A stretch of 64,000 nucleotides of DNA, taken from contig JAQBNN010000280.1 of the NCBI GenBank assembly GCA_028288505.1, positions 1-64,000 on the forward strand. Reading direction: 5' to 3'. The stretch is from Segetibacter sp. (GTDB lineage: Bacteria; Bacteroidota; Bacteroidia; Chitinophagales; Chitinophagaceae). The position numbers and the translations under genes are program-made. Shown here in pieces: positions 1 to 64,000 of this stretch. Position 1 is the stretch's first letter. Each line of letters begins with the position of its first letter. The notes beneath the pieces are model-generated. The model did not search any database, had not been told where the DNA came from, and worked only from the letters and a program-made list of their open reading frames with translations.

Positions 1-169
1 TAAACAGTCCATATACAAAATCTACGTAAGCTTGCGCTAATACAGGGTCTTTGAATACTTCTTCATTTACCCCCGACAAGTCTCTCTTCTCCTCCAAAAA
101 ATCCTTTTTACAACTTGTACAGATTAACACCAGTGAAGTACATACAAGGAAAATTTTATTTCTTTTCAT
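1..169 (-). CDS. SusD/RagB-family outer-membrane lipoprotein, N-terminal fragment (runs off left edge)
   Basis: Reverse complement from ATG at 169 reads MKRNKIFLVCTSLVLICTSCKKDFLEEKRDLSGVNEEVFKDPVLAQAYVDFVYGLF; lipobox CTSC and SusD-like start; directly downstream of a susC. Confidence 0.8.
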   Translation of the reverse strand, partial: MKRNKIFLVCTSLVLICTSCKKDFLEEKRDLSGVNEEVFKDPVLAQAYVDFVYGLF

Positions 170-213
170 AAATTATTTATCAATCGTTATTATTAAACTC
201 TTACTACCAGTAA

Positions 214-3200
214 TTAAAATGTAAGATTAGCACCTAAAGAGAAAGTTCTCAGGTTAGGAAAAATGTCATATGCACCCTCAGCAGCTTTATAATCAAAAGG
301 ATTAAAGAAAGTAACGGGATTTAATGCTGACAAGAAAAAGCGGGCATTGCTAACCCTTAAAGTTTCTGTGACTCTTTTTGGTAAACTATAATTAATATTC
401 ATGTTTCTTAACTGCATTCTGAAGCTGCTTACCCTCCAGAAATTAGATGTAGGGTCAAGATTAATGTCTTCCCAGTGTGGGTTAGGGTATCTCCCAGTAG
501 GATTAATATCTACGTCGTAAATATCACCCCAGAAAGTTGGCCTACTTTGGAAATTTCTGCTAATATTATTGTTCATTTTCTTTCTGGAAGCACCATCAAT
601 TTCTGACCATCCACCAAAAGAGCCACTAATAACAGCATCTAAGCCAAAGCCTTTATAATAAGCCTTTAAGGTGGTTCCAAATCCATAATGGTTACCAGAT
701 TTCTTAGCTAGTTGAATTTGGTCGTTCGCGTCAATAATGCCATCTGGGGCACCAAAGGTTCCATCTGACTGCCTTGCTCCTCTTATGTCGTTATAATACA
801 ACATTCCGGGCTTGAGGTTTTGGGCTGGAGTTCCAAATACAGATTTTATATTGCCCTTTATTACATAAGCGTTTACTTCATCCTGCGTACGGAACATACC
901 TGCATAATCATGTCCCCACACACCGTTATCATCCGACTGCCCGGGCTGCGCATCCCATGGATTAAGAGTTGAAGTATTGGCAAAATTTCCTTGAATAATC
1001 TTATTATCACTCCATCCAAAACGTGTGTCTATACCATATCTGAAATCCTTGCCAATATTATCACTCCAACCTAAGCCAAGCTCATATCCAAAAAAGTTAA
1101 TACTTCCCCAGTTTTCAGCTGCTACTGTTCCTCCCACTGTAATCGGAATACTTGCTGTCCTTTCAATAAGCATATTAGTACCCTTATTATAAAAGACCTC
1201 CACAGTAGCAGAAAGACGAGAGTCAAGGAAACGAGCATCTATACCAAGGTTGTTTTTAAACTCATCGCTCCAGGTAGCATCTCTATTTGGCGAAGCCTCC
1301 ATTTTCATACCTGTAGTAGCAGCAGAGTTTCCTATTACAATGCCTTTGCCGCCCTGGTAAGTATAACGTTGTCTCCACTGCCATGCTTTAGTATCGTCTC
1401 TTCCTAGTAAACCAGCAGAATACCTAACCTTCAGGAAGTTTACAACTGGTATTTTAAAGAAGTCTTCTTCAGAAATTACCCAACCTACTGAAGCCGAATA
1501 AAATTTCCCCCAATAATTCTCAGGAGCAAATTTTGTTGAGGCGTCGGTTCGGAACAAAAACTCAGCTAAATACTTGTTGGAATAGCTATAATTAGCACGA
1601 CCTATATATCCTAATGATCCAGACTCTGCACCCGCACTTCTGCCATCAATAGCGCCAAAAGCACTACCGAACTGTCCATTTGTTGCAGCAATAGGAGCCT
1701 CTTTCCAAACATCTTCCTGAGAAGAGGATGCTTCAGATTTTTCTACAGAAAATAATCCGCTTATGTTATGTTGTCCAAATTGGCGTGCATAATTTACATT
1801 AAAGTTCAACTGTTGGTTCTCTCTATTCTGATTTGAATAGTAAAGTCGATCACCATTCTTGAAAATTGCACTTGATCTTACAGTAGCCCCACTATCGTAA
1901 ATATGAGCGTTTACCCCGGTTCTATTAAATTCATATAATCTGTAACTTGTTCCAACCTGTGTACCCCTGCCACTTCCGAAGTTTCTGGCATAACTACCTC
2001 TTGCCTTTAATCCTTTGATAAATGGTACTTCATATTCTGCGTAAAGGTTCACTGTCATCATTCTGTCGCTACTTTCAGCAAGGTTATTTAACCTTTGAAT
2101 CTCATAATAATGGTATTGAGAAAGCGCATCAGTTCCTGGCAGTCTTACAGGCATTCCATTTACATACATAGGTATGTAACGCGGAGCTAAAAGAAGATTT
2201 CTATAATCATTCTCATCGTTTTCGCCACCGATCTTATTAAATGTTTTAACTCTATTCGAATAGTTTCCAGATACCTGCAAACCAGCTTTAAAATTATTAG
2301 CAACATTTACATCAGATCCCGCCCTAAAGGTCCACTTATCATAATCAAGCGTACTTAAATTGCCGTTCTGCGTATAGTAAGACACGTTGGCAAAATAAGT
2401 AGCCTTGTTTGCGCCCCCGCTAACGTTTAGGGTGTGGCGCATATTAGTAGAAGACTTCCAAACGGGATCTAACCAGTCATAATCTATATTTTTGAAACGC
2501 TCTAACTCATCCGGCGTAAAAAAGTTATCTACCCCAGGATTGGCGTTTGCACCAGAAGGTCCATTCATGATATTGAAATATCTGCCAAAGTCATATGCAC
2601 TCATCATCTTAGTGCGATAAGACTCGTCATTCCAACCAAATTGCCCGCTGTAACTAATTCTGGGAGGCCCAGCCTTACCACGTTTAGTTTGTACAAGTAC
2701 AACACCGTTAGCTCCTCTTGAACCATAAATGGCTGCAGAAGCATCTTTTAAGATGGTAATAGTTTCAACCTCTGATGGATCAAGGCTATTGAAAAGCGTA
2801 TTATCGCTTAAACCACTAGCCCCAATCTGTATTACACCGTCAATAACATATAGTGGTTCAAGGTTTCCGCCATCTTTTGATAATGTTCGTGGATTTCTAA
2901 TAGTTAAGGATGCTGAAGTACCAGGGCGAGCTGTACCGCCGCTGACATTCAAACCAAGCATCCTGCCAGCTAAAGCTGCACCAAGGTTACCAACAGGCAA
3001 ATCTTCAATTTCTGTGGCCTTTAGTGTTTCAACAGCACCGGTTAAATGTGCCTTTTTTTGGGTACCATAACCAACCACAATAACTTCATCAAGCTCTTTA
3101 TTGTCCTTCCCCATCAAAACTGTTAAATTAGATTTATCACCAATCGGAAATTCCTGGAAGGAAAAACCTACGTAAGTGAATTTTAGAACAGTCTCATTTC

Positions 3201-3417
3201 CTGAAACTGGAATAGCAAATTCTCCCTTTTCATTGGTGGTAGTACTTTTATCGGAACCTTTAATGCCTACCGTCACGCCGGCAAGAGGTTCACGATTATC
3301 CTGATTGGTCACTACTCCTTTTACGGTTCTTTGTTGTGCAAATAAGGTTAGAGTGTTAAAGAGGAAAAGAAAAAGTAAGAAAGAGCATCGATGTAAACGC
3401 TGGTTCATATGGCGCAT
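214..3417 (-). CDS. SusC/RagA-family TonB-dependent transporter
   Basis: 1067 aa; carboxypeptidase-like N-terminal domain, LDEVIVVGYGTQKKAHLTGAV plug motif, C-terminal aromatic beta strand. Confidence 0.95.
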   Translation of the reverse strand: MRHMNQRLHRCSFLLFLFLFNTLTLFAQQRTVKGVVTNQDNREPLAGVTVGIKGSDKSTTTNEKGEFAIPVSGNETVLKFTYVGFSFQEFPIGDKSNLTVLMGKDNKELDEVIVVGYGTQKKAHLTGAVETLKATEIEDLPVGNLGAALAGRMLGLNVSGGTARPGTSASLTIRNPRTLSKDGGNLEPLYVIDGVIQIGASGLSDNTLFNSLDPSEVETITILKDASAAIYGSRGANGVVLVQTKRGKAGPPRISYSGQFGWNDESYRTKMMSAYDFGRYFNIMNGPSGANANPGVDNFFTPDELERFKNIDYDWLDPVWKSSTNMRHTLNVSGGANKATYFANVSYYTQNGNLSTLDYDKWTFRAGSDVNVANNFKAGLQVSGNYSNRVKTFNKIGGENDENDYRNLLLAPRYIPMYVNGMPVRLPGTDALSQYHYYEIQRLNNLAESSDRMMTVNLYAEYEVPFIKGLKARGSYARNFGSGRGTQVGTSYRLYEFNRTGVNAHIYDSGATVRSSAIFKNGDRLYYSNQNRENQQLNFNVNYARQFGQHNISGLFSVEKSEASSSQEDVWKEAPIAATNGQFGSAFGAIDGRSAGAESGSLGYIGRANYSYSNKYLAEFLFRTDASTKFAPENYWGKFYSASVGWVISEEDFFKIPVVNFLKVRYSAGLLGRDDTKAWQWRQRYTYQGGKGIVIGNSAATTGMKMEASPNRDATWSDEFKNNLGIDARFLDSRLSATVEVFYNKGTNMLIERTASIPITVGGTVAAENWGSINFFGYELGLGWSDNIGKDFRYGIDTRFGWSDNKIIQGNFANTSTLNPWDAQPGQSDDNGVWGHDYAGMFRTQDEVNAYVIKGNIKSVFGTPAQNLKPGMLYYNDIRGARQSDGTFGAPDGIIDANDQIQLAKKSGNHYGFGTTLKAYYKGFGLDAVISGSFGGWSEIDGASRKKMNNNISRNFQSRPTFWGDIYDVDINPTGRYPNPHWEDINLDPTSNFWRVSSFRMQLRNMNINYSLPKRVTETLRVSNARFFLSALNPVTFFNPFDYKAAEGAYDIFPNLRTFSLGANLTF

Positions 3418-3465
3418 TTTATGGGTGGATGGAAATATTTAAAACAATTAGTATTCAGTTATTAT

Positions 3466-4152
3466 TTAGGGGGTTAGTTTCCCTGCAACCCTGGTAGCCT
3501 GGATTCTTTTCTGCCAATCTTCACCTTCCTTTTTTAAGTTATATCCGGCGGCAGAAAGGTAATTGTTGATCCTGCCTTTGTACTTACCAAACCAGGCATG
3601 TTTCTTTTCTGACGACTCAGCGTTAATAGCTAACTCGCGGGCTTCAATCAACCACGCCATAATCTGTTTCTTTTGCTCAGCCGTAAGATTTGGTATCATG
3701 TTATTATAGCCGTTGTAGGTTACATGCAAAACACCGTAAGTCATTCCGTCTTTAACCTTATCCACTTGTTCGGCAGTTAACTTCTTTGATAGTTTTGAAA
3801 GGTACTTTTTGTGCAGCTTTTTAAGATCGTTAGAAGCTTTATCTTCTAATTCTTTCACTTTCGAGTTAAGAGCAGATTTATCAGCACTTAGCTGCTTCTT
3901 AGCGGTACTTATTTCGTTATCTCTTTTTGTATAAATTTTATTAAGATTACGGTACTGATCGGCAATAATATCCCGTACTTTAATTGCCTTCAAAGAATCA
4001 GGAATGGCCAGAGAAGTAGCAATTTTTGCAGCCCTTTGGGTAACCGTTTTAGTGTAAGCCGCTTCTTCTTCGGCTGTTATTTTTTTCTGTTGCGAAATTA
4101 CTGGCTGTAAAAGTGAAAACATAAGAACAAATAGTAAGCAATACTTCTTCAC
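3466..4152 (-). CDS. DUF3826-type secreted protein
   Basis: 228 aa with signal peptide; resembles DUF3826 proteins of pectin PULs; same operon as susC. Confidence 0.65.
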   Translation of the reverse strand: MKKYCLLFVLMFSLLQPVISQQKKITAEEEAAYTKTVTQRAAKIATSLAIPDSLKAIKVRDIIADQYRNLNKIYTKRDNEISTAKKQLSADKSALNSKVKELEDKASNDLKKLHKKYLSKLSKKLTAEQVDKVKDGMTYGVLHVTYNGYNNMIPNLTAEQKKQIMAWLIEARELAINAESSEKKHAWFGKYKGRINNYLSAAGYNLKKEGEDWQKRIQATRVAGKLTP

Positions 4153-4373
4153 GCAATTAAACTTTTAAGCGAAACCTGATGAATGTTTGATACCCTTTAA
4201 ATAGTTTGTGGTGTTTACTTGCGAGAGCTGATGCTACAATAACAGGAGTATTTTTTTCAAGAGACCTGGCAAGCAAATAACCTAATGCTGAACTATCAAT
4301 CGTTTAACTAATAAGAAAAGCTACTTAAGCAGTCTCTCACTAATTCAACATAAAAATAGATTTACCTATACTT

Positions 4374-4416
4374 GAAAACAATGTCATCTTTTACTAAGAT
4401 GATGGATGATTTTACT
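4374..4416. promoter_or_regulatory. 43-bp upstream element, copy A
   Basis: GAAAACAATGTCATCTTTTACTAAGATGATGGATGATTTTACT; 40/43 identical to copy B; 222 bp upstream of the DUF3826-susC start. Confidence 0.6.
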
Positions 4417-4520
4417 ATTTTTAACGAATAGAAAACAAGAAATAATCAACTTTAATTCAACCGATTATCTAACTTAAAACCCTCATATTCTATTTATAAA
4501 AAAGAATAGTATAGCAATTG

Positions 4521-4553
4521 CAGCACAAGCATTTAATATTATAGCTTGTGCTG
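4521..4553. promoter_or_regulatory. 10-bp perfect inverted repeat ahead of the AraC gene
   Basis: CAGCACAAGC-13 nt-GCTTGTGCTG. Confidence 0.55.
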
Positions 4554-4621
4554 GAAATGTGCTTTTTTACTACAACAGCCACATTCAAAAACGATTGATT
4601 TTACCAAGCAACAATGGTCAT

Positions 4622-5524
4622 ATGGAAAACAAAGGACGATCGCATAAAAATATCTGGTACGGCTTAGGGCGGCAACGAATTGAAATCCCTAAACCAGTTT
4701 TAAAATCACGGGTGCTAAATAATACAATACTAAAGCAGCTTTATATTTGCAGCCTGGGCTATTACCCCAAAGCTTCGGGGCACTTTACTTCACGAAAAAA
4801 AGGTTTAGCCGAGAGCTTTCTTTTTTACTGTGTAGACGGGAGTGGATGGTACAAGATCGGAGACAAGCAGTACGAGGTAAAATCGAACGAGTTCTTTATT
4901 CTTCCGCCTCATACTGCACATGCTTACGGCAGTTCTAAAAACGACCCATGGAGCATTTATTGGATCCACTTTGGAGGCGACATCTTACCAGAACTAAACG
5001 CTTCCCAAACTGTTCAAAACCACTTCAAACCTTACCACGTAAAAAGCACAAACGATATCCCTTTCTGCTTTTCTAAAATTTATAAAACCCTTGAGTTAGG
5101 TTACAGTAACGACAACCTAATGTTTGCTAACATGTGCCTCTCGCATTTTCTAACCCTGTTTATTTACAATAGCAGGCACTATGTGGTTAACGCTACTGAT
5201 AGAATTGATTGCGTGGAAAGCGCTATTCTTTACATGCAGGAAAGAATAGATCACAACATTACCCTTAACGAGTTAAGCAAACATTACAACTATTCACCTT
5301 CCCGTTTTTCAAGCTTATTTAAACAGAAGACAGGCTACGCTCCTATAGATTATTTTATACAAATGAAAATGCAGAAGGCCAGCCAGCAATTAGACTTTAC
5401 TGATAAGTCAATAAAAGAAGTTGCTTTAAACCTTGGCTTCGATGATCCCTATTATTTCTCCAGGAGGTTTTCGAAAGTTACCGGCATGTCACCAACTAAA
5501 TACCGTGCGATTAATAAAGATTAA
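4622..5524 (+). CDS. AraC-family transcriptional regulator (cupin sensor plus HTH)
   Basis: C-terminal double HTH (ITLNELSKHYNYSPSRFSSLFKQKTGYAP...IKEVALNLGFDDPYYFSRRFSKVTGMSPTKYR); MENKGRS at 4622 is a more plausible start than 4559. Confidence 0.9.
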   Translation: MENKGRSHKNIWYGLGRQRIEIPKPVLKSRVLNNTILKQLYICSLGYYPKASGHFTSRKKGLAESFLFYCVDGSGWYKIGDKQYEVKSNEFFILPPHTAHAYGSSKNDPWSIYWIHFGGDILPELNASQTVQNHFKPYHVKSTNDIPFCFSKIYKTLELGYSNDNLMFANMCLSHFLTLFIYNSRHYVVNATDRIDCVESAILYMQERIDHNITLNELSKHYNYSPSRFSSLFKQKTGYAPIDYFIQMKMQKASQQLDFTDKSIKEVALNLGFDDPYYFSRRFSKVTGMSPTKYRAINKD

Positions 5525-5616
5525 CGATGAGGCTTATTGAAGTACCCCTCACAACCATTATTAGATCTATGCAACAATATGTATGATTTCTATTGAGCAG
5601 AAAGTAGAAACTCCGG

Positions 5617-5646
5617 TTAAGCTTTTCTTGCGTCGCACTCTTGTAC
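5617..5646 (-). repeat. Intergenic repeat core (GCAAG-AAAGC subtype)
   Basis: TTAAGCTTTTCTTGCGTCGCACTCTTGTAC. Confidence 0.9.
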
Positions 5647-5687
5647 TATTAGTTCTTTATTCAGCTATAAAGCGTAACCTTTTTTAA

Positions 5688-6767
5688 TCATCTTAACAGG
5701 TCTTGTACGACAATGCCCCCAGCCGAGCTTGAACTGTAAGCAGCTTCAACACAAGCCATTGTATAAATACAATCTTCTACCGAATTGTTAGCATGTAGAA
5801 TTGTTCCTTCTTTAGCCAACATTACCTGTGCCATACTGCCAATAAATGCATCAGGAAACCACGTGCCTTTGATGTTTAAAATTTTCCATTCTGGCTCCTT
5901 ACCTTCTTCTAAGATCACATATTCAAATTCGTCTGGTACGCCAGTTGGATAATTCATAAGAACGCCGAGCTTTATTTTAATAGCGCCTTTTGTTCCTTCA
6001 AATTTTATGTACGAATGTTGGTTCTGTAATCCATACTGGTGGCAATGGTTTGTATGTATACTTGCCCGTATCATTTCTCCATAATCCATAATAATGTTTG
6101 AACGAACAGAGGCTAGCTCCTTCATCGAGGGGTGCTTTACCGTTTTTGCATAAACACCTGCTGGATTTCCTAAAAAGCTTCTGACAAGATCAATGTAATG
6201 GATGCTGTGGTATAAGATTTCAACACGGGGAAGGTCGTTTAAAAAGGTCCACATATTCCAGGGAGTAAACACATTTACATTTACTTCTACATCGCATAGG
6301 TCGCCTACTAAACCCTGATCAATAATATTCCTGGCGGCATTTATAAAAGGCGCATAACGAAGTTGGAAGTTTACCGCTGCAATGAATTTTTTTTCTCTTG
6401 TTAACGTAAGTATTTTTTTTGCTTCATTTAAATCGTCACCCATCGGTTTTTGCATTAAGACTGCCGCTCCGTCGGGTAGTTGCTTTAGCACATGTATAAT
6501 TGCAGAACCTGGTAATGCTATATCAAAAACAACATCTCCTTTTGCTTCATCAAGCATACCAGCGAGACTTTCATAAACTTTGGGAATATTAAACCGCTCG
6601 GCTGTAGTGGTAGCTTTTTCAATATTAATATCGTAGATGCCTGCAACATTAAAACCTTCGATTTTATATGCTGGTAAGTGTGCATCGTTCACAATTCCGC
6701 CTGCTCCAATGATGTAAATATCGTGGGGATGAAGAGGCATTTGTTGATGATAAGAAATGGATGGCAT
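5688..6767 (-). CDS. Gfo/Idh/MocA-family oxidoreductase
   Basis: N-terminal GAGGIVNDAHLPAY nucleotide-binding segment and QKPMG motif. Confidence 0.88.
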   Translation of the reverse strand: MPSISYHQQMPLHPHDIYIIGAGGIVNDAHLPAYKIEGFNVAGIYDINIEKATTTAERFNIPKVYESLAGMLDEAKGDVVFDIALPGSAIIHVLKQLPDGAAVLMQKPMGDDLNEAKKILTLTREKKFIAAVNFQLRYAPFINAARNIIDQGLVGDLCDVEVNVNVFTPWNMWTFLNDLPRVEILYHSIHYIDLVRSFLGNPAGVYAKTVKHPSMKELASVRSNIIMDYGEMIRASIHTNHCHQYGLQNQHSYIKFEGTKGAIKIKLGVLMNYPTGVPDEFEYVILEEGKEPEWKILNIKGTWFPDAFIGSMAQVMLAKEGTILHANNSVEDCIYTMACVEAAYSSSSAGGIVVQDLLR

Positions 6768-6840
6768 CTTACTGGCTATACTATTATTGATTGCAATATA
6801 CCTGTAAAAAGCAGCTGAGCGCTGCGTAGTATTACTTATT

Positions 6841-6870
6841 GTACAAGAGTGCGACGCAAGTAAAGCTTAA
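6841..6870 (+). repeat. Intergenic repeat core (GCAAGTAAAGC subtype)
   Basis: GTACAAGAGTGCGACGCAAGTAAAGCTTAA; reverse complement matches 5617-5646 at 29/30. Confidence 0.9.
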
Positions 6871-6909
6871 TAGTAGTACTTAAGACTGGTACAAAAAATT
6901 TCTTACCTA

Positions 6910-7962
6910 TTAAGAAGCATTGACAGTACCCAAATAATTACCGTAAGTTATTATAACAACAGCGGTGATTAGTACAAACAGTGCAACCGCTAGCAATCGT
7001 GTTGTTCGCGTAGTACTCTTGATCCATTCTTTTAAAACAAGACCTGCGATGGCGCTAAAAAGCACAAGCATGATCATGTGAATTGCCCAACTACTAAACT
7101 TATAATTTCCCATGCGAACATGTCCTAAGCCATAAAAGAAGAACTGACCGTACCAAAGGAAACCTGTTAGTATGGCCATAGCAAAATTGAGGGACAAGCC
7201 GCCGCCATTTTGATTACTGACAATACCTGAATATTCTTTGAAGGTGTTGTGCTTTTTATGCAGGTACAAACAATAAAGCATTGTAGTAATAAAGGCACCA
7301 GTGTTTGAAAAAATATAAATGACGTTGCTCTGTAAATTGCCAGCGCCATGTTTGGCCGCAATAGCAGCAATCGGCTGGCCCTGATCGATAGAGAAACCGT
7401 ACACGGCTGATAGTATGCCCGCGAGTATGCAGATAGGTAAACCTTTGGCAAGGGAGAAGGAAGTATCAACTTTATTTTTTTGCAAGTCGAGCTCTTTAAA
7501 TCTGCCCGCCATGCCACAAAGAATGATACCGAGCGCACCCATTGCTATTCCATACATCAACCAATCGGAACCAGCACTTTGAAGTACTTTACCAAGCTGG
7601 CCTTTTACTAATGGTGGCAAGAGCGTACCAAGCACGCAAGAGATGCCAACAGAAATAGCATAGGTTAACGAAAAACCAACATAACGAATAGCGATACCAA
7701 AAGCAGTTCCACCAATGCCGTACGCAGCACCTAATGCAAATGTCTTAAACATTACACCTGGTGGAGCTTCACTTAATACCTGTGCAAGATTTGGAATAGT
7801 CAGCCATGCAATAACAAGCGGCAGCAGGAACCAGCAGACAAATGCCTGTGCTAACCAATAGGTTTGCCACGACCATTTAACTACTTTTTTTTGAGGTGTG
7901 TAACATAATGCAGCAGACGAAGCTCCGACCGCGTGAAACAAGACTCCTGTTATAACATCCAT
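6910..7962 (-). CDS. rhaT: L-rhamnose/proton symporter RhaT-like permease
   Basis: 350 aa multi-spanning protein; RhaT-like start (GVLFHAVGASSAALCYTPQKKVVKWSWQTYWL). Confidence 0.85.
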   Translation of the reverse strand: MDVITGVLFHAVGASSAALCYTPQKKVVKWSWQTYWLAQAFVCWFLLPLVIAWLTIPNLAQVLSEAPPGVMFKTFALGAAYGIGGTAFGIAIRYVGFSLTYAISVGISCVLGTLLPPLVKGQLGKVLQSAGSDWLMYGIAMGALGIILCGMAGRFKELDLQKNKVDTSFSLAKGLPICILAGILSAVYGFSIDQGQPIAAIAAKHGAGNLQSNVIYIFSNTGAFITTMLYCLYLHKKHNTFKEYSGIVSNQNGGGLSLNFAMAILTGFLWYGQFFFYGLGHVRMGNYKFSSWAIHMIMLVLFSAIAGLVLKEWIKSTTRTTRLLAVALFVLITAVVIITYGNYLGTVNAS

Positions 7963-7977
7963 AGGTTGTGCAATCGT

Positions 7978-8835
7978 TTATGGCAGGTTATAAAATCTTT
8001 TTGCATTTTGATAAAAGATTTTTTCCTGCTCGTTATCATCTAATAGTTCTGTAATTATAGTTTGGTAAGCCTTCCATGTTTTTGTGTAAGACCCTGCAAG
8101 AAGCGAGACGGGCCAATCGCTTCCGCAAAAACACCTGTCAGTTCCAAAACGATCAAGGGCAAATTCGATGTAAGGCTTTAGATCTTCCGTTGACCAACCT
8201 TCGAAATTCTTTGAGGCAGTACCTAGCCCTGATATTTTAATGAAAAAATTAGGATGTTGTGCTGCTTCACTCATTAGTGTTCCCCACACTCCGAACTTTT
8301 CTCTTGTAGCAATGGGAGGTTGGTTAATATGATCAAAAACCATCCTTAATCCAGGCACCTTTGAAGCTACTTTTAAAGCAGTTTCTATGTGCTGTGGTAA
8401 GATACCAACGAGATCGAAAGAAAGATTGTGGCCTGCAAGCAGTTTAAGGCTTTCAATCACTTCAGCTTGCAATAACCATTTGTCGTCTGCTTCAATATGT
8501 ATTAAATGACGAATGCCTTTAAAATATTTATTTAATAAATACTTTGAGGATAATATATCCTCCGTTTCTTTTGGTTTTAGAAGTGGCAGCCACCCTACTA
8601 CGCCGGTTATCCAATTGCTGTTTGCTGCTGCTTCGAGCATACAATCAGTATCCTCAAAATTATTAGCGGATTGCACAAGAACGCCTTCAGTGATTCCTGC
8701 TGTAAGTCGGGCTTCACTTAATTCATCAACTTTATAAGTGCGATTTAAGATCGTTGTATCTCCATTAAGCCAGCTATACTCCGCCTTAGCCAGATCCCAA
8801 ACGTGTATGTGTGTGTCAATTATCTTATGGGGCAT
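7978..8835 (-). CDS. Amidohydrolase-family lactonase-like hydrolase (rhamnono/fucono-lactonase type)
   Basis: IIDTHIHVWDLAKAEYSWL start and CFCGSDWPVSLL C-terminal motif. Confidence 0.8.
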   Translation of the reverse strand: MPHKIIDTHIHVWDLAKAEYSWLNGDTTILNRTYKVDELSEARLTAGITEGVLVQSANNFEDTDCMLEAAANSNWITGVVGWLPLLKPKETEDILSSKYLLNKYFKGIRHLIHIEADDKWLLQAEVIESLKLLAGHNLSFDLVGILPQHIETALKVASKVPGLRMVFDHINQPPIATREKFGVWGTLMSEAAQHPNFFIKISGLGTASKNFEGWSTEDLKPYIEFALDRFGTDRCFCGSDWPVSLLAGSYTKTWKAYQTIITELLDDNEQEKIFYQNAKRFYNLP

Positions 8836-8892
8836 GCAAGCAATAAATTATCAGGTCTCTGATGTCTTTTTAAATTCTAATTTTATTTATTC

Positions 8893-10041
8893 TTACGCAA
8901 TTAATCCAAATTGTTTTTCAATTTGTTTGTTGTGCTCACCCAGCAAAGGAGCTCCAACATCTGAAGTAAAAATTTCACCGTCAATCCTTATAGGACAACG
9001 GGTTGTTTTTATAGAAAGGCCATTACTCGTTTTTACTTTGATCTCCATGTTAAGACTCTTGTAGCCTTTCTCTTTCACCAGGGTATCGTAATCCATCACT
9101 TTGGCGCACCATATATCAGCGGGGTCTAAAATAGAAAGCCAATACTCGGTGCTTTTTGTTTCGAGATGCTTTGCAAGAACTGCTTTTATTTCATCACGCT
9201 TTACAAACCAGTCGGTACTGTCGGCATACACTAATAAGCCGCCGCATGAGAGCAGCTTTGCTAGTGCAGTGATGTTTCCCATAGCAAGGGCAAGGTATCC
9301 ACTCATCGTTTTATATATTCCATATGGAGCTGAAATGTAAGCATGACCATTATTTACAGAACTACGCACAGGTAGCTGGTGTCCGTCGTTATAAAAGCAG
9401 GTCAACACTTCAAATTGAAAATCCAAAATACTTTCCAGCATACTAACCTGTATTAATGCACCTTTACCAGTAATACCACGCTGATATAATGCAGCAAGAA
9501 TACCTTGTGCAATGTGAGTACCTGCTAATATATCAACAACAGCCACACCCATTGGTGTAGGGTTATCGCTTTCATTTTTAGTTAGCCATGTTAAGCCAGA
9601 AACAGCTTGCAATAGTAGATCTTGTCCTGGCAAATCTTTCCACGGTCCTTCATTGCCATACCCACTTACTTCGCCATATACTATCAGTGGATTGATTGCT
9701 TTCACTGTTTCATAGTCCAGGCCAATTCTGTCCATTACTCCTGGTCTAAAATTATGAAGCATTACATCTGCTTTTGCAAGCAATTGCTTAATCCTGGCCA
9801 GGTCAGCTGGATTTTTAAAATCGGCAGCATAACTTTGCTTATTGCGATTGATAGCGTGAAAAATTGTAGATTCGCCTTCAATTTTTATGTCTGATACATA
9901 CAGCTCCCTGCAAATATCACCGCTACCTGGTTTTTCAATTTTTATAACCTGAGCCCCCATGTCAGCCATTCGAAGTGCCGCCGAAGGGCCTGATAGGAAC
10001 TGGCTAAAGTCTATAACTACAACATCCTGCAAAGGTTTCAT
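8893..10041 (-). CDS. CaiB/BaiF (class III) CoA-transferase, copy 1
   Basis: VVVIDFSQFLSGPSAALRMADMGAQVIKIEKPGSGD; HNFRPGVMDRIGLDYE; candidate catalytic Asp in GVAVVDILAGTHIAQGILAAL. Confidence 0.92.
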   Translation of the reverse strand: MKPLQDVVVIDFSQFLSGPSAALRMADMGAQVIKIEKPGSGDICRELYVSDIKIEGESTIFHAINRNKQSYAADFKNPADLARIKQLLAKADVMLHNFRPGVMDRIGLDYETVKAINPLIVYGEVSGYGNEGPWKDLPGQDLLLQAVSGLTWLTKNESDNPTPMGVAVVDILAGTHIAQGILAALYQRGITGKGALIQVSMLESILDFQFEVLTCFYNDGHQLPVRSSVNNGHAYISAPYGIYKTMSGYLALAMGNITALAKLLSCGGLLVYADSTDWFVKRDEIKAVLAKHLETKSTEYWLSILDPADIWCAKVMDYDTLVKEKGYKSLNMEIKVKTSNGLSIKTTRCPIRIDGEIFTSDVGAPLLGEHNKQIEKQFGLIA

Positions 10042-11189
10042 TAGCTAATGTTTAAAATTTCTTCCAAAACTTTTTTGTTGTGTTCTCCCAGCTGGGGAGC
10101 GGGGGTACTTGAAAATATTTTTTCACCGTTTACACGTATCGGACAGCGTGTTGTTACTATCTTCTTCCCATGTAAGGTATTCAATGTCTGTTCCATTTCA
10201 AGGCATCTATAAGCTTCATGTTCGGTTAGCCTCTTCCAGTCTAATACTTCCATTGCCCACAAGCCTTCTTCGTGCAATTTACTAATCCAGTGGACAGAGG
10301 TATTATGCTCAACGTGCGCAGAGAGGACCCCTTTTATCTCATCTCTCAAACCAAATGTATCTTCCTGCGTAAAGGCTCCTAATGCCTCACAGTTCAAGGC
10401 CTTGGCTAATTGCTGTATTTTGCCCATGGCGATTGCAATGTATCCGTCCAAAGTTTTATAAATCCCATAAGGTGCACTTAACAAGGGGTGTCCATTACTG
10501 ATACCGCTACGCTTGGGGAGCTGTCCACTGGAATGATAAGTGGTCAACAGTTCGAACTGGAAGTCTAATAAACTTTCCATCAGGCTCAATTCTATTAATG
10601 CGCCTTTGCTTGTTTTTTGCCTTCTTATTAAAGCACCCAGTATACCTTGTACTAGCTGAGCGCCACACAGGCTGTCTGCTATTGCTAAACCAAACGGAAC
10701 AGGTGCATCGTTTTCATTTCCGCTCGTATAAGTAAGCCCCGTCATCGATTGTAATAACAAATCTTGTCCGGGCCTGTCTTTCCATGGCCCTTCTTTTCCG
10801 AAGCCGCTTATTTCTGCATAAACCATGCGAGGGTTAATAGCGTGCACCTTATTAAAATCAAGGCCTACTTTCTCCATTATGCCGGGACGAAAATTATGTA
10901 TTAAAACATCTGCCTTTTCAATTAATTTTTTTACAATAATAATATCTTCTGTGCTTTTAAGATTAGCGGTAAAGCTTTCCTTATTCCTGTTAATAGTATG
11001 AAACAACAAACTGCTGTCGTCTGACCAAAGGTTTTTAATGGCAAGCTTTCTACCTGCATCTCCTGTACCAGGACGTTCAATTTTTATTACCCTTGCCCCA
11101 AAATCTGCCAATCGCAGTCCTGCCGATGGGCCAGACAAGTATTGACTGAACTCAAGCACTATCAATCCCTCTAGTGGTAGTTTACTCAT
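10041..11189 (-). CDS. CaiB/BaiF (class III) CoA-transferase, copy 2
   Basis: Paralogue of the adjacent ORF; candidate catalytic Asp in GLAIADSLCGAQLVQGILGAL. Confidence 0.92.
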   Translation of the reverse strand: MSKLPLEGLIVLEFSQYLSGPSAGLRLADFGARVIKIERPGTGDAGRKLAIKNLWSDDSSLLFHTINRNKESFTANLKSTEDIIIVKKLIEKADVLIHNFRPGIMEKVGLDFNKVHAINPRMVYAEISGFGKEGPWKDRPGQDLLLQSMTGLTYTSGNENDAPVPFGLAIADSLCGAQLVQGILGALIRRQKTSKGALIELSLMESLLDFQFELLTTYHSSGQLPKRSGISNGHPLLSAPYGIYKTLDGYIAIAMGKIQQLAKALNCEALGAFTQEDTFGLRDEIKGVLSAHVEHNTSVHWISKLHEEGLWAMEVLDWKRLTEHEAYRCLEMEQTLNTLHGKKIVTTRCPIRVNGEKIFSSTPAPQLGEHNKKVLEEILNIS

Positions 11190-11199
11190 GACGGTACAC

Positions 11200-12354
11200 T
11201 TAATTTTTTTTTGATAAGCTTTGCTTATACAATTGATTTATTTCATTTAAAACATCTCTTTGGTTCCCTTCATTTAACAGGTACTGTTGTATGCAGTCAC
11301 CGGCATGATCCTGAAATAATAAGTACCCATTATACCTGGGCCTGATATAACCTCTTTCCATGATCGGCAGTACATTGGTAAAGAAATTATTTGTAAGCGT
11401 GTTTGCCTTACTGCTTTTCCATGCCCAAGCATGACCAGGTTGTCCGCCGTGTTCTACGTAAAAAGTAGATTGGCAGCTACCACCTACAACCATTTCTGCA
11501 AATACTAATGCGGCGTCTTTGTTTTTACTAAAAGCAGAAATAGCTAAACCAGTTCCACCAATGGTACTTCTTAATTTTCCTCCTTCATCAAAATATACAA
11601 GGTCAGTATAAGTAAGAATGTTATTAGTATATCCCACCCTTGAATAATTGGAATAGCAATAAGCAAATGGGCAATACCAGTAGTCGTTGGTAGTCGTCAT
11701 TTGTTCTGCTACTGCTATCGGGTTATAACCAAACATCTTCTTATCTACTGCACCCCATAATTCACGCATTGTTTCTAATGCAAGCAAACCTATTTCTTCA
11801 TCAATTACTTCGTCCTCATTTGCAAAAGGTTGTGTTCCGTGTGCAATGCAGAACATATAAAAGTTCATCAGCAGGTCGATTGGGATTGCCGGTACTGCAA
11901 CCTTTCCTTTTTTGGCAAGTGCAATCACTTCGTCCCATGTTGTTGGAACGTCTGCATTATGCTTGACAAAAAGATCTGCGCGATAACTTGCTGCTGGTGT
12001 AGCAGCATCAATTGCTAAAGCCCATTGATGGCCCTTGTAATTATAACTCTCGTGAGAACCGCCAACAGAATTCTCTAACTGGTCCTGCAAATAATCTTCT
12101 GATAAATATTGCTCTAACGGTAATACACAGTTTGTTGCAGCAGCGCAACCAACCCATGGATGGTCTATAATTAAAAGATCATACTCTTCCGTTAGCTTTT
12201 CAATTGGAAAATCGGCAAATTCCTGCAACGTTCTTTTCTTCCAATTAATTTCAACATCCGGGTACAACTCACTAAAACGCTGCGAAGCAGCAAGCAGTGG
12301 CGTAATGCCACGGCTATGTCCCCACGTTATACCTTTTAAAATTGTTGAAGCCAT
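11200..12354 (-). CDS. Family 1 extracellular solute-binding-protein homologue without visible signal peptide
   Basis: 384 aa; periplasmic-binding-protein segments (SRGITPLLAASQRFSELYPDVEINW; VPTTWDEVIALAKKG; GGTGLAISAFSKNKDAALVFAEMVV); N-terminus MASTILKGITWGHSRG is not a signal peptide. Confidence 0.75.
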   Translation of the reverse strand: MASTILKGITWGHSRGITPLLAASQRFSELYPDVEINWKKRTLQEFADFPIEKLTEEYDLLIIDHPWVGCAAATNCVLPLEQYLSEDYLQDQLENSVGGSHESYNYKGHQWALAIDAATPAASYRADLFVKHNADVPTTWDEVIALAKKGKVAVPAIPIDLLMNFYMFCIAHGTQPFANEDEVIDEEIGLLALETMRELWGAVDKKMFGYNPIAVAEQMTTTNDYWYCPFAYCYSNYSRVGYTNNILTYTDLVYFDEGGKLRSTIGGTGLAISAFSKNKDAALVFAEMVVGGSCQSTFYVEHGGQPGHAWAWKSSKANTLTNNFFTNVLPIMERGYIRPRYNGYLLFQDHAGDCIQQYLLNEGNQRDVLNEINQLYKQSLSKKN

Positions 12355-12357
12355 CGT

Positions 12358-12810
12358 TTATCTATTTTGCTCTCCCTTTCTTTCCGACAATAAAATATGT
12401 TCACACAACATCACCAACTCACCGTTTTGGTTAAACGTTTCTACCAATTCGGTAATCAACCCATATGCCGGTTTCTTATGGTCTTTCTTATTTTGTATGG
12501 TCACCTTCACCTTAATGGTGTCGCCAATAAAAACTGGTTTAATAAAACGTAAGCGTTCATAGCCATACGTCATCGCAACTTCATTAATCACGTTGGCAGT
12601 CATGCCTACACTTACACTAAATATTAATGTACCGTGAGCAATGCGCTTTTTAAAAGGCTGCGTTTTACACCATTCTTCATCCATATGATGTGGAAAAAAA
12701 TCTCCCGTTTGCCCGGCGTGTATTACAATGTCGGTCTCGGTAATAGTACGTCCCAACGTTTCTCTTACGTCTCCAATTTCAAATTCTTCAAAGTATTTTT
12801 TCTCAATCAT
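12358..12810 (-). CDS. MaoC-family hot-dog hydratase/dehydratase
   Basis: [42 protein letters not shown] and [15 protein letters not shown]. Confidence 0.88.
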
Positions 12811-12850
12811 TTTTTCTTTTTATGAGCCCGGCATTGATTTTTTATAGCAT

Positions 12851-12870
12851 CATCGTTGCGTCGCACTCTT
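12851..12870 (-). repeat. Intergenic repeat core (GCGACGC subtype)
   Basis: CATCGTTGCGTCGCACTCTT. Confidence 0.85.
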
Positions 12871-12920
12871 CGACCTCATTTTTTTTATTGTACTTTTTCT
12901 GAACCTCGATAACCAATCAA

Positions 12921-12942
12921 CGTCATTGCGAGGAGGAACGAC
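12921..12942. repeat. CGTCATTGCGAGG-type palindrome, one arm
   Basis: CGTCATTGCGAGGAGGAACGAC. Confidence 0.8.
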
Positions 12943-12969
12943 CACTACTTGTTCAATAAAGAACAAACC

Positions 12970-12993
12970 GTACAAGTGAGTGACACAACGATG
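12970..12993 (+). repeat. Intergenic repeat core (GTGACAC subtype)
   Basis: GTACAAGTGAGTGACACAACGATG. Confidence 0.9.
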
Positions 12994-13040
12994 TTGATTA
13001 CTGCACTACTGTCGGAAAACAAAATCTTCAACCACCATCA

Positions 13041-15320
13041 CTACTTACGCTGCAACACAATCTCGCCACCTTTCTTAAAAGTCAAACCAATAAAGCCACC
13101 TGATAACTTTTTAACTGTAGCACCTTTACAAGTAGCAACAGTATATTTATTAAAGGGTAATTTCAACTTTGTTGTTCCACCTTTCTCTGAAACAATTTTC
13201 ACTTCATTAAGTGCACCTAGTACTTTCTTAGCGCTTACTAAATAAGCACCTTCGGCTCTTAATGTTTTAAACGAAACATCTTTCCATGTTGCAGGTATTG
13301 CAGGCATAACTTCAATAAACCCTGCGTAACTCTGCAACAACATTTCCTGTAAAGCTGCAGCTGAAGCAAAATTTCCTTCAAGGGTAAATGGCCGGTAAGT
13401 ACGCGTTGAATAACCTTGTTTTGACTGGTCGCCATTAACATGAAAACTATTAACCGAACAAAAAGCATTACTGAAAATAGTTAGCGCTTTAGCAGCACCT
13501 TCACCATCTTTAGCCCTTGCTTTTAAATTTGCAAGCCACGAATAAGAGTAGCCATTCCAATAATCTGGTCCAAGCTTATCTAACTGGTTAATTGTATTCT
13601 TTATTATCTGTTGGCTCTTAACGCCATCCTCCCATTTAATTAAACCGAGAGGATGAATAGCCATAGAATGAGAGAAGTGACGATGCGATTCATCGTAAGC
13701 AGAATCAGGGGCGTACATCAACTCGTTGTTCTTTGACAACGCGTAATCTCTAAACTCTGAATGAAGCTTTTTATACTTTACAACTTCATTAGTTAAACCT
13801 TGTTTAGTTGCCATTTCAGCAGCAGCAGATAGAACAAATTTTATTAAAGACAGATCGTAGTTAGTTGTTGTAGGAAACCACGCGCCAATTGAATTATTAT
13901 TAATCTCAGGGCTTGAACTTATAGGCAATTCTCTAAAGCCGCTTTTATCTTTTACAGTAATTGCTTCGAAATATTTTGCTACTTCTTTGAACCATGGGTA
14001 AGCGCTTTCTTTTAAAAAATTATCATCATTACTATACTTCCATTGCAGGTAGTAGTGGTGCGCCAACCATCCTGAAACTGTTGGAGACAATGCATACTGA
14101 ATCCAACCGCCCATTTCTGTTCCATTTAATGTTGTTACGCCCGGAACGTTTATCCCTTCAGTAGCAAAGTAGAGCTTTGTATAACGCTTATAGTTTACTT
14201 TGTTGCTATTGAGATGATCAATAAAAGCTAACCCTTCTTCTAAGTGGTTAGCGCTGTATGCAGGCCAGTAACTCATCTCTGTATTGAGGTCATGGTGATA
14301 GTCTCCTTTCCATGGAGGAAGTCTTCCGTTATCTGCTGTCCAAACACCTTGCAATAATATCGGAGGTGCACCCCTTCGAGTAGAAGAAGCGAACTTATAC
14401 TGGTCACGGTACCATTGATTTTCTAAAGAAGTATCAGGAACATGTAAAGATGACTTACTCCAAAAATTTTTCCACCAGTTGTTGTGTGTTGTAAGATCTG
14501 TAGTAAATGTTCTTTGTAACGCTTGCTTAAGTACCGTTTCGGCAGCTACATTATTCTTATCAAAGTTGGACGAGACACTCCAAACCCCTTCAATTGTATT
14601 TGCATTTAAGTTCTTCCAACTAACATTGATATCGTAATAAAACTCGTTGTAGCCCGGTTGATGGTAACTGATGGAGTTATTGTTGCTTATTATGGTTCCA
14701 TCTGCATACCCAAGTTTTGCGGGATCGTTACTCTTTAATGAATCGAGAGGTTTGTTTGTAATGTTTTTATAATTAGGTGTCTTTAACATTGGAGTAAAAC
14801 CGGAACTTATATTTTCGAAACGAAACCAACCAATTGGTTGCGTGGCGTGAACAAACGTTTTTAGTACAATACCGTTACTCCATCTTACAGTACAGGTCGC
14901 ATCTTTTAAAGACAACTGAACAGAGAGTACGTCGCCCCAATCTTTACTTTCAAACTCTAATGCACCGCCTGAAATTTTTGAGGGTCCGGCTTCTTTATCA
15001 TACGGTACATCAAAGTATTGTTGTACGATACCGTAATCGTTTTTCTTTACCTGTTCCTGTACCCATTGGTAACTAAACTCTTTTCTATGCAAACCTTTCA
15101 TTGGTCGTTCGTCCCATAAATCGGAACGGTCTAATGCAAAACGAAGACGACCGTCTTTTTGATAGACCAAAGCACCAACCATTCCATTACCTAATGGAAT
15201 TGCTTCATCCCAAACCTTTGCGAGGGTATCAAACTTTAAATCATGTTTTGATTCAGGCTGGGCCATTGCATTGCTTGTTAGCAACAGTATGAACACCACT
15301 TGTATCAAAAATTTCTTCAC
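13041..15320 (-). CDS. GH95-like six-hairpin glycoside hydrolase
   Basis: EAIPLGNGMVGALVYQ start, DLNTEMSYWPAYSANH, FTLEGNFASAAALQEMLLQSYAGFIEVMPAIP. Confidence 0.72.
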   Translation of the reverse strand: MKKFLIQVVFILLLTSNAMAQPESKHDLKFDTLAKVWDEAIPLGNGMVGALVYQKDGRLRFALDRSDLWDERPMKGLHRKEFSYQWVQEQVKKNDYGIVQQYFDVPYDKEAGPSKISGGALEFESKDWGDVLSVQLSLKDATCTVRWSNGIVLKTFVHATQPIGWFRFENISSGFTPMLKTPNYKNITNKPLDSLKSNDPAKLGYADGTIISNNNSISYHQPGYNEFYYDINVSWKNLNANTIEGVWSVSSNFDKNNVAAETVLKQALQRTFTTDLTTHNNWWKNFWSKSSLHVPDTSLENQWYRDQYKFASSTRRGAPPILLQGVWTADNGRLPPWKGDYHHDLNTEMSYWPAYSANHLEEGLAFIDHLNSNKVNYKRYTKLYFATEGINVPGVTTLNGTEMGGWIQYALSPTVSGWLAHHYYLQWKYSNDDNFLKESAYPWFKEVAKYFEAITVKDKSGFRELPISSSPEINNNSIGAWFPTTTNYDLSLIKFVLSAAAEMATKQGLTNEVVKYKKLHSEFRDYALSKNNELMYAPDSAYDESHRHFSHSMAIHPLGLIKWEDGVKSQQIIKNTINQLDKLGPDYWNGYSYSWLANLKARAKDGEGAAKALTIFSNAFCSVNSFHVNGDQSKQGYSTRTYRPFTLEGNFASAAALQEMLLQSYAGFIEVMPAIPATWKDVSFKTLRAEGAYLVSAKKVLGALNEVKIVSEKGGTTKLKLPFNKYTVATCKGATVKKLSGGFIGLTFKKGGEIVLQRK

Positions 15321-16444
15321 TTATTATTTTTATTAAACGTCACACTACTTTTACCGAGGTCTTTTGAAGTAGCTACTGCAATGCCTCGCTGGTCTTTTTT
15401 GTTTACTGCATTGTAAAAATGATAAACGACTCCTTTATGCTTTACGACAAAAGATTTATGAGCAAACTTTGCATCATATTCTTCTGTAGAATTAATCAGG
15501 TCAGCACCGTTCCAATCTGTCCAGTTAACGAGGTCGTAAGAGCAGGCAAAGCGATTAAAGGCGTCTTTTCTTGGTTCCCAAAAGGCACCGAAATAAAACA
15601 TTACCCAAACGTCCTTAATCTTCTGAATAACAGCATCGCCGGTTATGCCGGTTCTATGATGCATTACAGGTTCTTCTTTAAAACGTTTCCACGTAACCAT
15701 GTCGTTTGACACAGCCATTCCTATTCTTTCGAACCACCTGGTCTTAATATTATTTACCGCCGAATCGCCGTTTGCATTATAGTACATTACAAATGGGTAA
15801 CCGGTCTTTTTCTTTTTATCCCAGATGACTGTGCTTTTAAACTGTTTCTTATTTTCCCACCACCTTACATCTTTATCAGTTGATGCAAGTATTGGCTTCG
15901 GTAAACGCTCAACTTCATGAGGCTTTGTTGGATCTGCTTTTGTAAAAGCCATTCCTAAAGAAAGTAACCCTGCTTCATAACCTGGGGTGTTTCCACCAAA
16001 ATAACTCATCCAGTACTTGTCTTTATATTGTTGCCATTTATAATTTCCACCCCACTTGTTATCCTGTAAAGCAACATAGCCAGCTTTATGATGTGCATCC
16101 CACGCGGTTGTATCACTTGAAAACGACATCATCTTCCCCAATGGTTTCCAGTTCAACAAATCATCGCTTTGTGATAACCAAGTTTCATAACCTCTACCAT
16201 CAAAAACAATGTAGGTCATGTACCATTTATTTCCTTTTCTGAAAACAGTTGGACAGTCTACTTTTTTCGAGTCATTTTCAGGTACTAAAATCAAACCATA
16301 TTTATAGGGTGTCTTCACTTCCTCGTAAATGGATTGCATTATGTTTTGAGGAACGCTGTCTTTTTTTTGCGCCCATATAATGTTGCTTAAAAGCAATAAG
16401 ATTATTAAAAGTCTTGAAGAGCTAGCCTTCTTTACTATTTGCAT
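15317..16444 (-). CDS. Five-bladed beta-propeller glycosidase (GH43/GH130-like)
   Basis: CPTVFRKGNKWYMTYIVFDGRGYETWLSQSDDLLNW; repeated propeller segments; signal peptide. Confidence 0.65.
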   Translation of the reverse strand: MQIVKKASSSRLLIILLLLSNIIWAQKKDSVPQNIMQSIYEEVKTPYKYGLILVPENDSKKVDCPTVFRKGNKWYMTYIVFDGRGYETWLSQSDDLLNWKPLGKMMSFSSDTTAWDAHHKAGYVALQDNKWGGNYKWQQYKDKYWMSYFGGNTPGYEAGLLSLGMAFTKADPTKPHEVERLPKPILASTDKDVRWWENKKQFKSTVIWDKKKKTGYPFVMYYNANGDSAVNNIKTRWFERIGMAVSNDMVTWKRFKEEPVMHHRTGITGDAVIQKIKDVWVMFYFGAFWEPRKDAFNRFACSYDLVNWTDWNGADLINSTEEYDAKFAHKSFVVKHKGVVYHFYNAVNKKDQRGIAVATSKDLGKSSVTFNKNNK

Positions 16445-16654
16445 CCGATGTTTGTAAAATCTTGTTTAGGAAAAATAAGCCTTATGCGTTGAATTGAACT
16501 AAAGAAGGAAAAGCCTTTGAAAGTTAGACAGTTTTGCTGAAACTGAGGCACCATAAAGAATCGTTTTGCAATCGTAGAAAAAAAGAATAAATGCATACGA
16601 CTAACTTGATAGCTGCACATACATTAAAATTTAAAATTAGATTAGAACCTTTTC

Positions 16655-16697
16655 GAAAACAATGTCATCTTTTACTACAATGATGGACGATTTTACT
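16655..16697. promoter_or_regulatory. 43-bp upstream element, copy B
   Basis: GAAAACAATGTCATCTTTTACTACAATGATGGACGATTTTACT; 211 bp upstream of the 16444 start. Confidence 0.6.
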
Positions 16698-16770
16698 GAT
16701 AGTATAACTACAACCTGCGCTTCAAAATCTTTTATTGCTTTTTGGAGACGTTCATTCGTTCTTTATTCAA

Positions 16771-16794
16771 CATCGTTGTGTCACTCACTTGTAC
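16771..16794 (-). repeat. Intergenic repeat core (GTGACAC subtype)
   Basis: CATCGTTGTGTCACTCACTTGTAC. Confidence 0.9.
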
Positions 16795-16810
16795 TGCTGG
16801 TCCCTTATTC

Positions 16811-16904
16811 GTGATTGCGAGGCACGAAGCAATCTGCTTTCTATAAAAGCAGCAGGCTTATGAATAATCATCGGATTGCTTCGTCGTTCCTCCTCGCAAT
16901 GACG
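16811..16904. repeat. CGTCATTGCGAGG-type palindrome, both arms
   Basis: GTGATTGCGAGGCACGAAGCAATCTGC ... GGATTGCTTCGTCGTTCCTCCTCGCAATGACG. Confidence 0.9.
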
Positions 16905-16923
16905 AAGAGTAATGAAACAAAAA

Positions 16924-16947
16924 GTACAAGAGTGCGACGCAACGATG
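16924..16947 (+). repeat. Intergenic repeat core (GCGACGC subtype)
   Basis: GTACAAGAGTGCGACGCAACGATG. Confidence 0.9.
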
Positions 16948-16985
16948 TTTAATAGTAGCTATTGGCCCGGACCAAAAAATTCGTT

Positions 16986-19373
16986 CTACTTATTTGCTGT
17001 TAGAACCAATTTTGCTTTTGGCATACCGGGAGCTGTTGCATAAAGCGTGATTGCACCTGGCAGAGCTTTTGTTTTTAGTATAACCAAACACTTGCCTTGC
17101 CATGTATTTCGTTCAGTGGCCTGGAAGCTTTCCACGCTCTTTGGATTTGAATTTCCTACGCCTACAATTGTGGCCGCACCTTCAACAGTAAATTTTATCA
17201 ACTCTTCTGCTTTAGGATTTCTTACTCCATTTGCATCAACTAACTCTACGGTTACATAACTTAGGTCTTGTCCATTTGCCTTAAGTGTTTTCCTGTCTGT
17301 AATTAGTTTTATAGCAGCAGGTTCATTAGCCGTTTGTATAGTTGAAAGAGCAACTTGTTTATCTCCGCTATAACCTACTGCTCTTAACTCTCCAGCAGCA
17401 TAAGGAACACTATACGTTGCGATAAACTTAGTAGAACGATTTGTGGGTTTCTTACCCAATGATTTATTATTTAAGAAGAGCTCAACAGCTTCACATGAAG
17501 AGTATACAGACACTTCCAACGTACTATCTTCATAACCTTTCCAACTCCAGTCAGCAACCACATCCTGCCAATTCCAACGGCTCCAGGCTTCCAGCTTCGC
17601 ATTCCACTCCGGAAAAGTTGGCTTAGGAGGTTTCACAAAAACCGACAACTGATCCTTCATCCAAAGAGCGTCGCGATAGTATGATTGAGGACGCTTCCAT
17701 CCGCATACATCTATATCGCCGCAATAAGCAAGGTTCCATGGAAAGAAGTTTTTGCTTTGAGGATAGCCTAACCATCCAATACTCGCTTCACCAATATAAT
17801 CCATGGCCGTCCATACAAAATCTCCTATTACCCATGGATGATCTTCAACATCCATCCAATAATCAAAAGCATCTAATGGAAAAGACTCTGCACCATACAT
17901 TACCCAGTTTTGTAAACGCTCATGGTCGCTTTCATAACTTGCTTCACCATAATTGTATCCTGCAACATCCAAAGCTGCAAGAAAAGCATCAGGCTTTTGG
18001 TCGATGCCATTTACACCGGCAGTAACTGGCCGGGTTGTATCTAAAGTTTTTATATGGTCAGTAAGCATTTGTGCAACAGCAGCAACTTCAGGTTTACCGC
18101 GGTTAGGTATTTCGTTACCTGTGCTCCACATAATAATTGATGGATGATTACGATCCCTATAAACCATGCTCTCAATGTCCCTTTGCCACCAGTCGTTGAA
18201 GTATAAATTATAATCGTTGCGATTCTTTCTTTCTTTCCAAGTGTCAAAAGCTTCATCTATCACTAACATTCCTAATCGATCGCATGCATCTAAAAAAGCA
18301 GGAGATGGGGGATTATGTGAAGTGCGAATAGCATTATATCCGCTTGCTTTAAGCAATTGAACTTTCCGTTCTTCTGCCCTGTCGTAAGCTTTAGAACCAA
18401 GTGGTCCGTTATCGTGATGTATACACCCACCTTTTAACTTTAGGGTCTTTCCATTTAATTGAAAACCTTTAGCCGCATCAAAGCTGATTGAGCGAATACC
18501 GAAAGGTGTTGTAACAACATCGACTAATTTATTGTTTTGGAATACTTCTGTAACTGCAGTGTATAATGCAGGTGCTTCTGCTGACCAAAGCTTCGGTGAC
18601 GCAATATTTACATTCTGAACGAATTCAAAAGTAGCATTAGGTTGTATCACTTGTTTAGATGAAGCCTTTGCCTTTTCAACCCCCGATGCATCTTTTATTT
18701 TTGTTACAAGATTTATTGATGAAGCTTTTCCAGTCTCGTTCTGAACTTTTGTTTTTACATTAGCTGTAGCTGCAGTAGTACTTACTTTTGGCGTGGTAAC
18801 AAAAGTGCCCCATTGCGCAACATGAACAGGATTAATTGCACTTAACCAAACATGACGATAGATTCCAGAGCCGGAATACCAGCGACTATTTCTTCCCTCA
18901 TTTCTCACCTGCACGCTAATTACATTCTTTCCATTCCAATTGATGTTGTTAGTTACGTCGTAACTGAAAGAAGTGTAACCATAAGGATGATTGCCTAAAG
19001 GAACACCGTTGATCCAAAAGTTTGCATTCATGTAAACGCCATCAAATTGAATAACTATTCGTTTACCTTTTTGAATTGTTGGAACTGCAAATGTTTTCCT
19101 GTACCAGCTTATTCCACCTACTGTAAAGCCAACATGTACTTGCCCAACTGCATTTGAATCGAAAGGGGAGTTTGTACCGGGCAAATCTTCAATACTATAA
19201 TCATGAGGCAAGTCAACCTTTCTCCATTTGGCGTCGTCAAAAGTTGCGAGCCTTGCTGCTGTATCATTGCCCCTGAAGAAACGCCAATCGTTATCAAACA
19301 AAATTTTTTGCTGGCTTAACGCTTCATTTGAAACGATGCATATGACTAATAGAAAAAGTATTCTTACAATCAT
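16986..19373 (-). CDS. GH2 glycoside hydrolase (beta-galactosidase-like)
   Basis: FDNDWRFFRGND; LKGGCIHHDNGPLG; IIMWSTGNEIPNRG (acid/base); MYGAESFP (nucleophile). Start moved from 19418 because the extension lies in repeat sequence and a signal peptide begins at 19373. Confidence 0.88.
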   Translation of the reverse strand: MIVRILFLLVICIVSNEALSQQKILFDNDWRFFRGNDTAARLATFDDAKWRKVDLPHDYSIEDLPGTNSPFDSNAVGQVHVGFTVGGISWYRKTFAVPTIQKGKRIVIQFDGVYMNANFWINGVPLGNHPYGYTSFSYDVTNNINWNGKNVISVQVRNEGRNSRWYSGSGIYRHVWLSAINPVHVAQWGTFVTTPKVSTTAATANVKTKVQNETGKASSINLVTKIKDASGVEKAKASSKQVIQPNATFEFVQNVNIASPKLWSAEAPALYTAVTEVFQNNKLVDVVTTPFGIRSISFDAAKGFQLNGKTLKLKGGCIHHDNGPLGSKAYDRAEERKVQLLKASGYNAIRTSHNPPSPAFLDACDRLGMLVIDEAFDTWKERKNRNDYNLYFNDWWQRDIESMVYRDRNHPSIIMWSTGNEIPNRGKPEVAAVAQMLTDHIKTLDTTRPVTAGVNGIDQKPDAFLAALDVAGYNYGEASYESDHERLQNWVMYGAESFPLDAFDYWMDVEDHPWVIGDFVWTAMDYIGEASIGWLGYPQSKNFFPWNLAYCGDIDVCGWKRPQSYYRDALWMKDQLSVFVKPPKPTFPEWNAKLEAWSRWNWQDVVADWSWKGYEDSTLEVSVYSSCEAVELFLNNKSLGKKPTNRSTKFIATYSVPYAAGELRAVGYSGDKQVALSTIQTANEPAAIKLITDRKTLKANGQDLSYVTVELVDANGVRNPKAEELIKFTVEGAATIVGVGNSNPKSVESFQATERNTWQGKCLVILKTKALPGAITLYATAPGMPKAKLVLTANK

Positions 19374-19415
19374 GTTGTTATTTTTTTTTGTACCAGCAGT
19401 GTCACTTTGTTTAAT

Positions 19416-19430
19416 CATCGTTGCGTCGCA
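19416..19430 (-). repeat. Intergenic repeat core, partial (GCGACGC subtype)
   Basis: CATCGTTGCGTCGCA, with tail TTTTTTTTTGTACCAGCA at 19381-19398. Confidence 0.8.
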
Positions 19431-19613
19431 ATCCGTTCATCTTTTATCGCGCTTTGTAGAGCTTTTTTTTGACCAACTAAGGCGGGGAGACAAGGAGTTT
19501 TACAAAGGGCTTTTGCTACCAAATCTCGAAGGCGGAAAGTAAGAGCTAAGATAAGTCTCTGTGTTCCTCCCTGTCGCTATGGGTTCAAACTCTGCTCAAT
19601 AGAATTACAACAT

Positions 19614-19637
19614 GTACAAGAGTGCGATGCAACAATG
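19614..19637 (+). repeat. Intergenic repeat core (GCGATGC variant)
   Basis: GTACAAGAGTGCGATGCAACAATG. Confidence 0.85.
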
Positions 19638-19671
19638 TTTATATGACTTCTTTCGCCTGGTAAATAATAAA

Positions 19672-22476
19672 TCACTTAAGGTTTAACGAGCCATCCAAGC
19701 TATATGTCTTACCCTTTGTTGTTTTAATATTCATCGTCTTACCATTGTAACGTAAGATGCATTCACCTCCTGCATTCGATGTTACATCTACCTGTTGCAA
19801 CTTGCCTTGTTGCCATTTTATATTCAATACAAAGCCACCTCTTGCGCAGATACCTTTCACCTCGCCATCAGCAAAAGCAGTTGGTAAGGCAGGCAGTAAA
19901 TCAATATATTTAGTATGACTTTGAACAAGCATTTCACCGATACCAGCAGCGCCACCAAAGTTCCCATCGATTTGAAAAGGTGGATGCGCATCGAAAAGAT
20001 TTGGATAAGAACCGGCACCACCTTTAACAGGGCTTAGCAACATTTGAACGAGCTTGTATGAATGGTCTCCATCTTTAAAACGAGCCCATAAATTTATCTT
20101 CCAACCAAGGCTCCAACCTGTTGCAGCGTCACCTCTTTCGATAAGAGATTGTTGTGCGGCTTTAATGAATGCCGGCTTATCATCATAGTTAATTTCATCA
20201 CCAGGATAAACAGCCCAAAGATGAGACACGTGCCTATGCTTATCGTTCGGATCATCAACATCTTGCAACCATTCCTGCAATTGACCACGCTTACCAATTT
20301 GGTCGGGAGCAAGTTGAGCAAGCTTTTGCTTGAGTGTATTGCGTAATACCTTATCTGTATTTATAACCTCGCTTGCAGCAATTACATTTTTAAAAAGAGC
20401 CCTGATAATCTGGTGATCCATACTTGGTCCGGCAACCAAACCACCATGCTCGGGAGAGTTAGAAGGCGTACTGATGAGCCAACCAGTTTTAGGATCTTTT
20501 ATCAAAAAAGTATTGAAGAACAAAGCAGCATCTTTCATGATAGGATAAGCCTTGTTCTTTAAAAAGTTTACATCTTTTGTAAACAGGTAATGCTCCCACA
20601 AATGATAGGTTAACCAGGCAGCACCTGTAACCCATACACCATGATTGGAGGCATTGATTGGAGCAGTACCCCGCCATAAATCAGTATTATGATGCAGCAC
20701 CCAACCAGGCGCATTGTAATGAACCTTTGCCGTTTGTTTACCTGCCTCTGCAAGCTCTTCTATCATCTTAAAGAGAGGCTCGTGCATGGGTGAGAGATTA
20801 AGCAATTCTGCAGGCCAGTAATTCATCTCTGCATTAATGTTGGTAGTATACTTACTGCCCCATGGTGGCGTTAGCAAATCATTCCATATACCTTGTAAGT
20901 TAGCAGGTCTTGTGCCTGGTCGTGATGATGATATCAACAGGTAGCGACCATACTGAACATACATTGCTGCAAACGATGCATCCTTTGAAGTAGCAAACTT
21001 CTGCAGTCGCTCACCAGTAGGAAGGTTTGCATTTTCATTACCCGAAAGATTAATAGAAAACGTATTGAAATACTTTTGGTACTCTGCAGTATGAGCAGCT
21101 TTAATTTGAGTATATGTCTTGCCTTTCAAAGCTTGCAAATCTTTCTTTGCAAGAGCGTTTGCATCAGCAGTAACATCTTTATAATTTTTATAGTTAGTAG
21201 CTGCAGTTAGGTATAAAGTAACATCATCCGCATTGCTAACAACAATCTTATTGTTCTCAATTGTTGCCTTGCCTTTATTAATTACAACCTTCAAAAAACT
21301 CTCGCCTTTTAATGCGCCATTCTTCACCTTAACTGATAGGCCTAAAGTATTCGCATCAACTTTACGTGTAGAAGAATATTTATGCGGACTATTTAAATCA
21401 ACATCAAAACTGATGCTTGCAGGCTTGCTTGAAGTAAGGTGAATAATAATTGCCTGGTTAGGCTGACTAGCTAAATATTCACGAGTGTACTGAACTCCAT
21501 TAACACTATAAGTTGTACGACTAACAGCCTTTTCAATATCAAGCTCACGCTTATAATTAGTAGCATTAGTATGATTAGCAAAGTTTAGAAACACGTCACC
21601 AAAAGGTTGATAGTCGGCCTGGTAACGAGGTGTTGCAGGCGGCTCATCATTCTGAATTTTATACTTCCATAAACCATTCAACGATAACTTACTCTTCTCA
21701 TCTCCACCAACAGGATATACACCAATATGCCTCGTTGTATCTTTATAACCAGCAATGCCGCCCTTGTCAAAATAGTTCAGCACTTGTATCGCAATCGTGT
21801 TCTTACCGGCCTTCAAAACATCCTTACTAATGGTATACTTTCTTGCGTCGGTATTATCCATCGTTCCAACCTGCTTGCCATTTACGTAAGTAAAATCCTG
21901 GTCACGTATCCTGTTCAAATCAAGCACAAGATCTTTACCAACCCATGCCGCCGGAAGTTCAAAGGTTGTTCTATACCACACTGCTCCATCCAATCCTTCG
22001 AAGCCCACTGTTTCCCAACCTTCGTATGCAGGCACCATCATTGTCTTCCAGTCCTTATCATTGTAATCTACCAATGCCGGGTTTCCTGTCAAACCTTTCA
22101 ACGAACGCATTGCATTAAACCATTCCCCTCTTTTGCCTTCGCCTGATTTCAATCCCATAAACTTCTCTTCTGCCAATGCCTCCGCTTCTTTTTGTTTGCC
22201 TTCAAACACCAACCTTCTTATTTCGGCTAAGTAATTTGCTGCCCCTTCCCTGTTGTGGTTTCTCGGTTCGCCTGTCCACAATGTTTCTTCGTTAAATTGT
22301 ATCCTGTCTTTCTCCACGCCTCCAAATATCATTGCCCCCAATCTTCCGTTGCCGATCGGTAATGCCTCTACCCATTTGGTTGCAGGCTTGTTATACCAAA
22401 GCTTCAAGTCTTGTTGCGCAAAGCTTGCAACTATTGCTAATACAAATGATATTGTTATGATGGCTCTTTTCAACAT
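19672..22476 (-). CDS. GH95 alpha-L-fucosidase/galactosidase-type hydrolase with inserted jelly-roll module
   Basis: LPIGNGRLGAMIFGGVEKDRIQFNEETLWTGEP; NLQGIWNDLLTPPWGSKYTTNINAEMNYWP; FQIDGNFGGAAGIGEMLVQSH. Confidence 0.92.
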   Translation of the reverse strand: MLKRAIITISFVLAIVASFAQQDLKLWYNKPATKWVEALPIGNGRLGAMIFGGVEKDRIQFNEETLWTGEPRNHNREGAANYLAEIRRLVFEGKQKEAEALAEEKFMGLKSGEGKRGEWFNAMRSLKGLTGNPALVDYNDKDWKTMMVPAYEGWETVGFEGLDGAVWYRTTFELPAAWVGKDLVLDLNRIRDQDFTYVNGKQVGTMDNTDARKYTISKDVLKAGKNTIAIQVLNYFDKGGIAGYKDTTRHIGVYPVGGDEKSKLSLNGLWKYKIQNDEPPATPRYQADYQPFGDVFLNFANHTNATNYKRELDIEKAVSRTTYSVNGVQYTREYLASQPNQAIIIHLTSSKPASISFDVDLNSPHKYSSTRKVDANTLGLSVKVKNGALKGESFLKVVINKGKATIENNKIVVSNADDVTLYLTAATNYKNYKDVTADANALAKKDLQALKGKTYTQIKAAHTAEYQKYFNTFSINLSGNENANLPTGERLQKFATSKDASFAAMYVQYGRYLLISSSRPGTRPANLQGIWNDLLTPPWGSKYTTNINAEMNYWPAELLNLSPMHEPLFKMIEELAEAGKQTAKVHYNAPGWVLHHNTDLWRGTAPINASNHGVWVTGAAWLTYHLWEHYLFTKDVNFLKNKAYPIMKDAALFFNTFLIKDPKTGWLISTPSNSPEHGGLVAGPSMDHQIIRALFKNVIAASEVINTDKVLRNTLKQKLAQLAPDQIGKRGQLQEWLQDVDDPNDKHRHVSHLWAVYPGDEINYDDKPAFIKAAQQSLIERGDAATGWSLGWKINLWARFKDGDHSYKLVQMLLSPVKGGAGSYPNLFDAHPPFQIDGNFGGAAGIGEMLVQSHTKYIDLLPALPTAFADGEVKGICARGGFVLNIKWQQGKLQQVDVTSNAGGECILRYNGKTMNIKTTKGKTYSLDGSLNLK

Positions 22477-22531
22477 TATTGATATTCTGTTATTTTATTT
22501 TTATGTACTAAGCATTGGTAATTCTATTAAG

Positions 22532-22555
22532 CATCATTGCGTCGCACACTTGTAC
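22532..22555 (-). repeat. Intergenic repeat core (GCGACGC subtype)
   Basis: CATCATTGCGTCGCACACTTGTAC. Confidence 0.85.
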
Positions 22556-22581
22556 TGTTGTTACATTTTGCATCGAAACTA

Positions 22582-22658
22582 TCACGCAAAGGCGCAAAGT
22601 TTAAAACAAGACGCAAAGAAAAACTTGGCGTCTTTGCTTCCTTTGCTTCTTTGCGTGA
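22582..22658. repeat. CACGCAAAGGCGCAAAG-type palindrome
   Basis: TCACGCAAAGGCGCAAAG ... CTTTGCTTCTTTGCGTGA. Confidence 0.88.
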
Positions 22659-22670
22659 ACTATTCCAGCT

Positions 22671-22763
22671 CGTCATCGGGAGGAACGAAGCAATTCCCAT
22701 GAATTCAAGCAATCCTGTTTATAATTAAGGAGATTACTTCGTCCGTACCTGCTCGCCGTCACG
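22671..22763. repeat. Degenerate CGTCATTGCGAGG-type palindrome
   Basis: CGTCATCGGGAGGAACGAAGCAATTCC ... GGAGATTACTTCGTCCGTACCTGCTCGCCGTCACG. Confidence 0.7.
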
Positions 22764-22777
22764 AATACCAAACAAAC

Positions 22778-24352
22778 TTATTGCACCTCAATCCTCTCCT
22801 CAACCTCGTCCCCTTTCACCAAAGCCTTAAGCGCTGCACCAAGATTATTATTCTTCATCGTAACACCCTTTGTCTTATCACCTTTAACTGTTAGGAAAAC
22901 TTGTGTTGGTGTCTCCAGATTGTTGTTATACAAAAACACCTGCTGCACATTATTCAAAGTAATATTAGAAACACCCGAAACAGGCTTAAGGGTTTTAAAA
23001 TTATTAATAGTTAGGTTACTAACATTCTCTGCATTTAATGAAGAGCCTGTTTCAGTTGTTATCCTTACATTATGAATCTCTATGTTTCTTGCTTCTTTAA
23101 TTGTCGCTCCAGTCTTTGCTTGAAACTGCATATCATTAAACGTGATATCTTCTACTGGCATTTCTGCAAGACCATTAATAAAAATAGCCTGGTTAGTTTG
23201 AGCAGTTATATTACTAAAGTGAATATTACGAAATTGAGGCGTTCTTTCAGAAACGGGTGCAGGATCTGTTTTAGCATATTGCATATCCAACACAATTGCC
23301 TGGTCCTTTATGTTCTTCATGATAATATTATCGACTCGTATCTCTTCAACAATTCCACCACGACCTCTTGCTGTTTTAATACGTATACCTCTATCAGTTC
23401 CATCAAAAACACAATTAGAAATTGTGATCTTCCTTACATCACCACTCATCTCGCTACCGATAACAACACCACCATGTCCGCTTAACATTGTACAGTTAGT
23501 AATGGTATAATTTTCGGCAGGCATTGCTTTAGTTCTGCCTGGCATATCCTTTCCCGACTTAATAGTTATACAGTCATCACCCACACTAATATGGCAATTG
23601 GAAATATGAACATACTTACAACTTTCAGGATTGATACCATCCGTATTAGGCGAATTAGGATTATTAATGGTTACAGCATTAATAGTTACGTTCTCACAAA
23701 ATTCAGGGTTAACTGTCCAAAAAGGTGAATTGATAATTGTAATCCCGTCTATCAGAACATTTTTACAATACATCGGTTGAATAAAAGGCGGCCTTAAAAA
23801 CCCGCGTTTCATTTGCGCCGGATTGTCAGGCAAAAGAATGTTTTTATTCAAGCTATCAAAAATGTATTGCCACTTACTTCGTGGCTGGTTCTCTTTATAA
23901 CCTTCTACAAAATCCCACCACTTTTTACCGTGCCCATTAATCAAACCTCTTCCTATTATTGAAATATTTTCTGCTTTATAGGCATAGAATAAAGGTGAGA
24001 AACTTGTAACATCAACACCCTCATACCTGCTTTCAACCATTGGCAGGTAATCATCAAAGTTGTCACTAAAATGCAGTTCAGCACCTGCATCAATGAAGAT
24101 GGTTATGTTGCTTTTTAAATGAATAGGACCAGTTAGGTATTTACCTGCAGGAAAGTAAACTGTACCTCCGCCTTTTTTTGATGCTGCTGCAATTGCTGCA
24201 GCAATTGCTTTTGTAGCAATCTTACTGCTATCGTTTTTTGCACCGTAGGTTAGTACGTTGTAGTATTGTTGGGCAACGGCTGCTTGCAAGCTTGCAATTA
24301 GTACTAACAGTATTGCTATTGATTTTATAAACTTCATTTCTTGTTTGTTCAT
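22778..24352 (-). CDS. GH28 polygalacturonase-family hydrolase
   Basis: NSPNTDGINPESC, VGDDCITIKSG, GHGGVVIGSEMSG, RGIRIKTARGRGG. Confidence 0.93.
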   Translation of the reverse strand: MNKQEMKFIKSIAILLVLIASLQAAVAQQYYNVLTYGAKNDSSKIATKAIAAAIAAASKKGGGTVYFPAGKYLTGPIHLKSNITIFIDAGAELHFSDNFDDYLPMVESRYEGVDVTSFSPLFYAYKAENISIIGRGLINGHGKKWWDFVEGYKENQPRSKWQYIFDSLNKNILLPDNPAQMKRGFLRPPFIQPMYCKNVLIDGITIINSPFWTVNPEFCENVTINAVTINNPNSPNTDGINPESCKYVHISNCHISVGDDCITIKSGKDMPGRTKAMPAENYTITNCTMLSGHGGVVIGSEMSGDVRKITISNCVFDGTDRGIRIKTARGRGGIVEEIRVDNIIMKNIKDQAIVLDMQYAKTDPAPVSERTPQFRNIHFSNITAQTNQAIFINGLAEMPVEDITFNDMQFQAKTGATIKEARNIEIHNVRITTETGSSLNAENVSNLTINNFKTLKPVSGVSNITLNNVQQVFLYNNNLETPTQVFLTVKGDKTKGVTMKNNNLGAALKALVKGDEVEERIEVQ

Positions 24353-24386
24353 TGTTAATTCTAATGCTCACCGTCTTACATATGAT

Positions 24387-24480
24387 CGTCATTGCGAGGA
24401 ACGAAGCAATCTGCTCTTACACTTTGATCCGATTTATATTAAATCATCAGATTGCTTCGTCGTTCCTCCTCGCAATGACG
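24387..24480. repeat. CGTCATTGCGAGG-type palindrome, both arms
   Basis: CGTCATTGCGAGGAACGAAGCAATCTG ... CAGATTGCTTCGTCGTTCCTCCTCGCAATGACG. Confidence 0.93.
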
Positions 24481-24491
24481 AACACTTTATT

Positions 24492-26051
24492 TTAAATGCT
24501 CACCTTCACCTGCTTCAACTTACTGCCTTTGTAAATCTCTTTACCATCAGCATATATTCTAAAGCCTTTGCCTTTGTTATACCTTGTTCCATCCTTGTCG
24601 AATAGGATGGTCACTTGCTTACCATGATACATCACTTTATCAAGGCAGAACCAGTCCCATTTGCCTTCGGGTATCAATGGATATACTTCTAATACATTGT
24701 CTTGTCTTGGCTTTAACCCTATCAAATCACTTATAATTAAATCTGCAAAAGATGAGTGGTTGTAATAGCTGCTCCGAGGGTTGTCACCTTTTAGCCATTC
24801 GCCATTCTTTTCATCCTGGTATTCTCCTAAATAAGGCAAGCCTCTTTTTTGGTGCGACCAGGCGTAGGTATACAATTCATCATAGAACACTTTTGATGTC
24901 ATGCCATCCTTATTCTTGTAATTGGTCAACAAGTTGGATAAGCCTTTCAATGTTTGCGTTGTAGCGTAAGGCCAAACAGGACCATCCCACTCGCAGCCGT
25001 GGCCAGAGCCATGTGTTCTAAATAGTGGATGTCTGCGTTCTGCTGTTGTTAATCCCCATGGTGCGTTGAAACCTGTTGTGTCCGTTATTTGCTGCCATTG
25101 TTTGGCGTATCTCTTTTTATCATCGGGAAGATTAAAGTACCACGGAATATAACCAATGGCTTCCATAGCTTCATTTAATTTGCCATTAGGATGGCGGACT
25201 TTGAAGAAGCTTTCTTTACTATCCCATAAGCTATCCTGCACAAGCTTTTTTAATAATGCCGCTTTAGGTTTGTATATCCTCTTTAGACTATCTACTCCAA
25301 CTAACTCTGCCATTTTAGTAAGTGCGCCTGCATTGCCATACATATAGCTGTTGATGGTTGGCCTCATGTTCTTATCCTTACGGCTGCCACTGATAGATTC
25401 TTCCATGGCATCTCTTACATCGAACTGCCAAAACATTTGGTTGGGTAATTTCTTGTCGGCTTCCCATTGCTTGTAATCCTGGTGGAGGACTTGTATGTTC
25501 TTTTGGATGAAAGATTTGTCGTGCTTAACGAGATAATAATTATAGACAGCATTTTGTAACCAACTACTAAAATTCCTTAAGTGAGGTTTTGGAGTTTTTG
25601 GATCAACATATAACCAAAAGTTTATGTAGTCGTTGATGTATTGAGGGTCGCGTAACCAGCGGCCTTCGTAAATGTGATGACCTAAACCACTGCTGATCGT
25701 ATTGTATTTACCTCCGTGGTTCATTGGTGTAATAAACTCAGTAAATACATAGCCATCTGGTGTTTGTTTTAAGTGTTTACGGAAGCACCACCAGCGGTAG
25801 TAGTAGATCTTTTGGAGAGTTGTATCAGGGCATTCGAAGAGTGGAATGTTTTGTGAAAGCCAATCGTATGCTTTGTCGTTGGGGACATAGTTCCTTACGT
25901 ATTCGCTGTCTATCGAGTTGAAGTAGGTGACGTAGCTTTTCAACTTATCATTGGTTAAGACGCCATTACCTGGTTGACCAATAGCAATAGAAAATATACT
26001 AAGGCTAACCCCTAACAGAAATGATAGTTTAATTCTTGAGCTACTTTTCAT
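24492..26051 (-). CDS. MGH1-like six-hairpin glycoside hydrolase
   Basis: Secreted; GHGCEWDGPVWPYATTQTLKGLSNLL. Start moved from 26084 to the Met preceding the signal peptide (MKSSSRIKLSFLLG). Confidence 0.65.
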   Translation of the reverse strand: MKSSSRIKLSFLLGVSLSIFSIAIGQPGNGVLTNDKLKSYVTYFNSIDSEYVRNYVPNDKAYDWLSQNIPLFECPDTTLQKIYYYRWWCFRKHLKQTPDGYVFTEFITPMNHGGKYNTISSGLGHHIYEGRWLRDPQYINDYINFWLYVDPKTPKPHLRNFSSWLQNAVYNYYLVKHDKSFIQKNIQVLHQDYKQWEADKKLPNQMFWQFDVRDAMEESISGSRKDKNMRPTINSYMYGNAGALTKMAELVGVDSLKRIYKPKAALLKKLVQDSLWDSKESFFKVRHPNGKLNEAMEAIGYIPWYFNLPDDKKRYAKQWQQITDTTGFNAPWGLTTAERRHPLFRTHGSGHGCEWDGPVWPYATTQTLKGLSNLLTNYKNKDGMTSKVFYDELYTYAWSHQKRGLPYLGEYQDEKNGEWLKGDNPRSSYYNHSSFADLIISDLIGLKPRQDNVLEVYPLIPEGKWDWFCLDKVMYHGKQVTILFDKDGTRYNKGKGFRIYADGKEIYKGSKLKQVKVSI

Positions 26052-26130
26052 AATTTTTTTACTTCTTAATCTAAATACAATCACTTGTTTCGAGCTGCTC
26101 TTTAAATTCTTATCATGTTTCTATTCTATC

Positions 26131-26165
26131 AGCAGATTGCTTCTTCGTTCCTCCTCGCAATGACG
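26131..26165. repeat. CGTCATTGCGAGG-type palindrome, right arm (tandem copy 1)
   Basis: AGCAGATTGCTTCTTCGTTCCTCCTCGCAATGACG. Confidence 0.88.
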
Positions 26166-26187
26166 GTTCCAATTTATCTTTATCCGC

Positions 26188-26204
26188 GCAAGAGTGCGAC
26201 GCAA
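26188..26204 (+). repeat. Intergenic repeat core, partial
   Basis: GCAAGAGTGCGACGCAA. Confidence 0.75.
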
Positions 26205-26250
26205 TAACAAAATAACCGTTTTTGAATTTTTATCACCTTTACAATCCACC

Positions 26251-26285
26251 AGCAAATTGCTTCGTCGTTCATCCTCGCAATGACG
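26251..26285. repeat. CGTCATTGCGAGG-type palindrome, right arm (tandem copy 2)
   Basis: AGCAAATTGCTTCGTCGTTCATCCTCGCAATGACG, exactly 120 bp after copy 1. Confidence 0.88.
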
Positions 26286-26290
26286 ATACA

Positions 26291-26315
26291 GTAAAAGGGT
26301 GCGACGCAAGGATGA
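26291..26315 (+). repeat. Intergenic repeat core, partial
   Basis: GTAAAAGGGTGCGACGCAAGGATGA, followed by tail-like TACTGCTGGTAACATAA. Confidence 0.75.
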
Positions 26316-26362
26316 TGCTATGGAATACTACTGCTGGTAACATAATTATTCTTATTAGTTGA

Positions 26363-29122
26363 TTACTCAAACAACCAGTCGAGCTCTTTCTTTACTCCGC
26401 CCGGAATTAAACCTGCATCATATCCTTTTATAAGCTCTGTATCATTAACAAATCCTAAAATTAAAGCGGTTCCTTTAGCAAGTGTAAGCGTGTTGTTGCC
26501 GGCCTTAAAAGAATAAGTGTGAATGTTAACAGGCGGCATACCGGACACAAGAATTGCATTGCGAATCTTTGCTTCGGCCTGGCCGTAATTATCTGCACTT
26601 GCATCAATCTCGAGTTGCGGAGGTTGCAAGAACCTTCTGTCTTTTGAATTAAAATAACCTACCAAAACCTTTACAGGTTTAGGATTATTGAATTTAATAA
26701 CAGTCCCTTCAGCTATCTGCTTCGTCTTGCTCAACTTTAATGCGTTCAACTCTCTTAGTTCTTCGGCGTAGTCTTTAATATAGGTTGCTGTATCAGTGAA
26801 AAGGTCTTTACCGGTGCTTACGTTATAAAATGATTCAGGTTTTTTTATTAAGGTAACATCAGCATTTTTAAAGGTTGGCTTCTTATTTACTGCCACGTTT
26901 GTTTGAGGTCTTTTTAATGAATCAATTTTGATTTTAAAAGTGGCTAACTCTTGCTCGTATATGGGCAATAACTCGACCCATGTTTTCATTTTACCATTGT
27001 CGCCTCCTACTGGTATTTTACGTTGTTGGGTTTGCATACTGTTAGCATACAAGTAAGTGTCCTTTGTTAGGTTCGCTAAGATTCTATAGTGTTCAACACT
27101 TTTTTCTAAATGTGGCAACGCTTGCTCAAGGTCTTTTATATCATTAGAATATTTATAACGTAAAACCCTTAATGCCGCTTCTGCCTTTTCAGCAAAGTTG
27201 TTGGCTAAGGCGTTATAGATATGCATGTCATTCTTTATACGTCTGAACTCTTCATTATTTTTACTGATAGATGGTGCTGCTAATTCAATTGCATCTACAG
27301 CTTTTTGACCGTGCGCTTTTACTTCATTAATTATTTGAACAGGTGTTTCTCCAACATGCTTTTCTTTCTTCCATTCACGCTCTGCATACTCTGTCAACAT
27401 TTCTCCTTCGGGTCCTTCAGAATTATACAACAACGTGAACAGGCCATAGCGGAAAGGGTTGACCAGTTGAGTCATCAACATGCCTAAAGTAAGCGTTTGT
27501 CGGTTACCATCTGTTATTCCAAAACGACGCAAAAGCTTTGGCGCTATCTCACCGGTTTCTTCATAAGCGGTTAAAATATGCTTGCCATTTGTGGAGTCTG
27601 TTCCGTATTTGCTTCCAATAATATTACTCCAATATTTCACTTCATTATTACGGTTGCGATTCGCATTCCATGCATAACGGCTCCACGCCTTATACCAAAT
27701 CCAGTCGCGGTCTATTTGTAAGATTCGAGGGTTGGCATTGTCAGCAGAATAAGGCCAATCCCAATAAGAAGATTCAGGATATAAGTGTAAACCATTTCCA
27801 TGATGCACTTTATGCATTGCTTGTACACTCTTTTGGATAAAGTCAGCAGAACCATAACGGAAAGGCTCGAGATTAGCAAGTATGTGAACGTTCTCGATTT
27901 GAACTGTTCCAATAGCAGCAAGCTTACGGTGCAACTCCGCCCAGGGACCACGAGGCGTGTAAGTAGTTAATGCCTCACCGTTATACTTCGCTTCGGTATA
28001 TAGATTTTTATATAGTGGCAGGGCAGCCTTCATTACCATCTCTGCATCAGTATCGTGAGCACGCAAAACTATCGGGGGTTCACCTGTTTTCCCGAGTGCT
28101 TTCAATCCATCCTTTACGCCGGGAATAATAGTTTTTGTAAACCAATCAACATCGTCTTGTCCTACGCCTTCCATTGCTTCACCTAAGGCTACCATCAAAC
28201 CAACATTCGGGTATTTTTCAACAAAGGCTGCTATTGATTTACGGGTATAATCTGCAATTAAAGGAATGATAGGACGATTGCGGTCCTGTGTTTTGATGTT
28301 GTGCTTTTCAGCAAATGGTTGTGATACGATGATGTTGTAAAACATCTGGATAACCCATATTCCACGCTTATCGGCTTCCTGCGTGAGAAACGTAAACATC
28401 TCTTCATTCGCTTTGAACGTTGAATCATTTACTTCAACAGCATAAGGATAATCTTTCAATTTTACCAATGAAGCAAAAGGATGTCCGTTCCATAAGTACA
28501 AAGAATTCATTCGGTTTTCAACCAATGAATCAAGGTACTTCGTCCATAACGCCTTATCATAAAACCATGGAAAGTTTTCAGGAGTGTAAGGGTATTCGTA
28601 TACATGTCTGCCCGGTAAATAAACGGGCTTTGACATACCTATTGCTGTACCTCGCAACACCATCTCAGGTTTATCAGTAAACGATATGTTCTTAGGTAAT
28701 TGCTTATTCTCTTTAATCCTTTCTGCCAACTCAATACAACCATATAAGGCACCTGAATTATCAGAACCTATTATAATGATATTCCCTTTATCAGAATTAA
28801 TTTTAAATCCTTCCTTGCCTGGAAATGTACTATAACCTGCCTGAAAGCTTCTTAATAGCTTATCTCCAAGAGTTCCAACAATTATTAATGGTTTAGATGC
28901 TGAAGCAATTTTACTTTCATGTGCTTTCTTAACTGTATAACCTGCATCCACTAAGCTTTTAGATAATTTATCAACACCGAAAATTAAGCGTGCATGCGGT
29001 TGTTCAGCGAGTATGATTGTAACAATCTTCGGGCTTCCGGCACTATTGCTTTGCGCAGATAGCTGCAAGAGCGAACCAAATAAAATCGATAAAAAGAAAA
29101 AAAAGAACCTTTTCACATTCAT
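26363..29122 (-). CDS. GH67/GH115/GH20-type two-domain glycosidase-like protein, family not assigned
   Basis: N-terminal GNIIIIGSDNSGALYGCIELAERI (GH67N/GH20b-like) followed by a TIM-barrel-like region. Confidence 0.55.
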   Translation of the reverse strand: MNVKRFFFFFLSILFGSLLQLSAQSNSAGSPKIVTIILAEQPHARLIFGVDKLSKSLVDAGYTVKKAHESKIASASKPLIIVGTLGDKLLRSFQAGYSTFPGKEGFKINSDKGNIIIIGSDNSGALYGCIELAERIKENKQLPKNISFTDKPEMVLRGTAIGMSKPVYLPGRHVYEYPYTPENFPWFYDKALWTKYLDSLVENRMNSLYLWNGHPFASLVKLKDYPYAVEVNDSTFKANEEMFTFLTQEADKRGIWVIQMFYNIIVSQPFAEKHNIKTQDRNRPIIPLIADYTRKSIAAFVEKYPNVGLMVALGEAMEGVGQDDVDWFTKTIIPGVKDGLKALGKTGEPPIVLRAHDTDAEMVMKAALPLYKNLYTEAKYNGEALTTYTPRGPWAELHRKLAAIGTVQIENVHILANLEPFRYGSADFIQKSVQAMHKVHHGNGLHLYPESSYWDWPYSADNANPRILQIDRDWIWYKAWSRYAWNANRNRNNEVKYWSNIIGSKYGTDSTNGKHILTAYEETGEIAPKLLRRFGITDGNRQTLTLGMLMTQLVNPFRYGLFTLLYNSEGPEGEMLTEYAEREWKKEKHVGETPVQIINEVKAHGQKAVDAIELAAPSISKNNEEFRRIKNDMHIYNALANNFAEKAEAALRVLRYKYSNDIKDLEQALPHLEKSVEHYRILANLTKDTYLYANSMQTQQRKIPVGGDNGKMKTWVELLPIYEQELATFKIKIDSLKRPQTNVAVNKKPTFKNADVTLIKKPESFYNVSTGKDLFTDTATYIKDYAEELRELNALKLSKTKQIAEGTVIKFNNPKPVKVLVGYFNSKDRRFLQPPQLEIDASADNYGQAEAKIRNAILVSGMPPVNIHTYSFKAGNNTLTLAKGTALILGFVNDTELIKGYDAGLIPGGVKKELDWLFE

Positions 29123-29158
29123 AATCCTTGTTTAATAACCTTTAAAAAATCCATGGTA

Positions 29159-30595
29159 TTACTTTCCACTAACCAGGCTGTTCAAATATTGCTCAAGCAA
29201 AGTATAACCATCCTTACCAATCTTATTTCTGTCATTCGCATCATTTGCATTCAAGCCATTTTTCTTTTCCCATGCATCCGGCATTCCATCATGATCAGTA
29301 TCAGCCGGAGCAGCTATTGTATTATAAACAGGCCATCCACCAAGTGCTGCCGGGCTATCAATAATTCCCGGCTTCCCGAATGCACCCATTCCGGTAGCCG
29401 TTTTTGTTTTTGTCTCCTTAACAATACGTGCATCAACTGCATCGCGTTTGGGAAGTGTTGCACCTGCATTAGCTAATACATCTTTAAAAGCATCCTTGGC
29501 AGTTTGTTCAGGCAGTACAGCACTTACTTCAAAAGCTTTATTTGCTATTGCTTTAGGCCTGTCTGCTTCTGGTATATTTTCAAGATCTAAGCCTTTGTAA
29601 TTATCTTTTGTCAGTCTTCTATCTCCTTCCATTGTGTTGCCCGATAAGTACCATTCTCCTGTTCCTGTTGAAGCTGCACCTGCATGTAAAGCCTGCATAA
29701 ATTTTAGCCTAGCGGAAGTCGCAGGCCCGGGTATATAATAGTTGTTAACCATATTTACCTGTGAAACGCCACCATTAATTTTCATATCACCACCATAGGC
29801 TGCGTTAGAACTGCCCCAGTTATAAATTACATTGTTACGATAATCAATTAAGGCAATAGTATCATGCGCCCTTGATCCATTAAAGCGAACAGTACGACTG
29901 TTTTGGTGAGCAATTAAATTGTGATGATAAGAAGCATACTGCCCACCCCAAACGCCGGCATAAGAGCGATGCCCTTTCTGGTGACCAGCTTCGTATAAGC
30001 CTTCGCTAACTATACAATATTGTACGGTTGTGTTCTTCATGTCATACATAGCTGCACATTCTTCGTTTGCCCAACTAAAAGAACAATGATCAATAATTAC
30101 ATCGTGGCAGTTCTCCATATCAAAGCCGTATAAACCGCTTTTTAAAGTACCCCCGGGGCGCGATCGGATATATCGAATTATAACATTGCCCTTGTTACCG
30201 CCTTTACCGGCACCACTCAATATAAAAGAATGGCCTTTTAGGCAGATACCATCGCCGGGAGCTGTTTGTCCTGCAATGGTTACATTACCACGTTTAATAA
30301 CAAGCGCCGTTTTCAGGTCGATAATACCTGATGTGCGAAAGACAACAGTAATAGGCTCGTCAGGATGTTGAGTAAGTGCATAGCGCAAGCTTCCTTCTCC
30401 GTCATCGGTAACATTGGTAACTTCTACCACTTGCCCGCCTCTTCCGCCGGTGGCGTATTTGCCAAAACCTTCTGCCCCCGGAAAAGCAATTTGTTGCGCC
30501 TTAACAGTATTACAAAAGCATATTGTTACAACAAAGGCTAAAGCTTTTGCCACACTGTTTCTAAACTTTACATTCGTTATAATGTTCTCGAACAT
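29159..30595 (-). CDS. Pectate lyase (PL1-like parallel beta-helix)
   Basis: GAEGFGKYATGGRGGQVVEVTNVTDDGEGSLRYAL; DHCSFSWANEE; C-terminal DTDHDGMPDAWEKKNGLN. Confidence 0.85.
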   Translation of the reverse strand: MFENIITNVKFRNSVAKALAFVVTICFCNTVKAQQIAFPGAEGFGKYATGGRGGQVVEVTNVTDDGEGSLRYALTQHPDEPITVVFRTSGIIDLKTALVIKRGNVTIAGQTAPGDGICLKGHSFILSGAGKGGNKGNVIIRYIRSRPGGTLKSGLYGFDMENCHDVIIDHCSFSWANEECAAMYDMKNTTVQYCIVSEGLYEAGHQKGHRSYAGVWGGQYASYHHNLIAHQNSRTVRFNGSRAHDTIALIDYRNNVIYNWGSSNAAYGGDMKINGGVSQVNMVNNYYIPGPATSARLKFMQALHAGAASTGTGEWYLSGNTMEGDRRLTKDNYKGLDLENIPEADRPKAIANKAFEVSAVLPEQTAKDAFKDVLANAGATLPKRDAVDARIVKETKTKTATGMGAFGKPGIIDSPAALGGWPVYNTIAAPADTDHDGMPDAWEKKNGLNANDANDRNKIGKDGYTLLEQYLNSLVSGK

Positions 30596-30672
30596 ATATT
30601 ATGTTTATGCGCTTTTAAAACCTGTTAATCAATTATTTTCATTTAAATACCCACACTAGTTTTTCATAGCAT

Positions 30673-30690
30673 CATCCTTGCGTCGCAATC
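30673..30690 (-). repeat. Intergenic repeat core, partial
   Basis: CATCCTTGCGTCGCAATC. Confidence 0.75.
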
Positions 30691-30780
30691 ACTTTATCTG
30701 TATATCGTTTGGCATCTTTAGTTTCAACCGCTACTACCAAAACATACGGCAATGCTGCCAATAATAACGGTAGATGAACG

Positions 30781-30798
30781 TAATGCGACGCAACGATG
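30781..30798 (+). repeat. Intergenic repeat core, partial
   Basis: TAATGCGACGCAACGATG. Confidence 0.75.
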
Positions 30799-30956
30799 CT
30801 TAATCTGTGATTCTAATTCCTGTTCCCTAATAGCAATAACTAAGCATTTAAAAAGAGGGGCTGAAGTAGAGAACCCCGCCCCGTTTGATTGCTTGTCATG
30901 TTAAACACTTTTTGCACAAGGCCACCTGGTAAGCTATACTGCTGGCATTAATAATA

Positions 30957-32711
30957 TTACTGATATCCTGCATTTTGTCCGAATTCTGCTGCATTTTGCA
31001 ATCCTTGCATTTCAGCAATTGGGATTGGCCTTAAACGGTGAAAATCCTGAACCTTGTTAACATCAGGGTTCATTCTTTTTATATACGTTGAGTACGCCTC
31101 TGCCCCATTTTGGCCATTCTTAATTCGTTTTACATCGAACCATCTTAAATATTCACCAGCTAATTCTCTTGCTCTTTCTGCCAATATAAAATCAATATTA
31201 ATATTAGAAGCTGTAACCTGCATAGCAGCTGTTTGACCCGCTTTAGCTGCTCTTGTTCTTAAAACATTTATGGCAGTAGCTGCAGAACCATTGTTGCCTA
31301 ACTGGTGTTCTGCTTCTGCAACTATAAGATACATTTCGGCCAGGCGCATTACAATTACATCTTTAGATCCGGCTTGTACGCTAGGAGCAGAACGATCAGG
31401 ATCGACGAACTTTTTTAAGGCCACATAATTATTACCATTGACAATTGTACCATTGGCATTATAAACATCATTTCTATCGTAAACAACATAATTACGTGTT
31501 CTTTTATCAGCTATCACTTTTTTGGTAATTACCATAGCTGTATCTCCCGGTCGAATGATCTTTCCAACTACACTTGCATCTTTATTATAAGTGGCCGCCA
31601 GGGCTGCAGTCCATGTAAAGTTAGTAGTAGCATTTGCTAACCATACTTCCTGGAAAGAAGCATCGTAACGTGCATCTATAGCTTCATTGTAAAAGTCGAG
31701 CAAAGCCAATGAAGGCATTAAACGCCTGTTACTTTCAAACCCGTAAGCAAGGCTTTGAATAAGACCTGGCTTACCAACATAGTTCCCGGTAAAGACGTGA
31801 AAAGAACGGTTACCCAGATCATCATAATTTAAACTGGGCACTACAGAATTACTTACCACATACAAAGCTTCTCCATTTGCTTTGCCCATCTCTTTGTTTC
31901 TCGCAGGATTAAACAAATCAGCATAATTATTCCAAAGACTAACCTTTAGTTCTGCTCTTCGGTTTAAAACATCATTAGCTACATCTCTTGCTTTTGTAAA
32001 ATAAGTTTGTGCCTCTGTTCCAGTTGTATAATAAGCCCTCGATAAATAGGCCCTGGCCAAAAAACCTAATGCTGATTTTTTAGAAGCACGGCTATATTCG
32101 TTACCCCAATCTACAGGAAGGTTTTGTATAGCGAATTCAAGATCAGAAATAATGAGTTTATAAAAATCGTCAACAGAACTTCTTGCAGCTGTTAATAAAG
32201 TAGCTTTCGTTTCTGTAGTACGTAACATTACACCTCCCCAGGTTTCTACAATGTGCCAATAATAAAATGCCCTTAAAAAACGCACTTCGCCCAATCTCCG
32301 GTTCTTTTCGTTTACATCGGTAAAGCCGGCAAGGTCAATCCTGTTTATAGCTGCATTGGCCTGGTTAATCGCCTTCCATAAAAGCGACCACGCCGCTTTA
32401 TGTGGGTTACCATCAGCAGCAGTTATCCCGTCGTATTGAGTAAGTTGACGAGCATAAGTATTTTTATCACGATTATACCATAAATCTGTTCCGGCCTCCG
32501 ACATAAAGAAGCCATCTTCTTTACCATACCACGACCGTTGCTCAGAATAAGCTGCATTTACAGCCGTAATAAAGCCTTCTGGAGTGGACCACGTTGCATC
32601 TGCAGTTGCGTAGGATGGATTGTATTCATCTAACTTTTTAGTACAAGACGAAAAAGAGGTAACGAGAGAAAGGATAATACCAGCCGAGAGTATATATTTA
32701 AAACTTTTCAT
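30957..32711 (-). CDS. SusD/RagB-family outer-membrane lipoprotein
   Basis: MKSFKYILSAGIILSLVTSFSSCTKK lipobox; FLRAFYYWHIVETWGGV. Start moved from 32747 to the Met preceding the signal peptide, removing the susC overlap. Confidence 0.93.
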   Translation of the reverse strand: MKSFKYILSAGIILSLVTSFSSCTKKLDEYNPSYATADATWSTPEGFITAVNAAYSEQRSWYGKEDGFFMSEAGTDLWYNRDKNTYARQLTQYDGITAADGNPHKAAWSLLWKAINQANAAINRIDLAGFTDVNEKNRRLGEVRFLRAFYYWHIVETWGGVMLRTTETKATLLTAARSSVDDFYKLIISDLEFAIQNLPVDWGNEYSRASKKSALGFLARAYLSRAYYTTGTEAQTYFTKARDVANDVLNRRAELKVSLWNNYADLFNPARNKEMGKANGEALYVVSNSVVPSLNYDDLGNRSFHVFTGNYVGKPGLIQSLAYGFESNRRLMPSLALLDFYNEAIDARYDASFQEVWLANATTNFTWTAALAATYNKDASVVGKIIRPGDTAMVITKKVIADKRTRNYVVYDRNDVYNANGTIVNGNNYVALKKFVDPDRSAPSVQAGSKDVIVMRLAEMYLIVAEAEHQLGNNGSAATAINVLRTRAAKAGQTAAMQVTASNINIDFILAERARELAGEYLRWFDVKRIKNGQNGAEAYSTYIKRMNPDVNKVQDFHRLRPIPIAEMQGLQNAAEFGQNAGYQ

Positions 32712-32733
32712 TATTGATAAATTATTTTTGTTA

Positions 32734-35700
32734 CTAGAACCCAACATTTACCCCAAATACAAATTGCCGTCCTATGGGTGAAGACTCAGCGCCTCCGCGT
32801 TCGGGATCGTAATCTTTAACTAGGTGGCTTTTAGCAACTGTTAACACGTTAGAACCTGTAGCGTAAAATCTTATGTTGTCGCTTGCAATCTTGTTAGAAA
32901 TGGATTTAGGAAGTGTGTATCCAAGGGTGATGTTCTTTATTTTAAAGAAAGAGCCATCAATAAAATTAAGCGTTTGATAACCCGCATAGTTAATTAGTTG
33001 TCCGTTTTTAACAGGACGAGGAAAATCATTCGTAGGATTTTCAGGTGTCCAATAGTCAATAAAAGCCGGACTATTACCAGTACCTGCAGGATTGTACCTT
33101 CCTAAGAATTCTGCATCTATCATTTGGCCATAGCGGAAGAATAAGAAAACACCCAGATCAAAGTTTTTATAGTTGAAGGTATTTTGCAAGCCGCCGATCC
33201 ACTTTGGAACAGAGGAACCAAGAAAAGCACGATCGTAGGTTGCATCAATAATTCCATCAGGTTTGCCAGAGGGTCCTGAAATGTCTCTTAATTTTATATC
33301 GCCAGGTTTAAAAGTATTTCCAGTGGCACTGCCATACTTAAAGGTGGCAGCTTCTGCAGCTTCATTCTGCTGCCATATACCTTCTTTTACAAAGGAGTAG
33401 AAAGCAAGAAGAGGACGACCAATTAACAACGACTCACGTTCTGAGGCTGTTGCGGCAATAATATCCTTTCCGTTAACTACATCTAAAACCTTTTGATTTG
33501 TTTTGGTAAAGGTTATGGCAGAAGACCACCTGAAATCCCTTCCTCGAATATTTTGCGTGTTAACAGCAATCTCTAACCCTTTATTAAGAGTGGATGCAAT
33601 GTTCTCTACAACCTCCGTAACGCCTGTAGATTGTGGAAGTACCCTTCTGTAAAGAATGCCCGTTGTTTTTGCACTAAATACATCAACAGCACCTGTTATC
33701 CGGTTTTTAAGTAAGCCGAAATCTAAACCAATATTTGTAGTGGCTGTTTTTTCCCAGCCTACGTCAGGGTTTCCTATTGTTCCACTGAATAGATAAGCTG
33801 GTGCCGACACTTCTCCAAATGACATTCTACTAGAGTAAATAAGGGTGCTTTGTGTAGAATAAGGGGTAATATTATAGTTACCCGATACTCCGTATGTAGC
33901 CCTTAACTTGAGGTTTGTTATCGGTTCAACATTCTCCAAAAACTTCTCATCACTAATGTTCCAGGCAAGACCTGAAGCTGGAAAGAAATCCCATTTATGA
34001 CCATCAGATAAACGAGAAGCACCATCAAACCTCCCTGATGCATAAAGAACATAACGTCCTTTGAAACTGTAGCTCAATCTTCCGGCATAAGCTAAATTAT
34101 TGGAGCGACTAAACGGGGAAGACACTCTTTGAACACCTGCACTACCAAGACCATAATAAATTTGTGAAGCTACTACCTGGCCAGTACCAGTAGCAATTGT
34201 CTGCTCATCATCACTTTGAATATAACTGCTAATGGCTGATACAGTTAATGAATGCTCATTTACCGCCTTTGTATAAGACAAAATATTATCCCAGTTTATA
34301 TACCTGCCAAAACCATTTGTAATAGAAGCTACTGAAGTTTGCGGATTTACCTGTGCCAGAGAAGTCTTATCATTATATGTTCCTCTGCGGCTAACATTAA
34401 ATGTGGTGCTAAAATTGGAACGTAGGGACAATCCTTTAAATGGGGTGATCTCAACGTATCCCCCGGCAAGAATATTTGTTCTAATAAGATTATCCTGAGA
34501 GACAAATTCATTTCGTTCATCAAGCAGCGGATTTACCCTTGAATCATTTAAAATAGGGAATCGTTTAACCAACCCATTTGTGTCGAAAGGCTCCCCGAAA
34601 GGCGAAAGTGAAATAGCATTTCCTAAAGGATCTCTTCTTATATTCTGGTTGGTATAGGTTACCTGGCTGGTAACACCGGCTTTAGCAAATCTGCCTAGGT
34701 TATGATCTAAATTTAAACGAAGGTTGTAACGGTTAAAATCATTGTTACGCAGTAAACCTTCTTCCTTAAAGTAGCCGGTAGACAGGTAAACCTTTGTCTT
34801 TTCTGTACCACTTGAAACAGATATATTATGACTTTGCTGGGTACTTCCTTGCTGGCTTACCAAGTCAACCCAATCTACCCATTGGCCGGCCTGGTAGGCA
34901 GCATATTCCCCAGGTAGATTAGTGAATATTTTAGCATCATCAGCTGTACTTTGCCATTCAGGCACTCCATTTACAAGGCTATTTCTCCAGGCCTCTCTCC
35001 TTAAATTAAGGTAATCCTCACCTGTTCGGCCTTTGGGAAACATAAACGTATTTACGCCATAAAAGCCGTTGTAATTAACTTTAAGTTTTCCTGCTGCGCC
35101 TCTTTTAGTTGTTACTATAATAACCCCGTTGCCACCCTGGGCACCGTAAATAGCAGTTGAAGAGGCGTCCTTTAAAATCTCCATTGATTCTATATCGTTA
35201 GAATTCAAAGAGCTTAAGTCGCCCCCCTGGAAACCATCAATAATAATTAGAGGCGCATTACGCGAATTAATATCATCTCTGTTAGCGATAGACTTAAATC
35301 CACGTATGTTGATGTTTACTCCCGAACCAGCAGATCCGGAACTTCTTGTAATATCAACCCCTGCAGCCCTGCCCTGTATTGCTTCAAGAGCATTATGTGT
35401 TGGCGTTTGTGTAATCACATCAGATTTAATAGATACAACGGAACCAGTAAGATCACGCCTTTTAACCTGCCCATAGCCTATTACTACTACTTCATCAAGG
35501 TTATTTGTTCCGGCACTCATTACTACCGATAGATTTGTATTATTGTTAACAGACACTTCCTGTGCTGCAAAACCTACGTAGGTAAAAACTAATACGGCCT
35601 GATCGTTCTGAACGGTTATTTTAAACCCCCCGTCATTACCAGATGTAGTTGTGGTTTGGCTTCCTTTTACATTAATACTTACCCCGGGAAGACCTTCACG

Positions 35701-35808
35701 GGTTTGTTGGTTTGTCACTTTTCCAGATACCGTCCTTTGCGCATATGCAACAGAACTTAATAATAACATTAAAACGAACAAGCAATTCTTCAAACGTTTC
35801 ATAAACAT
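32734..35808 (-). CDS. SusC/RagA-family TonB-dependent transporter
   Basis: LDEVVVIGYGQVKRRDLTGSV plug motif; 1024 aa. Confidence 0.95.
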   Translation of the reverse strand: MFMKRLKNCLFVLMLLLSSVAYAQRTVSGKVTNQQTREGLPGVSINVKGSQTTTTSGNDGGFKITVQNDQAVLVFTYVGFAAQEVSVNNNTNLSVVMSAGTNNLDEVVVIGYGQVKRRDLTGSVVSIKSDVITQTPTHNALEAIQGRAAGVDITRSSGSAGSGVNINIRGFKSIANRDDINSRNAPLIIIDGFQGGDLSSLNSNDIESMEILKDASSTAIYGAQGGNGVIIVTTKRGAAGKLKVNYNGFYGVNTFMFPKGRTGEDYLNLRREAWRNSLVNGVPEWQSTADDAKIFTNLPGEYAAYQAGQWVDWVDLVSQQGSTQQSHNISVSSGTEKTKVYLSTGYFKEEGLLRNNDFNRYNLRLNLDHNLGRFAKAGVTSQVTYTNQNIRRDPLGNAISLSPFGEPFDTNGLVKRFPILNDSRVNPLLDERNEFVSQDNLIRTNILAGGYVEITPFKGLSLRSNFSTTFNVSRRGTYNDKTSLAQVNPQTSVASITNGFGRYINWDNILSYTKAVNEHSLTVSAISSYIQSDDEQTIATGTGQVVASQIYYGLGSAGVQRVSSPFSRSNNLAYAGRLSYSFKGRYVLYASGRFDGASRLSDGHKWDFFPASGLAWNISDEKFLENVEPITNLKLRATYGVSGNYNITPYSTQSTLIYSSRMSFGEVSAPAYLFSGTIGNPDVGWEKTATTNIGLDFGLLKNRITGAVDVFSAKTTGILYRRVLPQSTGVTEVVENIASTLNKGLEIAVNTQNIRGRDFRWSSAITFTKTNQKVLDVVNGKDIIAATASERESLLIGRPLLAFYSFVKEGIWQQNEAAEAATFKYGSATGNTFKPGDIKLRDISGPSGKPDGIIDATYDRAFLGSSVPKWIGGLQNTFNYKNFDLGVFLFFRYGQMIDAEFLGRYNPAGTGNSPAFIDYWTPENPTNDFPRPVKNGQLINYAGYQTLNFIDGSFFKIKNITLGYTLPKSISNKIASDNIRFYATGSNVLTVAKSHLVKDYDPERGGAESSPIGRQFVFGVNVGF

Positions 35809-36076
35809 TGTGTGGATAAAAAGTAATTTAGGGTACTAAACTTTACTTCAGTAAAGAAAGTTTTTAGTAATTAGTAAAAGAGTTCCGTTCGCAGAAAAGA
35901 AAGAGAGAAGTGATAAAATGAGCACTGGCTGGGGTGAAGATTTCTAAATTCCATACGGCAATTTTATAGGTAATCGTTAAAGCATCAGCAGTTTCTGTAC
36001 TACTTCACTTGCTAATGCAAGGCGTAATTTTAATACTGCCCTAATGTTAGTAAAGCTACTTGATGCGCATTTTTTG

Positions 36077-36114
36077 GAGAATACAATATCTGACTATAAT
36101 GATGGATTATTTTG
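36077..36114. promoter_or_regulatory. Diverged relative of the upstream element, copy C
   Basis: GAGAATACAATATCTGACTATAATGATGGATTATTTTG shares ACTA-x-AATGATGGA-x-x-ATTTT; upstream of susC2. Confidence 0.4.
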
Positions 36115-36178
36115 TAACAACAATTACTGTTAAGTGTTTAGTAATTGCACAACTTTAAAGCTACTTATAAAACTAAAA

Positions 36179-36202
36179 GTACAAGTGAGTGACACAACGA
36201 TG
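36179..36202 (+). repeat. Intergenic repeat core (GTGACAC subtype)
   Basis: GTACAAGTGAGTGACACAACGATG. Confidence 0.9.
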
Positions 36203-36277
36203 TTGAATAACGGTATAATGGCTGTAACCAAATCGCTGGCAGTGATGTGCCAGGCTGCACCACAACGTTATGCTTTA

Positions 36278-36297
36278 CTTGCGTCGCACTCTTGTAC
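36278..36297 (-). repeat. Intergenic repeat core (GCAAGTAAAGC subtype)
   Basis: CTTGCGTCGCACTCTTGTAC. Confidence 0.9.
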
Positions 36298-36340
36298 TTT
36301 TGTGCCTATGGCAGCCATGTGTTGCATACTAATTAAAACG

Positions 36341-39300
36341 CTATTGCACCTCGAAGTAATCAAGCCCTACCGGCCTAGCACTTAGGGCCTGCAATACAAT
36401 CGTGTAATTACCTGCATTTATATACGAGCCGGTGTTACTTGAAACCGTGGCCCACTTAGTTGTAGTAGGCGGAAACTCAAGCCTTTCTTCTTTCATAATT
36501 GTACCATCGGCAGCAAGTATTTTCATAACCATTTGGGAAGCCTTACCCGATTGGTTAATGTACCTGAAGTGAAGCGAATACATATCGGCAACACCCGGAG
36601 AGATGGACCATTGGACTGCGTCGTTGTTTTTATTTATTTGTACATAAGCCTTGCCACCAAATGAATCTTTAGCAACACGGCCCCCTTTTAAAACTGCCTT
36701 TTCGGCCTCGTAACGAATAGTTGGTTTAAGATCGTAGGGTGGCTCTATAGAAGAAACGGGGTTAACAAATACAGAGTAAGGCGAGATTGATTTGTCGCCA
36801 GCAGACAAACTACCTATATTTAAAACAGCACCTTTAGTAAACCGCTTCGTAAACAGGCGATAACGGGTTCCGCCATTCTTGTCCGTTTCAAAATACTTTG
36901 TTGATTCTGCAAAGGGTGTAAGCCAGTTAGGCTTTGCTGAAACAGAAGATCCTGTTCCTACATATATATCAGCTTCTTCGTTTAATGTAAAACTTAAAGC
37001 CTCAACAGGTTTGTTAAGGGATGGCTGAATCCATTCAGCACCGTAGAGCTCGGCTGGTAAGCTGCTGAAGGTGGACGGGTCATCAGCGTAAATTTTATCG
37101 CCAGTGCTGAGCCATGTTTTAGCATGAAAGCTTTTAGAATCGCTACTATTAAGGTTTGCAATAAGCCTTTGAGGGCCTGGAGCAGGTTTTAATTTTTGAT
37201 TAAGTGATGCAATGGCAATTGCAGAAATAATAGCTTGGCCCGAAGCAATTCTTGGAAAAGAAATAGTAAGCTTTCCGCCCGTTACATTTGCTGTTACCGT
37301 CTTCTTTAGTGCTTTATCATGGCCCACTTCTTTCCAGATATCAACGTCTTGTAATACCGTTTTTCCATTAACGGCTACATCAAACAAACGCCACCCTGTA
37401 CAATCCATTCCTCCTCCTGTGCCGTACCATGGTTCGGTAAAAAAGAGATCGATCATATAATTACCGTCGGCAACAGGAAAATCATAAGTAAGCTTATCCA
37501 TTCCATAACGAAAGGTTTGAAAAAGAGGGGAATCCTTTGTCCCACTTATGGGGTCATTCGTACTTCGCTGGCTGGCATAGAAGGCAGGGAAATTATACTC
37601 ATCCGTCCACGACTTTGATCCCCATGTATTTTTATTGGCTTTGCCGTCAGCCATCCAAAGGTTGCCATTTTCATCTTTGTAATCAGGGCCACCGCAGTTT
37701 ACCCGGTACCAATAATTGTAGCCGCTTTGTGGCTTTAGTAATGGCTTTGCATCTTGCTGTAAAGTACTATAACCCGGAGCGGCGGGTAGATGATTTAAAA
37801 CAATATAATCGGTTGCCACAACTTTGCCTCCAACCCTTCCTTCGGCATATAAAACATTGTAATTAACCGGCACTTTATCCCACTGGAAATGGGTACCAAT
37901 GCTGCCTCTTGTTCTCTTGCCGAGTGAAACGGATCTCACGTCATTAAACAGTTCTACTTCATCGCAATTTGAATAGACCGTAATACTATCTTTTATTCCA
38001 GGAGCCATCCACCTACTTGGCCATGTGTGTGACACTATGTACACCATAGGCTCTTTGTCTTTTGGTGCATAATTAGCACGGAACATGTAGAAGACGTCAA
38101 GTGGTTCTCCCCATGGAGTTAGCAAGCCTTTGTAATTAACAGGCCCTATCCTGTCAAGTTCTCTAAAACCCTCGCCCCCTTGTACCCTACCCGGATTTTC
38201 GTGTGAAGTAAAGAGCCAGTGAAAATGACCTGCAGTACTATCTTTAACAGACTCTGCTAATCGAACTTTCATTTCCATTAGTTGTGTCATCCGGTCTTCG
38301 CTTAATATGCCGTTTTGCTGGAAGGGACCCGAAGTGTGTAGATCCAGGCTTCGCCATGCTCCATACTCTCCTACCAACAACTGCCGCTTTAAATCTTCTC
38401 CATAAGTAGCAGGATTACCGCCGTAAGTACCTGTCCAGTTTTGCGGTACATTCCAGTCAGTTCCTTCGCCACCATTGCAGGTTGTAACAGGGCGCTGAAT
38501 GGAAGCAGTAGGATCGAGTTGCCTGATAAACTCTGTACATTCTTTAGCGAAATCTTCGGGTATCTTACTTTCATTTTGCAGCCCCCACATTACTACTGAA
38601 GGGTTATTTCGGCGCTCCTTTACCCACTCTGCAATAAGCGCTTTAAAGTTTGTACGAAACTCAGCGTTATCATACCATGCGTGAGCAGAAAACTGGGTCC
38701 AGTTTAATATGCCCAGCTTATCCCAGTAGTCGTGGTACAAAAGATTATGTGGTTGGTGTGCATCGCGAAAAGCATTATAACCTGCTGCTTTTATTTGCAT
38801 CACCCTTGTTTTGATTTGTTCTTTGTCAAAAGCATGGCTCTTGCCCATCATGTGCTCATACTCGCAGGTACCATTTATAAAAACCGGCTTGCCGTTTAAT
38901 AGAAATTGTTTTGAAGCAGAGCTAGCGGAAGGCCAGGTAACCCAACGTATACCGTAAGGCGTTTTAAGTTGATCAATTACTTTTCCGTTTTCTACAAGAT
39001 CTGTAACAACCGTATAGAGATAAGGATCTTCCAACGACCAAAGGTGTGGGTTGGTAATGGAAGGGAACCTTTGTTTCGTTTGTAACGTGGTGTTAGGGGC
39101 AACCGTAATTATATTTTTTACCTGGGCAACAGTTGAACCTTTAGCATCAACCAGCTTATTTATAACAGAAACGATACGAGGCGTTCCCTTATAGTTTCGT
39201 AACTCAGTTTCTACATTTAATTGAGCAGAGGCTGAAGAAATTTTTTCGTCATTCCAGATGTGAACACCGAAGGGTTCTATGCGTACCGGGTCTGTTGCTA

Positions 39301-39886
39301 TTAAATGAACCGGGCGGAAAATGCCGAGGGGTTGAGAACCTTCACTCCAGCCACGATCGTCTGAACAGCCTCCGCACAGCCAGGGAAGATCATTGATCAT
39401 TGAAGGATGATCTGCACGAACAGCTAGAATATTTAACCCGTTTAAGTGAATAGCATTTGTAACATTGAGGGTAAAAGTTGTACGGCCACCAGCATGCTTG
39501 CCAACCTGCTTTCCATTTAACCACACGGTGGCGTAAGAACCGACGCCTTCGAAAAGTAGAAAGTATTGCTTTCCTTTATTTTGGCTGGTTAACTTGAAGT
39601 TTTTACGATACCACGCATAGCCATGTTTGTTACCATGGCGTAACCTTCGATAGCCTTCGTATTGATCCCAGTTGTGAGGTACGGTTACTTGCTTCCAGTT
39701 TTTATCGTTAAAAGCAGCGGTATGAAAACTGGCATAATTACCAGTATTGGTTTCTGCACTTACTGTGCGCCAGTTGCTGGATAAATTGATGTTTGTACGA
39801 ATGCCAGGCTGGCTATACAAGTTGCCGGCAGGAGTAATGCAAGCAAGAATAAAAAGGCTACATAAAAATCTGAAAGTATTTTTCAT
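36341..39886 (-). CDS. GH2-family hydrolase with C-terminal malectin-like and CBM6/35-like regions
   Basis: VPHNWDQYEGYRRLRHGNKHGYAWYRKNF; VMWGLQNESKI; LLVGEYGAWRSLDLHTSG; C-terminal IRYEAEKAVLKGGRVAKDSFGGKAYVQ. Confidence 0.85.
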   Translation of the reverse strand: MKNTFRFLCSLFILACITPAGNLYSQPGIRTNINLSSNWRTVSAETNTGNYASFHTAAFNDKNWKQVTVPHNWDQYEGYRRLRHGNKHGYAWYRKNFKLTSQNKGKQYFLLFEGVGSYATVWLNGKQVGKHAGGRTTFTLNVTNAIHLNGLNILAVRADHPSMINDLPWLCGGCSDDRGWSEGSQPLGIFRPVHLIATDPVRIEPFGVHIWNDEKISSASAQLNVETELRNYKGTPRIVSVINKLVDAKGSTVAQVKNIITVAPNTTLQTKQRFPSITNPHLWSLEDPYLYTVVTDLVENGKVIDQLKTPYGIRWVTWPSASSASKQFLLNGKPVFINGTCEYEHMMGKSHAFDKEQIKTRVMQIKAAGYNAFRDAHQPHNLLYHDYWDKLGILNWTQFSAHAWYDNAEFRTNFKALIAEWVKERRNNPSVVMWGLQNESKIPEDFAKECTEFIRQLDPTASIQRPVTTCNGGEGTDWNVPQNWTGTYGGNPATYGEDLKRQLLVGEYGAWRSLDLHTSGPFQQNGILSEDRMTQLMEMKVRLAESVKDSTAGHFHWLFTSHENPGRVQGGEGFRELDRIGPVNYKGLLTPWGEPLDVFYMFRANYAPKDKEPMVYIVSHTWPSRWMAPGIKDSITVYSNCDEVELFNDVRSVSLGKRTRGSIGTHFQWDKVPVNYNVLYAEGRVGGKVVATDYIVLNHLPAAPGYSTLQQDAKPLLKPQSGYNYWYRVNCGGPDYKDENGNLWMADGKANKNTWGSKSWTDEYNFPAFYASQRSTNDPISGTKDSPLFQTFRYGMDKLTYDFPVADGNYMIDLFFTEPWYGTGGGMDCTGWRLFDVAVNGKTVLQDVDIWKEVGHDKALKKTVTANVTGGKLTISFPRIASGQAIISAIAIASLNQKLKPAPGPQRLIANLNSSDSKSFHAKTWLSTGDKIYADDPSTFSSLPAELYGAEWIQPSLNKPVEALSFTLNEEADIYVGTGSSVSAKPNWLTPFAESTKYFETDKNGGTRYRLFTKRFTKGAVLNIGSLSAGDKSISPYSVFVNPVSSIEPPYDLKPTIRYEAEKAVLKGGRVAKDSFGGKAYVQINKNNDAVQWSISPGVADMYSLHFRYINQSGKASQMVMKILAADGTIMKEERLEFPPTTTKWATVSSNTGSYINAGNYTIVLQALSARPVGLDYFEVQ

Positions 39887-40098
39887 TGTCTTTCCCTCAC
39901 GTTTAACTGGGTAGCGTAAAGAAAATGATTTTTCGTTCTCTTGAAGGTTAAAATAATTAGCATTGCCCTGTGGGCTGAAGAAGTGGTTACTTGTCTTCCT
40001 GTTGCTTTTTGAACAAAACTATCAATGCAGGGCACAGGGGTGAGAAGCTTTTGCTATATTAAAACCATGCTAGAAAAAGCTGCGTAAAGAATACAAAA

Positions 40099-40121
40099 GT
40101 ACAGTGAGTGACACAACGATG
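40099..40121 (+). repeat. Intergenic repeat core (GTGACAC subtype, 1-nt deletion)
   Basis: GTACAGTGAGTGACACAACGATG. Confidence 0.85.
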
Positions 40122-40156
40122 TTGGGAGAAGTACAAAATGCTTACAACAAAATATT

Positions 40157-40891
40157 TCAGTTACTGCCTACACTACTAAGTTTGTTTGAAGCTGCTTTAT
40201 CAACTAGCCATATTACTTCACCAATTTTAGGCTTAATAAGCTGTGAAGGATATTTATAGGGGTTGTAAGCACCCTCAAGCACGTGGTGTAAGGCGTGTGA
40301 TTTTTTTTCTCCGGATACTGAGAAAAGAATTTTTTTAGCAGCATTTATACACGGTGCAGTAAGGGTGATGCGATACATAGATTGGGGCGCCAAATAGTAG
40401 GCCTGCACCAAACGCTGTTGTTCGTTTAGAACATCGGTACCCGGGAAAAGAGAAGCGGTGTGGCCATCGTCTCCCATGCCTAATAAAATTAAATCGAAGC
40501 TGGGAGTTGTGTTATTGAAATGCTGTATTAACTGGGCTTCATACTTTATGGCAAATTCTGCAGGTTCCTCGTGGGCCCACATGGGAAAAATATGGTCTTC
40601 GGGAACCGGCACATGATTTAAGAGTGATTCAAAAGCCATTTTTGCGTTGCTGTCTTTATCGGTTAATGGCACCCAGCGCTCGTCACCCCAAAAAACATAG
40701 GTTTTACTCCAGGGCATTTGTTCTTTGTAAGGCGGCTGGGCTAACAATTCGTACAATCTTTTTGGAGAAGAGCCGCCTGTGAATGCAACAGTAAACCGGC
40801 TATTAATATTTACAGCATCGATGGCTGTCTGCAGAAATATTTCGGCGGCTTTTTTACTTAAGCTTTCCAGATCTTCAAACACCTGTACCAT
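40157..40891 (-). CDS. pgl: 6-phosphogluconolactonase
   Basis: FTGGSSPKRLYELLA, FWGDERWVPLTDKDSNAKMA, LLGMGDDGHTASLFPGT. Start 40891 (MVQVFEDLE) removes the overlap with zwf. Confidence 0.93.
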   Translation of the reverse strand: MVQVFEDLESLSKKAAEIFLQTAIDAVNINSRFTVAFTGGSSPKRLYELLAQPPYKEQMPWSKTYVFWGDERWVPLTDKDSNAKMAFESLLNHVPVPEDHIFPMWAHEEPAEFAIKYEAQLIQHFNNTTPSFDLILLGMGDDGHTASLFPGTDVLNEQQRLVQAYYLAPQSMYRITLTAPCINAAKKILFSVSGEKKSHALHHVLEGAYNPYKYPSQLIKPKIGEVIWLVDKAASNKLSSVGSN

Positions 40892-40901
40892 TTCCGCACT
40901 T

Positions 40902-42413
40902 TTAATGATTGTTATTTTTAAGTGTATGTACTGCCCACGTATGTCCTTCACGGGCAATTAATGCTTCCGCATTTTCTGGCCCCCACATGCCTGATGCATA
41001 ATTTGGAAATTCAAGCGATGGTCGCGATTGCCAGGCTTCTAAAATGGGTGTGATAACTTCCCACGCTAACTCTACCTGGTCTGACCGCATAAACAAAGTT
41101 GGGTCGCCCTGCATAGCATCTAAAAGCAATGTTTCATAAGCTTCAGGTGCTTGCTTCGAGCAGTTATAATCGAAGACCATTTCAACCGGGTTTAATGCCA
41201 TCTCAAGCCCTGGTTGTTTTGCTGTAAACCGAAGCCTGATATCCATTTCTGGTTGAATATTTATGGTAAGCCTGTTGGGCGACATACCTTCAGAGTAGGC
41301 AGTAGGAAAAGTTAGGTGAGGTACAGGGCGAAACTGAACAGTTATAGAGGACACTTTCTCCTGCATGCGCTTGCCGGTTCTTAAGTAAAATGGTACGCCC
41401 TGCCAGCGCCAATTGTCAAGGTAAAATTTAACCGCTGCATACGTTTCAGTGTTTGAGTTTGGTGCGACGCCTTGCTCTTCCCGGTAGCCCGGCACCTTTT
41501 TTCCTTGTAGCCAACCGCCTGCATATTGTCCCCGAACAGCATCTTTATTTACATCTTCAGGTTTAAACCTGCGGATGGCATGTAATACATCCACTTTCCT
41601 GTTTCTAATCTCTTCTGCCTGGAAAGAAATAGGTGGCTCCATTGCTACCATACACATCAATTGCAACAGGTGGTTTTGTATCATATCTCTAAGGGCACCC
41701 GCGCCTTCGTAGTAGCCTCCGCGATCTTCTACACCTACTTCTTCTGCTACAGTTATTTGTACAAAGTCTACATAATTGCGGTTCCAAAGTGGCTCGAATA
41801 AAGCATTGGCAAACCTGAAAGCCAATATATTTTGCACTGTCTCTTTTCCCAGGTAATGGTCTATCCTGTAAATCTGGCTTTCATGAAAAGTATTTGTAAG
41901 CAGCTTGTTTAATTCACGGGCCGTTTCTAAATTATGGCCGAAGGGTTTTTCAACTACAATTCTGTCTTGTGCCGGAATATTTGCAATGCCAGCCTTATGA
42001 AGATGAACAGTAGCAGATTCAATAAACTGTGGCGCGACGGACAGGTAAAATAACCTGTTGGCACGAACGCCAATACTTTCATCAAAGTCATCTAATTTCC
42101 TCGAAAGGTCGGCGTACGATGCTTCGTTATTTATGTCAGACTTTAAGTAACTGATTGAAGTTTTAAAGTCGTTCCATTTATGATCTTCAGGTTTGCCGGA
42201 GCGAGAAAATTCTTCTAAGCCTTCACCTAATCGATCACGATAGTCGCTATCGTTTAACTCGGTACGGCCGAGTCCTATTATGGCAAACTTTCCTGAAAGC
42301 CATCCTTCAAGATACAAGTGATAAAAGGCGGGGATCAACTTTCGTTTCGTTAGGTCGCCCGTGCCACCAAAAATTACTATTACAACAGGAGCAGGACTTT
42401 TGCCTGTTTTCAT
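40902..42413 (-). CDS. zwf: Glucose-6-phosphate 1-dehydrogenase
   Basis: [42 protein letters not shown]. Confidence 0.97.
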
Positions 42414-42510
42414 ATAAAATATTTAAGAGATGATTTTCTTTTTAAAAGCAGTGTCTACCTTTTAAATGAAAGACAAGGAAGTTTTCTTGGGCCAGGGTTT
42501 CCCACTACTA

Positions 42511-42540
42511 TTAAGCTTTACTTGCGTCGCACTCTTGTAC
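42511..42540 (-). repeat. Intergenic repeat core (GCAAGTAAAGC subtype)
   Basis: TTAAGCTTTACTTGCGTCGCACTCTTGTAC; reverse complement identical to 6841-6870. Confidence 0.92.
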
Positions 42541-42589
42541 TTTTTTGTTCTTTATTCAGCATGGCAAATTAATAGTTGTTCATTTTGTA

Positions 42590-44005
42590 TTAATCCCATT
42601 CGGTATGAAAAACCCCTTCCTGGTCTGTACGTTCATAAGTATGCGCGCCAAAATAATCACGTTGTGCTTGTATGATATTTGTTGGTAGTCGTTCACTGCG
42701 ATAAGCATCAAAGTACGACAGGGAAGACATTAAGGCCGGCATAGGAATTCCTTCATCAATAGCCAGCTTTATTATTGAACGAGTTGCCATTTGTCGTTTA
42801 AGTAACTCTTCACCTATTTTCTCGTCGAGTAAAAGATTAGCCAGTTCTCCGTTGTTCTCGTACGCTTTTCTTATATCTTCCAGGCAGGCCGCACGAATAA
42901 TGCAGCCACCTCTCCATATTTTGGCTACATCTTGTAAAGTAAGGTTGTAGTTATAAGCTTTAGAAGCAGCCCCTAATTGAACCATGCCCTGCGCATAGGT
43001 AGTTAGCATAGCAAAGTAGAGAGCGTTCTTAAGCTCATCCAACACCTTTTGCTTATCAGTTGCATTTGTATTAACAGGAGAATGAACTAATTGTTTTGAT
43101 GCCTGTACCCGTTGAGCTTTATAAGCAGAAATATCACGCATGGAGACTGCCATATCAATCGTGGGGATAGGCACATGTAAGTCCATTGCGTTTTGCGATG
43201 TCCACTTGCCTGTACCTTTTTGGCCAGCTTTATCCAGGATCATATTAACCAGTTTCTTGCCGGTTACCTCGTCGTTTTTCTTAAGTACCTCTGCAGTTAT
43301 TTCAACCAGGTACGATTGTATTTCAGATTGATTCCACTGTTCAAACGTTTGTTGTAATTCATCATCAGTTAAACTGAGACCACGTTTCATTAAATCGTAC
43401 GACTCCGAAATGAGCTGCATGATTCCGTACTCAATTCCGTTGTGCACCATTTTTACGTAGTTGCCTGCGGAGCCATTACCTAAATAAGTAACACATGGCT
43501 CACCATTTACTTTTGCGGCCACAGCTTCAAACACAGGACGTAGTCTTTCATACGCGGCCTTATCTCCTCCCGGCATCATACTGGGGCCATATCTTGCTCC
43601 CTTTTCGCCACCAGAAATACCCATTCCAAAAAAGTGGATCTTGCTTGCTGCGAGTTCTGCTACCCGCCGGTCTGTATCAGGAAAGTAAGAGTTGCCGCCA
43701 TCAATAACAATGTCTCCGGCTTCTAGGTAGGGCAACAGGTTTTTTATTACCGCATCTACAGCTTTGCCTGCTGGCACAAGAAGCATAATAGCTCTTGGCT
43801 TACTTAAGGCGCGTACAAAATCTTCAGCAGAGGTGGTTCCAAAAACAGGTTGACCAGGAGTAGTTTCGGCTTTGAGGAAATCAATTTTAAGAGGATCGAG
43901 ATCTAAGCCTGCTACTGAAAAATTATGATCGGAGATATTGAGGAGTAGGTTTCTACCCATCACGCCTAAGCCAACTACTCCAAAATTGTATTGCGTATCG
44001 TTCAT
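42590..44005 (-). CDS. gnd: 6-phosphogluconate dehydrogenase (decarboxylating)
   Basis: GVVGLGVMGRNLLLNISDHNF; VKMVHNGIEYGIMQLISE; KGTGKWTSQNAMDL. Confidence 0.97.
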   Translation of the reverse strand: MNDTQYNFGVVGLGVMGRNLLLNISDHNFSVAGLDLDPLKIDFLKAETTPGQPVFGTTSAEDFVRALSKPRAIMLLVPAGKAVDAVIKNLLPYLEAGDIVIDGGNSYFPDTDRRVAELAASKIHFFGMGISGGEKGARYGPSMMPGGDKAAYERLRPVFEAVAAKVNGEPCVTYLGNGSAGNYVKMVHNGIEYGIMQLISESYDLMKRGLSLTDDELQQTFEQWNQSEIQSYLVEITAEVLKKNDEVTGKKLVNMILDKAGQKGTGKWTSQNAMDLHVPIPTIDMAVSMRDISAYKAQRVQASKQLVHSPVNTNATDKQKVLDELKNALYFAMLTTYAQGMVQLGAASKAYNYNLTLQDVAKIWRGGCIIRAACLEDIRKAYENNGELANLLLDEKIGEELLKRQMATRSIIKLAIDEGIPMPALMSSLSYFDAYRSERLPTNIIQAQRDYFGAHTYERTDQEGVFHTEWD

Positions 44006-44172
44006 TCTTTAACTGATTGAATAAGGAAACTAAATTTATAAAAACATCATCCTCTGCTATGTTATGTGAAGAGGTAATAACTAGTAAAAGATAACTAAAA
44101 ATTAGACCAGCCCCTCGTTTTACATGGCTCGGTTGTGTGAGGTGGGGAGAGTTGTTGAAGGAAGTACAATTA

Positions 44173-44196
44173 GTACAAGTGAGTGACACAACGATG
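44173..44196 (+). repeat. Intergenic repeat core (GTGACAC subtype)
   Basis: GTACAAGTGAGTGACACAACGATG. Confidence 0.9.
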
Positions 44197-44232
44197 CTTA
44201 ATTGAAAAACCAAAGCATGTAAAAAATGAATT

Positions 44233-44706
44233 CTACACCCCTAAATCGTAACGGGGCATCGACTTTTTTTCTAGAGCAATTAACTTGTTTAAGCGTCTTT
44301 GAAAACGTTCTTCGCCTTTGTATTCAGCTTTTAGAAAAGCTTGTATAATTTCCCAAATGAGCATGGGACCAATTACTCTTCCACCTAGGCAAATCAAGTT
44401 CATCGCATCGTGCTCAACACCCTGGTGAGCAGAATAACTTTCGGTAATTAATGCGGCTCTTACACCCACAAACTTATTGGCTGCAATAGAAACGCCAACA
44501 CCGCTTCCACAGACGGCAATACCCCGATCTACTTCACCTGCTGATACGGCTTTTGCCAGTGGAACAATGATGTCAGGATAATCGTCGTTAGCATTAAATT
44601 CGAAAGCGCCATAATCGTTTACTAGGTGCCCGGTTTGCCTTAGCTGGTTAATTAATCCCTGCTTTTGATCGAATCCTGCATGGTCTGCAGCAACACCTAT
44701 TTTCAT
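44233..44706 (-). CDS. rpiB: Ribose-5-phosphate isomerase B
   Basis: MKIGVAADHAGFDQK; GIAVCGSGVGVSIAANK. Confidence 0.93.
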   Translation of the reverse strand: MKIGVAADHAGFDQKQGLINQLRQTGHLVNDYGAFEFNANDDYPDIIVPLAKAVSAGEVDRGIAVCGSGVGVSIAANKFVGVRAALITESYSAHQGVEHDAMNLICLGGRVIGPMLIWEIIQAFLKAEYKGEERFQRRLNKLIALEKKSMPRYDLGV

Positions 44707-44813
44707 CGTGGTGATTTTTTTAGAGGTGACTTTAATTTGAGAACTTCTGTAAAAATAAAGCTAGCTATTATTAAAGTATAACAGCTAGCTATTCCGCAAT
44801 ATTTACAATGATA

Positions 44814-47483
44814 TTACTTAGTGAAACTTACAGTGGCTGAAACGGTCGTTTTATTTTTTATAGTTTGTGCACCTGGTTGGCTGCCTCCTACAGACACTGT
44901 TATTTTTCCGGGGAGTTGATTTGGCTTACCCTTGTTATCGTTTAAGGAAAGGTCGTTGGCTGTTAATATAAACTGAACCACTTTACTTTCACCAGCTTTT
45001 AATGCTATTCGTTTAAAGCCCTTCAATGTTCTTACTGGTGCTTGTGTTGCTTGATTGGTATGAGAAATATATACTTGAATGACCTCTTCACCACCCATTT
45101 TACCAGTGTTAGTTACCCGTACACTTATTGGAACGCTCTTGCCTAAGCCGGCAGTAGCAGGGATCTTTAAATCAGCATATTTGTAAGTAGTATAACTAAG
45201 TCCATGCCCAAAACCATATAACGGTTGTCCTTTAAAATATCGGTAGGTTCTGTTTACCATCGAGTAATCATTAAAGTCAGGAAGGTCAGCATCTGCTTTA
45301 TAAAAGGTAACTGGTAGGCGGCCTGCAGGATTATAATCACCAAACAAAACATCGGCAATTGCAGTACCTGCTGATTGGCCACCATACCATGCATTAACTA
45401 TTGCCGATATATTTTCAGCTTCCCAGGGGATAGCAATTGCACTGCCTGTCATCATTACAAATACTACAGGTTTACCAGTTGATTGTAAAGACTTCATCAA
45501 CTTTGTTTGAACCGGGGGTAGTAATATAGAAGTACGATCTCCACCGTTGAAACCAGGAAAATCCACTTTCATTTCTTCACCTTCCAATTGGGGAGAAATA
45601 CCACCAACATAAACAATTGCATCAGCATCTTTAATGCGATTTGCCAGTGCGCTAAAATCAGTTGGTTCAAAACTGCCTGCCCGTAATCTTACAGATGCTT
45701 TACCATGGCCCTGATAGTATTCAACCACGATTCGGTAAATTTTATTCTTCTCGCTTTGAAGTTTAAATGTTCTTGCACCCCACCTGTTTCTTGTCCATGC
45801 ATTTAATTGCTCCTTTCCATCAACCAGCACACGATAGCCATCATCAGCCTCTACTTCAAATGTTATATGACCGGTAGTATTAGTGGCAAAATCAGTTGTG
45901 TAACGTGCCGAAAAGTTATACGCTTTCAGTGTTCCTGTAACAATTTCCCCTTCCTGCCAAAAGTTGTCTATGCTCTTTTCCATTCTTGTAAGAATCGGTT
46001 GTCCGCTTAATTCTATATTGTTGAAATACTCTGCTTTAAAACCCTGCTTGCCTTCCAACGAATATTGGTTGCTTAAATCTGCATAAGCAAGTAAAGTATC
46101 GTTGGTAAAATTTATTGCTCTTTCGTAGACCACTTCAACATCTTTTCCTAGCTTATTTTTTATGCCTTGCAGTGCAGTTACAATTTCAGAAGGAACACCA
46201 TTATAATTACCCAATACAGCAATGGAATTATCAGCGTTAGGACCTAGCACAGCTATCTTCTTTATATTCTTTCTTAACGGCAGGGTATTGTTTTCATTTT
46301 TTAGTAGCACGATTGATTGCCTTGCCATCTTTAATGTGTGTGCTTTGTGTGGTGCACTTTCTAAAACACTAGATGGTGTTTGCGCATACCTAACCATTGA
46401 TGCAGGATCAAACATGCCTAATCGAAAACGTATCATAAACAAACGCTTTATTGATACATCGATTTGCTTCTCTGTAATCAACCCACTTTGTACTGCTTGT
46501 ACCAACGCTTTGTAAGCATCAGTTCCGCAATCAATATCAGTTCCATGCATAACTGCATCCGCAGAAGCATGGGCAGCATCAGGATGTGTTTTATGATTTT
46601 TAAAGAAGTCATCAATTGCCCAGCAATCTGAAGTTACATAACCATTAAACTTCCATTGATTGCGAAGTATGTCCACCATCAATAAATCGCTACCACAACA
46701 AGGCTGTGAACGAAACGCATTGTAGGCACACATAACACCAGCAACATTTGCATTAACTATTAGTTCTTTAAAAGCTGGTAAGTAAGTATTCCAAAGATCA
46801 TGATCAGAAGGTGTTGCATTAAATACGTGCCGTGATGGTTCAGGGCCACTGTGTACTGCATAGTGTTTAGCACATGCAGCAGCCTTTAAATATTTTGGAT
46901 CTGTTCCCTGCAAGCCACGAACAAATGCATTACCTAACATAGCCGTTAGAAAAGGATCTTCACCATAAGTTTCTTGTCCCCTCCCCCATCTTGGATCGCG
47001 AAAGATATTGATGTTAGGCGTCCAGTAAGTAAGGCCTACATAACGCTGTCCGCTCTTACCTTCTTCAATTGCTTTGCTATAAATCGCCCTTCCTTCCAAG
47101 GCAGAATAATCAGCCATTGTTTTTAAAGAATTCGTATCGAAGGTTGCAGCCATTGCAATAGCCTGCGGATAAACAGTAACCTTATAAGGAGTACGTGCAA
47201 CACCATGCAACACTTCGTTCCACCAATCATATGCAGGTATGCCAAGTCGTTGAATAGCCGGCGCAGCATTCAACATTTGCGCTACTTTTTCTTCCAACGT
47301 TAACTTGCTTACCAAATCATTTACACGTGCTTCAAATGATAAAGAAGTGTTTTGAAAGTTATGTTCGTACTTCTTAGTTGTTTGGGCATAAGAAGAAGTA
47401 GTTATAACAACAAAAACAATGGCATAACTTATCCAGCTTTTTACCTTGATGCTTTTACAATTCATGGTTAAACTATTATTCAA
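44814..47483 (-). CDS. GH3 beta-glycosidase with PA14 insertion (xylosidase/glucosidase-like)
   Basis: LTLEEKVAQMLNAAPAIQRLGIPAYDWWNEVLHGVA; YVTSDCWAIDDFF; PA14-like GFKAEYFNNIELSG. Confidence 0.94.
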   Translation of the reverse strand: MNNSLTMNCKSIKVKSWISYAIVFVVITTSSYAQTTKKYEHNFQNTSLSFEARVNDLVSKLTLEEKVAQMLNAAPAIQRLGIPAYDWWNEVLHGVARTPYKVTVYPQAIAMAATFDTNSLKTMADYSALEGRAIYSKAIEEGKSGQRYVGLTYWTPNINIFRDPRWGRGQETYGEDPFLTAMLGNAFVRGLQGTDPKYLKAAACAKHYAVHSGPEPSRHVFNATPSDHDLWNTYLPAFKELIVNANVAGVMCAYNAFRSQPCCGSDLLMVDILRNQWKFNGYVTSDCWAIDDFFKNHKTHPDAAHASADAVMHGTDIDCGTDAYKALVQAVQSGLITEKQIDVSIKRLFMIRFRLGMFDPASMVRYAQTPSSVLESAPHKAHTLKMARQSIVLLKNENNTLPLRKNIKKIAVLGPNADNSIAVLGNYNGVPSEIVTALQGIKNKLGKDVEVVYERAINFTNDTLLAYADLSNQYSLEGKQGFKAEYFNNIELSGQPILTRMEKSIDNFWQEGEIVTGTLKAYNFSARYTTDFATNTTGHITFEVEADDGYRVLVDGKEQLNAWTRNRWGARTFKLQSEKNKIYRIVVEYYQGHGKASVRLRAGSFEPTDFSALANRIKDADAIVYVGGISPQLEGEEMKVDFPGFNGGDRTSILLPPVQTKLMKSLQSTGKPVVFVMMTGSAIAIPWEAENISAIVNAWYGGQSAGTAIADVLFGDYNPAGRLPVTFYKADADLPDFNDYSMVNRTYRYFKGQPLYGFGHGLSYTTYKYADLKIPATAGLGKSVPISVRVTNTGKMGGEEVIQVYISHTNQATQAPVRTLKGFKRIALKAGESKVVQFILTANDLSLNDNKGKPNQLPGKITVSVGGSQPGAQTIKNKTTVSATVSFTK

Positions 47484-47539
47484 TTATAGAATTTTACTAA
47501 CAACAAGCAGAGATCCTTCTGCTCATAAAAGTTATGTAA

Positions 47540-47563
47540 GTACAAGTGAGTGACACAACAATG
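47540..47563 (+). repeat. Intergenic repeat core (GTGACAC subtype)
   Basis: GTACAAGTGAGTGACACAACAATG. Confidence 0.9.
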
Positions 47564-47679
47564 CTTAATAGCTATTCAACTGTGGGCTCACAAAAAATTT
47601 TATTTATCCCTTATTTTATTTCACAACTAAAGCACTCTATTTTATTTATTATGTACTTAGCTTTTGTGCTACTATTAAA

Positions 47680-47699
47680 CATCGTTGTGTCACTCACTT
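47680..47699 (-). repeat. Intergenic repeat core (GTGACAC subtype)
   Basis: CATCGTTGTGTCACTCACTT. Confidence 0.88.
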
Positions 47700-47734
47700 C
47701 AACTGAAGTATGCTAACTGAACAACGATAAATTC

Positions 47735-49102
47735 TCACTTAAAATACTTTTGTGCATACTGAATAAATGTAGGCCAGTTAGGGCCAGTTGTATGTCCGCC
47801 ACTATGTTGCCTCCACGCAACTTCTCCATCTACCAACGCTGTTTCAATAGCAGGAAATTTGGTTGTACCTAAATCTTTTTTACCTAAAAGTTTATATACC
47901 GGTCCTGCATGTACACCACCTAAAAACATCCCTTGCGCATCAACCCATCTTCCCTCAACAGTAGGCGAACCTGAACTTATAAACACCGGACGTGGAGCGC
48001 ACAATGCTATCAATTGATGTGCATCAACAGGAAAATCATTTGGTGTTAAAGGACCGGCATACTTAATAAAATTTCCTGCGAACCAATGGTACTCTCCTGA
48101 CGATGCCAAGTTTTCAACCTGCTCGCCATAAACTCTGCGTAGAATTTTTGCACCGCCTGCACCAGATGAACCAATAAAGCCAATTGCAAAACGAGGTTCA
48201 TAAGCCATAGCAACTAACGCAGCTTTACCATAACGTGACAGGCCTTCAATGCCTAATCTTTTTGTATCAACTGCTTTATCTGTTTCCAAATAATCTATAG
48301 CACGACTTGCTCCCCAGGCCCATGCTTTTAGCGTACCCCAATCATCTGGTTTACGTAGTTGTCCTTTGTTTACTAATCCAATTATTCCTTGTGATAATCC
48401 TGCACCATTATCTGCCTGGAAGCTCGTAGGAACAATGACAGCGGTGCCCCAACCTTGCTCAAGCAATTGCTGTTGCCAACCTTTTTCAACAGGTGTACCG
48501 GCAGGTGGAGCAGGCATTCTAAAACCAGGAGGAAATATAAAACCAAACTCAAGTATAACAGGAACAGGGCCTTTAGCATTAGCGGGAGTAATAAGTGAAA
48601 GTTGTATATCAACTTTTATGTCAGGATAAGATGAATTATCCACGTGACCGATTATCTTCTTGCTTACAGCTTTTATATCGGCAATCGTTGTATCGGTTGT
48701 ACTGGTAACTTCCCAATTTACCTTGGGTAAATTTTTAGGTGTTCGACCGTAAACTTCCCTGTCAAAGTCTTCTACTATTTCAGGCCTTCGTTGTGACCAC
48801 CAAATTTTTGCATTAGTAACTTTCTTACCATTTTTCAATAACAACTGATCAGGAAGTAAGGTGTAAGGAGAAGCTTTTGATTCGTCAACGTTCGCAGCAT
48901 TTGGTGCTTGTGGATTACCTGATGGACCTGGTCTTGTTGAAGTGATTCCTAATTGCTTCAACATGAAATTGTAATCCTTCTGTGTGGCTTTGTTTATGCT
49001 ATCACGTCTAAGGCTATCAGCAGGTGAAAGTCTTCCAAACTGACCATTAACTTGGAATACAAAAGCAGCACAGGTGATAAGTATGATTGTGATTTTTTTC
49101 AT
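47735..49102 (-). CDS. CE15-like glucuronoyl-esterase-family alpha/beta hydrolase
   Basis: GIEGLSRYGKAALVAMAYEPRFAIGFIGSSGAGGAK; HWFAGNFIKYAG; LIALCAPRPVFISSGS. Confidence 0.75.
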   Translation of the reverse strand: MKKITIILITCAAFVFQVNGQFGRLSPADSLRRDSINKATQKDYNFMLKQLGITSTRPGPSGNPQAPNAANVDESKASPYTLLPDQLLLKNGKKVTNAKIWWSQRRPEIVEDFDREVYGRTPKNLPKVNWEVTSTTDTTIADIKAVSKKIIGHVDNSSYPDIKVDIQLSLITPANAKGPVPVILEFGFIFPPGFRMPAPPAGTPVEKGWQQQLLEQGWGTAVIVPTSFQADNGAGLSQGIIGLVNKGQLRKPDDWGTLKAWAWGASRAIDYLETDKAVDTKRLGIEGLSRYGKAALVAMAYEPRFAIGFIGSSGAGGAKILRRVYGEQVENLASSGEYHWFAGNFIKYAGPLTPNDFPVDAHQLIALCAPRPVFISSGSPTVEGRWVDAQGMFLGGVHAGPVYKLLGKKDLGTTKFPAIETALVDGEVAWRQHSGGHTTGPNWPTFIQYAQKYFK

Positions 49103-49129
49103 TAGATCCTTAATTGTTTTTGGATAGCA

Positions 49130-51070
49130 TTACTTAGTTGTGGCATCAGTTCTGAAAGGTGATGCTGGTAATCCCTCCTTGTTATAAAGATTTGGATTAA
49201 CAGGATTATCGCCCCACGCATATCTTACATACATGGGATTTGTTACTTCGTTATTCCATACAATCACTTTGTCTCCTTCAATCTTTGTTTTAGCCCATAC
49301 AAATTTTTTATTAGCACCAGCTATTGCAAACTCAGCAGGCTCTTCATCATCATTTGTTATTAATCCTCTGCCCACATTAGTGAATGTTAGCGTTATCTTA
49401 CTACCGTTGATTATTGATGATTGATAAACCGGACCTGTTGGAACAACATCTTTTTCACCATAAGAAACATTCATTGCTGCCGCCGCTAAACGTTCACCCA
49501 CTTCTTTTTTGCGATCCGGATGAATGTCGTTCCATTCGCCTAAATCAATTGCTACAGCCATAGCAGTATTTGGAACAGACAAAGACTTTAGTTGTGCCTC
49601 TCTAAATGCAGCCCATTGGCTTTCAGTTGGCAAGTAACTAAACTCCATAAAACCGGGAAGCTGAACATATAAAAAAGGAGCATTTGGTTGTTGCCATTTA
49701 TTTCTCCAATCAGCTATCAATGCAGGTTGAAGCCTTGCATACTCATCCGCACTTCCTGTATTAGATTCTCCCTGGTACCAAAGAAAACCTTTGACAGCAT
49801 AGTTAACCAAGGGCGCAGCCATTGCATTATATAGCGCTGCGGGTTGGTTTTGTGCATCTATTCCACCTCCCCCACCAATACCTCGTTGAGGTATATTCAC
49901 CTGGCCTACGTTGTAATCCCAGTAACCTTTTAAATCAATAGTATCCTTACCTGCAATTAGCTGGTAAGGCTTATCTGGAACAAAGCCGCCTTTACCAGCG
50001 TTGTTTGTAACACGGATAACAAAAAGATTTTTACCCGGCTTTAATGAGCCGACAGGTAAAGCATATCTTCTTTGAGGATACATATAACCTGTAGTGCCTA
50101 TTAGTTTACCATTTACATATAGAGCATCTGCATCTACAATTCTTCCTAAAAACACTTTAGCAGGAACAGTTGTCATTGATGCTGGTACGTCAAATTCTCT
50201 TCTGTACCATACTACACCATCGAGGTCTCTTATTCCCTGGTCTTCCCAATACCCAGGAATGTTGATTGTACGCCAACCTTTAGGAACATAAGAAGGATTG
50301 AACCAAGGGGTTGATGCAGTTAATCCTTTGTCTTCCGGCCGTGGCGGCATGACACCTGTAAATGCTCTTCTATTAAGGCTGTTTACGTAAGCAGTGTCTT
50401 TGTTTTTTTGAAGTGTACTTAGGATATTAGGAAATTCTTTAAAACCTTCTTCACTCATCCATGCTTCTATTGGAACGCCTCCCCAGCTTGCATTAATTAA
50501 ACCAATAGGCACATGATATTTCTCATATAATTTCCTGGCAAAGAAATAGGCAACAGCAGAAAATTGTCTAATATCAGTAGGGTTAGCCGACTTCCAACTG
50601 CCACCTGGAAGATCTGCTTGAGGCGCTTGCAGGCTAGCAACATTTGGAACCCAGAAATGTCTTATCTCCGGATAGTTTGCTTTTGCAATATCGTCCGCGT
50701 ATCGTATGCTGTGTAATTCCATTTGATGCACCATGTTTGATTGCCCGGAACAAAACCACACATCACCTATCAAAATATCTTTGAGGGTGATGTGGTTGCT
50801 TGCATTAATAACCATAGTGTAAGGACCACCCGCTTTAAGCGGCGAAAGTTGAATGCCCCACTTACCCCCTGAACCTGCGGTTGTTTTATATTTCTTATTT
50901 GCAAAACTTACCGTTATCTTTTCACCAATTGAAGCCCAGCCCCAGATGCTTACTTTAGTATCTCTTTGTAAGACCATGCTATCTCTTATAAGCTGAGGCA
51001 GCCTTACTTCTGCACAAGCAGAAGTAAGGAATAATAAAATGATTAAGATGGATAAGAGAAAACCTTTCAT
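49130..51070 (-). CDS. Sialate O-acetylesterase-like carbohydrate esterase with inserted GH2-like jelly roll
   Basis: DVWFCSGQSNMVHQMEL; INASWGGVPIEAWMS; GFLWYQGESNTG; AIDLGEWNDIHPDRKKEVGERLA. Confidence 0.9.
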   Translation of the reverse strand: MKGFLLSILIILLFLTSACAEVRLPQLIRDSMVLQRDTKVSIWGWASIGEKITVSFANKKYKTTAGSGGKWGIQLSPLKAGGPYTMVINASNHITLKDILIGDVWFCSGQSNMVHQMELHSIRYADDIAKANYPEIRHFWVPNVASLQAPQADLPGGSWKSANPTDIRQFSAVAYFFARKLYEKYHVPIGLINASWGGVPIEAWMSEEGFKEFPNILSTLQKNKDTAYVNSLNRRAFTGVMPPRPEDKGLTASTPWFNPSYVPKGWRTINIPGYWEDQGIRDLDGVVWYRREFDVPASMTTVPAKVFLGRIVDADALYVNGKLIGTTGYMYPQRRYALPVGSLKPGKNLFVIRVTNNAGKGGFVPDKPYQLIAGKDTIDLKGYWDYNVGQVNIPQRGIGGGGGIDAQNQPAALYNAMAAPLVNYAVKGFLWYQGESNTGSADEYARLQPALIADWRNKWQQPNAPFLYVQLPGFMEFSYLPTESQWAAFREAQLKSLSVPNTAMAVAIDLGEWNDIHPDRKKEVGERLAAAAMNVSYGEKDVVPTGPVYQSSIINGSKITLTFTNVGRGLITNDDEEPAEFAIAGANKKFVWAKTKIEGDKVIVWNNEVTNPMYVRYAWGDNPVNPNLYNKEGLPASPFRTDATTK

Positions 51071-51125
51071 TCTTTTTGTTGAGCTAATAATTTAAATGTT
51101 TGTAATTGCTAAATAATGGTTTGCG

Positions 51126-51149
51126 GTACAAGAGTGCGACGCAACGATG
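51126..51149 (+). repeat. Intergenic repeat core (GCGACGC subtype)
   Basis: GTACAAGAGTGCGACGCAACGATG. Confidence 0.9.
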
Positions 51150-51227
51150 TTTAATAGAAGAGTGGTGCCTGGTACATAAAATCTAATTATATGTTTAACA
51201 CTTATTACAAAAGTGTAAGGTGAAAAC

Positions 51228-51265
51228 AAAACGGCAAGAATTGTATAAACAAAACTTGCCGTTTT
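51228..51265 (-). terminator. Candidate intrinsic terminator downstream of the GH10 gene
   Basis: 11-bp perfect inverted repeat AAAACGGCAAG / CTTGCCGTTTT with 16-nt loop, followed by GTTTTC on the minus strand. Confidence 0.7.
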
Positions 51266-51314
51266 CTTAAGATCTTAAATTTATTTTTTTGGAGTTACCT
51301 ATGATACTATTCTT

Positions 51315-52922
51315 TTACTGGCCTCTTAACGCTTGGAGGACTGCCCCATAGGCTGGCTTTTTAGCAAAGTTCCTGTCAAATAAAAGCGGATAGTCATTTC
51401 CGTTTTTATACAGCCAGCTTGTAGGATCATCAACACCCCAGATCGTGATACCGTGACGCTGTGCTGCAGGAACATTCTTAAGATAAGAATTAACAACGTA
51501 TTTGTACATGTCGGCCTGGTAAGATAGAGTTGTTGGAATAGTCGAGAATGCGGTCTTATCTCCCGGGTTAACTCTTACATCTAATTCCGATACCCGAACC
51601 AATAATCCGCTTGCTGCAAGCTTCTGAAACATTGCATCAATACCATTGTAGGTAGTATTTATACTCATGTGCATTTGTGTTCCGATACCATCTACTTTAG
51701 CACCCCTGGCCTGCAATTCTTTGACGTAGGCTATAAGTGAGTCTAATTTAATGCTATTTGATTCTAAATTATAATCGTTGATAAAAAGCAAGGCACTTGG
51801 ATCAGCAGCCTTAGCATAGTTGAACGCCTTTAACGCATAATCTCTTCCCAGGTATTCGGACCAAACAAACATATCAGCAGGAGCAACAGCAGGCACGGTA
51901 TTCACATTGTTTCTAATAGCGCCACTTTCTGTGAACAATTCGTTTATTACATCCCATGCTTTTATTTTACCCGCATATCGTTGTACAATAGTAGTAATCC
52001 AACTACTTAAAGCCTGATCAACCTTGGTAGCTATTTGTGTACCTGATGGAGCAGCTACTACCTCTTTCACGCTTACATCGTCAATAAAGTATGTGTTTGC
52101 TGCCTGGCCTAAATCAAATAAAATCGTAGTAGAAGATAAACTAGCGGTAATCGTCCAGGTTACTTGCTGATAAGAGGTACCTATAGTTTGGTCTCCCTGG
52201 TATTGAGGGCTTGTAGGGCCTGACGAAAGCCTGATAGAACCCCCGGGCGCTGTAGCTTTTACCCAATAAGAAATAGCATACTGCTTACCAGGAGTAGTTG
52301 AAAAAGCTGCACTTGACACTTGCACTCTCCATTGATTGCCAGGATTGGCAACGGGGTTAACCACCTTCATAGTTCCTGTGCCGGAATGGGCATCAGCTGC
52401 CCCTGTATTTGCAGTAACTGTCGCACCTCCCGTGGTATTAAATACTGACCAGCCATTTAACCCGGCTTCGAACCCCGCATTATTAGTAAGTAATTCTGTA
52501 GCGGCTGAAACTGTTATCCCGGCAAAGCTTTTTAGGTATCCAGCACTTTGTTGCTGGTGCCACCCCAAAACATGCCCAAAAACTGTTATCCCCGCAGGAT
52601 TAACTGCATTGAAGAGTGCATCAGCAGTAGTAAAATTATATGTACCATTACCTTGGAGAATTGAACTTTGTTTCATTTCATTACCGAACGTGACGCTGTT
52701 AGCTTCTCTAAGAACTGTAGCGCGATATGCACTGTTATTCATAAAAAGGTTACTCTCAATTGCAAAACCTACAGGAAATGTTGCGGCAGATTTAAGAGGG
52801 CTGCTAGTATCACTGTAGTTTGTTGTATTTAGGATACCGATATTATCAATATCCTTTTTGCACGAAACCAAGGCAGATGAGACGAGTACAGCAGGTACAA
52901 CATACTTTAATATATTTTTCAT
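51315..52922 (-). CDS. GH10 endo-beta-1,4-xylanase lipoprotein with internal CBM4/9-like module
   Basis: LVSCKKD lipobox; FGNEMKQSS; FGHVLGWHQQ; DVINELFTESG; VRVSELDVRV; internal NNAGFEAGLNGWSVFN...YFIDDVSV. Confidence 0.92.
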   Translation of the reverse strand: MKNILKYVVPAVLVSSALVSCKKDIDNIGILNTTNYSDTSSPLKSAATFPVGFAIESNLFMNNSAYRATVLREANSVTFGNEMKQSSILQGNGTYNFTTADALFNAVNPAGITVFGHVLGWHQQQSAGYLKSFAGITVSAATELLTNNAGFEAGLNGWSVFNTTGGATVTANTGAADAHSGTGTMKVVNPVANPGNQWRVQVSSAAFSTTPGKQYAISYWVKATAPGGSIRLSSGPTSPQYQGDQTIGTSYQQVTWTITASLSSTTILFDLGQAANTYFIDDVSVKEVVAAPSGTQIATKVDQALSSWITTIVQRYAGKIKAWDVINELFTESGAIRNNVNTVPAVAPADMFVWSEYLGRDYALKAFNYAKAADPSALLFINDYNLESNSIKLDSLIAYVKELQARGAKVDGIGTQMHMSINTTYNGIDAMFQKLAASGLLVRVSELDVRVNPGDKTAFSTIPTTLSYQADMYKYVVNSYLKNVPAAQRHGITIWGVDDPTSWLYKNGNDYPLLFDRNFAKKPAYGAVLQALRGQ

Positions 52923-52975
52923 TTATGACGTTTTTACAATAAGGATAGTACTTAATACCCTTATAATTAAATAAA

Positions 52976-54760
52976 TCAATAACCAGCGTTTTGAAATTGC
53001 TGCTTATTATCAACTGCCGTGTTTTCTAACTGAGACCGAGGAATAGGTCTAAAAACGTGAAAGTCTTTTATGTTAGGCGCACCATCAGGATTAAAAGCTT
53101 TAACTCTTTCCACAAGTTTGTTTCTCCTTGCTAGGTCGGGCCAACGAATACTTTCACCACAGAGCTCTCTTGTACGTTCGTCAAGAATAAAATCAATTGT
53201 CATTTGGGAAGAACTTACTGCTAAAGCTGCTCTTCTTGCAGACAATTGAGTAGCAGATAAACCGGGCCTGTAAGCCGCTCGATTTCTTAAAACGTTGATT
53301 AATGTTGCAGCCTCTCCTGTACCACCACCTGCACCTTGTATTGCAGCTTCGGCAGCCAGCAAATACAGCTCTGAAAGTTTGGCCGCAACAAAGGGTCTTC
53401 CACCCGGATCGTTTGGAATAGCCTTTTTACTATCTTCATATTTGCTAAGTGATGGATAAATGTTATTAGTAAGTGATCCTCCAATTAAATAAAATTCTCT
53501 CGGCGCAATCACCCTATACCTTTTAGGAATAGAGTTCATTGAATCTGCCTGGGCATTTGTTTTAGCCAATATAAATGCAGTATCACCAAGAGCAAAAGTT
53601 CCAGAGGCTATAGTTGCTAGCCATACAGTACGGAAGCTGTTATCATACCTGCTATCATTGTTCTTATCAGCAAAGGCTGTATTGAATAACCATGCAGTAG
53701 GACAAAATCGTCTTATAGGACGGCCGTATTGGGCTGTCCTCGTATTTGCGGGTGTAAATGCTGAACCAGATGTAGGAGACCTCACTGTTGTATAATCTGG
53801 GGTAAAGTCATTTGCTGCATCTACGCCTTTACCTCCACCAATCGCACCAGAAAGAGCTTCGTTACTATTGATATCTCCCGGAATTCTTTCTACAGAATAT
53901 AAGATCTCATTGTTATAATCGTTGCCTTCTCTATGCACGTCGCCATAATCTTGCATTAAAGTAACTCCATATTTACTTGGGTTATTGATAACTTCCATAG
54001 AAGCGGCGTACGCTTTTGCGAAATCAGCAGGATCTTTAGCTGCTGAATATGCCCTATAAGTATAAGTTCTTGCTAACATTAAAAATGCTGCTGCCTTTGA
54101 TAACTTAAAAGCATTCGCGGGTCTTTTATCTGGTAAATTTTGAGTAGCAAAGATGAAATCATCAATCATTGCATTATAATTTTTAACTAATAGTTCGGCA
54201 GTAGGCAACCGGTTAAAACCCTGAAAAGGATTTTGATTAAATTGTAAATCGCCAGTACCAAGATCTAAAGGCACAGCACCAAATTGTGTTACAAGACCTA
54301 AATAATACAAGCCTCTAAGGAAACGAGCTTCTGCTACCAAAACTGCTCGTGAGGTTGCATTAATAGGCACTTCAGGTGCAAAACTAACTACTGCATTAGC
54401 AAGATTAATATTATTAAAACTTCGATTCCAGGGAGTAAGAATAGCACCGTTTGCAGGGCCAAGTGTATAGTTACATATCGTGAGAAGATCACCGGCAGCA
54501 CCTGTACGCGTTTGGTCTGCTGCGGTAAATTCATCAGTGCCTGCCGTTGAAACAGCTACTGCACCTTCAGGCCCATAAATCCATCTCATACCAGAATAAA
54601 GGGCATTTACAGCATTTTGAGCTCCTGAAATAGTTTTGAAATATTCAGGTGTAAAAGTTGTAAAGGGCTTTTCTTCTAGTTTTTTATTACAGTTTTGGAA
54701 GAATAACATCCCTGCAATCAAAACAATGCTTGCATGATGGCGTTTATACTTCGATTTCAT
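52976..54760 (-). CDS. SusD/RagB-family outer-membrane lipoprotein
   Basis: Lipoprotein start, FLRGLYYLGLVTQFGAVPL; adjacent to susC. Confidence 0.93.
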   Translation of the reverse strand: MKSKYKRHHASIVLIAGMLFFQNCNKKLEEKPFTTFTPEYFKTISGAQNAVNALYSGMRWIYGPEGAVAVSTAGTDEFTAADQTRTGAAGDLLTICNYTLGPANGAILTPWNRSFNNINLANAVVSFAPEVPINATSRAVLVAEARFLRGLYYLGLVTQFGAVPLDLGTGDLQFNQNPFQGFNRLPTAELLVKNYNAMIDDFIFATQNLPDKRPANAFKLSKAAAFLMLARTYTYRAYSAAKDPADFAKAYAASMEVINNPSKYGVTLMQDYGDVHREGNDYNNEILYSVERIPGDINSNEALSGAIGGGKGVDAANDFTPDYTTVRSPTSGSAFTPANTRTAQYGRPIRRFCPTAWLFNTAFADKNNDSRYDNSFRTVWLATIASGTFALGDTAFILAKTNAQADSMNSIPKRYRVIAPREFYLIGGSLTNNIYPSLSKYEDSKKAIPNDPGGRPFVAAKLSELYLLAAEAAIQGAGGGTGEAATLINVLRNRAAYRPGLSATQLSARRAALAVSSSQMTIDFILDERTRELCGESIRWPDLARRNKLVERVKAFNPDGAPNIKDFHVFRPIPRSQLENTAVDNKQQFQNAGY

Positions 54761-54778
54761 TTATTGATATTTTAAAAA

Positions 54779-57700
54779 TTAAAGATTTATGTTAGCACCT
54801 ATTATAAAACTCCTTCTTTGAGGAGTAGTAGCACTTATAGTTATGACACCATTATTCCCACCTCTGAGGTTGCCGGGATTGACTACACCTCCAGCGCCTG
54901 TTTGGGTACCTTCGGGATCAATACCTGTTTGATTTCTGTAAGGGGAGAACAAAGTAGCAACGTTATCGACTGTAGCATAGAACCTGATTGATTGTGCATT
55001 TAACCTTCTAAGCTGTGCATTGTTAAAAGTGTAGCCAAGGTTAATGCTTCTGATCTTTACAAATGAAGCATTATAATAACCGAGGGATGTCCATGCAGTA
55101 GATTGAGGGCTTATAGATGCAGAGGGCATTGGGAACCAATTAGTAGGATTGTCTGGAGTCCAGTAATCAACTTTCACACCACTTCTTACTCCGTTAAGAA
55201 TAGTTAGGTAAGATGAAAGTGGCTGATGAATTTGGCTGATTAATAATCCACCAAAGCGTGCATAAGCAACTGCAGAAAGATCCCAATTTTTATAAGTAAA
55301 CCGGTTCGTCATTCCTCCTTGTAGTTTTGCATCGCTGTTTCCAATTACATGACGATCGTTGTCATCTATTTTACCATCGGGCACCCCGGTTAGTTTGCCA
55401 GTTGCATCAACACCATTAACATCTGCAAATTTTATTTGGCCTGGCACAGAACCATATTTTGCAGCATCTGCTGCCTCATTAATTTGCCATATACCTAATT
55501 TTTTCAAATCATATATAGAAGTCATAGATGACCCGACAAATAACTGGCTTCCTACATTTCTTTCAATTTTTCCACTTAGTTGCACTAGTTTATTTCTGTT
55601 AAAAAAGAGGTTTAGGTCGGTCGTCCAATTAAAACCTTTTGGAGAAAGGATGTTCTGAGTAGAAAGAGAAAATTCTACACCATAATTTTCCATTTTACCT
55701 ACATTGGTAGTGTATGACCCAGCCACTCCAGAAGTAACAGGCAAGTTTATCCCATATAATATTTTGTCGGTTTGTGAATTGTAATAGTCAAGGGAACCTG
55801 ATATCCTGTTTTTAAAAATACCAAAGTCGATACCAATGTTTATAGTTTTTGTATACTCCCAATCAAGATTAGCATTAGGAAGGGTAACTACATTATATCC
55901 CTGAACTATTGTTGGGCCGTAGTTATATCTTATTACTCCTGCCGGACCTCCTACACCATTTGAGTTATTTACTAAACCTAAGGAACCATACGGGGCTATG
56001 GATTGGTTTGATGTTTGCCCATAACCTGCACGGATTTTAAGGTTAGAAATAACGTCCAATCTACTCATAAAATCCTCACTACTAACGTTCCAACCAGCGG
56101 AAATAGCAGGATAATTATGCCATTTGTTTCCAGGAGCTAATCTTGAAGAACCATCAGCCCTTCCGGTAAGAGTTAACAGGTAACGATCGTTAAAAGAATA
56201 ATTTAATCTGCCCATATAGGATAACAGAGCCGATCTAGATTCACCCCCTCCTAATACAGCAACTGGGTTAGGATCTGATTGTCCTAAATTATACCATTGA
56301 ATAAAGTTTTCGGTGATATTTTGTTTACTAACAGAAGTACTAAAACCCTGAGATTCTTGAAGGGAATACAACGCAACAAAATTGAATTTATGTTTTTTAT
56401 ACGTTTTATCGTAAGTAAGTAAGTTCTCAATTGTGTAGCCCCAGTCTTCTGCATTATTTACGGAAGCAGTATTACCTTGTAATGGTCTAAAATAACTGGG
56501 AGCCTTTAACGCATCATCAGAAGCCTGGAACTGTGCTGCTTGTTGTTGGGCATAACTTAAACCTAAATTTAATCGATACTTAAGTCCACCTAAAATTTGC
56601 AGCTCTGCATATATGCTATTAAAAGTGCGCAACCTTCTAATTTTATCTGACCAGCTATTATTATTATTCTTAAGTAACAGAGGGTTATATTGAGTAAGCT
56701 TATCATCGTTATTACCCACTGGCGCAAGAATAAGGTTTCCTGCACTGTCATAAGGTGTCATTAAAGGACTTAAGGATAAAAGGGGAAAAGTTGGATATAC
56801 AAATTGAGAGCCGTTAGTAATATTGAGATTATTTATCGTATTTAGTCCTATGCGAATCCTTTTACCTACCCTTGCATCAATCGTTGCTCTTAAAGAAAAA
56901 CGAGTAAAATCCTGACCAGGAAGAACAGATGTCTCTTTAAAATAACCTCCTCCCAATGAAAAATTACTTCCACCACCACCACCACTTACGCTTATGTTAT
57001 GTTCAGTTTTTAGCGAATTTTCGTACAATAAATCCTGCCAGTCAGTATTCGTTCCTTTAGCCATACCAACTAACTCTAAAGGTTGAAAACCCTGCGCAAA
57101 GGTTGAAATGTTTCGCATTGCAATATATTCCTGCGAGTTAAAAACAGGATACTTGTTTGCAACAGAGCCTACTCCGTAATAACCGTTATAGGAAACTCTT
57201 GTTTCACCTGCTCGCCCCCGTTTGGTGGTTACAATAATAACACCATTTGCACCTCTTGAACCATATATAGCAGTAGCCGAAGCGTCTTTTAATACATCTA
57301 CAGAAGATACATCAGAGGGATTAATATCATTCAGACTTCCGTCGTAAGGAATACCATCTAATACTATTAATGGATCATTTGAACCGCTAATTGATCTTAT
57401 ACCCCTTATTCTAATTTGCGCCCCAGAACCTGGATTTGAACCTACAGTTTGAACCTCCAGTCCTGCAGCCCTACCCTGTAACGCCCCTTGGATATTGGCC
57501 ACAGGAACTTCACGTAAAGCAGTCTCACTAACTGAAGCTACAGAACCTGTTACGTCACGCTTTCTTTGTGTACCATAACCTACTACAACAACTTGCTCCA
57601 ATTGCCTTTGGGATGAAGTTAAACGAATGTCTAATGGCGCAGCAGAAGTTATTCTGAATGTTCTCGTTTCATAACCCACAGCTGAAACTGAAATTGACCC

Positions 57701-57928
57701 ATTATTTGGTACTGAAAGGGTAAATGATCCGGCAGCATTTGTACTGGTTCCGGTAGTGGCGCCAACAACAGTTACTGAAACTCCCGGTATTACCTGACCA
57801 CTATCGTTGGCAACTCTACCACTTACCATAATGTTTTGGCCGAACGATAGTTGAGGCAAGCCTGAAAATAAAATACAGCAAAATGCAATCAACAGCTTTT
57901 GCAGGCTTTTGGTAGCCGTACATTTCAT
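54779..57928 (-). CDS. SusC/RagA-family TonB-dependent transporter
   Basis: LEQVVVVGYGTQRKRDVTGSVASV; 1049 aa. Confidence 0.95.
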   Translation of the reverse strand: MKCTATKSLQKLLIAFCCILFSGLPQLSFGQNIMVSGRVANDSGQVIPGVSVTVVGATTGTSTNAAGSFTLSVPNNGSISVSAVGYETRTFRITSAAPLDIRLTSSQRQLEQVVVVGYGTQRKRDVTGSVASVSETALREVPVANIQGALQGRAAGLEVQTVGSNPGSGAQIRIRGIRSISGSNDPLIVLDGIPYDGSLNDINPSDVSSVDVLKDASATAIYGSRGANGVIIVTTKRGRAGETRVSYNGYYGVGSVANKYPVFNSQEYIAMRNISTFAQGFQPLELVGMAKGTNTDWQDLLYENSLKTEHNISVSGGGGGSNFSLGGGYFKETSVLPGQDFTRFSLRATIDARVGKRIRIGLNTINNLNITNGSQFVYPTFPLLSLSPLMTPYDSAGNLILAPVGNNDDKLTQYNPLLLKNNNNSWSDKIRRLRTFNSIYAELQILGGLKYRLNLGLSYAQQQAAQFQASDDALKAPSYFRPLQGNTASVNNAEDWGYTIENLLTYDKTYKKHKFNFVALYSLQESQGFSTSVSKQNITENFIQWYNLGQSDPNPVAVLGGGESRSALLSYMGRLNYSFNDRYLLTLTGRADGSSRLAPGNKWHNYPAISAGWNVSSEDFMSRLDVISNLKIRAGYGQTSNQSIAPYGSLGLVNNSNGVGGPAGVIRYNYGPTIVQGYNVVTLPNANLDWEYTKTINIGIDFGIFKNRISGSLDYYNSQTDKILYGINLPVTSGVAGSYTTNVGKMENYGVEFSLSTQNILSPKGFNWTTDLNLFFNRNKLVQLSGKIERNVGSQLFVGSSMTSIYDLKKLGIWQINEAADAAKYGSVPGQIKFADVNGVDATGKLTGVPDGKIDDNDRHVIGNSDAKLQGGMTNRFTYKNWDLSAVAYARFGGLLISQIHQPLSSYLTILNGVRSGVKVDYWTPDNPTNWFPMPSASISPQSTAWTSLGYYNASFVKIRSINLGYTFNNAQLRRLNAQSIRFYATVDNVATLFSPYRNQTGIDPEGTQTGAGGVVNPGNLRGGNNGVITISATTPQRRSFIIGANINL

Positions 57929-58161
57929 AATAGTTGTTTTTTTGATTTAGATAATTGAAGCGATAGGTATTAAGTACACTGAGATTTATTTATAACGTAG
58001 AGTTCAAACCTCACGGTGTTTTTTCAGCATTATTGCGAAAAAGTCTAAAATGATGGGTACAGGTATAATGGCAGTAGTAGGGTTGCATGGCAAATCGTTT
58101 ATAAATACTTAAAATAAAAATCAATAAGAGAAAACTAAATTAAAGATAAAATTTTAATAAA

Positions 58162-58175
58162 TGCAACCGATTGCA
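58162..58175. promoter_or_regulatory. LacI-type operator-like near-palindrome
   Basis: TGCAACCGATTGCA, central CG dyad; upstream of susC3 (start 57928). Confidence 0.55.
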
Positions 58176-58298
58176 ATATATTTCTAAAAATATTTCTTTT
58201 TTATATTTATTCATCTGGCTATTACCTAACTTTTAAAGTTTTCTTGATTGTATAACTGATTGCGAAACTAAAAATTGAACCGGTTGGGGTACGATGTT

Positions 58299-59780
58299 CT
58301 ATTTACGTAATTCACTTTCTAAGCGCTGCTTCCAGGAGAAGTAAAGTTGATTATATAATATTGTTTGTGTGGGAGCAATTACACTTAGTATTTCTCTATT
58401 TTGAAAAGCTTCTTTCGCCTCTTTGTAATAACCCACACCAATACCGGCACCTAAAGCGGCACCTACACTTCCATCACACTCATACAACTCAATAGGCACC
58501 CCTGTTGCATTTACAAAAGCATTAGCGAATATGCTGCTTAAAAACATATTTGCTTTACCCGCTCTTATTACTTTTGGAGTTATGGCATTTTCTCTCATAA
58601 TATCAAGACCATACCTGAAAGCGAATGCTATCCCTTCCTGGGCGGCGTGGTAAATATGAGCAGGTGTATGCTTATTGAAATCAATATTATGCATATGGGC
58701 TCCTACAATTCTGTTATTCAAAATACGCTCTGCGCCGTTTCCAAAAGGTAAAATGGATAAGCCTTCACTCCCAGGCTTTATTGATGAAGCCAGTTCATTT
58801 ATTTCGGGGTAAGACAAAGTACCACTGGTAAGTGTTCTTACCCATCTATTTAAAATACCTGTTCCATTAATGCAAAGCAATACGCCTATGCTTGCGTTAT
58901 TGCTATTATGGTTAACATGAGCGAAACTATTAACTCTAGATTGGGGATCGTGCGTTGGCTGATTACTTACACCATAGATAACACCAGAAGTTCCTGCAGT
59001 AGCAGCTACTTCACCCGGTTGCAATACATTAAGAGATAAAGCATTGTTAGGCTGATCTCCTGCTTTATATGTTACTGGTATGCCTGCTTTTAATGATAAC
59101 TCTTCAGCTACTGCTTTCGAAAGTTCTCCGTGCGCTGCAAAAACATCTTTTATAGTCGGAATTATACTCTTCTCGAAACCAAACTCCTTCAAAACATCTT
59201 CAGATAGTTCATTCTTCTTAAAATCCCAAAAAATGCCTTCAGATAATGCAGAGGGTGTGGTAGTAATGGAGCCGGTTAATCGTTGCGCTATAAAATCGCC
59301 GGGCAACATTACTTTATCTATCTGTTCAAAAAGGGTTGGTTCATTTTCTTTGACCCAGGCGAGTTTGGCTGCAGTAAAATTACCGGGCGAATTAAGCAGC
59401 GTACTTAACGCTTTTTCTTCGCCTATATTCTTAAACGCATTTTCACCATAAGGTACTGCACGGTTGTCGCACCATATAATGCTGTTCCGCAAAACATTTC
59501 CTTCTTTATCTAATAATACAAGGCCGTGCATTTGGTAAGAAATCCCTATTGCACCGATGTCACCATGAGTATAAAAGCCTAGACTATTTACTTTTTTAAT
59601 CGCTTGCTTTACATCGTCCCACCATCGCTCGGGTGATTGTTCGGCCCAACCTGATTGCAGAGAAATGATCTCTCTTTCTGTCTCAGGGTATTGTGCAGAC
59701 GCGAGTGTTTGTTGTGTTGCAGCATCAACCACTGAAACCTTGATAGAAGATGTACCCAAATCAATCCCAAGTAATAGCAT
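58299..59780 (-). CDS. xylB: Xylulokinase (FGGY family)
   Basis: LLGIDLGTSSIKVSVVD; QSGWAEQSPERWWDDV; adjacent to xylose isomerase cluster. Confidence 0.92.
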   Translation of the reverse strand: MLLLGIDLGTSSIKVSVVDAATQQTLASAQYPETEREIISLQSGWAEQSPERWWDDVKQAIKKVNSLGFYTHGDIGAIGISYQMHGLVLLDKEGNVLRNSIIWCDNRAVPYGENAFKNIGEEKALSTLLNSPGNFTAAKLAWVKENEPTLFEQIDKVMLPGDFIAQRLTGSITTTPSALSEGIFWDFKKNELSEDVLKEFGFEKSIIPTIKDVFAAHGELSKAVAEELSLKAGIPVTYKAGDQPNNALSLNVLQPGEVAATAGTSGVIYGVSNQPTHDPQSRVNSFAHVNHNSNNASIGVLLCINGTGILNRWVRTLTSGTLSYPEINELASSIKPGSEGLSILPFGNGAERILNNRIVGAHMHNIDFNKHTPAHIYHAAQEGIAFAFRYGLDIMRENAITPKVIRAGKANMFLSSIFANAFVNATGVPIELYECDGSVGAALGAGIGVGYYKEAKEAFQNREILSVIAPTQTILYNQLYFSWKQRLESELRK

Positions 59781-59846
59781 AATTTATTTTTTGTGCAGCT
59801 TGTGTTGCTGAAGAAATGTTATGGTTAGCTGCGTAAAGAACAACCA

Positions 59847-59870
59847 GTACAAGAGTGCGACGCAACAATG
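59847..59870 (+). repeat. Intergenic repeat core (GCGACGC subtype)
   Basis: GTACAAGAGTGCGACGCAACAATG. Confidence 0.9.
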
Positions 59871-59983
59871 ATGCTGTAAGAACTAATGCCTGTAACAAAA
59901 AAAATACTTAGGAAAACCAGCGTGTTAACAACAAGTCTTTTAGTTATTCTATTTTGGATTCAAGCATCAGTAATTCTATTAAC

Positions 59984-60006
59984 CATCGTTGTGTCACTCA
60001 CTGTAC
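59984..60006 (-). repeat. Intergenic repeat core (GTGACAC subtype)
   Basis: CATCGTTGTGTCACTCACTGTAC. Confidence 0.88.
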
Positions 60007-60033
60007 TTTTATTTGATAATGAGCACCGTTATG

Positions 60034-60711
60034 TTATGCCTTAATATCTTCAACCACGGCAGCCATCTTTTTGGAGTCCTCCAAAAACTTTGCAAGACCC
60101 AAATCAGTAAGCGGGTGTTTGAGAAGCGCAAGAATTGACTCGAGCGGTGAAGTACAAACATGCGCCCCTAATTCGGCTGCGCGAATAATATGATTTGCAT
60201 TGCGAATAGATGCAGCAAGGATCTCGGTTTTATAACCTTGCACGGCAAAAATGTTAGCGATCTGTTCAATCAGGATCATCCCATCCCAACCGCTATCGTC
60301 AATCCTTCCGATAAACGGTGACACATAAGCAGCACCGGCCTTAGCAGCAAGAATGGCCTGCCCTGCAGAAAATATAAGCGTACAATTAGTGCGAATACCA
60401 TTGTCAGTAAACCACTTGATGGCTTTAATGCCATCTTTGATCATCGGCACCTTTACCACTATGTTCGGATGAATGGCAGCAAGTTTTTTGCCTTCTTCAA
60501 TAATGGTATTTACATCAGTTGAAAGAACTTCGGCACTTATATCGCCATCTACCATTTCGCAGATAGTAAGGTAGTGCTTGCTAATAGCTTCTTCACCTTT
60601 AATGCCCTCTTTTGCCATTAACGATGGGTTGGTAGTTACGCCATCTAAAATACCTAATGCATGTGCCTCTTCAATTTGAGAAAGGTTGGCTGTATCTATA
60701 AAAAATTTCAT
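60034..60711 (-). CDS. Transaldolase-like / fructose-6-phosphate aldolase (TalC/FSA type)
   Basis: [52 protein letters not shown]. Confidence 0.93.
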
Positions 60712-60823
60712 TTTACTACGTTTTAATTATTACAAAAACTGTTACCAGAATATGGGTACAAGGCAGCCAGTATGATAGAGGACAATTTAGCTGGATGAAA
60801 CGAGCCTTCCTTTTTATTTGATA

Positions 60824-62152
60824 TTAGATAAAGCGGTTGATAATATTCTCAAGATATTCCTGTCTTCCGCTTATTGTAGCTGGTTCACCACTCTCAACGG
60901 CATAAGCCCGCAAGTCTTCCAGTGTTAATTTACCTGCTACAAATTCCTGTCCTTTTCCACTATCAAAAGATGCATAACGTTCCTGGCGGAACTTCTTATA
61001 ATCAGATTTCGTCAAAATTGCATCGGCGGTAATTAAAGCCCTTGCAAAAGTGTCCATACCGCCAACATGCGCATAAAACAAGTCAACGAGATCGGTAGAA
61101 TTTCGCCTGATTTTTGAGTCGAAGTTTACACCACCACCCTGCAATCCACCTGCCTCTAAAAACACCAGCATGGCTTCAGTAACTTCCTGTATATTATTAG
61201 GAAACTGGTCCGTATCCCAACCGTTTTGATAGTCACCCCTGTTCGCATCTAATGAACCTAATACACCAGCATCACCTGCCACTTGTAATTCGTGTGCAAA
61301 CGTGTGACCAGCCAAAGTAGCATGATTTACTTCGATGTTTATTTTAAAATCACCTAACAAATCATATTGTCTTAAGAAACCAATTACTGTTTCACAATCA
61401 TAATCGTATTGATGCTTAGTTGGCTCCATTGGCTTTGGTTCTATGAAGAAGGTTCCTTTAAAACCATTCCTTCTTGCATAATCTTTCGCCGTATGTAAGA
61501 AGCGGGCAAAGTGCTCCTTCTCCTTTTTCATATCAGTATTAAGCAAGCTCATGTAACCTTCTCTACCACCCCAAAAAACATAGTTCTCACCATCTAAGGC
61601 AATCGTTGCATCTAATGCCGCTTTCACCTGCGCCGCTCCATGAGTTAATACATGAAAGTCGGGGTTGGTAGAAGCGCCATTCATGTATCTTAAATGAGAA
61701 AACAAATTGGCCGTTCCCCACAACAGTTTTACTCCGCTTGCCTGTTGCTTTTGTTTGGCGTATTCAACCATTGCCTGCAACCTCCTGTCGTTCTCTTTTA
61801 TATCATTGGTGTAATCCACTACATCTACATCGTGAAAACAATAGTAAGGCAGGTTCATTTTGGTGATAAATTCAAAAGCCGCATCCATTTTATCTTTTGC
61901 TCTTTCTATTGCATCATCTTTTTTATTCCACTCAAATACATGAGTTGGACCTCCAAAGGGATCCGCACCATCATTAACAAACGAATGCCAGTATGCACAC
62001 GAAAACTTGAAGTGATCCTTTAAAGTTTTTCCTGCTACCACCTTATTTTCATCGTACCAACGAAAGGCAAGCGGGTTATCACTTCCTGGCCCTTCATACT
62101 TTACCTGATCTATTCCTTTGAAATACTCTTTTTCGCCTAGTAAGACAGACAT
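60824..62152 (-). CDS. xylA: Xylose isomerase
   Basis: [56 protein letters not shown]. Confidence 0.97.
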
Positions 62153-62253
62153 GACTTTAGTTTTTATATTTTCTTGAGAAGTGTTTCCTTAGTTTTCAAC
62201 AGCAAATTATTCGTAAGTTATTTTTGTTGACCAACTGTAGCTTTCCATAGCAT

Positions 62254-62275
62254 CATCGTTGCTACGCTCAGTTCA
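62254..62275 (-). repeat. Diverged intergenic repeat core
   Basis: CATCGTTGCTACGCTCAGTTCA, preceded by the family-typical CCATAGCAT. Confidence 0.6.
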
Positions 62276-62323
62276 ACATTCTTCTAGAAATTGAACGGGG
62301 ACAAAAGTAGACTATTATATAAT

Positions 62324-63433
62324 TTATTTTGTATAAGCCGTTATCGTTTCTATTGTTCCATCCGGTCTATGCTTAAGCTCGGTCACCTTCACATTCCTTA
62401 AGTGAGTCTTACCGCTTAACTCAGTATCATGATAGAAAATGTACCATCTCCCTTTAATTTCCACTATTGAATGGTGGTTAGTCCAACCAAGAACAGGATT
62501 TAATACTACCCCTTGGTAAGTAAAAGGTCCATAAGGACTATTACCAATAGCATAAGCAATAAAATGTGTGTCGCCTGTGGAGTAAGAAAAGTAATACTTG
62601 CCGTTATACTTATGCATCCAGGAAGCTTCAAAAAAGCGCCTATCGTGGTCACCTGCCATTAAAGGCTTACCGTCTTTATCCAATATTTTTATATCGCCTA
62701 CTGCACCTTCGAAGCGCAGCATATCCTTGCTCATCTTAGCAACTTTAGGGCTCAAAGCCAGTTCTTTATTAGCGGGTTCCTGTCCATAAGAAGCATCGAA
62801 TTTTCCTGTTTGCCATTTCTGCAGTTGTCCACCCCAAATTCCTCCAAAATACATGTAGGAGTTACCATCTGTGTCAGTAAAAACAGCAGGGTCAATACTA
62901 AAACTGCCCTCAATCGGTTTAGGCTCTGGCTTAAATGGTCCTGTTGGAGAAGTGCTGGTAGCTACGCCAATTCTAAAAATGTCACTTGGATCTTTAGCGG
63001 GGAAGTACAAATAATATTTGCCATTCTTATAAGCAGCATCAGGAGCCCAAAGCTGCCTCTTTGCCCAGGCAATATCTTTTATGCTTAACGCAACACCATT
63101 GTCTTTTACTTTTCCCTTTATTCCATCCATGGAGAGAATATGGTAATCCTTCATATCGAAATGATCCCCGAAGTCATTCTCCGGTGTCCCTGTTTCTATA
63201 TCGTGCGATGGATAAATATAAATCTTCCCACCAAAAACATGAGCTGAGGGATCAGCTGTATAAATATGACTTACTAGTGGTTTAGAAAGAAATTTCGAAT
63301 CACCGGGCTTACTGTTCTGCGATCCAACCTTACCACTTTTACAACCAGGAAAAATAATAGCAGCAACAAATAAAAGAGTAGCTGAATAAAAGAACAGGGG
63401 AAGTCTAACCATTTTCATAATGTTTTTAAACAA
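62324..63433 (-). CDS. GH43-family glycosidase lipoprotein (xylosidase/arabinofuranosidase-like)
   Basis: YTADPSAHVFGGKIYIYPSHD; LWAPDAAYKNGKYYLYFPA; lipobox FPGCKSG. Confidence 0.9.
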   Translation of the reverse strand: MFKNIMKMVRLPLFFYSATLLFVAAIIFPGCKSGKVGSQNSKPGDSKFLSKPLVSHIYTADPSAHVFGGKIYIYPSHDIETGTPENDFGDHFDMKDYHILSMDGIKGKVKDNGVALSIKDIAWAKRQLWAPDAAYKNGKYYLYFPAKDPSDIFRIGVATSTSPTGPFKPEPKPIEGSFSIDPAVFTDTDGNSYMYFGGIWGGQLQKWQTGKFDASYGQEPANKELALSPKVAKMSKDMLRFEGAVGDIKILDKDGKPLMAGDHDRRFFEASWMHKYNGKYYFSYSTGDTHFIAYAIGNSPYGPFTYQGVVLNPVLGWTNHHSIVEIKGRWYIFYHDTELSGKTHLRNVKVTELKHRPDGTIETITAYTK

Positions 63434-63506
63434 TCGATAAAAGCAAGAGAAATAGCTACAGCTTTGCAGCTATTAAAGCACTAAATATCGAAAAGTTTTC
63501 TTTATT

Positions 63507-63520
63507 TGCAACCGATTGCA
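63507..63520. promoter_or_regulatory. LacI-type operator-like near-palindrome
   Basis: TGCAACCGATTGCA, identical to 58162-58175; in the divergent GH43/GH67 gap. Confidence 0.6.
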
Positions 63521-63683
63521 GTAATTATTTTAGAAAAAGTATATTTTAGCACTGTTTTAAGCTTGTAAGGGATTGTATTATTAAATAAATCCGGTTTCAT
63601 TTAAAAAATGCGGCTTATCCTTTTTAACAGAAGAGCCTGCACTATAATCCTCTCACGATTTTCTTAAGACCAACTTGCTACAT

Positions 63684-64000
63684 ATGAAAAAAGCCTTATT
63701 AATTATTTTGATGTTAACTCTTTCTTTTTCAGGAAAGACTGAAAGCGGGTATCGCTTATGGCTCCGGTACGATCCAATTCCAAATCGTCAATTGGTTACA
63801 AGCTACAACAATAGTATAAGTGGAATTACCCTCAGTGGCACATCAGGAACAATTTCTGTTGCAAAAGAAGAGTTGATAAACGGGCTGCAGGGAATGCTTG
63901 GTAGAAAAGTAGTTGCGACAACTGCGGTTATAAATAATTCAATTGTTGCAGGCACTCCAACTTCATCTAACATAATTTCATCCCTTGCCTTGCAACAGCA
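63684..64000 (+). CDS. GH67 alpha-glucuronidase N-terminal part (runs off right edge)
   Basis: ATG at 63684: MKKALLIILMLTLSFSGKTESGYRLWLRYDPIPNRQLVTSYNNSISGI..., GH67-like GYRLWLRYD. Confidence 0.78.
   Translation, partial: MKKALLIILMLTLSFSGKTESGYRLWLRYDPIPNRQLVTSYNNSISGITLSGTSGTISVAKEELINGLQGMLGRKVVATTAVINNSIVAGTPTSSNIISSLALQQ

Follow-up and report, generated by a model that had tools for sequence, protein, structure and literature searches.

A conserved CoA-transferase operon in a predicted rhamnogalacturonan-II locus of Segetibacter sp.: a candidate route for 2-O-methyl-L-fucose catabolism

Introduction

Rhamnogalacturonan-II (RG-II) is a conserved component of plant primary walls whose sugar-releasing enzymes are known, and the sugars of its chain B include 2-O-methyl-L-fucose (MeFuc) and aceric acid. 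We found no catabolic route for either of these two sugars in the searchable literature. The non-phosphorylative L-fucose pathway employs L-fucose dehydrogenase, a lactonase, a dehydratase, KDF dehydrogenase and a hydrolase of the FAH family. In the CaiB-CaiD carnitine and BbsEF/SmtAB pathways, paired CoA-transferase subunits transfer CoA to an acid, on which hydratase/dehydratase chemistry then takes place, and DddD (DMSP CoA-transferase/lyase) is a CaiB-family protein that removes a methylated leaving group by means of a thioester. Marine bacteria demethylate 6-O-methyl-D-galactose oxidatively with a P450, yielding formaldehyde (PMC10033563).

The operon analysed here (Table 1) lies in a window of 64,000 nucleotides from Segetibacter sp., the window being the whole stretch of DNA under study. 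It resembles the L-fucose pathway in its sugar importer, C1 oxidation and lactonase, shares neighbours with it in Flavobacterium and Alphaproteobacteria, and probably leads to the same end intermediate. However, it adds two CoA-transferases, a MaoC protein and a presumably cytoplasmic solute-binding-protein (SBP) fold, and has neither an enolase-type nor an altronate-type dehydratase. The CaiB-CaiD, BbsEF and SmtAB substrates are carnitine, benzylsuccinate and malate/citramalate, whereas this operon includes sugar-oxidation genes; DddD differs in that its substrate, DMSP, is a non-sugar acid on which it works at the beta carbon. The P450 system, too, cleaves the methyl ether of a free sugar, in that case one of algal origin, but the operon has no oxygenase and its expected product would be methanol. 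The locus as a whole recalls the RG-II loci of Bacteroides thetaiotaomicron (BT0996, BT0997, BT0984), with GH137, GH138 and a BT0996-type GH2 in the window and GH139 in relatives. It differs in that GH137 and GH2 are separate genes and in the addition of the CoA module, which to our knowledge is absent from B. thetaiotaomicron.

Results

Operon layout and predicted functions

In the order of transcription, all on the minus strand, the operon comprises MaoC, the SBP-fold protein, CaiB-A, CaiB-B, the amidohydrolase, RhaT and Gfo/Idh. The original prediction described tight packing between RhaT and MaoC with gaps of 0-60 bp, and the measured gaps from MaoC to RhaT are indeed 3, 10, -1, 57 and 15 bp. 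The genes it listed are real, but it left out the Gfo/Idh dehydrogenase, which follows RhaT after 142 bp; position 5688, from which it counted the set as starting with RhaT, belongs to Gfo/Idh. Pfam matches of the operon genes from MaoC to RhaT lie well over the cut-offs, and catalytic residues are intact across the operon enzymes.

Table 1. Predicted genes of the operon and of the surrounding locus, with supporting matches.
Feature	Coordinates	Strand	Evidence
MaoC hydratase/dehydratase	12358..12810	-	PF01575 91 bits (90.8); 4ffu 189 bits
SBP-fold protein	11200..12354	-	SBP_bac_1 51 bits (Pfam)
CaiB-A, class III CoA-transferase	10041..11189	-	PF02515 313 bits, cut-off 23.3
CaiB-B, class III CoA-transferase	8893..10041	-	PF02515 315 bits, cut-off 23.3
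Amidohydrolase (Amidohydro_2), lactonase-like	7978..8835	-	PF04909 138 bits
RhaT-family sugar/proton symporter	6910..7962	-	PF06379 185 bits
Gfo/Idh/MocA dehydrogenase	5688..6767	-	PF01408 51 bits
AraC-family regulator adjoining operon	4559..5524	+	PF12833 76 bits; PF02311 62 bits
GH95-like glycosidase immediately upstream of MaoC	13041..15320	-	Glyco_hydro_95_cat 178 bits; partial DUF5703_N 34 bits
GH137 beta-L-arabinofuranosidase (RG-II chain B)	15317..16444	-	5mt2 428 bits; BT0996 model NF049877 531 bits
GH138 alpha-D-galacturonidase (RG-II chain A)	26363..29122	-	NF049878 1534 bits, cut-off 1300; 6hzf BPa0997 1037 bits
GH2 beta-glucuronidase part, BT0996-type RG-II enzyme	36341..39886	-	NF049877 1496 bits, model positions 365-1400

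CaiB-A and CaiB-B are the only class III CoA-transferases in the whole assembly and fall into separate clades. Their catalytic aspartates (Asp172 and Asp170 respectively), placed via the family motif, align in a column that is Asp in 190/190 sequences. The structures closest to CaiB-A are YfdE (4hl6) and SUGCT (9br6), the closest equivalog-type models for the CoA-transferases are succinate-glutarate and mesaconate transferases, and we propose CoA transfer between acids as the predicted function of the pair. MaoC keeps its Asp-His dyad (Asp37 in 92/92 and His42 in 82/92 aligned sequences). The metal ligands of the amidohydrolase are likewise conserved (His 9, 11 and 169 in 74/74 homologues, Asp240 in 71/74); its closest structure is 4dlf, and with 141 bits against a cut-off of 400 it is related to the L-fucono-1,5-lactonase model NF052480 as a non-member, so that the family model does not call it a true fuconolactonase. 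Lys107, His190 and Asp193 of Gfo/Idh are invariant across 89 aligned homologues, and the protein scores under every equivalog cut-off. The AraC gene, whose counterparts adjoin the module in other loci with 62-77% identity, is likely the regulator of the operon.

RhaT matches at the family level (PF06379). Its best equivalog, the L-rhamnose/proton symporter NF010024, gives 308 bits under a cut-off of 468, so that the family models neither call it a true rhamnose transporter nor assign it a specificity. The shift in specificity that had been suspected is probable, because a FucP-type MFS permease replaces RhaT in many relatives; a distant RhaT can also take its place. The absence of rhaA noted for the window extends to the entire assembly, ruling out the standard rhamnose isomerase route; the isomerase in the window is a xylose isomerase and the kinase is xylulokinase-like.

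The N-terminal hydropathy of the SBP homologue is 0.66, compared with 2.4 for secreted neighbours, consistent with the lack of a signal peptide, and a search for an export signal in 104 homologues found no hydrophobic N-terminus. Its AlphaFold model (pLDDT 90.5) has the maltose/trehalose-binding-protein fold (TM 0.84-0.85 to MalE3 and trehalose/maltose-binding protein), and about 80 columns are invariant among 15 homologues. The protein would have its role in the cytoplasm. A literature search for cytoplasmic SBPs together with CaiB or MaoC returned nothing relevant.

Conservation and linkage to RG-II enzymes

A synteny search in other Bacteroidota had been suggested with the original prediction. 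The SBP-CaiB-CaiB order is kept in about 100 loci from many genera, the median gaps lying between -4 and 17 bp; the operon is therefore a real conserved unit and not a chance grouping. In about 100 loci the tight order also takes in RhaT/FucP, the lactonase and Gfo/Idh, which argues against a general scavenging set for RG-II or sugar acids in which the CoA branch serves a non-sugar acid (e.g. a hydroxy-dicarboxylate) and the sugar genes are linked by shared regulation only. Despite a locus (L123) where SBP and CaiB homologues sit alongside TRAP transporters, RraA and crotonase genes, we regard such a set as the least probable of the explanations considered.

In the window, the left 40 kb form a predicted RG-II locus, in which the RG-II-specific GH138 and GH137 are both present together with the BT0996-type GH2; this supports RG-II as the context of the operon. 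4-O-Methyl-glucuronate from xylan was dropped as a substrate, there being no Pfam GH115 match and the module-adjoining gene being GH138. Among 61 relatives the module and GH138 occur in an identical set of 11 genomes, and among 248 Bacteroidota the module is present in 14, GH138 in 13 and both in 10 (p=1.4e-12). GH138 is found in 38/109 loci, and in 27 it comes directly after Gfo/Idh, at a median distance of 39 bp. In the 248-genome sample, 4/14 module genomes are without GH138, 4/14 are without a strong GH139, and three genomes have GH138 and GH139 without the module; these exceptions weigh against MeFuc as the substrate. The linkage shows a connection to RG-II and does not single out one of its sugars.

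Association with GH139

A gene of GH139, the 2-O-methyl-alpha-L-fucosidase family, or a GH139-like gene lies inside or adjoining the module in 14 loci. Two of them (L127, L128) have the gene run SusC-SusD-GH139-module, and in Rufibacter and Pontibacter no glycosidase other than GH139 stands directly with SusCD and the module. In other operons (L088-type) the module is accompanied by GH95, GH139-like and GH29 genes, every one from an alpha-L-fucosidase-type family. The L128 protein aligns over its full length with the GH139 structure 9hyq (930 bits), and all nine GH139-like proteins checked (9/9) keep Q411, E561 and E641 of the proposed O2-methyl pocket as well as N412, W683 and D723. GH139 has been described as specific for 2-O-methyl-fucose, with structures 9HYQ and 9HMB (PMC12282258).

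In the Segetibacter window the position held by GH139 in another locus (L044) is occupied by the GH95-like gene. Its closest structures are GH95, it retains GH95-type motifs, and its catalytic base reads HDLN, not NxN or QN. A search for a canonical GH139 in the window genome (assembly 94.7% complete) gave only a partial 24-bit match, and no true GH139 was found in a complete congener (G250) that has the module. These two absences weigh against MeFuc as the substrate.

The specificity described for GH139 (PMC12282258), the sole methyl-fucosidase family found beside the module, speaks against another O-methylated or modified 6-deoxyhexose as the substrate. With a 3-O-methyl sugar, for example, the thioester could expel methanol directly by beta-elimination, similar to the release of dimethyl sulfide from DMSP by DddD. 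Such a substrate is a better match for the chemistry of MaoC and CaiB than one with a 2-O-methyl ether; CaiB relatives of the lyase type, DddD among them, have been noted (PMC5395668), and module homologues are found in marine and rhizosphere bacteria at loci where no RG-II enzymes were seen. We consider a substrate of this kind unlikely, though the least so among the alternatives to MeFuc.

L-Fucose context

In Alphaproteobacteria, module homologues lie within L-fucose operons that also carry genes annotated as L-fuconate dehydratase, FAH hydrolase, SDR and mutarotase. In Sinorhizobium and Shinella the fuconate dehydratase and module genes are side by side (a literature search on the Sinorhizobium locus tags found nothing). 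FAH genes occur in 12/14 module genomes compared with 30/234 others.

These placements bear on aceric acid (3-C-carboxy-5-deoxy-L-xylose) as a rival substrate. Oxidation and lactone opening would give a branched hydroxy-dicarboxylic acid for activation by a dicarboxylate-type CoA-transferase, and removal of the 3-OH by MaoC and decarboxylation would lead to a 2-oxo-4-hydroxy acid. The RG-II linkage fits, the beta-hydroxyacyl-CoA elimination is chemically direct, and class III CoA-transferases and MaoC enzymes often use dicarboxylates, as do the closest transferase models. However, the GH139, GH95 and GH29 enzymes of the operons liberate fucose-type sugars, the alphaproteobacterial copies belong to L-fucose operons, and no known aceric-acid-releasing enzyme was seen beside the module. 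We judge aceric acid improbable.

The window genome has its own predicted gene set for plain L-fucose, apart from the operon: one group is of the FucP-mutarotase-altronate-dehydratase type and another comprises SDR, FAH and fuconolactonase genes. Both this genome and a relative (G033) have altronate-dehydratase-family enzymes with FucP and mutarotase, and this family serves L-fucose and L-galactose in other bacteria according to work cited in PMC11199699. Together with the fuconate dehydratases next to the module in Sinorhizobium and Shinella, this makes it quite improbable that plain L-fucose or L-galactose from RG-II is the substrate of the operon, with CaiB and MaoC as a CoA-dependent stand-in for fuconate dehydratase, even though FucP and fuconolactonase-like genes are present and the canonical L-fuconate dehydratase occurs in just 1/14 module genomes.

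Discussion

The original prediction, a CoA-dependent acid pathway that lies in a PUL and departs from the standard rhamnose route, fits in its broad steps (oxidation, opening of a lactone, activation with CoA and hydratase chemistry), the individual reactions being those that we infer below. It named no substrate; the RG-II and fucose context narrows the choice. A fucose derivative is favoured by the comparative context over rhamnose, galacturonate or generic aldonic acids, and MeFuc is most likely. We suggest, with confidence evenly balanced, that the operon serves the catabolism of MeFuc, a methylated 6-deoxy sugar that is set free from chain B of RG-II.

We infer the substrate, the step order and all of the chemistry as follows. 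MeFuc would be imported by RhaT (FucP in relatives), oxidized at C1 to the lactone by Gfo/Idh and opened by the amidohydrolase to 2-O-methyl-L-fuconate. Since ordinary fuconate dehydratases need a free 2-OH, which is blocked in this acid, the two class III CoA-transferases would convert it to the CoA thioester, recycling CoA from the product. The thioester would acidify the C2 proton, and MaoC would abstract it and expel the 3-OH to give a 2-methoxy-2-enoyl thioester. Hydrolysis of this enol ether would release methanol and 2-keto-3-deoxy-L-fuconate, which would join the L-fucose route and be taken by an SDR and then by a FAH-family hydrolase (both encoded elsewhere in the window genome) to pyruvate and lactate. 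The SBP-fold protein may act in the cytoplasm on one intermediate, either carrying it as a ligand or hydrolysing the enol ether.

As a counterpoint, the methyl ether of MeFuc is alpha to the acid. The thioester therefore cannot expel it directly, and the scheme has to posit a step that hydrolyses the enol ether; the operon contains no classical enzyme for this. Also weighing against MeFuc, some SBP homologues (L053, Microvirga) adjoin mannonate-dehydratase-type genes without CaiB. We more tentatively put forward a mode of sugar demethylation that would need neither oxygen nor cobalamin, in which the sugar is oxidized to an aldonic acid, a paired class III CoA-transferase converts this acid to its thioester and the methyl ether leaves as methanol through MaoC chemistry, with a cytoplasmic SBP fold as enzyme or carrier. 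This would, if true, be the first CoA-dependent sugar pathway that we know of, and by cleaving a sugar methyl ether independently of oxygen it would tie pectin decay to methanol. It would also account for the odd family of cytoplasmic 'solute-binding proteins' that many soil and marine bacteria have annotated beside CoA-transferases.

Organization and conservation of the operon

The original prediction of a tightly packed, RhaT-linked operon was borne out: its genes lie on the minus strand of the window, with intergenic gaps as described. All the genes that it listed are present, but it omitted the Gfo/Idh dehydrogenase, although the span that it gave includes this gene.

Features of the window
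Feature	Coordinates	Strand	Remark
MaoC	12810-12358	minus	first in transcription order
Solute-binding-protein (SBP) homologue	12354-11200	minus	second
Class III CoA-transferase	11189-10041	minus	third
Class III CoA-transferase	10041-8893	minus	fourth
Amidohydrolase-2 protein	8835-7978	minus	fifth
RhaT	7962-6910	minus	sixth
Gfo/Idh dehydrogenase	6767-5688	minus	last
AraC-type regulator	4559-5524	opposite operon	
GH137	15317-16444		
GH138	26363-29122		NCBIfam score 1534 (cut-off 1300)
GH2	36341-39886		half of BT0996-type enzyme
Putative xylan locus	40157-63433		

SBP homologues occur in 14/248 Bacteroidota and 11/61 relatives, and a relative is encoded in 508 candidate stretches of the genome collection. 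The operon, in this or a variant form, is found at about 100 loci, with core median intergenic distances of -4 to 17 bp; these locus counts are not independent, since for some loci the same genome was fetched twice. Outside Bacteroidota, relatives were found in Ammoniphilus (L123) and many Alphaproteobacteria, among others. A natural partial variant at L138:2786-5277, in a genome that has both GH138 and GH139 (G206), keeps Gfo/Idh and FucP and lacks CaiB, SBP and MaoC. In the module variants at L031:7222-9443 and L038:12870-15128, MaoC and Gfo/Idh give way to a crotonase and an aldehyde dehydrogenase.

Active-site conservation and family assignment

The catalytic aspartate is kept in both CoA-transferases (190/190 sequences); the assembly has no other PF02515 gene. 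The Asp-His dyad of MaoC, the metal ligands of the lactonase (amidohydrolase) and the Lys, His and Asp of the Gfo/Idh dehydrogenase are also conserved. The operon proteins scored far below the equivalog models for fuconolactonase, RhaT and succinate-glutarate transferase; the families are therefore sure, the substrates not. In the Bacteroidota loci the two CoA-transferases form distinct clades, which implies an old pair of which both members were retained. They may be kept in the manner of heteromeric class III transferases or for a two-step exchange. A second MaoC paralogue, in which the catalytic His is Val (L088:7231-7737, L026:3536-4057, L123:12285-12803), may be a subunit that partners the first.

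The module and rhamnogalacturonan-II (RG-II)

The module and GH138 occur in the same 11/61 relatives and together in 10/248 Bacteroidota (p=1.4e-12, a value that overstates independence because the genomes are related), and their presence and absence are concordant over several families. Some module genomes lack GH138 and some GH138 genomes lack the module. GH138 directly follows Gfo/Idh in 27 loci (median gap 39 bp). GH141 is present in Flavobacterium-type loci; the GH141 protein at L029:560-3058 bears a C-terminal L-rhamnose mutarotase (rhaM) domain. A D-apiose route (oxo-isoapionate kinase and decarboxylase homologues) lies downstream of the module in three loci: L096:16682-20006, L125 and L126 have OiaX-like (RuBisCO-like decarboxylase) and OiaK-like (kinase) genes, together with one further gene, directly 3' of it. 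The GH137 and GH2 beta-glucuronidase halves of the fused B. theta BT0996-type RG-II enzyme are separate genes in the window, 20 kb apart.

A fucose derivative as candidate substrate

In 14 loci the module holds or adjoins genes for DUF5703 proteins, all of them GH139 or GH139-like; those of L044 and L128 match 9hyq with 869 bits and 930 bits (full length) respectively. 9HYQ and 9HMB are GH139 structures from a study that describes BT0984 as a 2-O-methyl-alpha-L-fucosidase requiring the 2-O-methyl group (PMC12282258). Nine of these module-adjacent proteins retain the catalytic residues and those of the O2-methyl pocket as given in that study, and only two of the nine have the full aromatic triad. 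Rufibacter and Pontibacter show the order SusC, SusD, GH139, module, and L088-type operons place GH95, GH139-like and GH29 genes alongside it. Sinorhizobium, Shinella, Ponticoccus and Martelella carry, close to MaoC and Gfo/Idh, annotated genes for fuconate dehydratase, an FAH hydrolase, an SDR and a mutarotase. Together, the GH139 proteins, the fucosidase-type operons and the alphaproteobacterial neighbours point to a fucose derivative, for which 2-O-methyl-L-fucose is the best candidate. True GH139 is absent from the window's genome and from a complete congener, and a GH95-like gene occupies its place in the window; aceric acid, which belongs to the same side chain of RG-II, is a possible alternative substrate.

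Plain L-fucose appears to be handled elsewhere in this genome, where one contig (C175) encodes FucP, a mutarotase and an altronate-dehydratase-type enzyme and another (C306) an SDR, an FAH hydrolase and a fuconolactonase homologue. Altronate-dehydratase-family enzymes are used in L-fucose and L-galactose routes of other bacteria, according to work cited in PMC11199699. Given this separate gene set, the CoA module was probably added for a substrate that the plain route cannot handle. At L136:1501-2271 a frameshift, perhaps an assembly error, splits the SDR gene that lies upstream of FAH.

Proposed mechanism

Acid-sugar dehydratases form a keto group from a free 2-hydroxyl, a conversion that, as we partly infer, a 2-O-methyl group would prevent. 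A thioester would allow MaoC to take the C2 proton and the 3-hydroxyl, yielding a 2-methoxy-enoyl group. Isochorismatase-type enzymes hydrolyse enol ethers such as 2-alkoxyacrylates and thus offer a precedent for a step that would free methanol and 2-keto-3-deoxy-L-fuconate. DddD, a CaiB-family protein, can participate in the removal of a methylated leaving group (PMC5395668).

The fold of SBP is that of maltose/trehalose-binding proteins (predicted model, pLDDT 90.5, TM about 0.85), and about 80 positions are invariant among 15 homologues. No export signal was found in 104 homologues, and no ABC permease gene adjoins SBP in the window. In many relatives a second SBP-like protein takes the lactonase position. 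L053, L054, L059 and L068 encode an SBP homologue (68-69% identical) without CaiB, so SBP is separable from the CoA chemistry; its neighbours there are genes of the enolase family and of the mannonate-dehydratase type, together with a sodium symporter and PhyH dioxygenases.

In the right part of the window, the putative xylan locus contains genes for a glucuronoyl-esterase-like protein, xylose isomerase and a xylulokinase-like protein, and encloses the oxidative pentose-phosphate set pgl, zwf and gnd.
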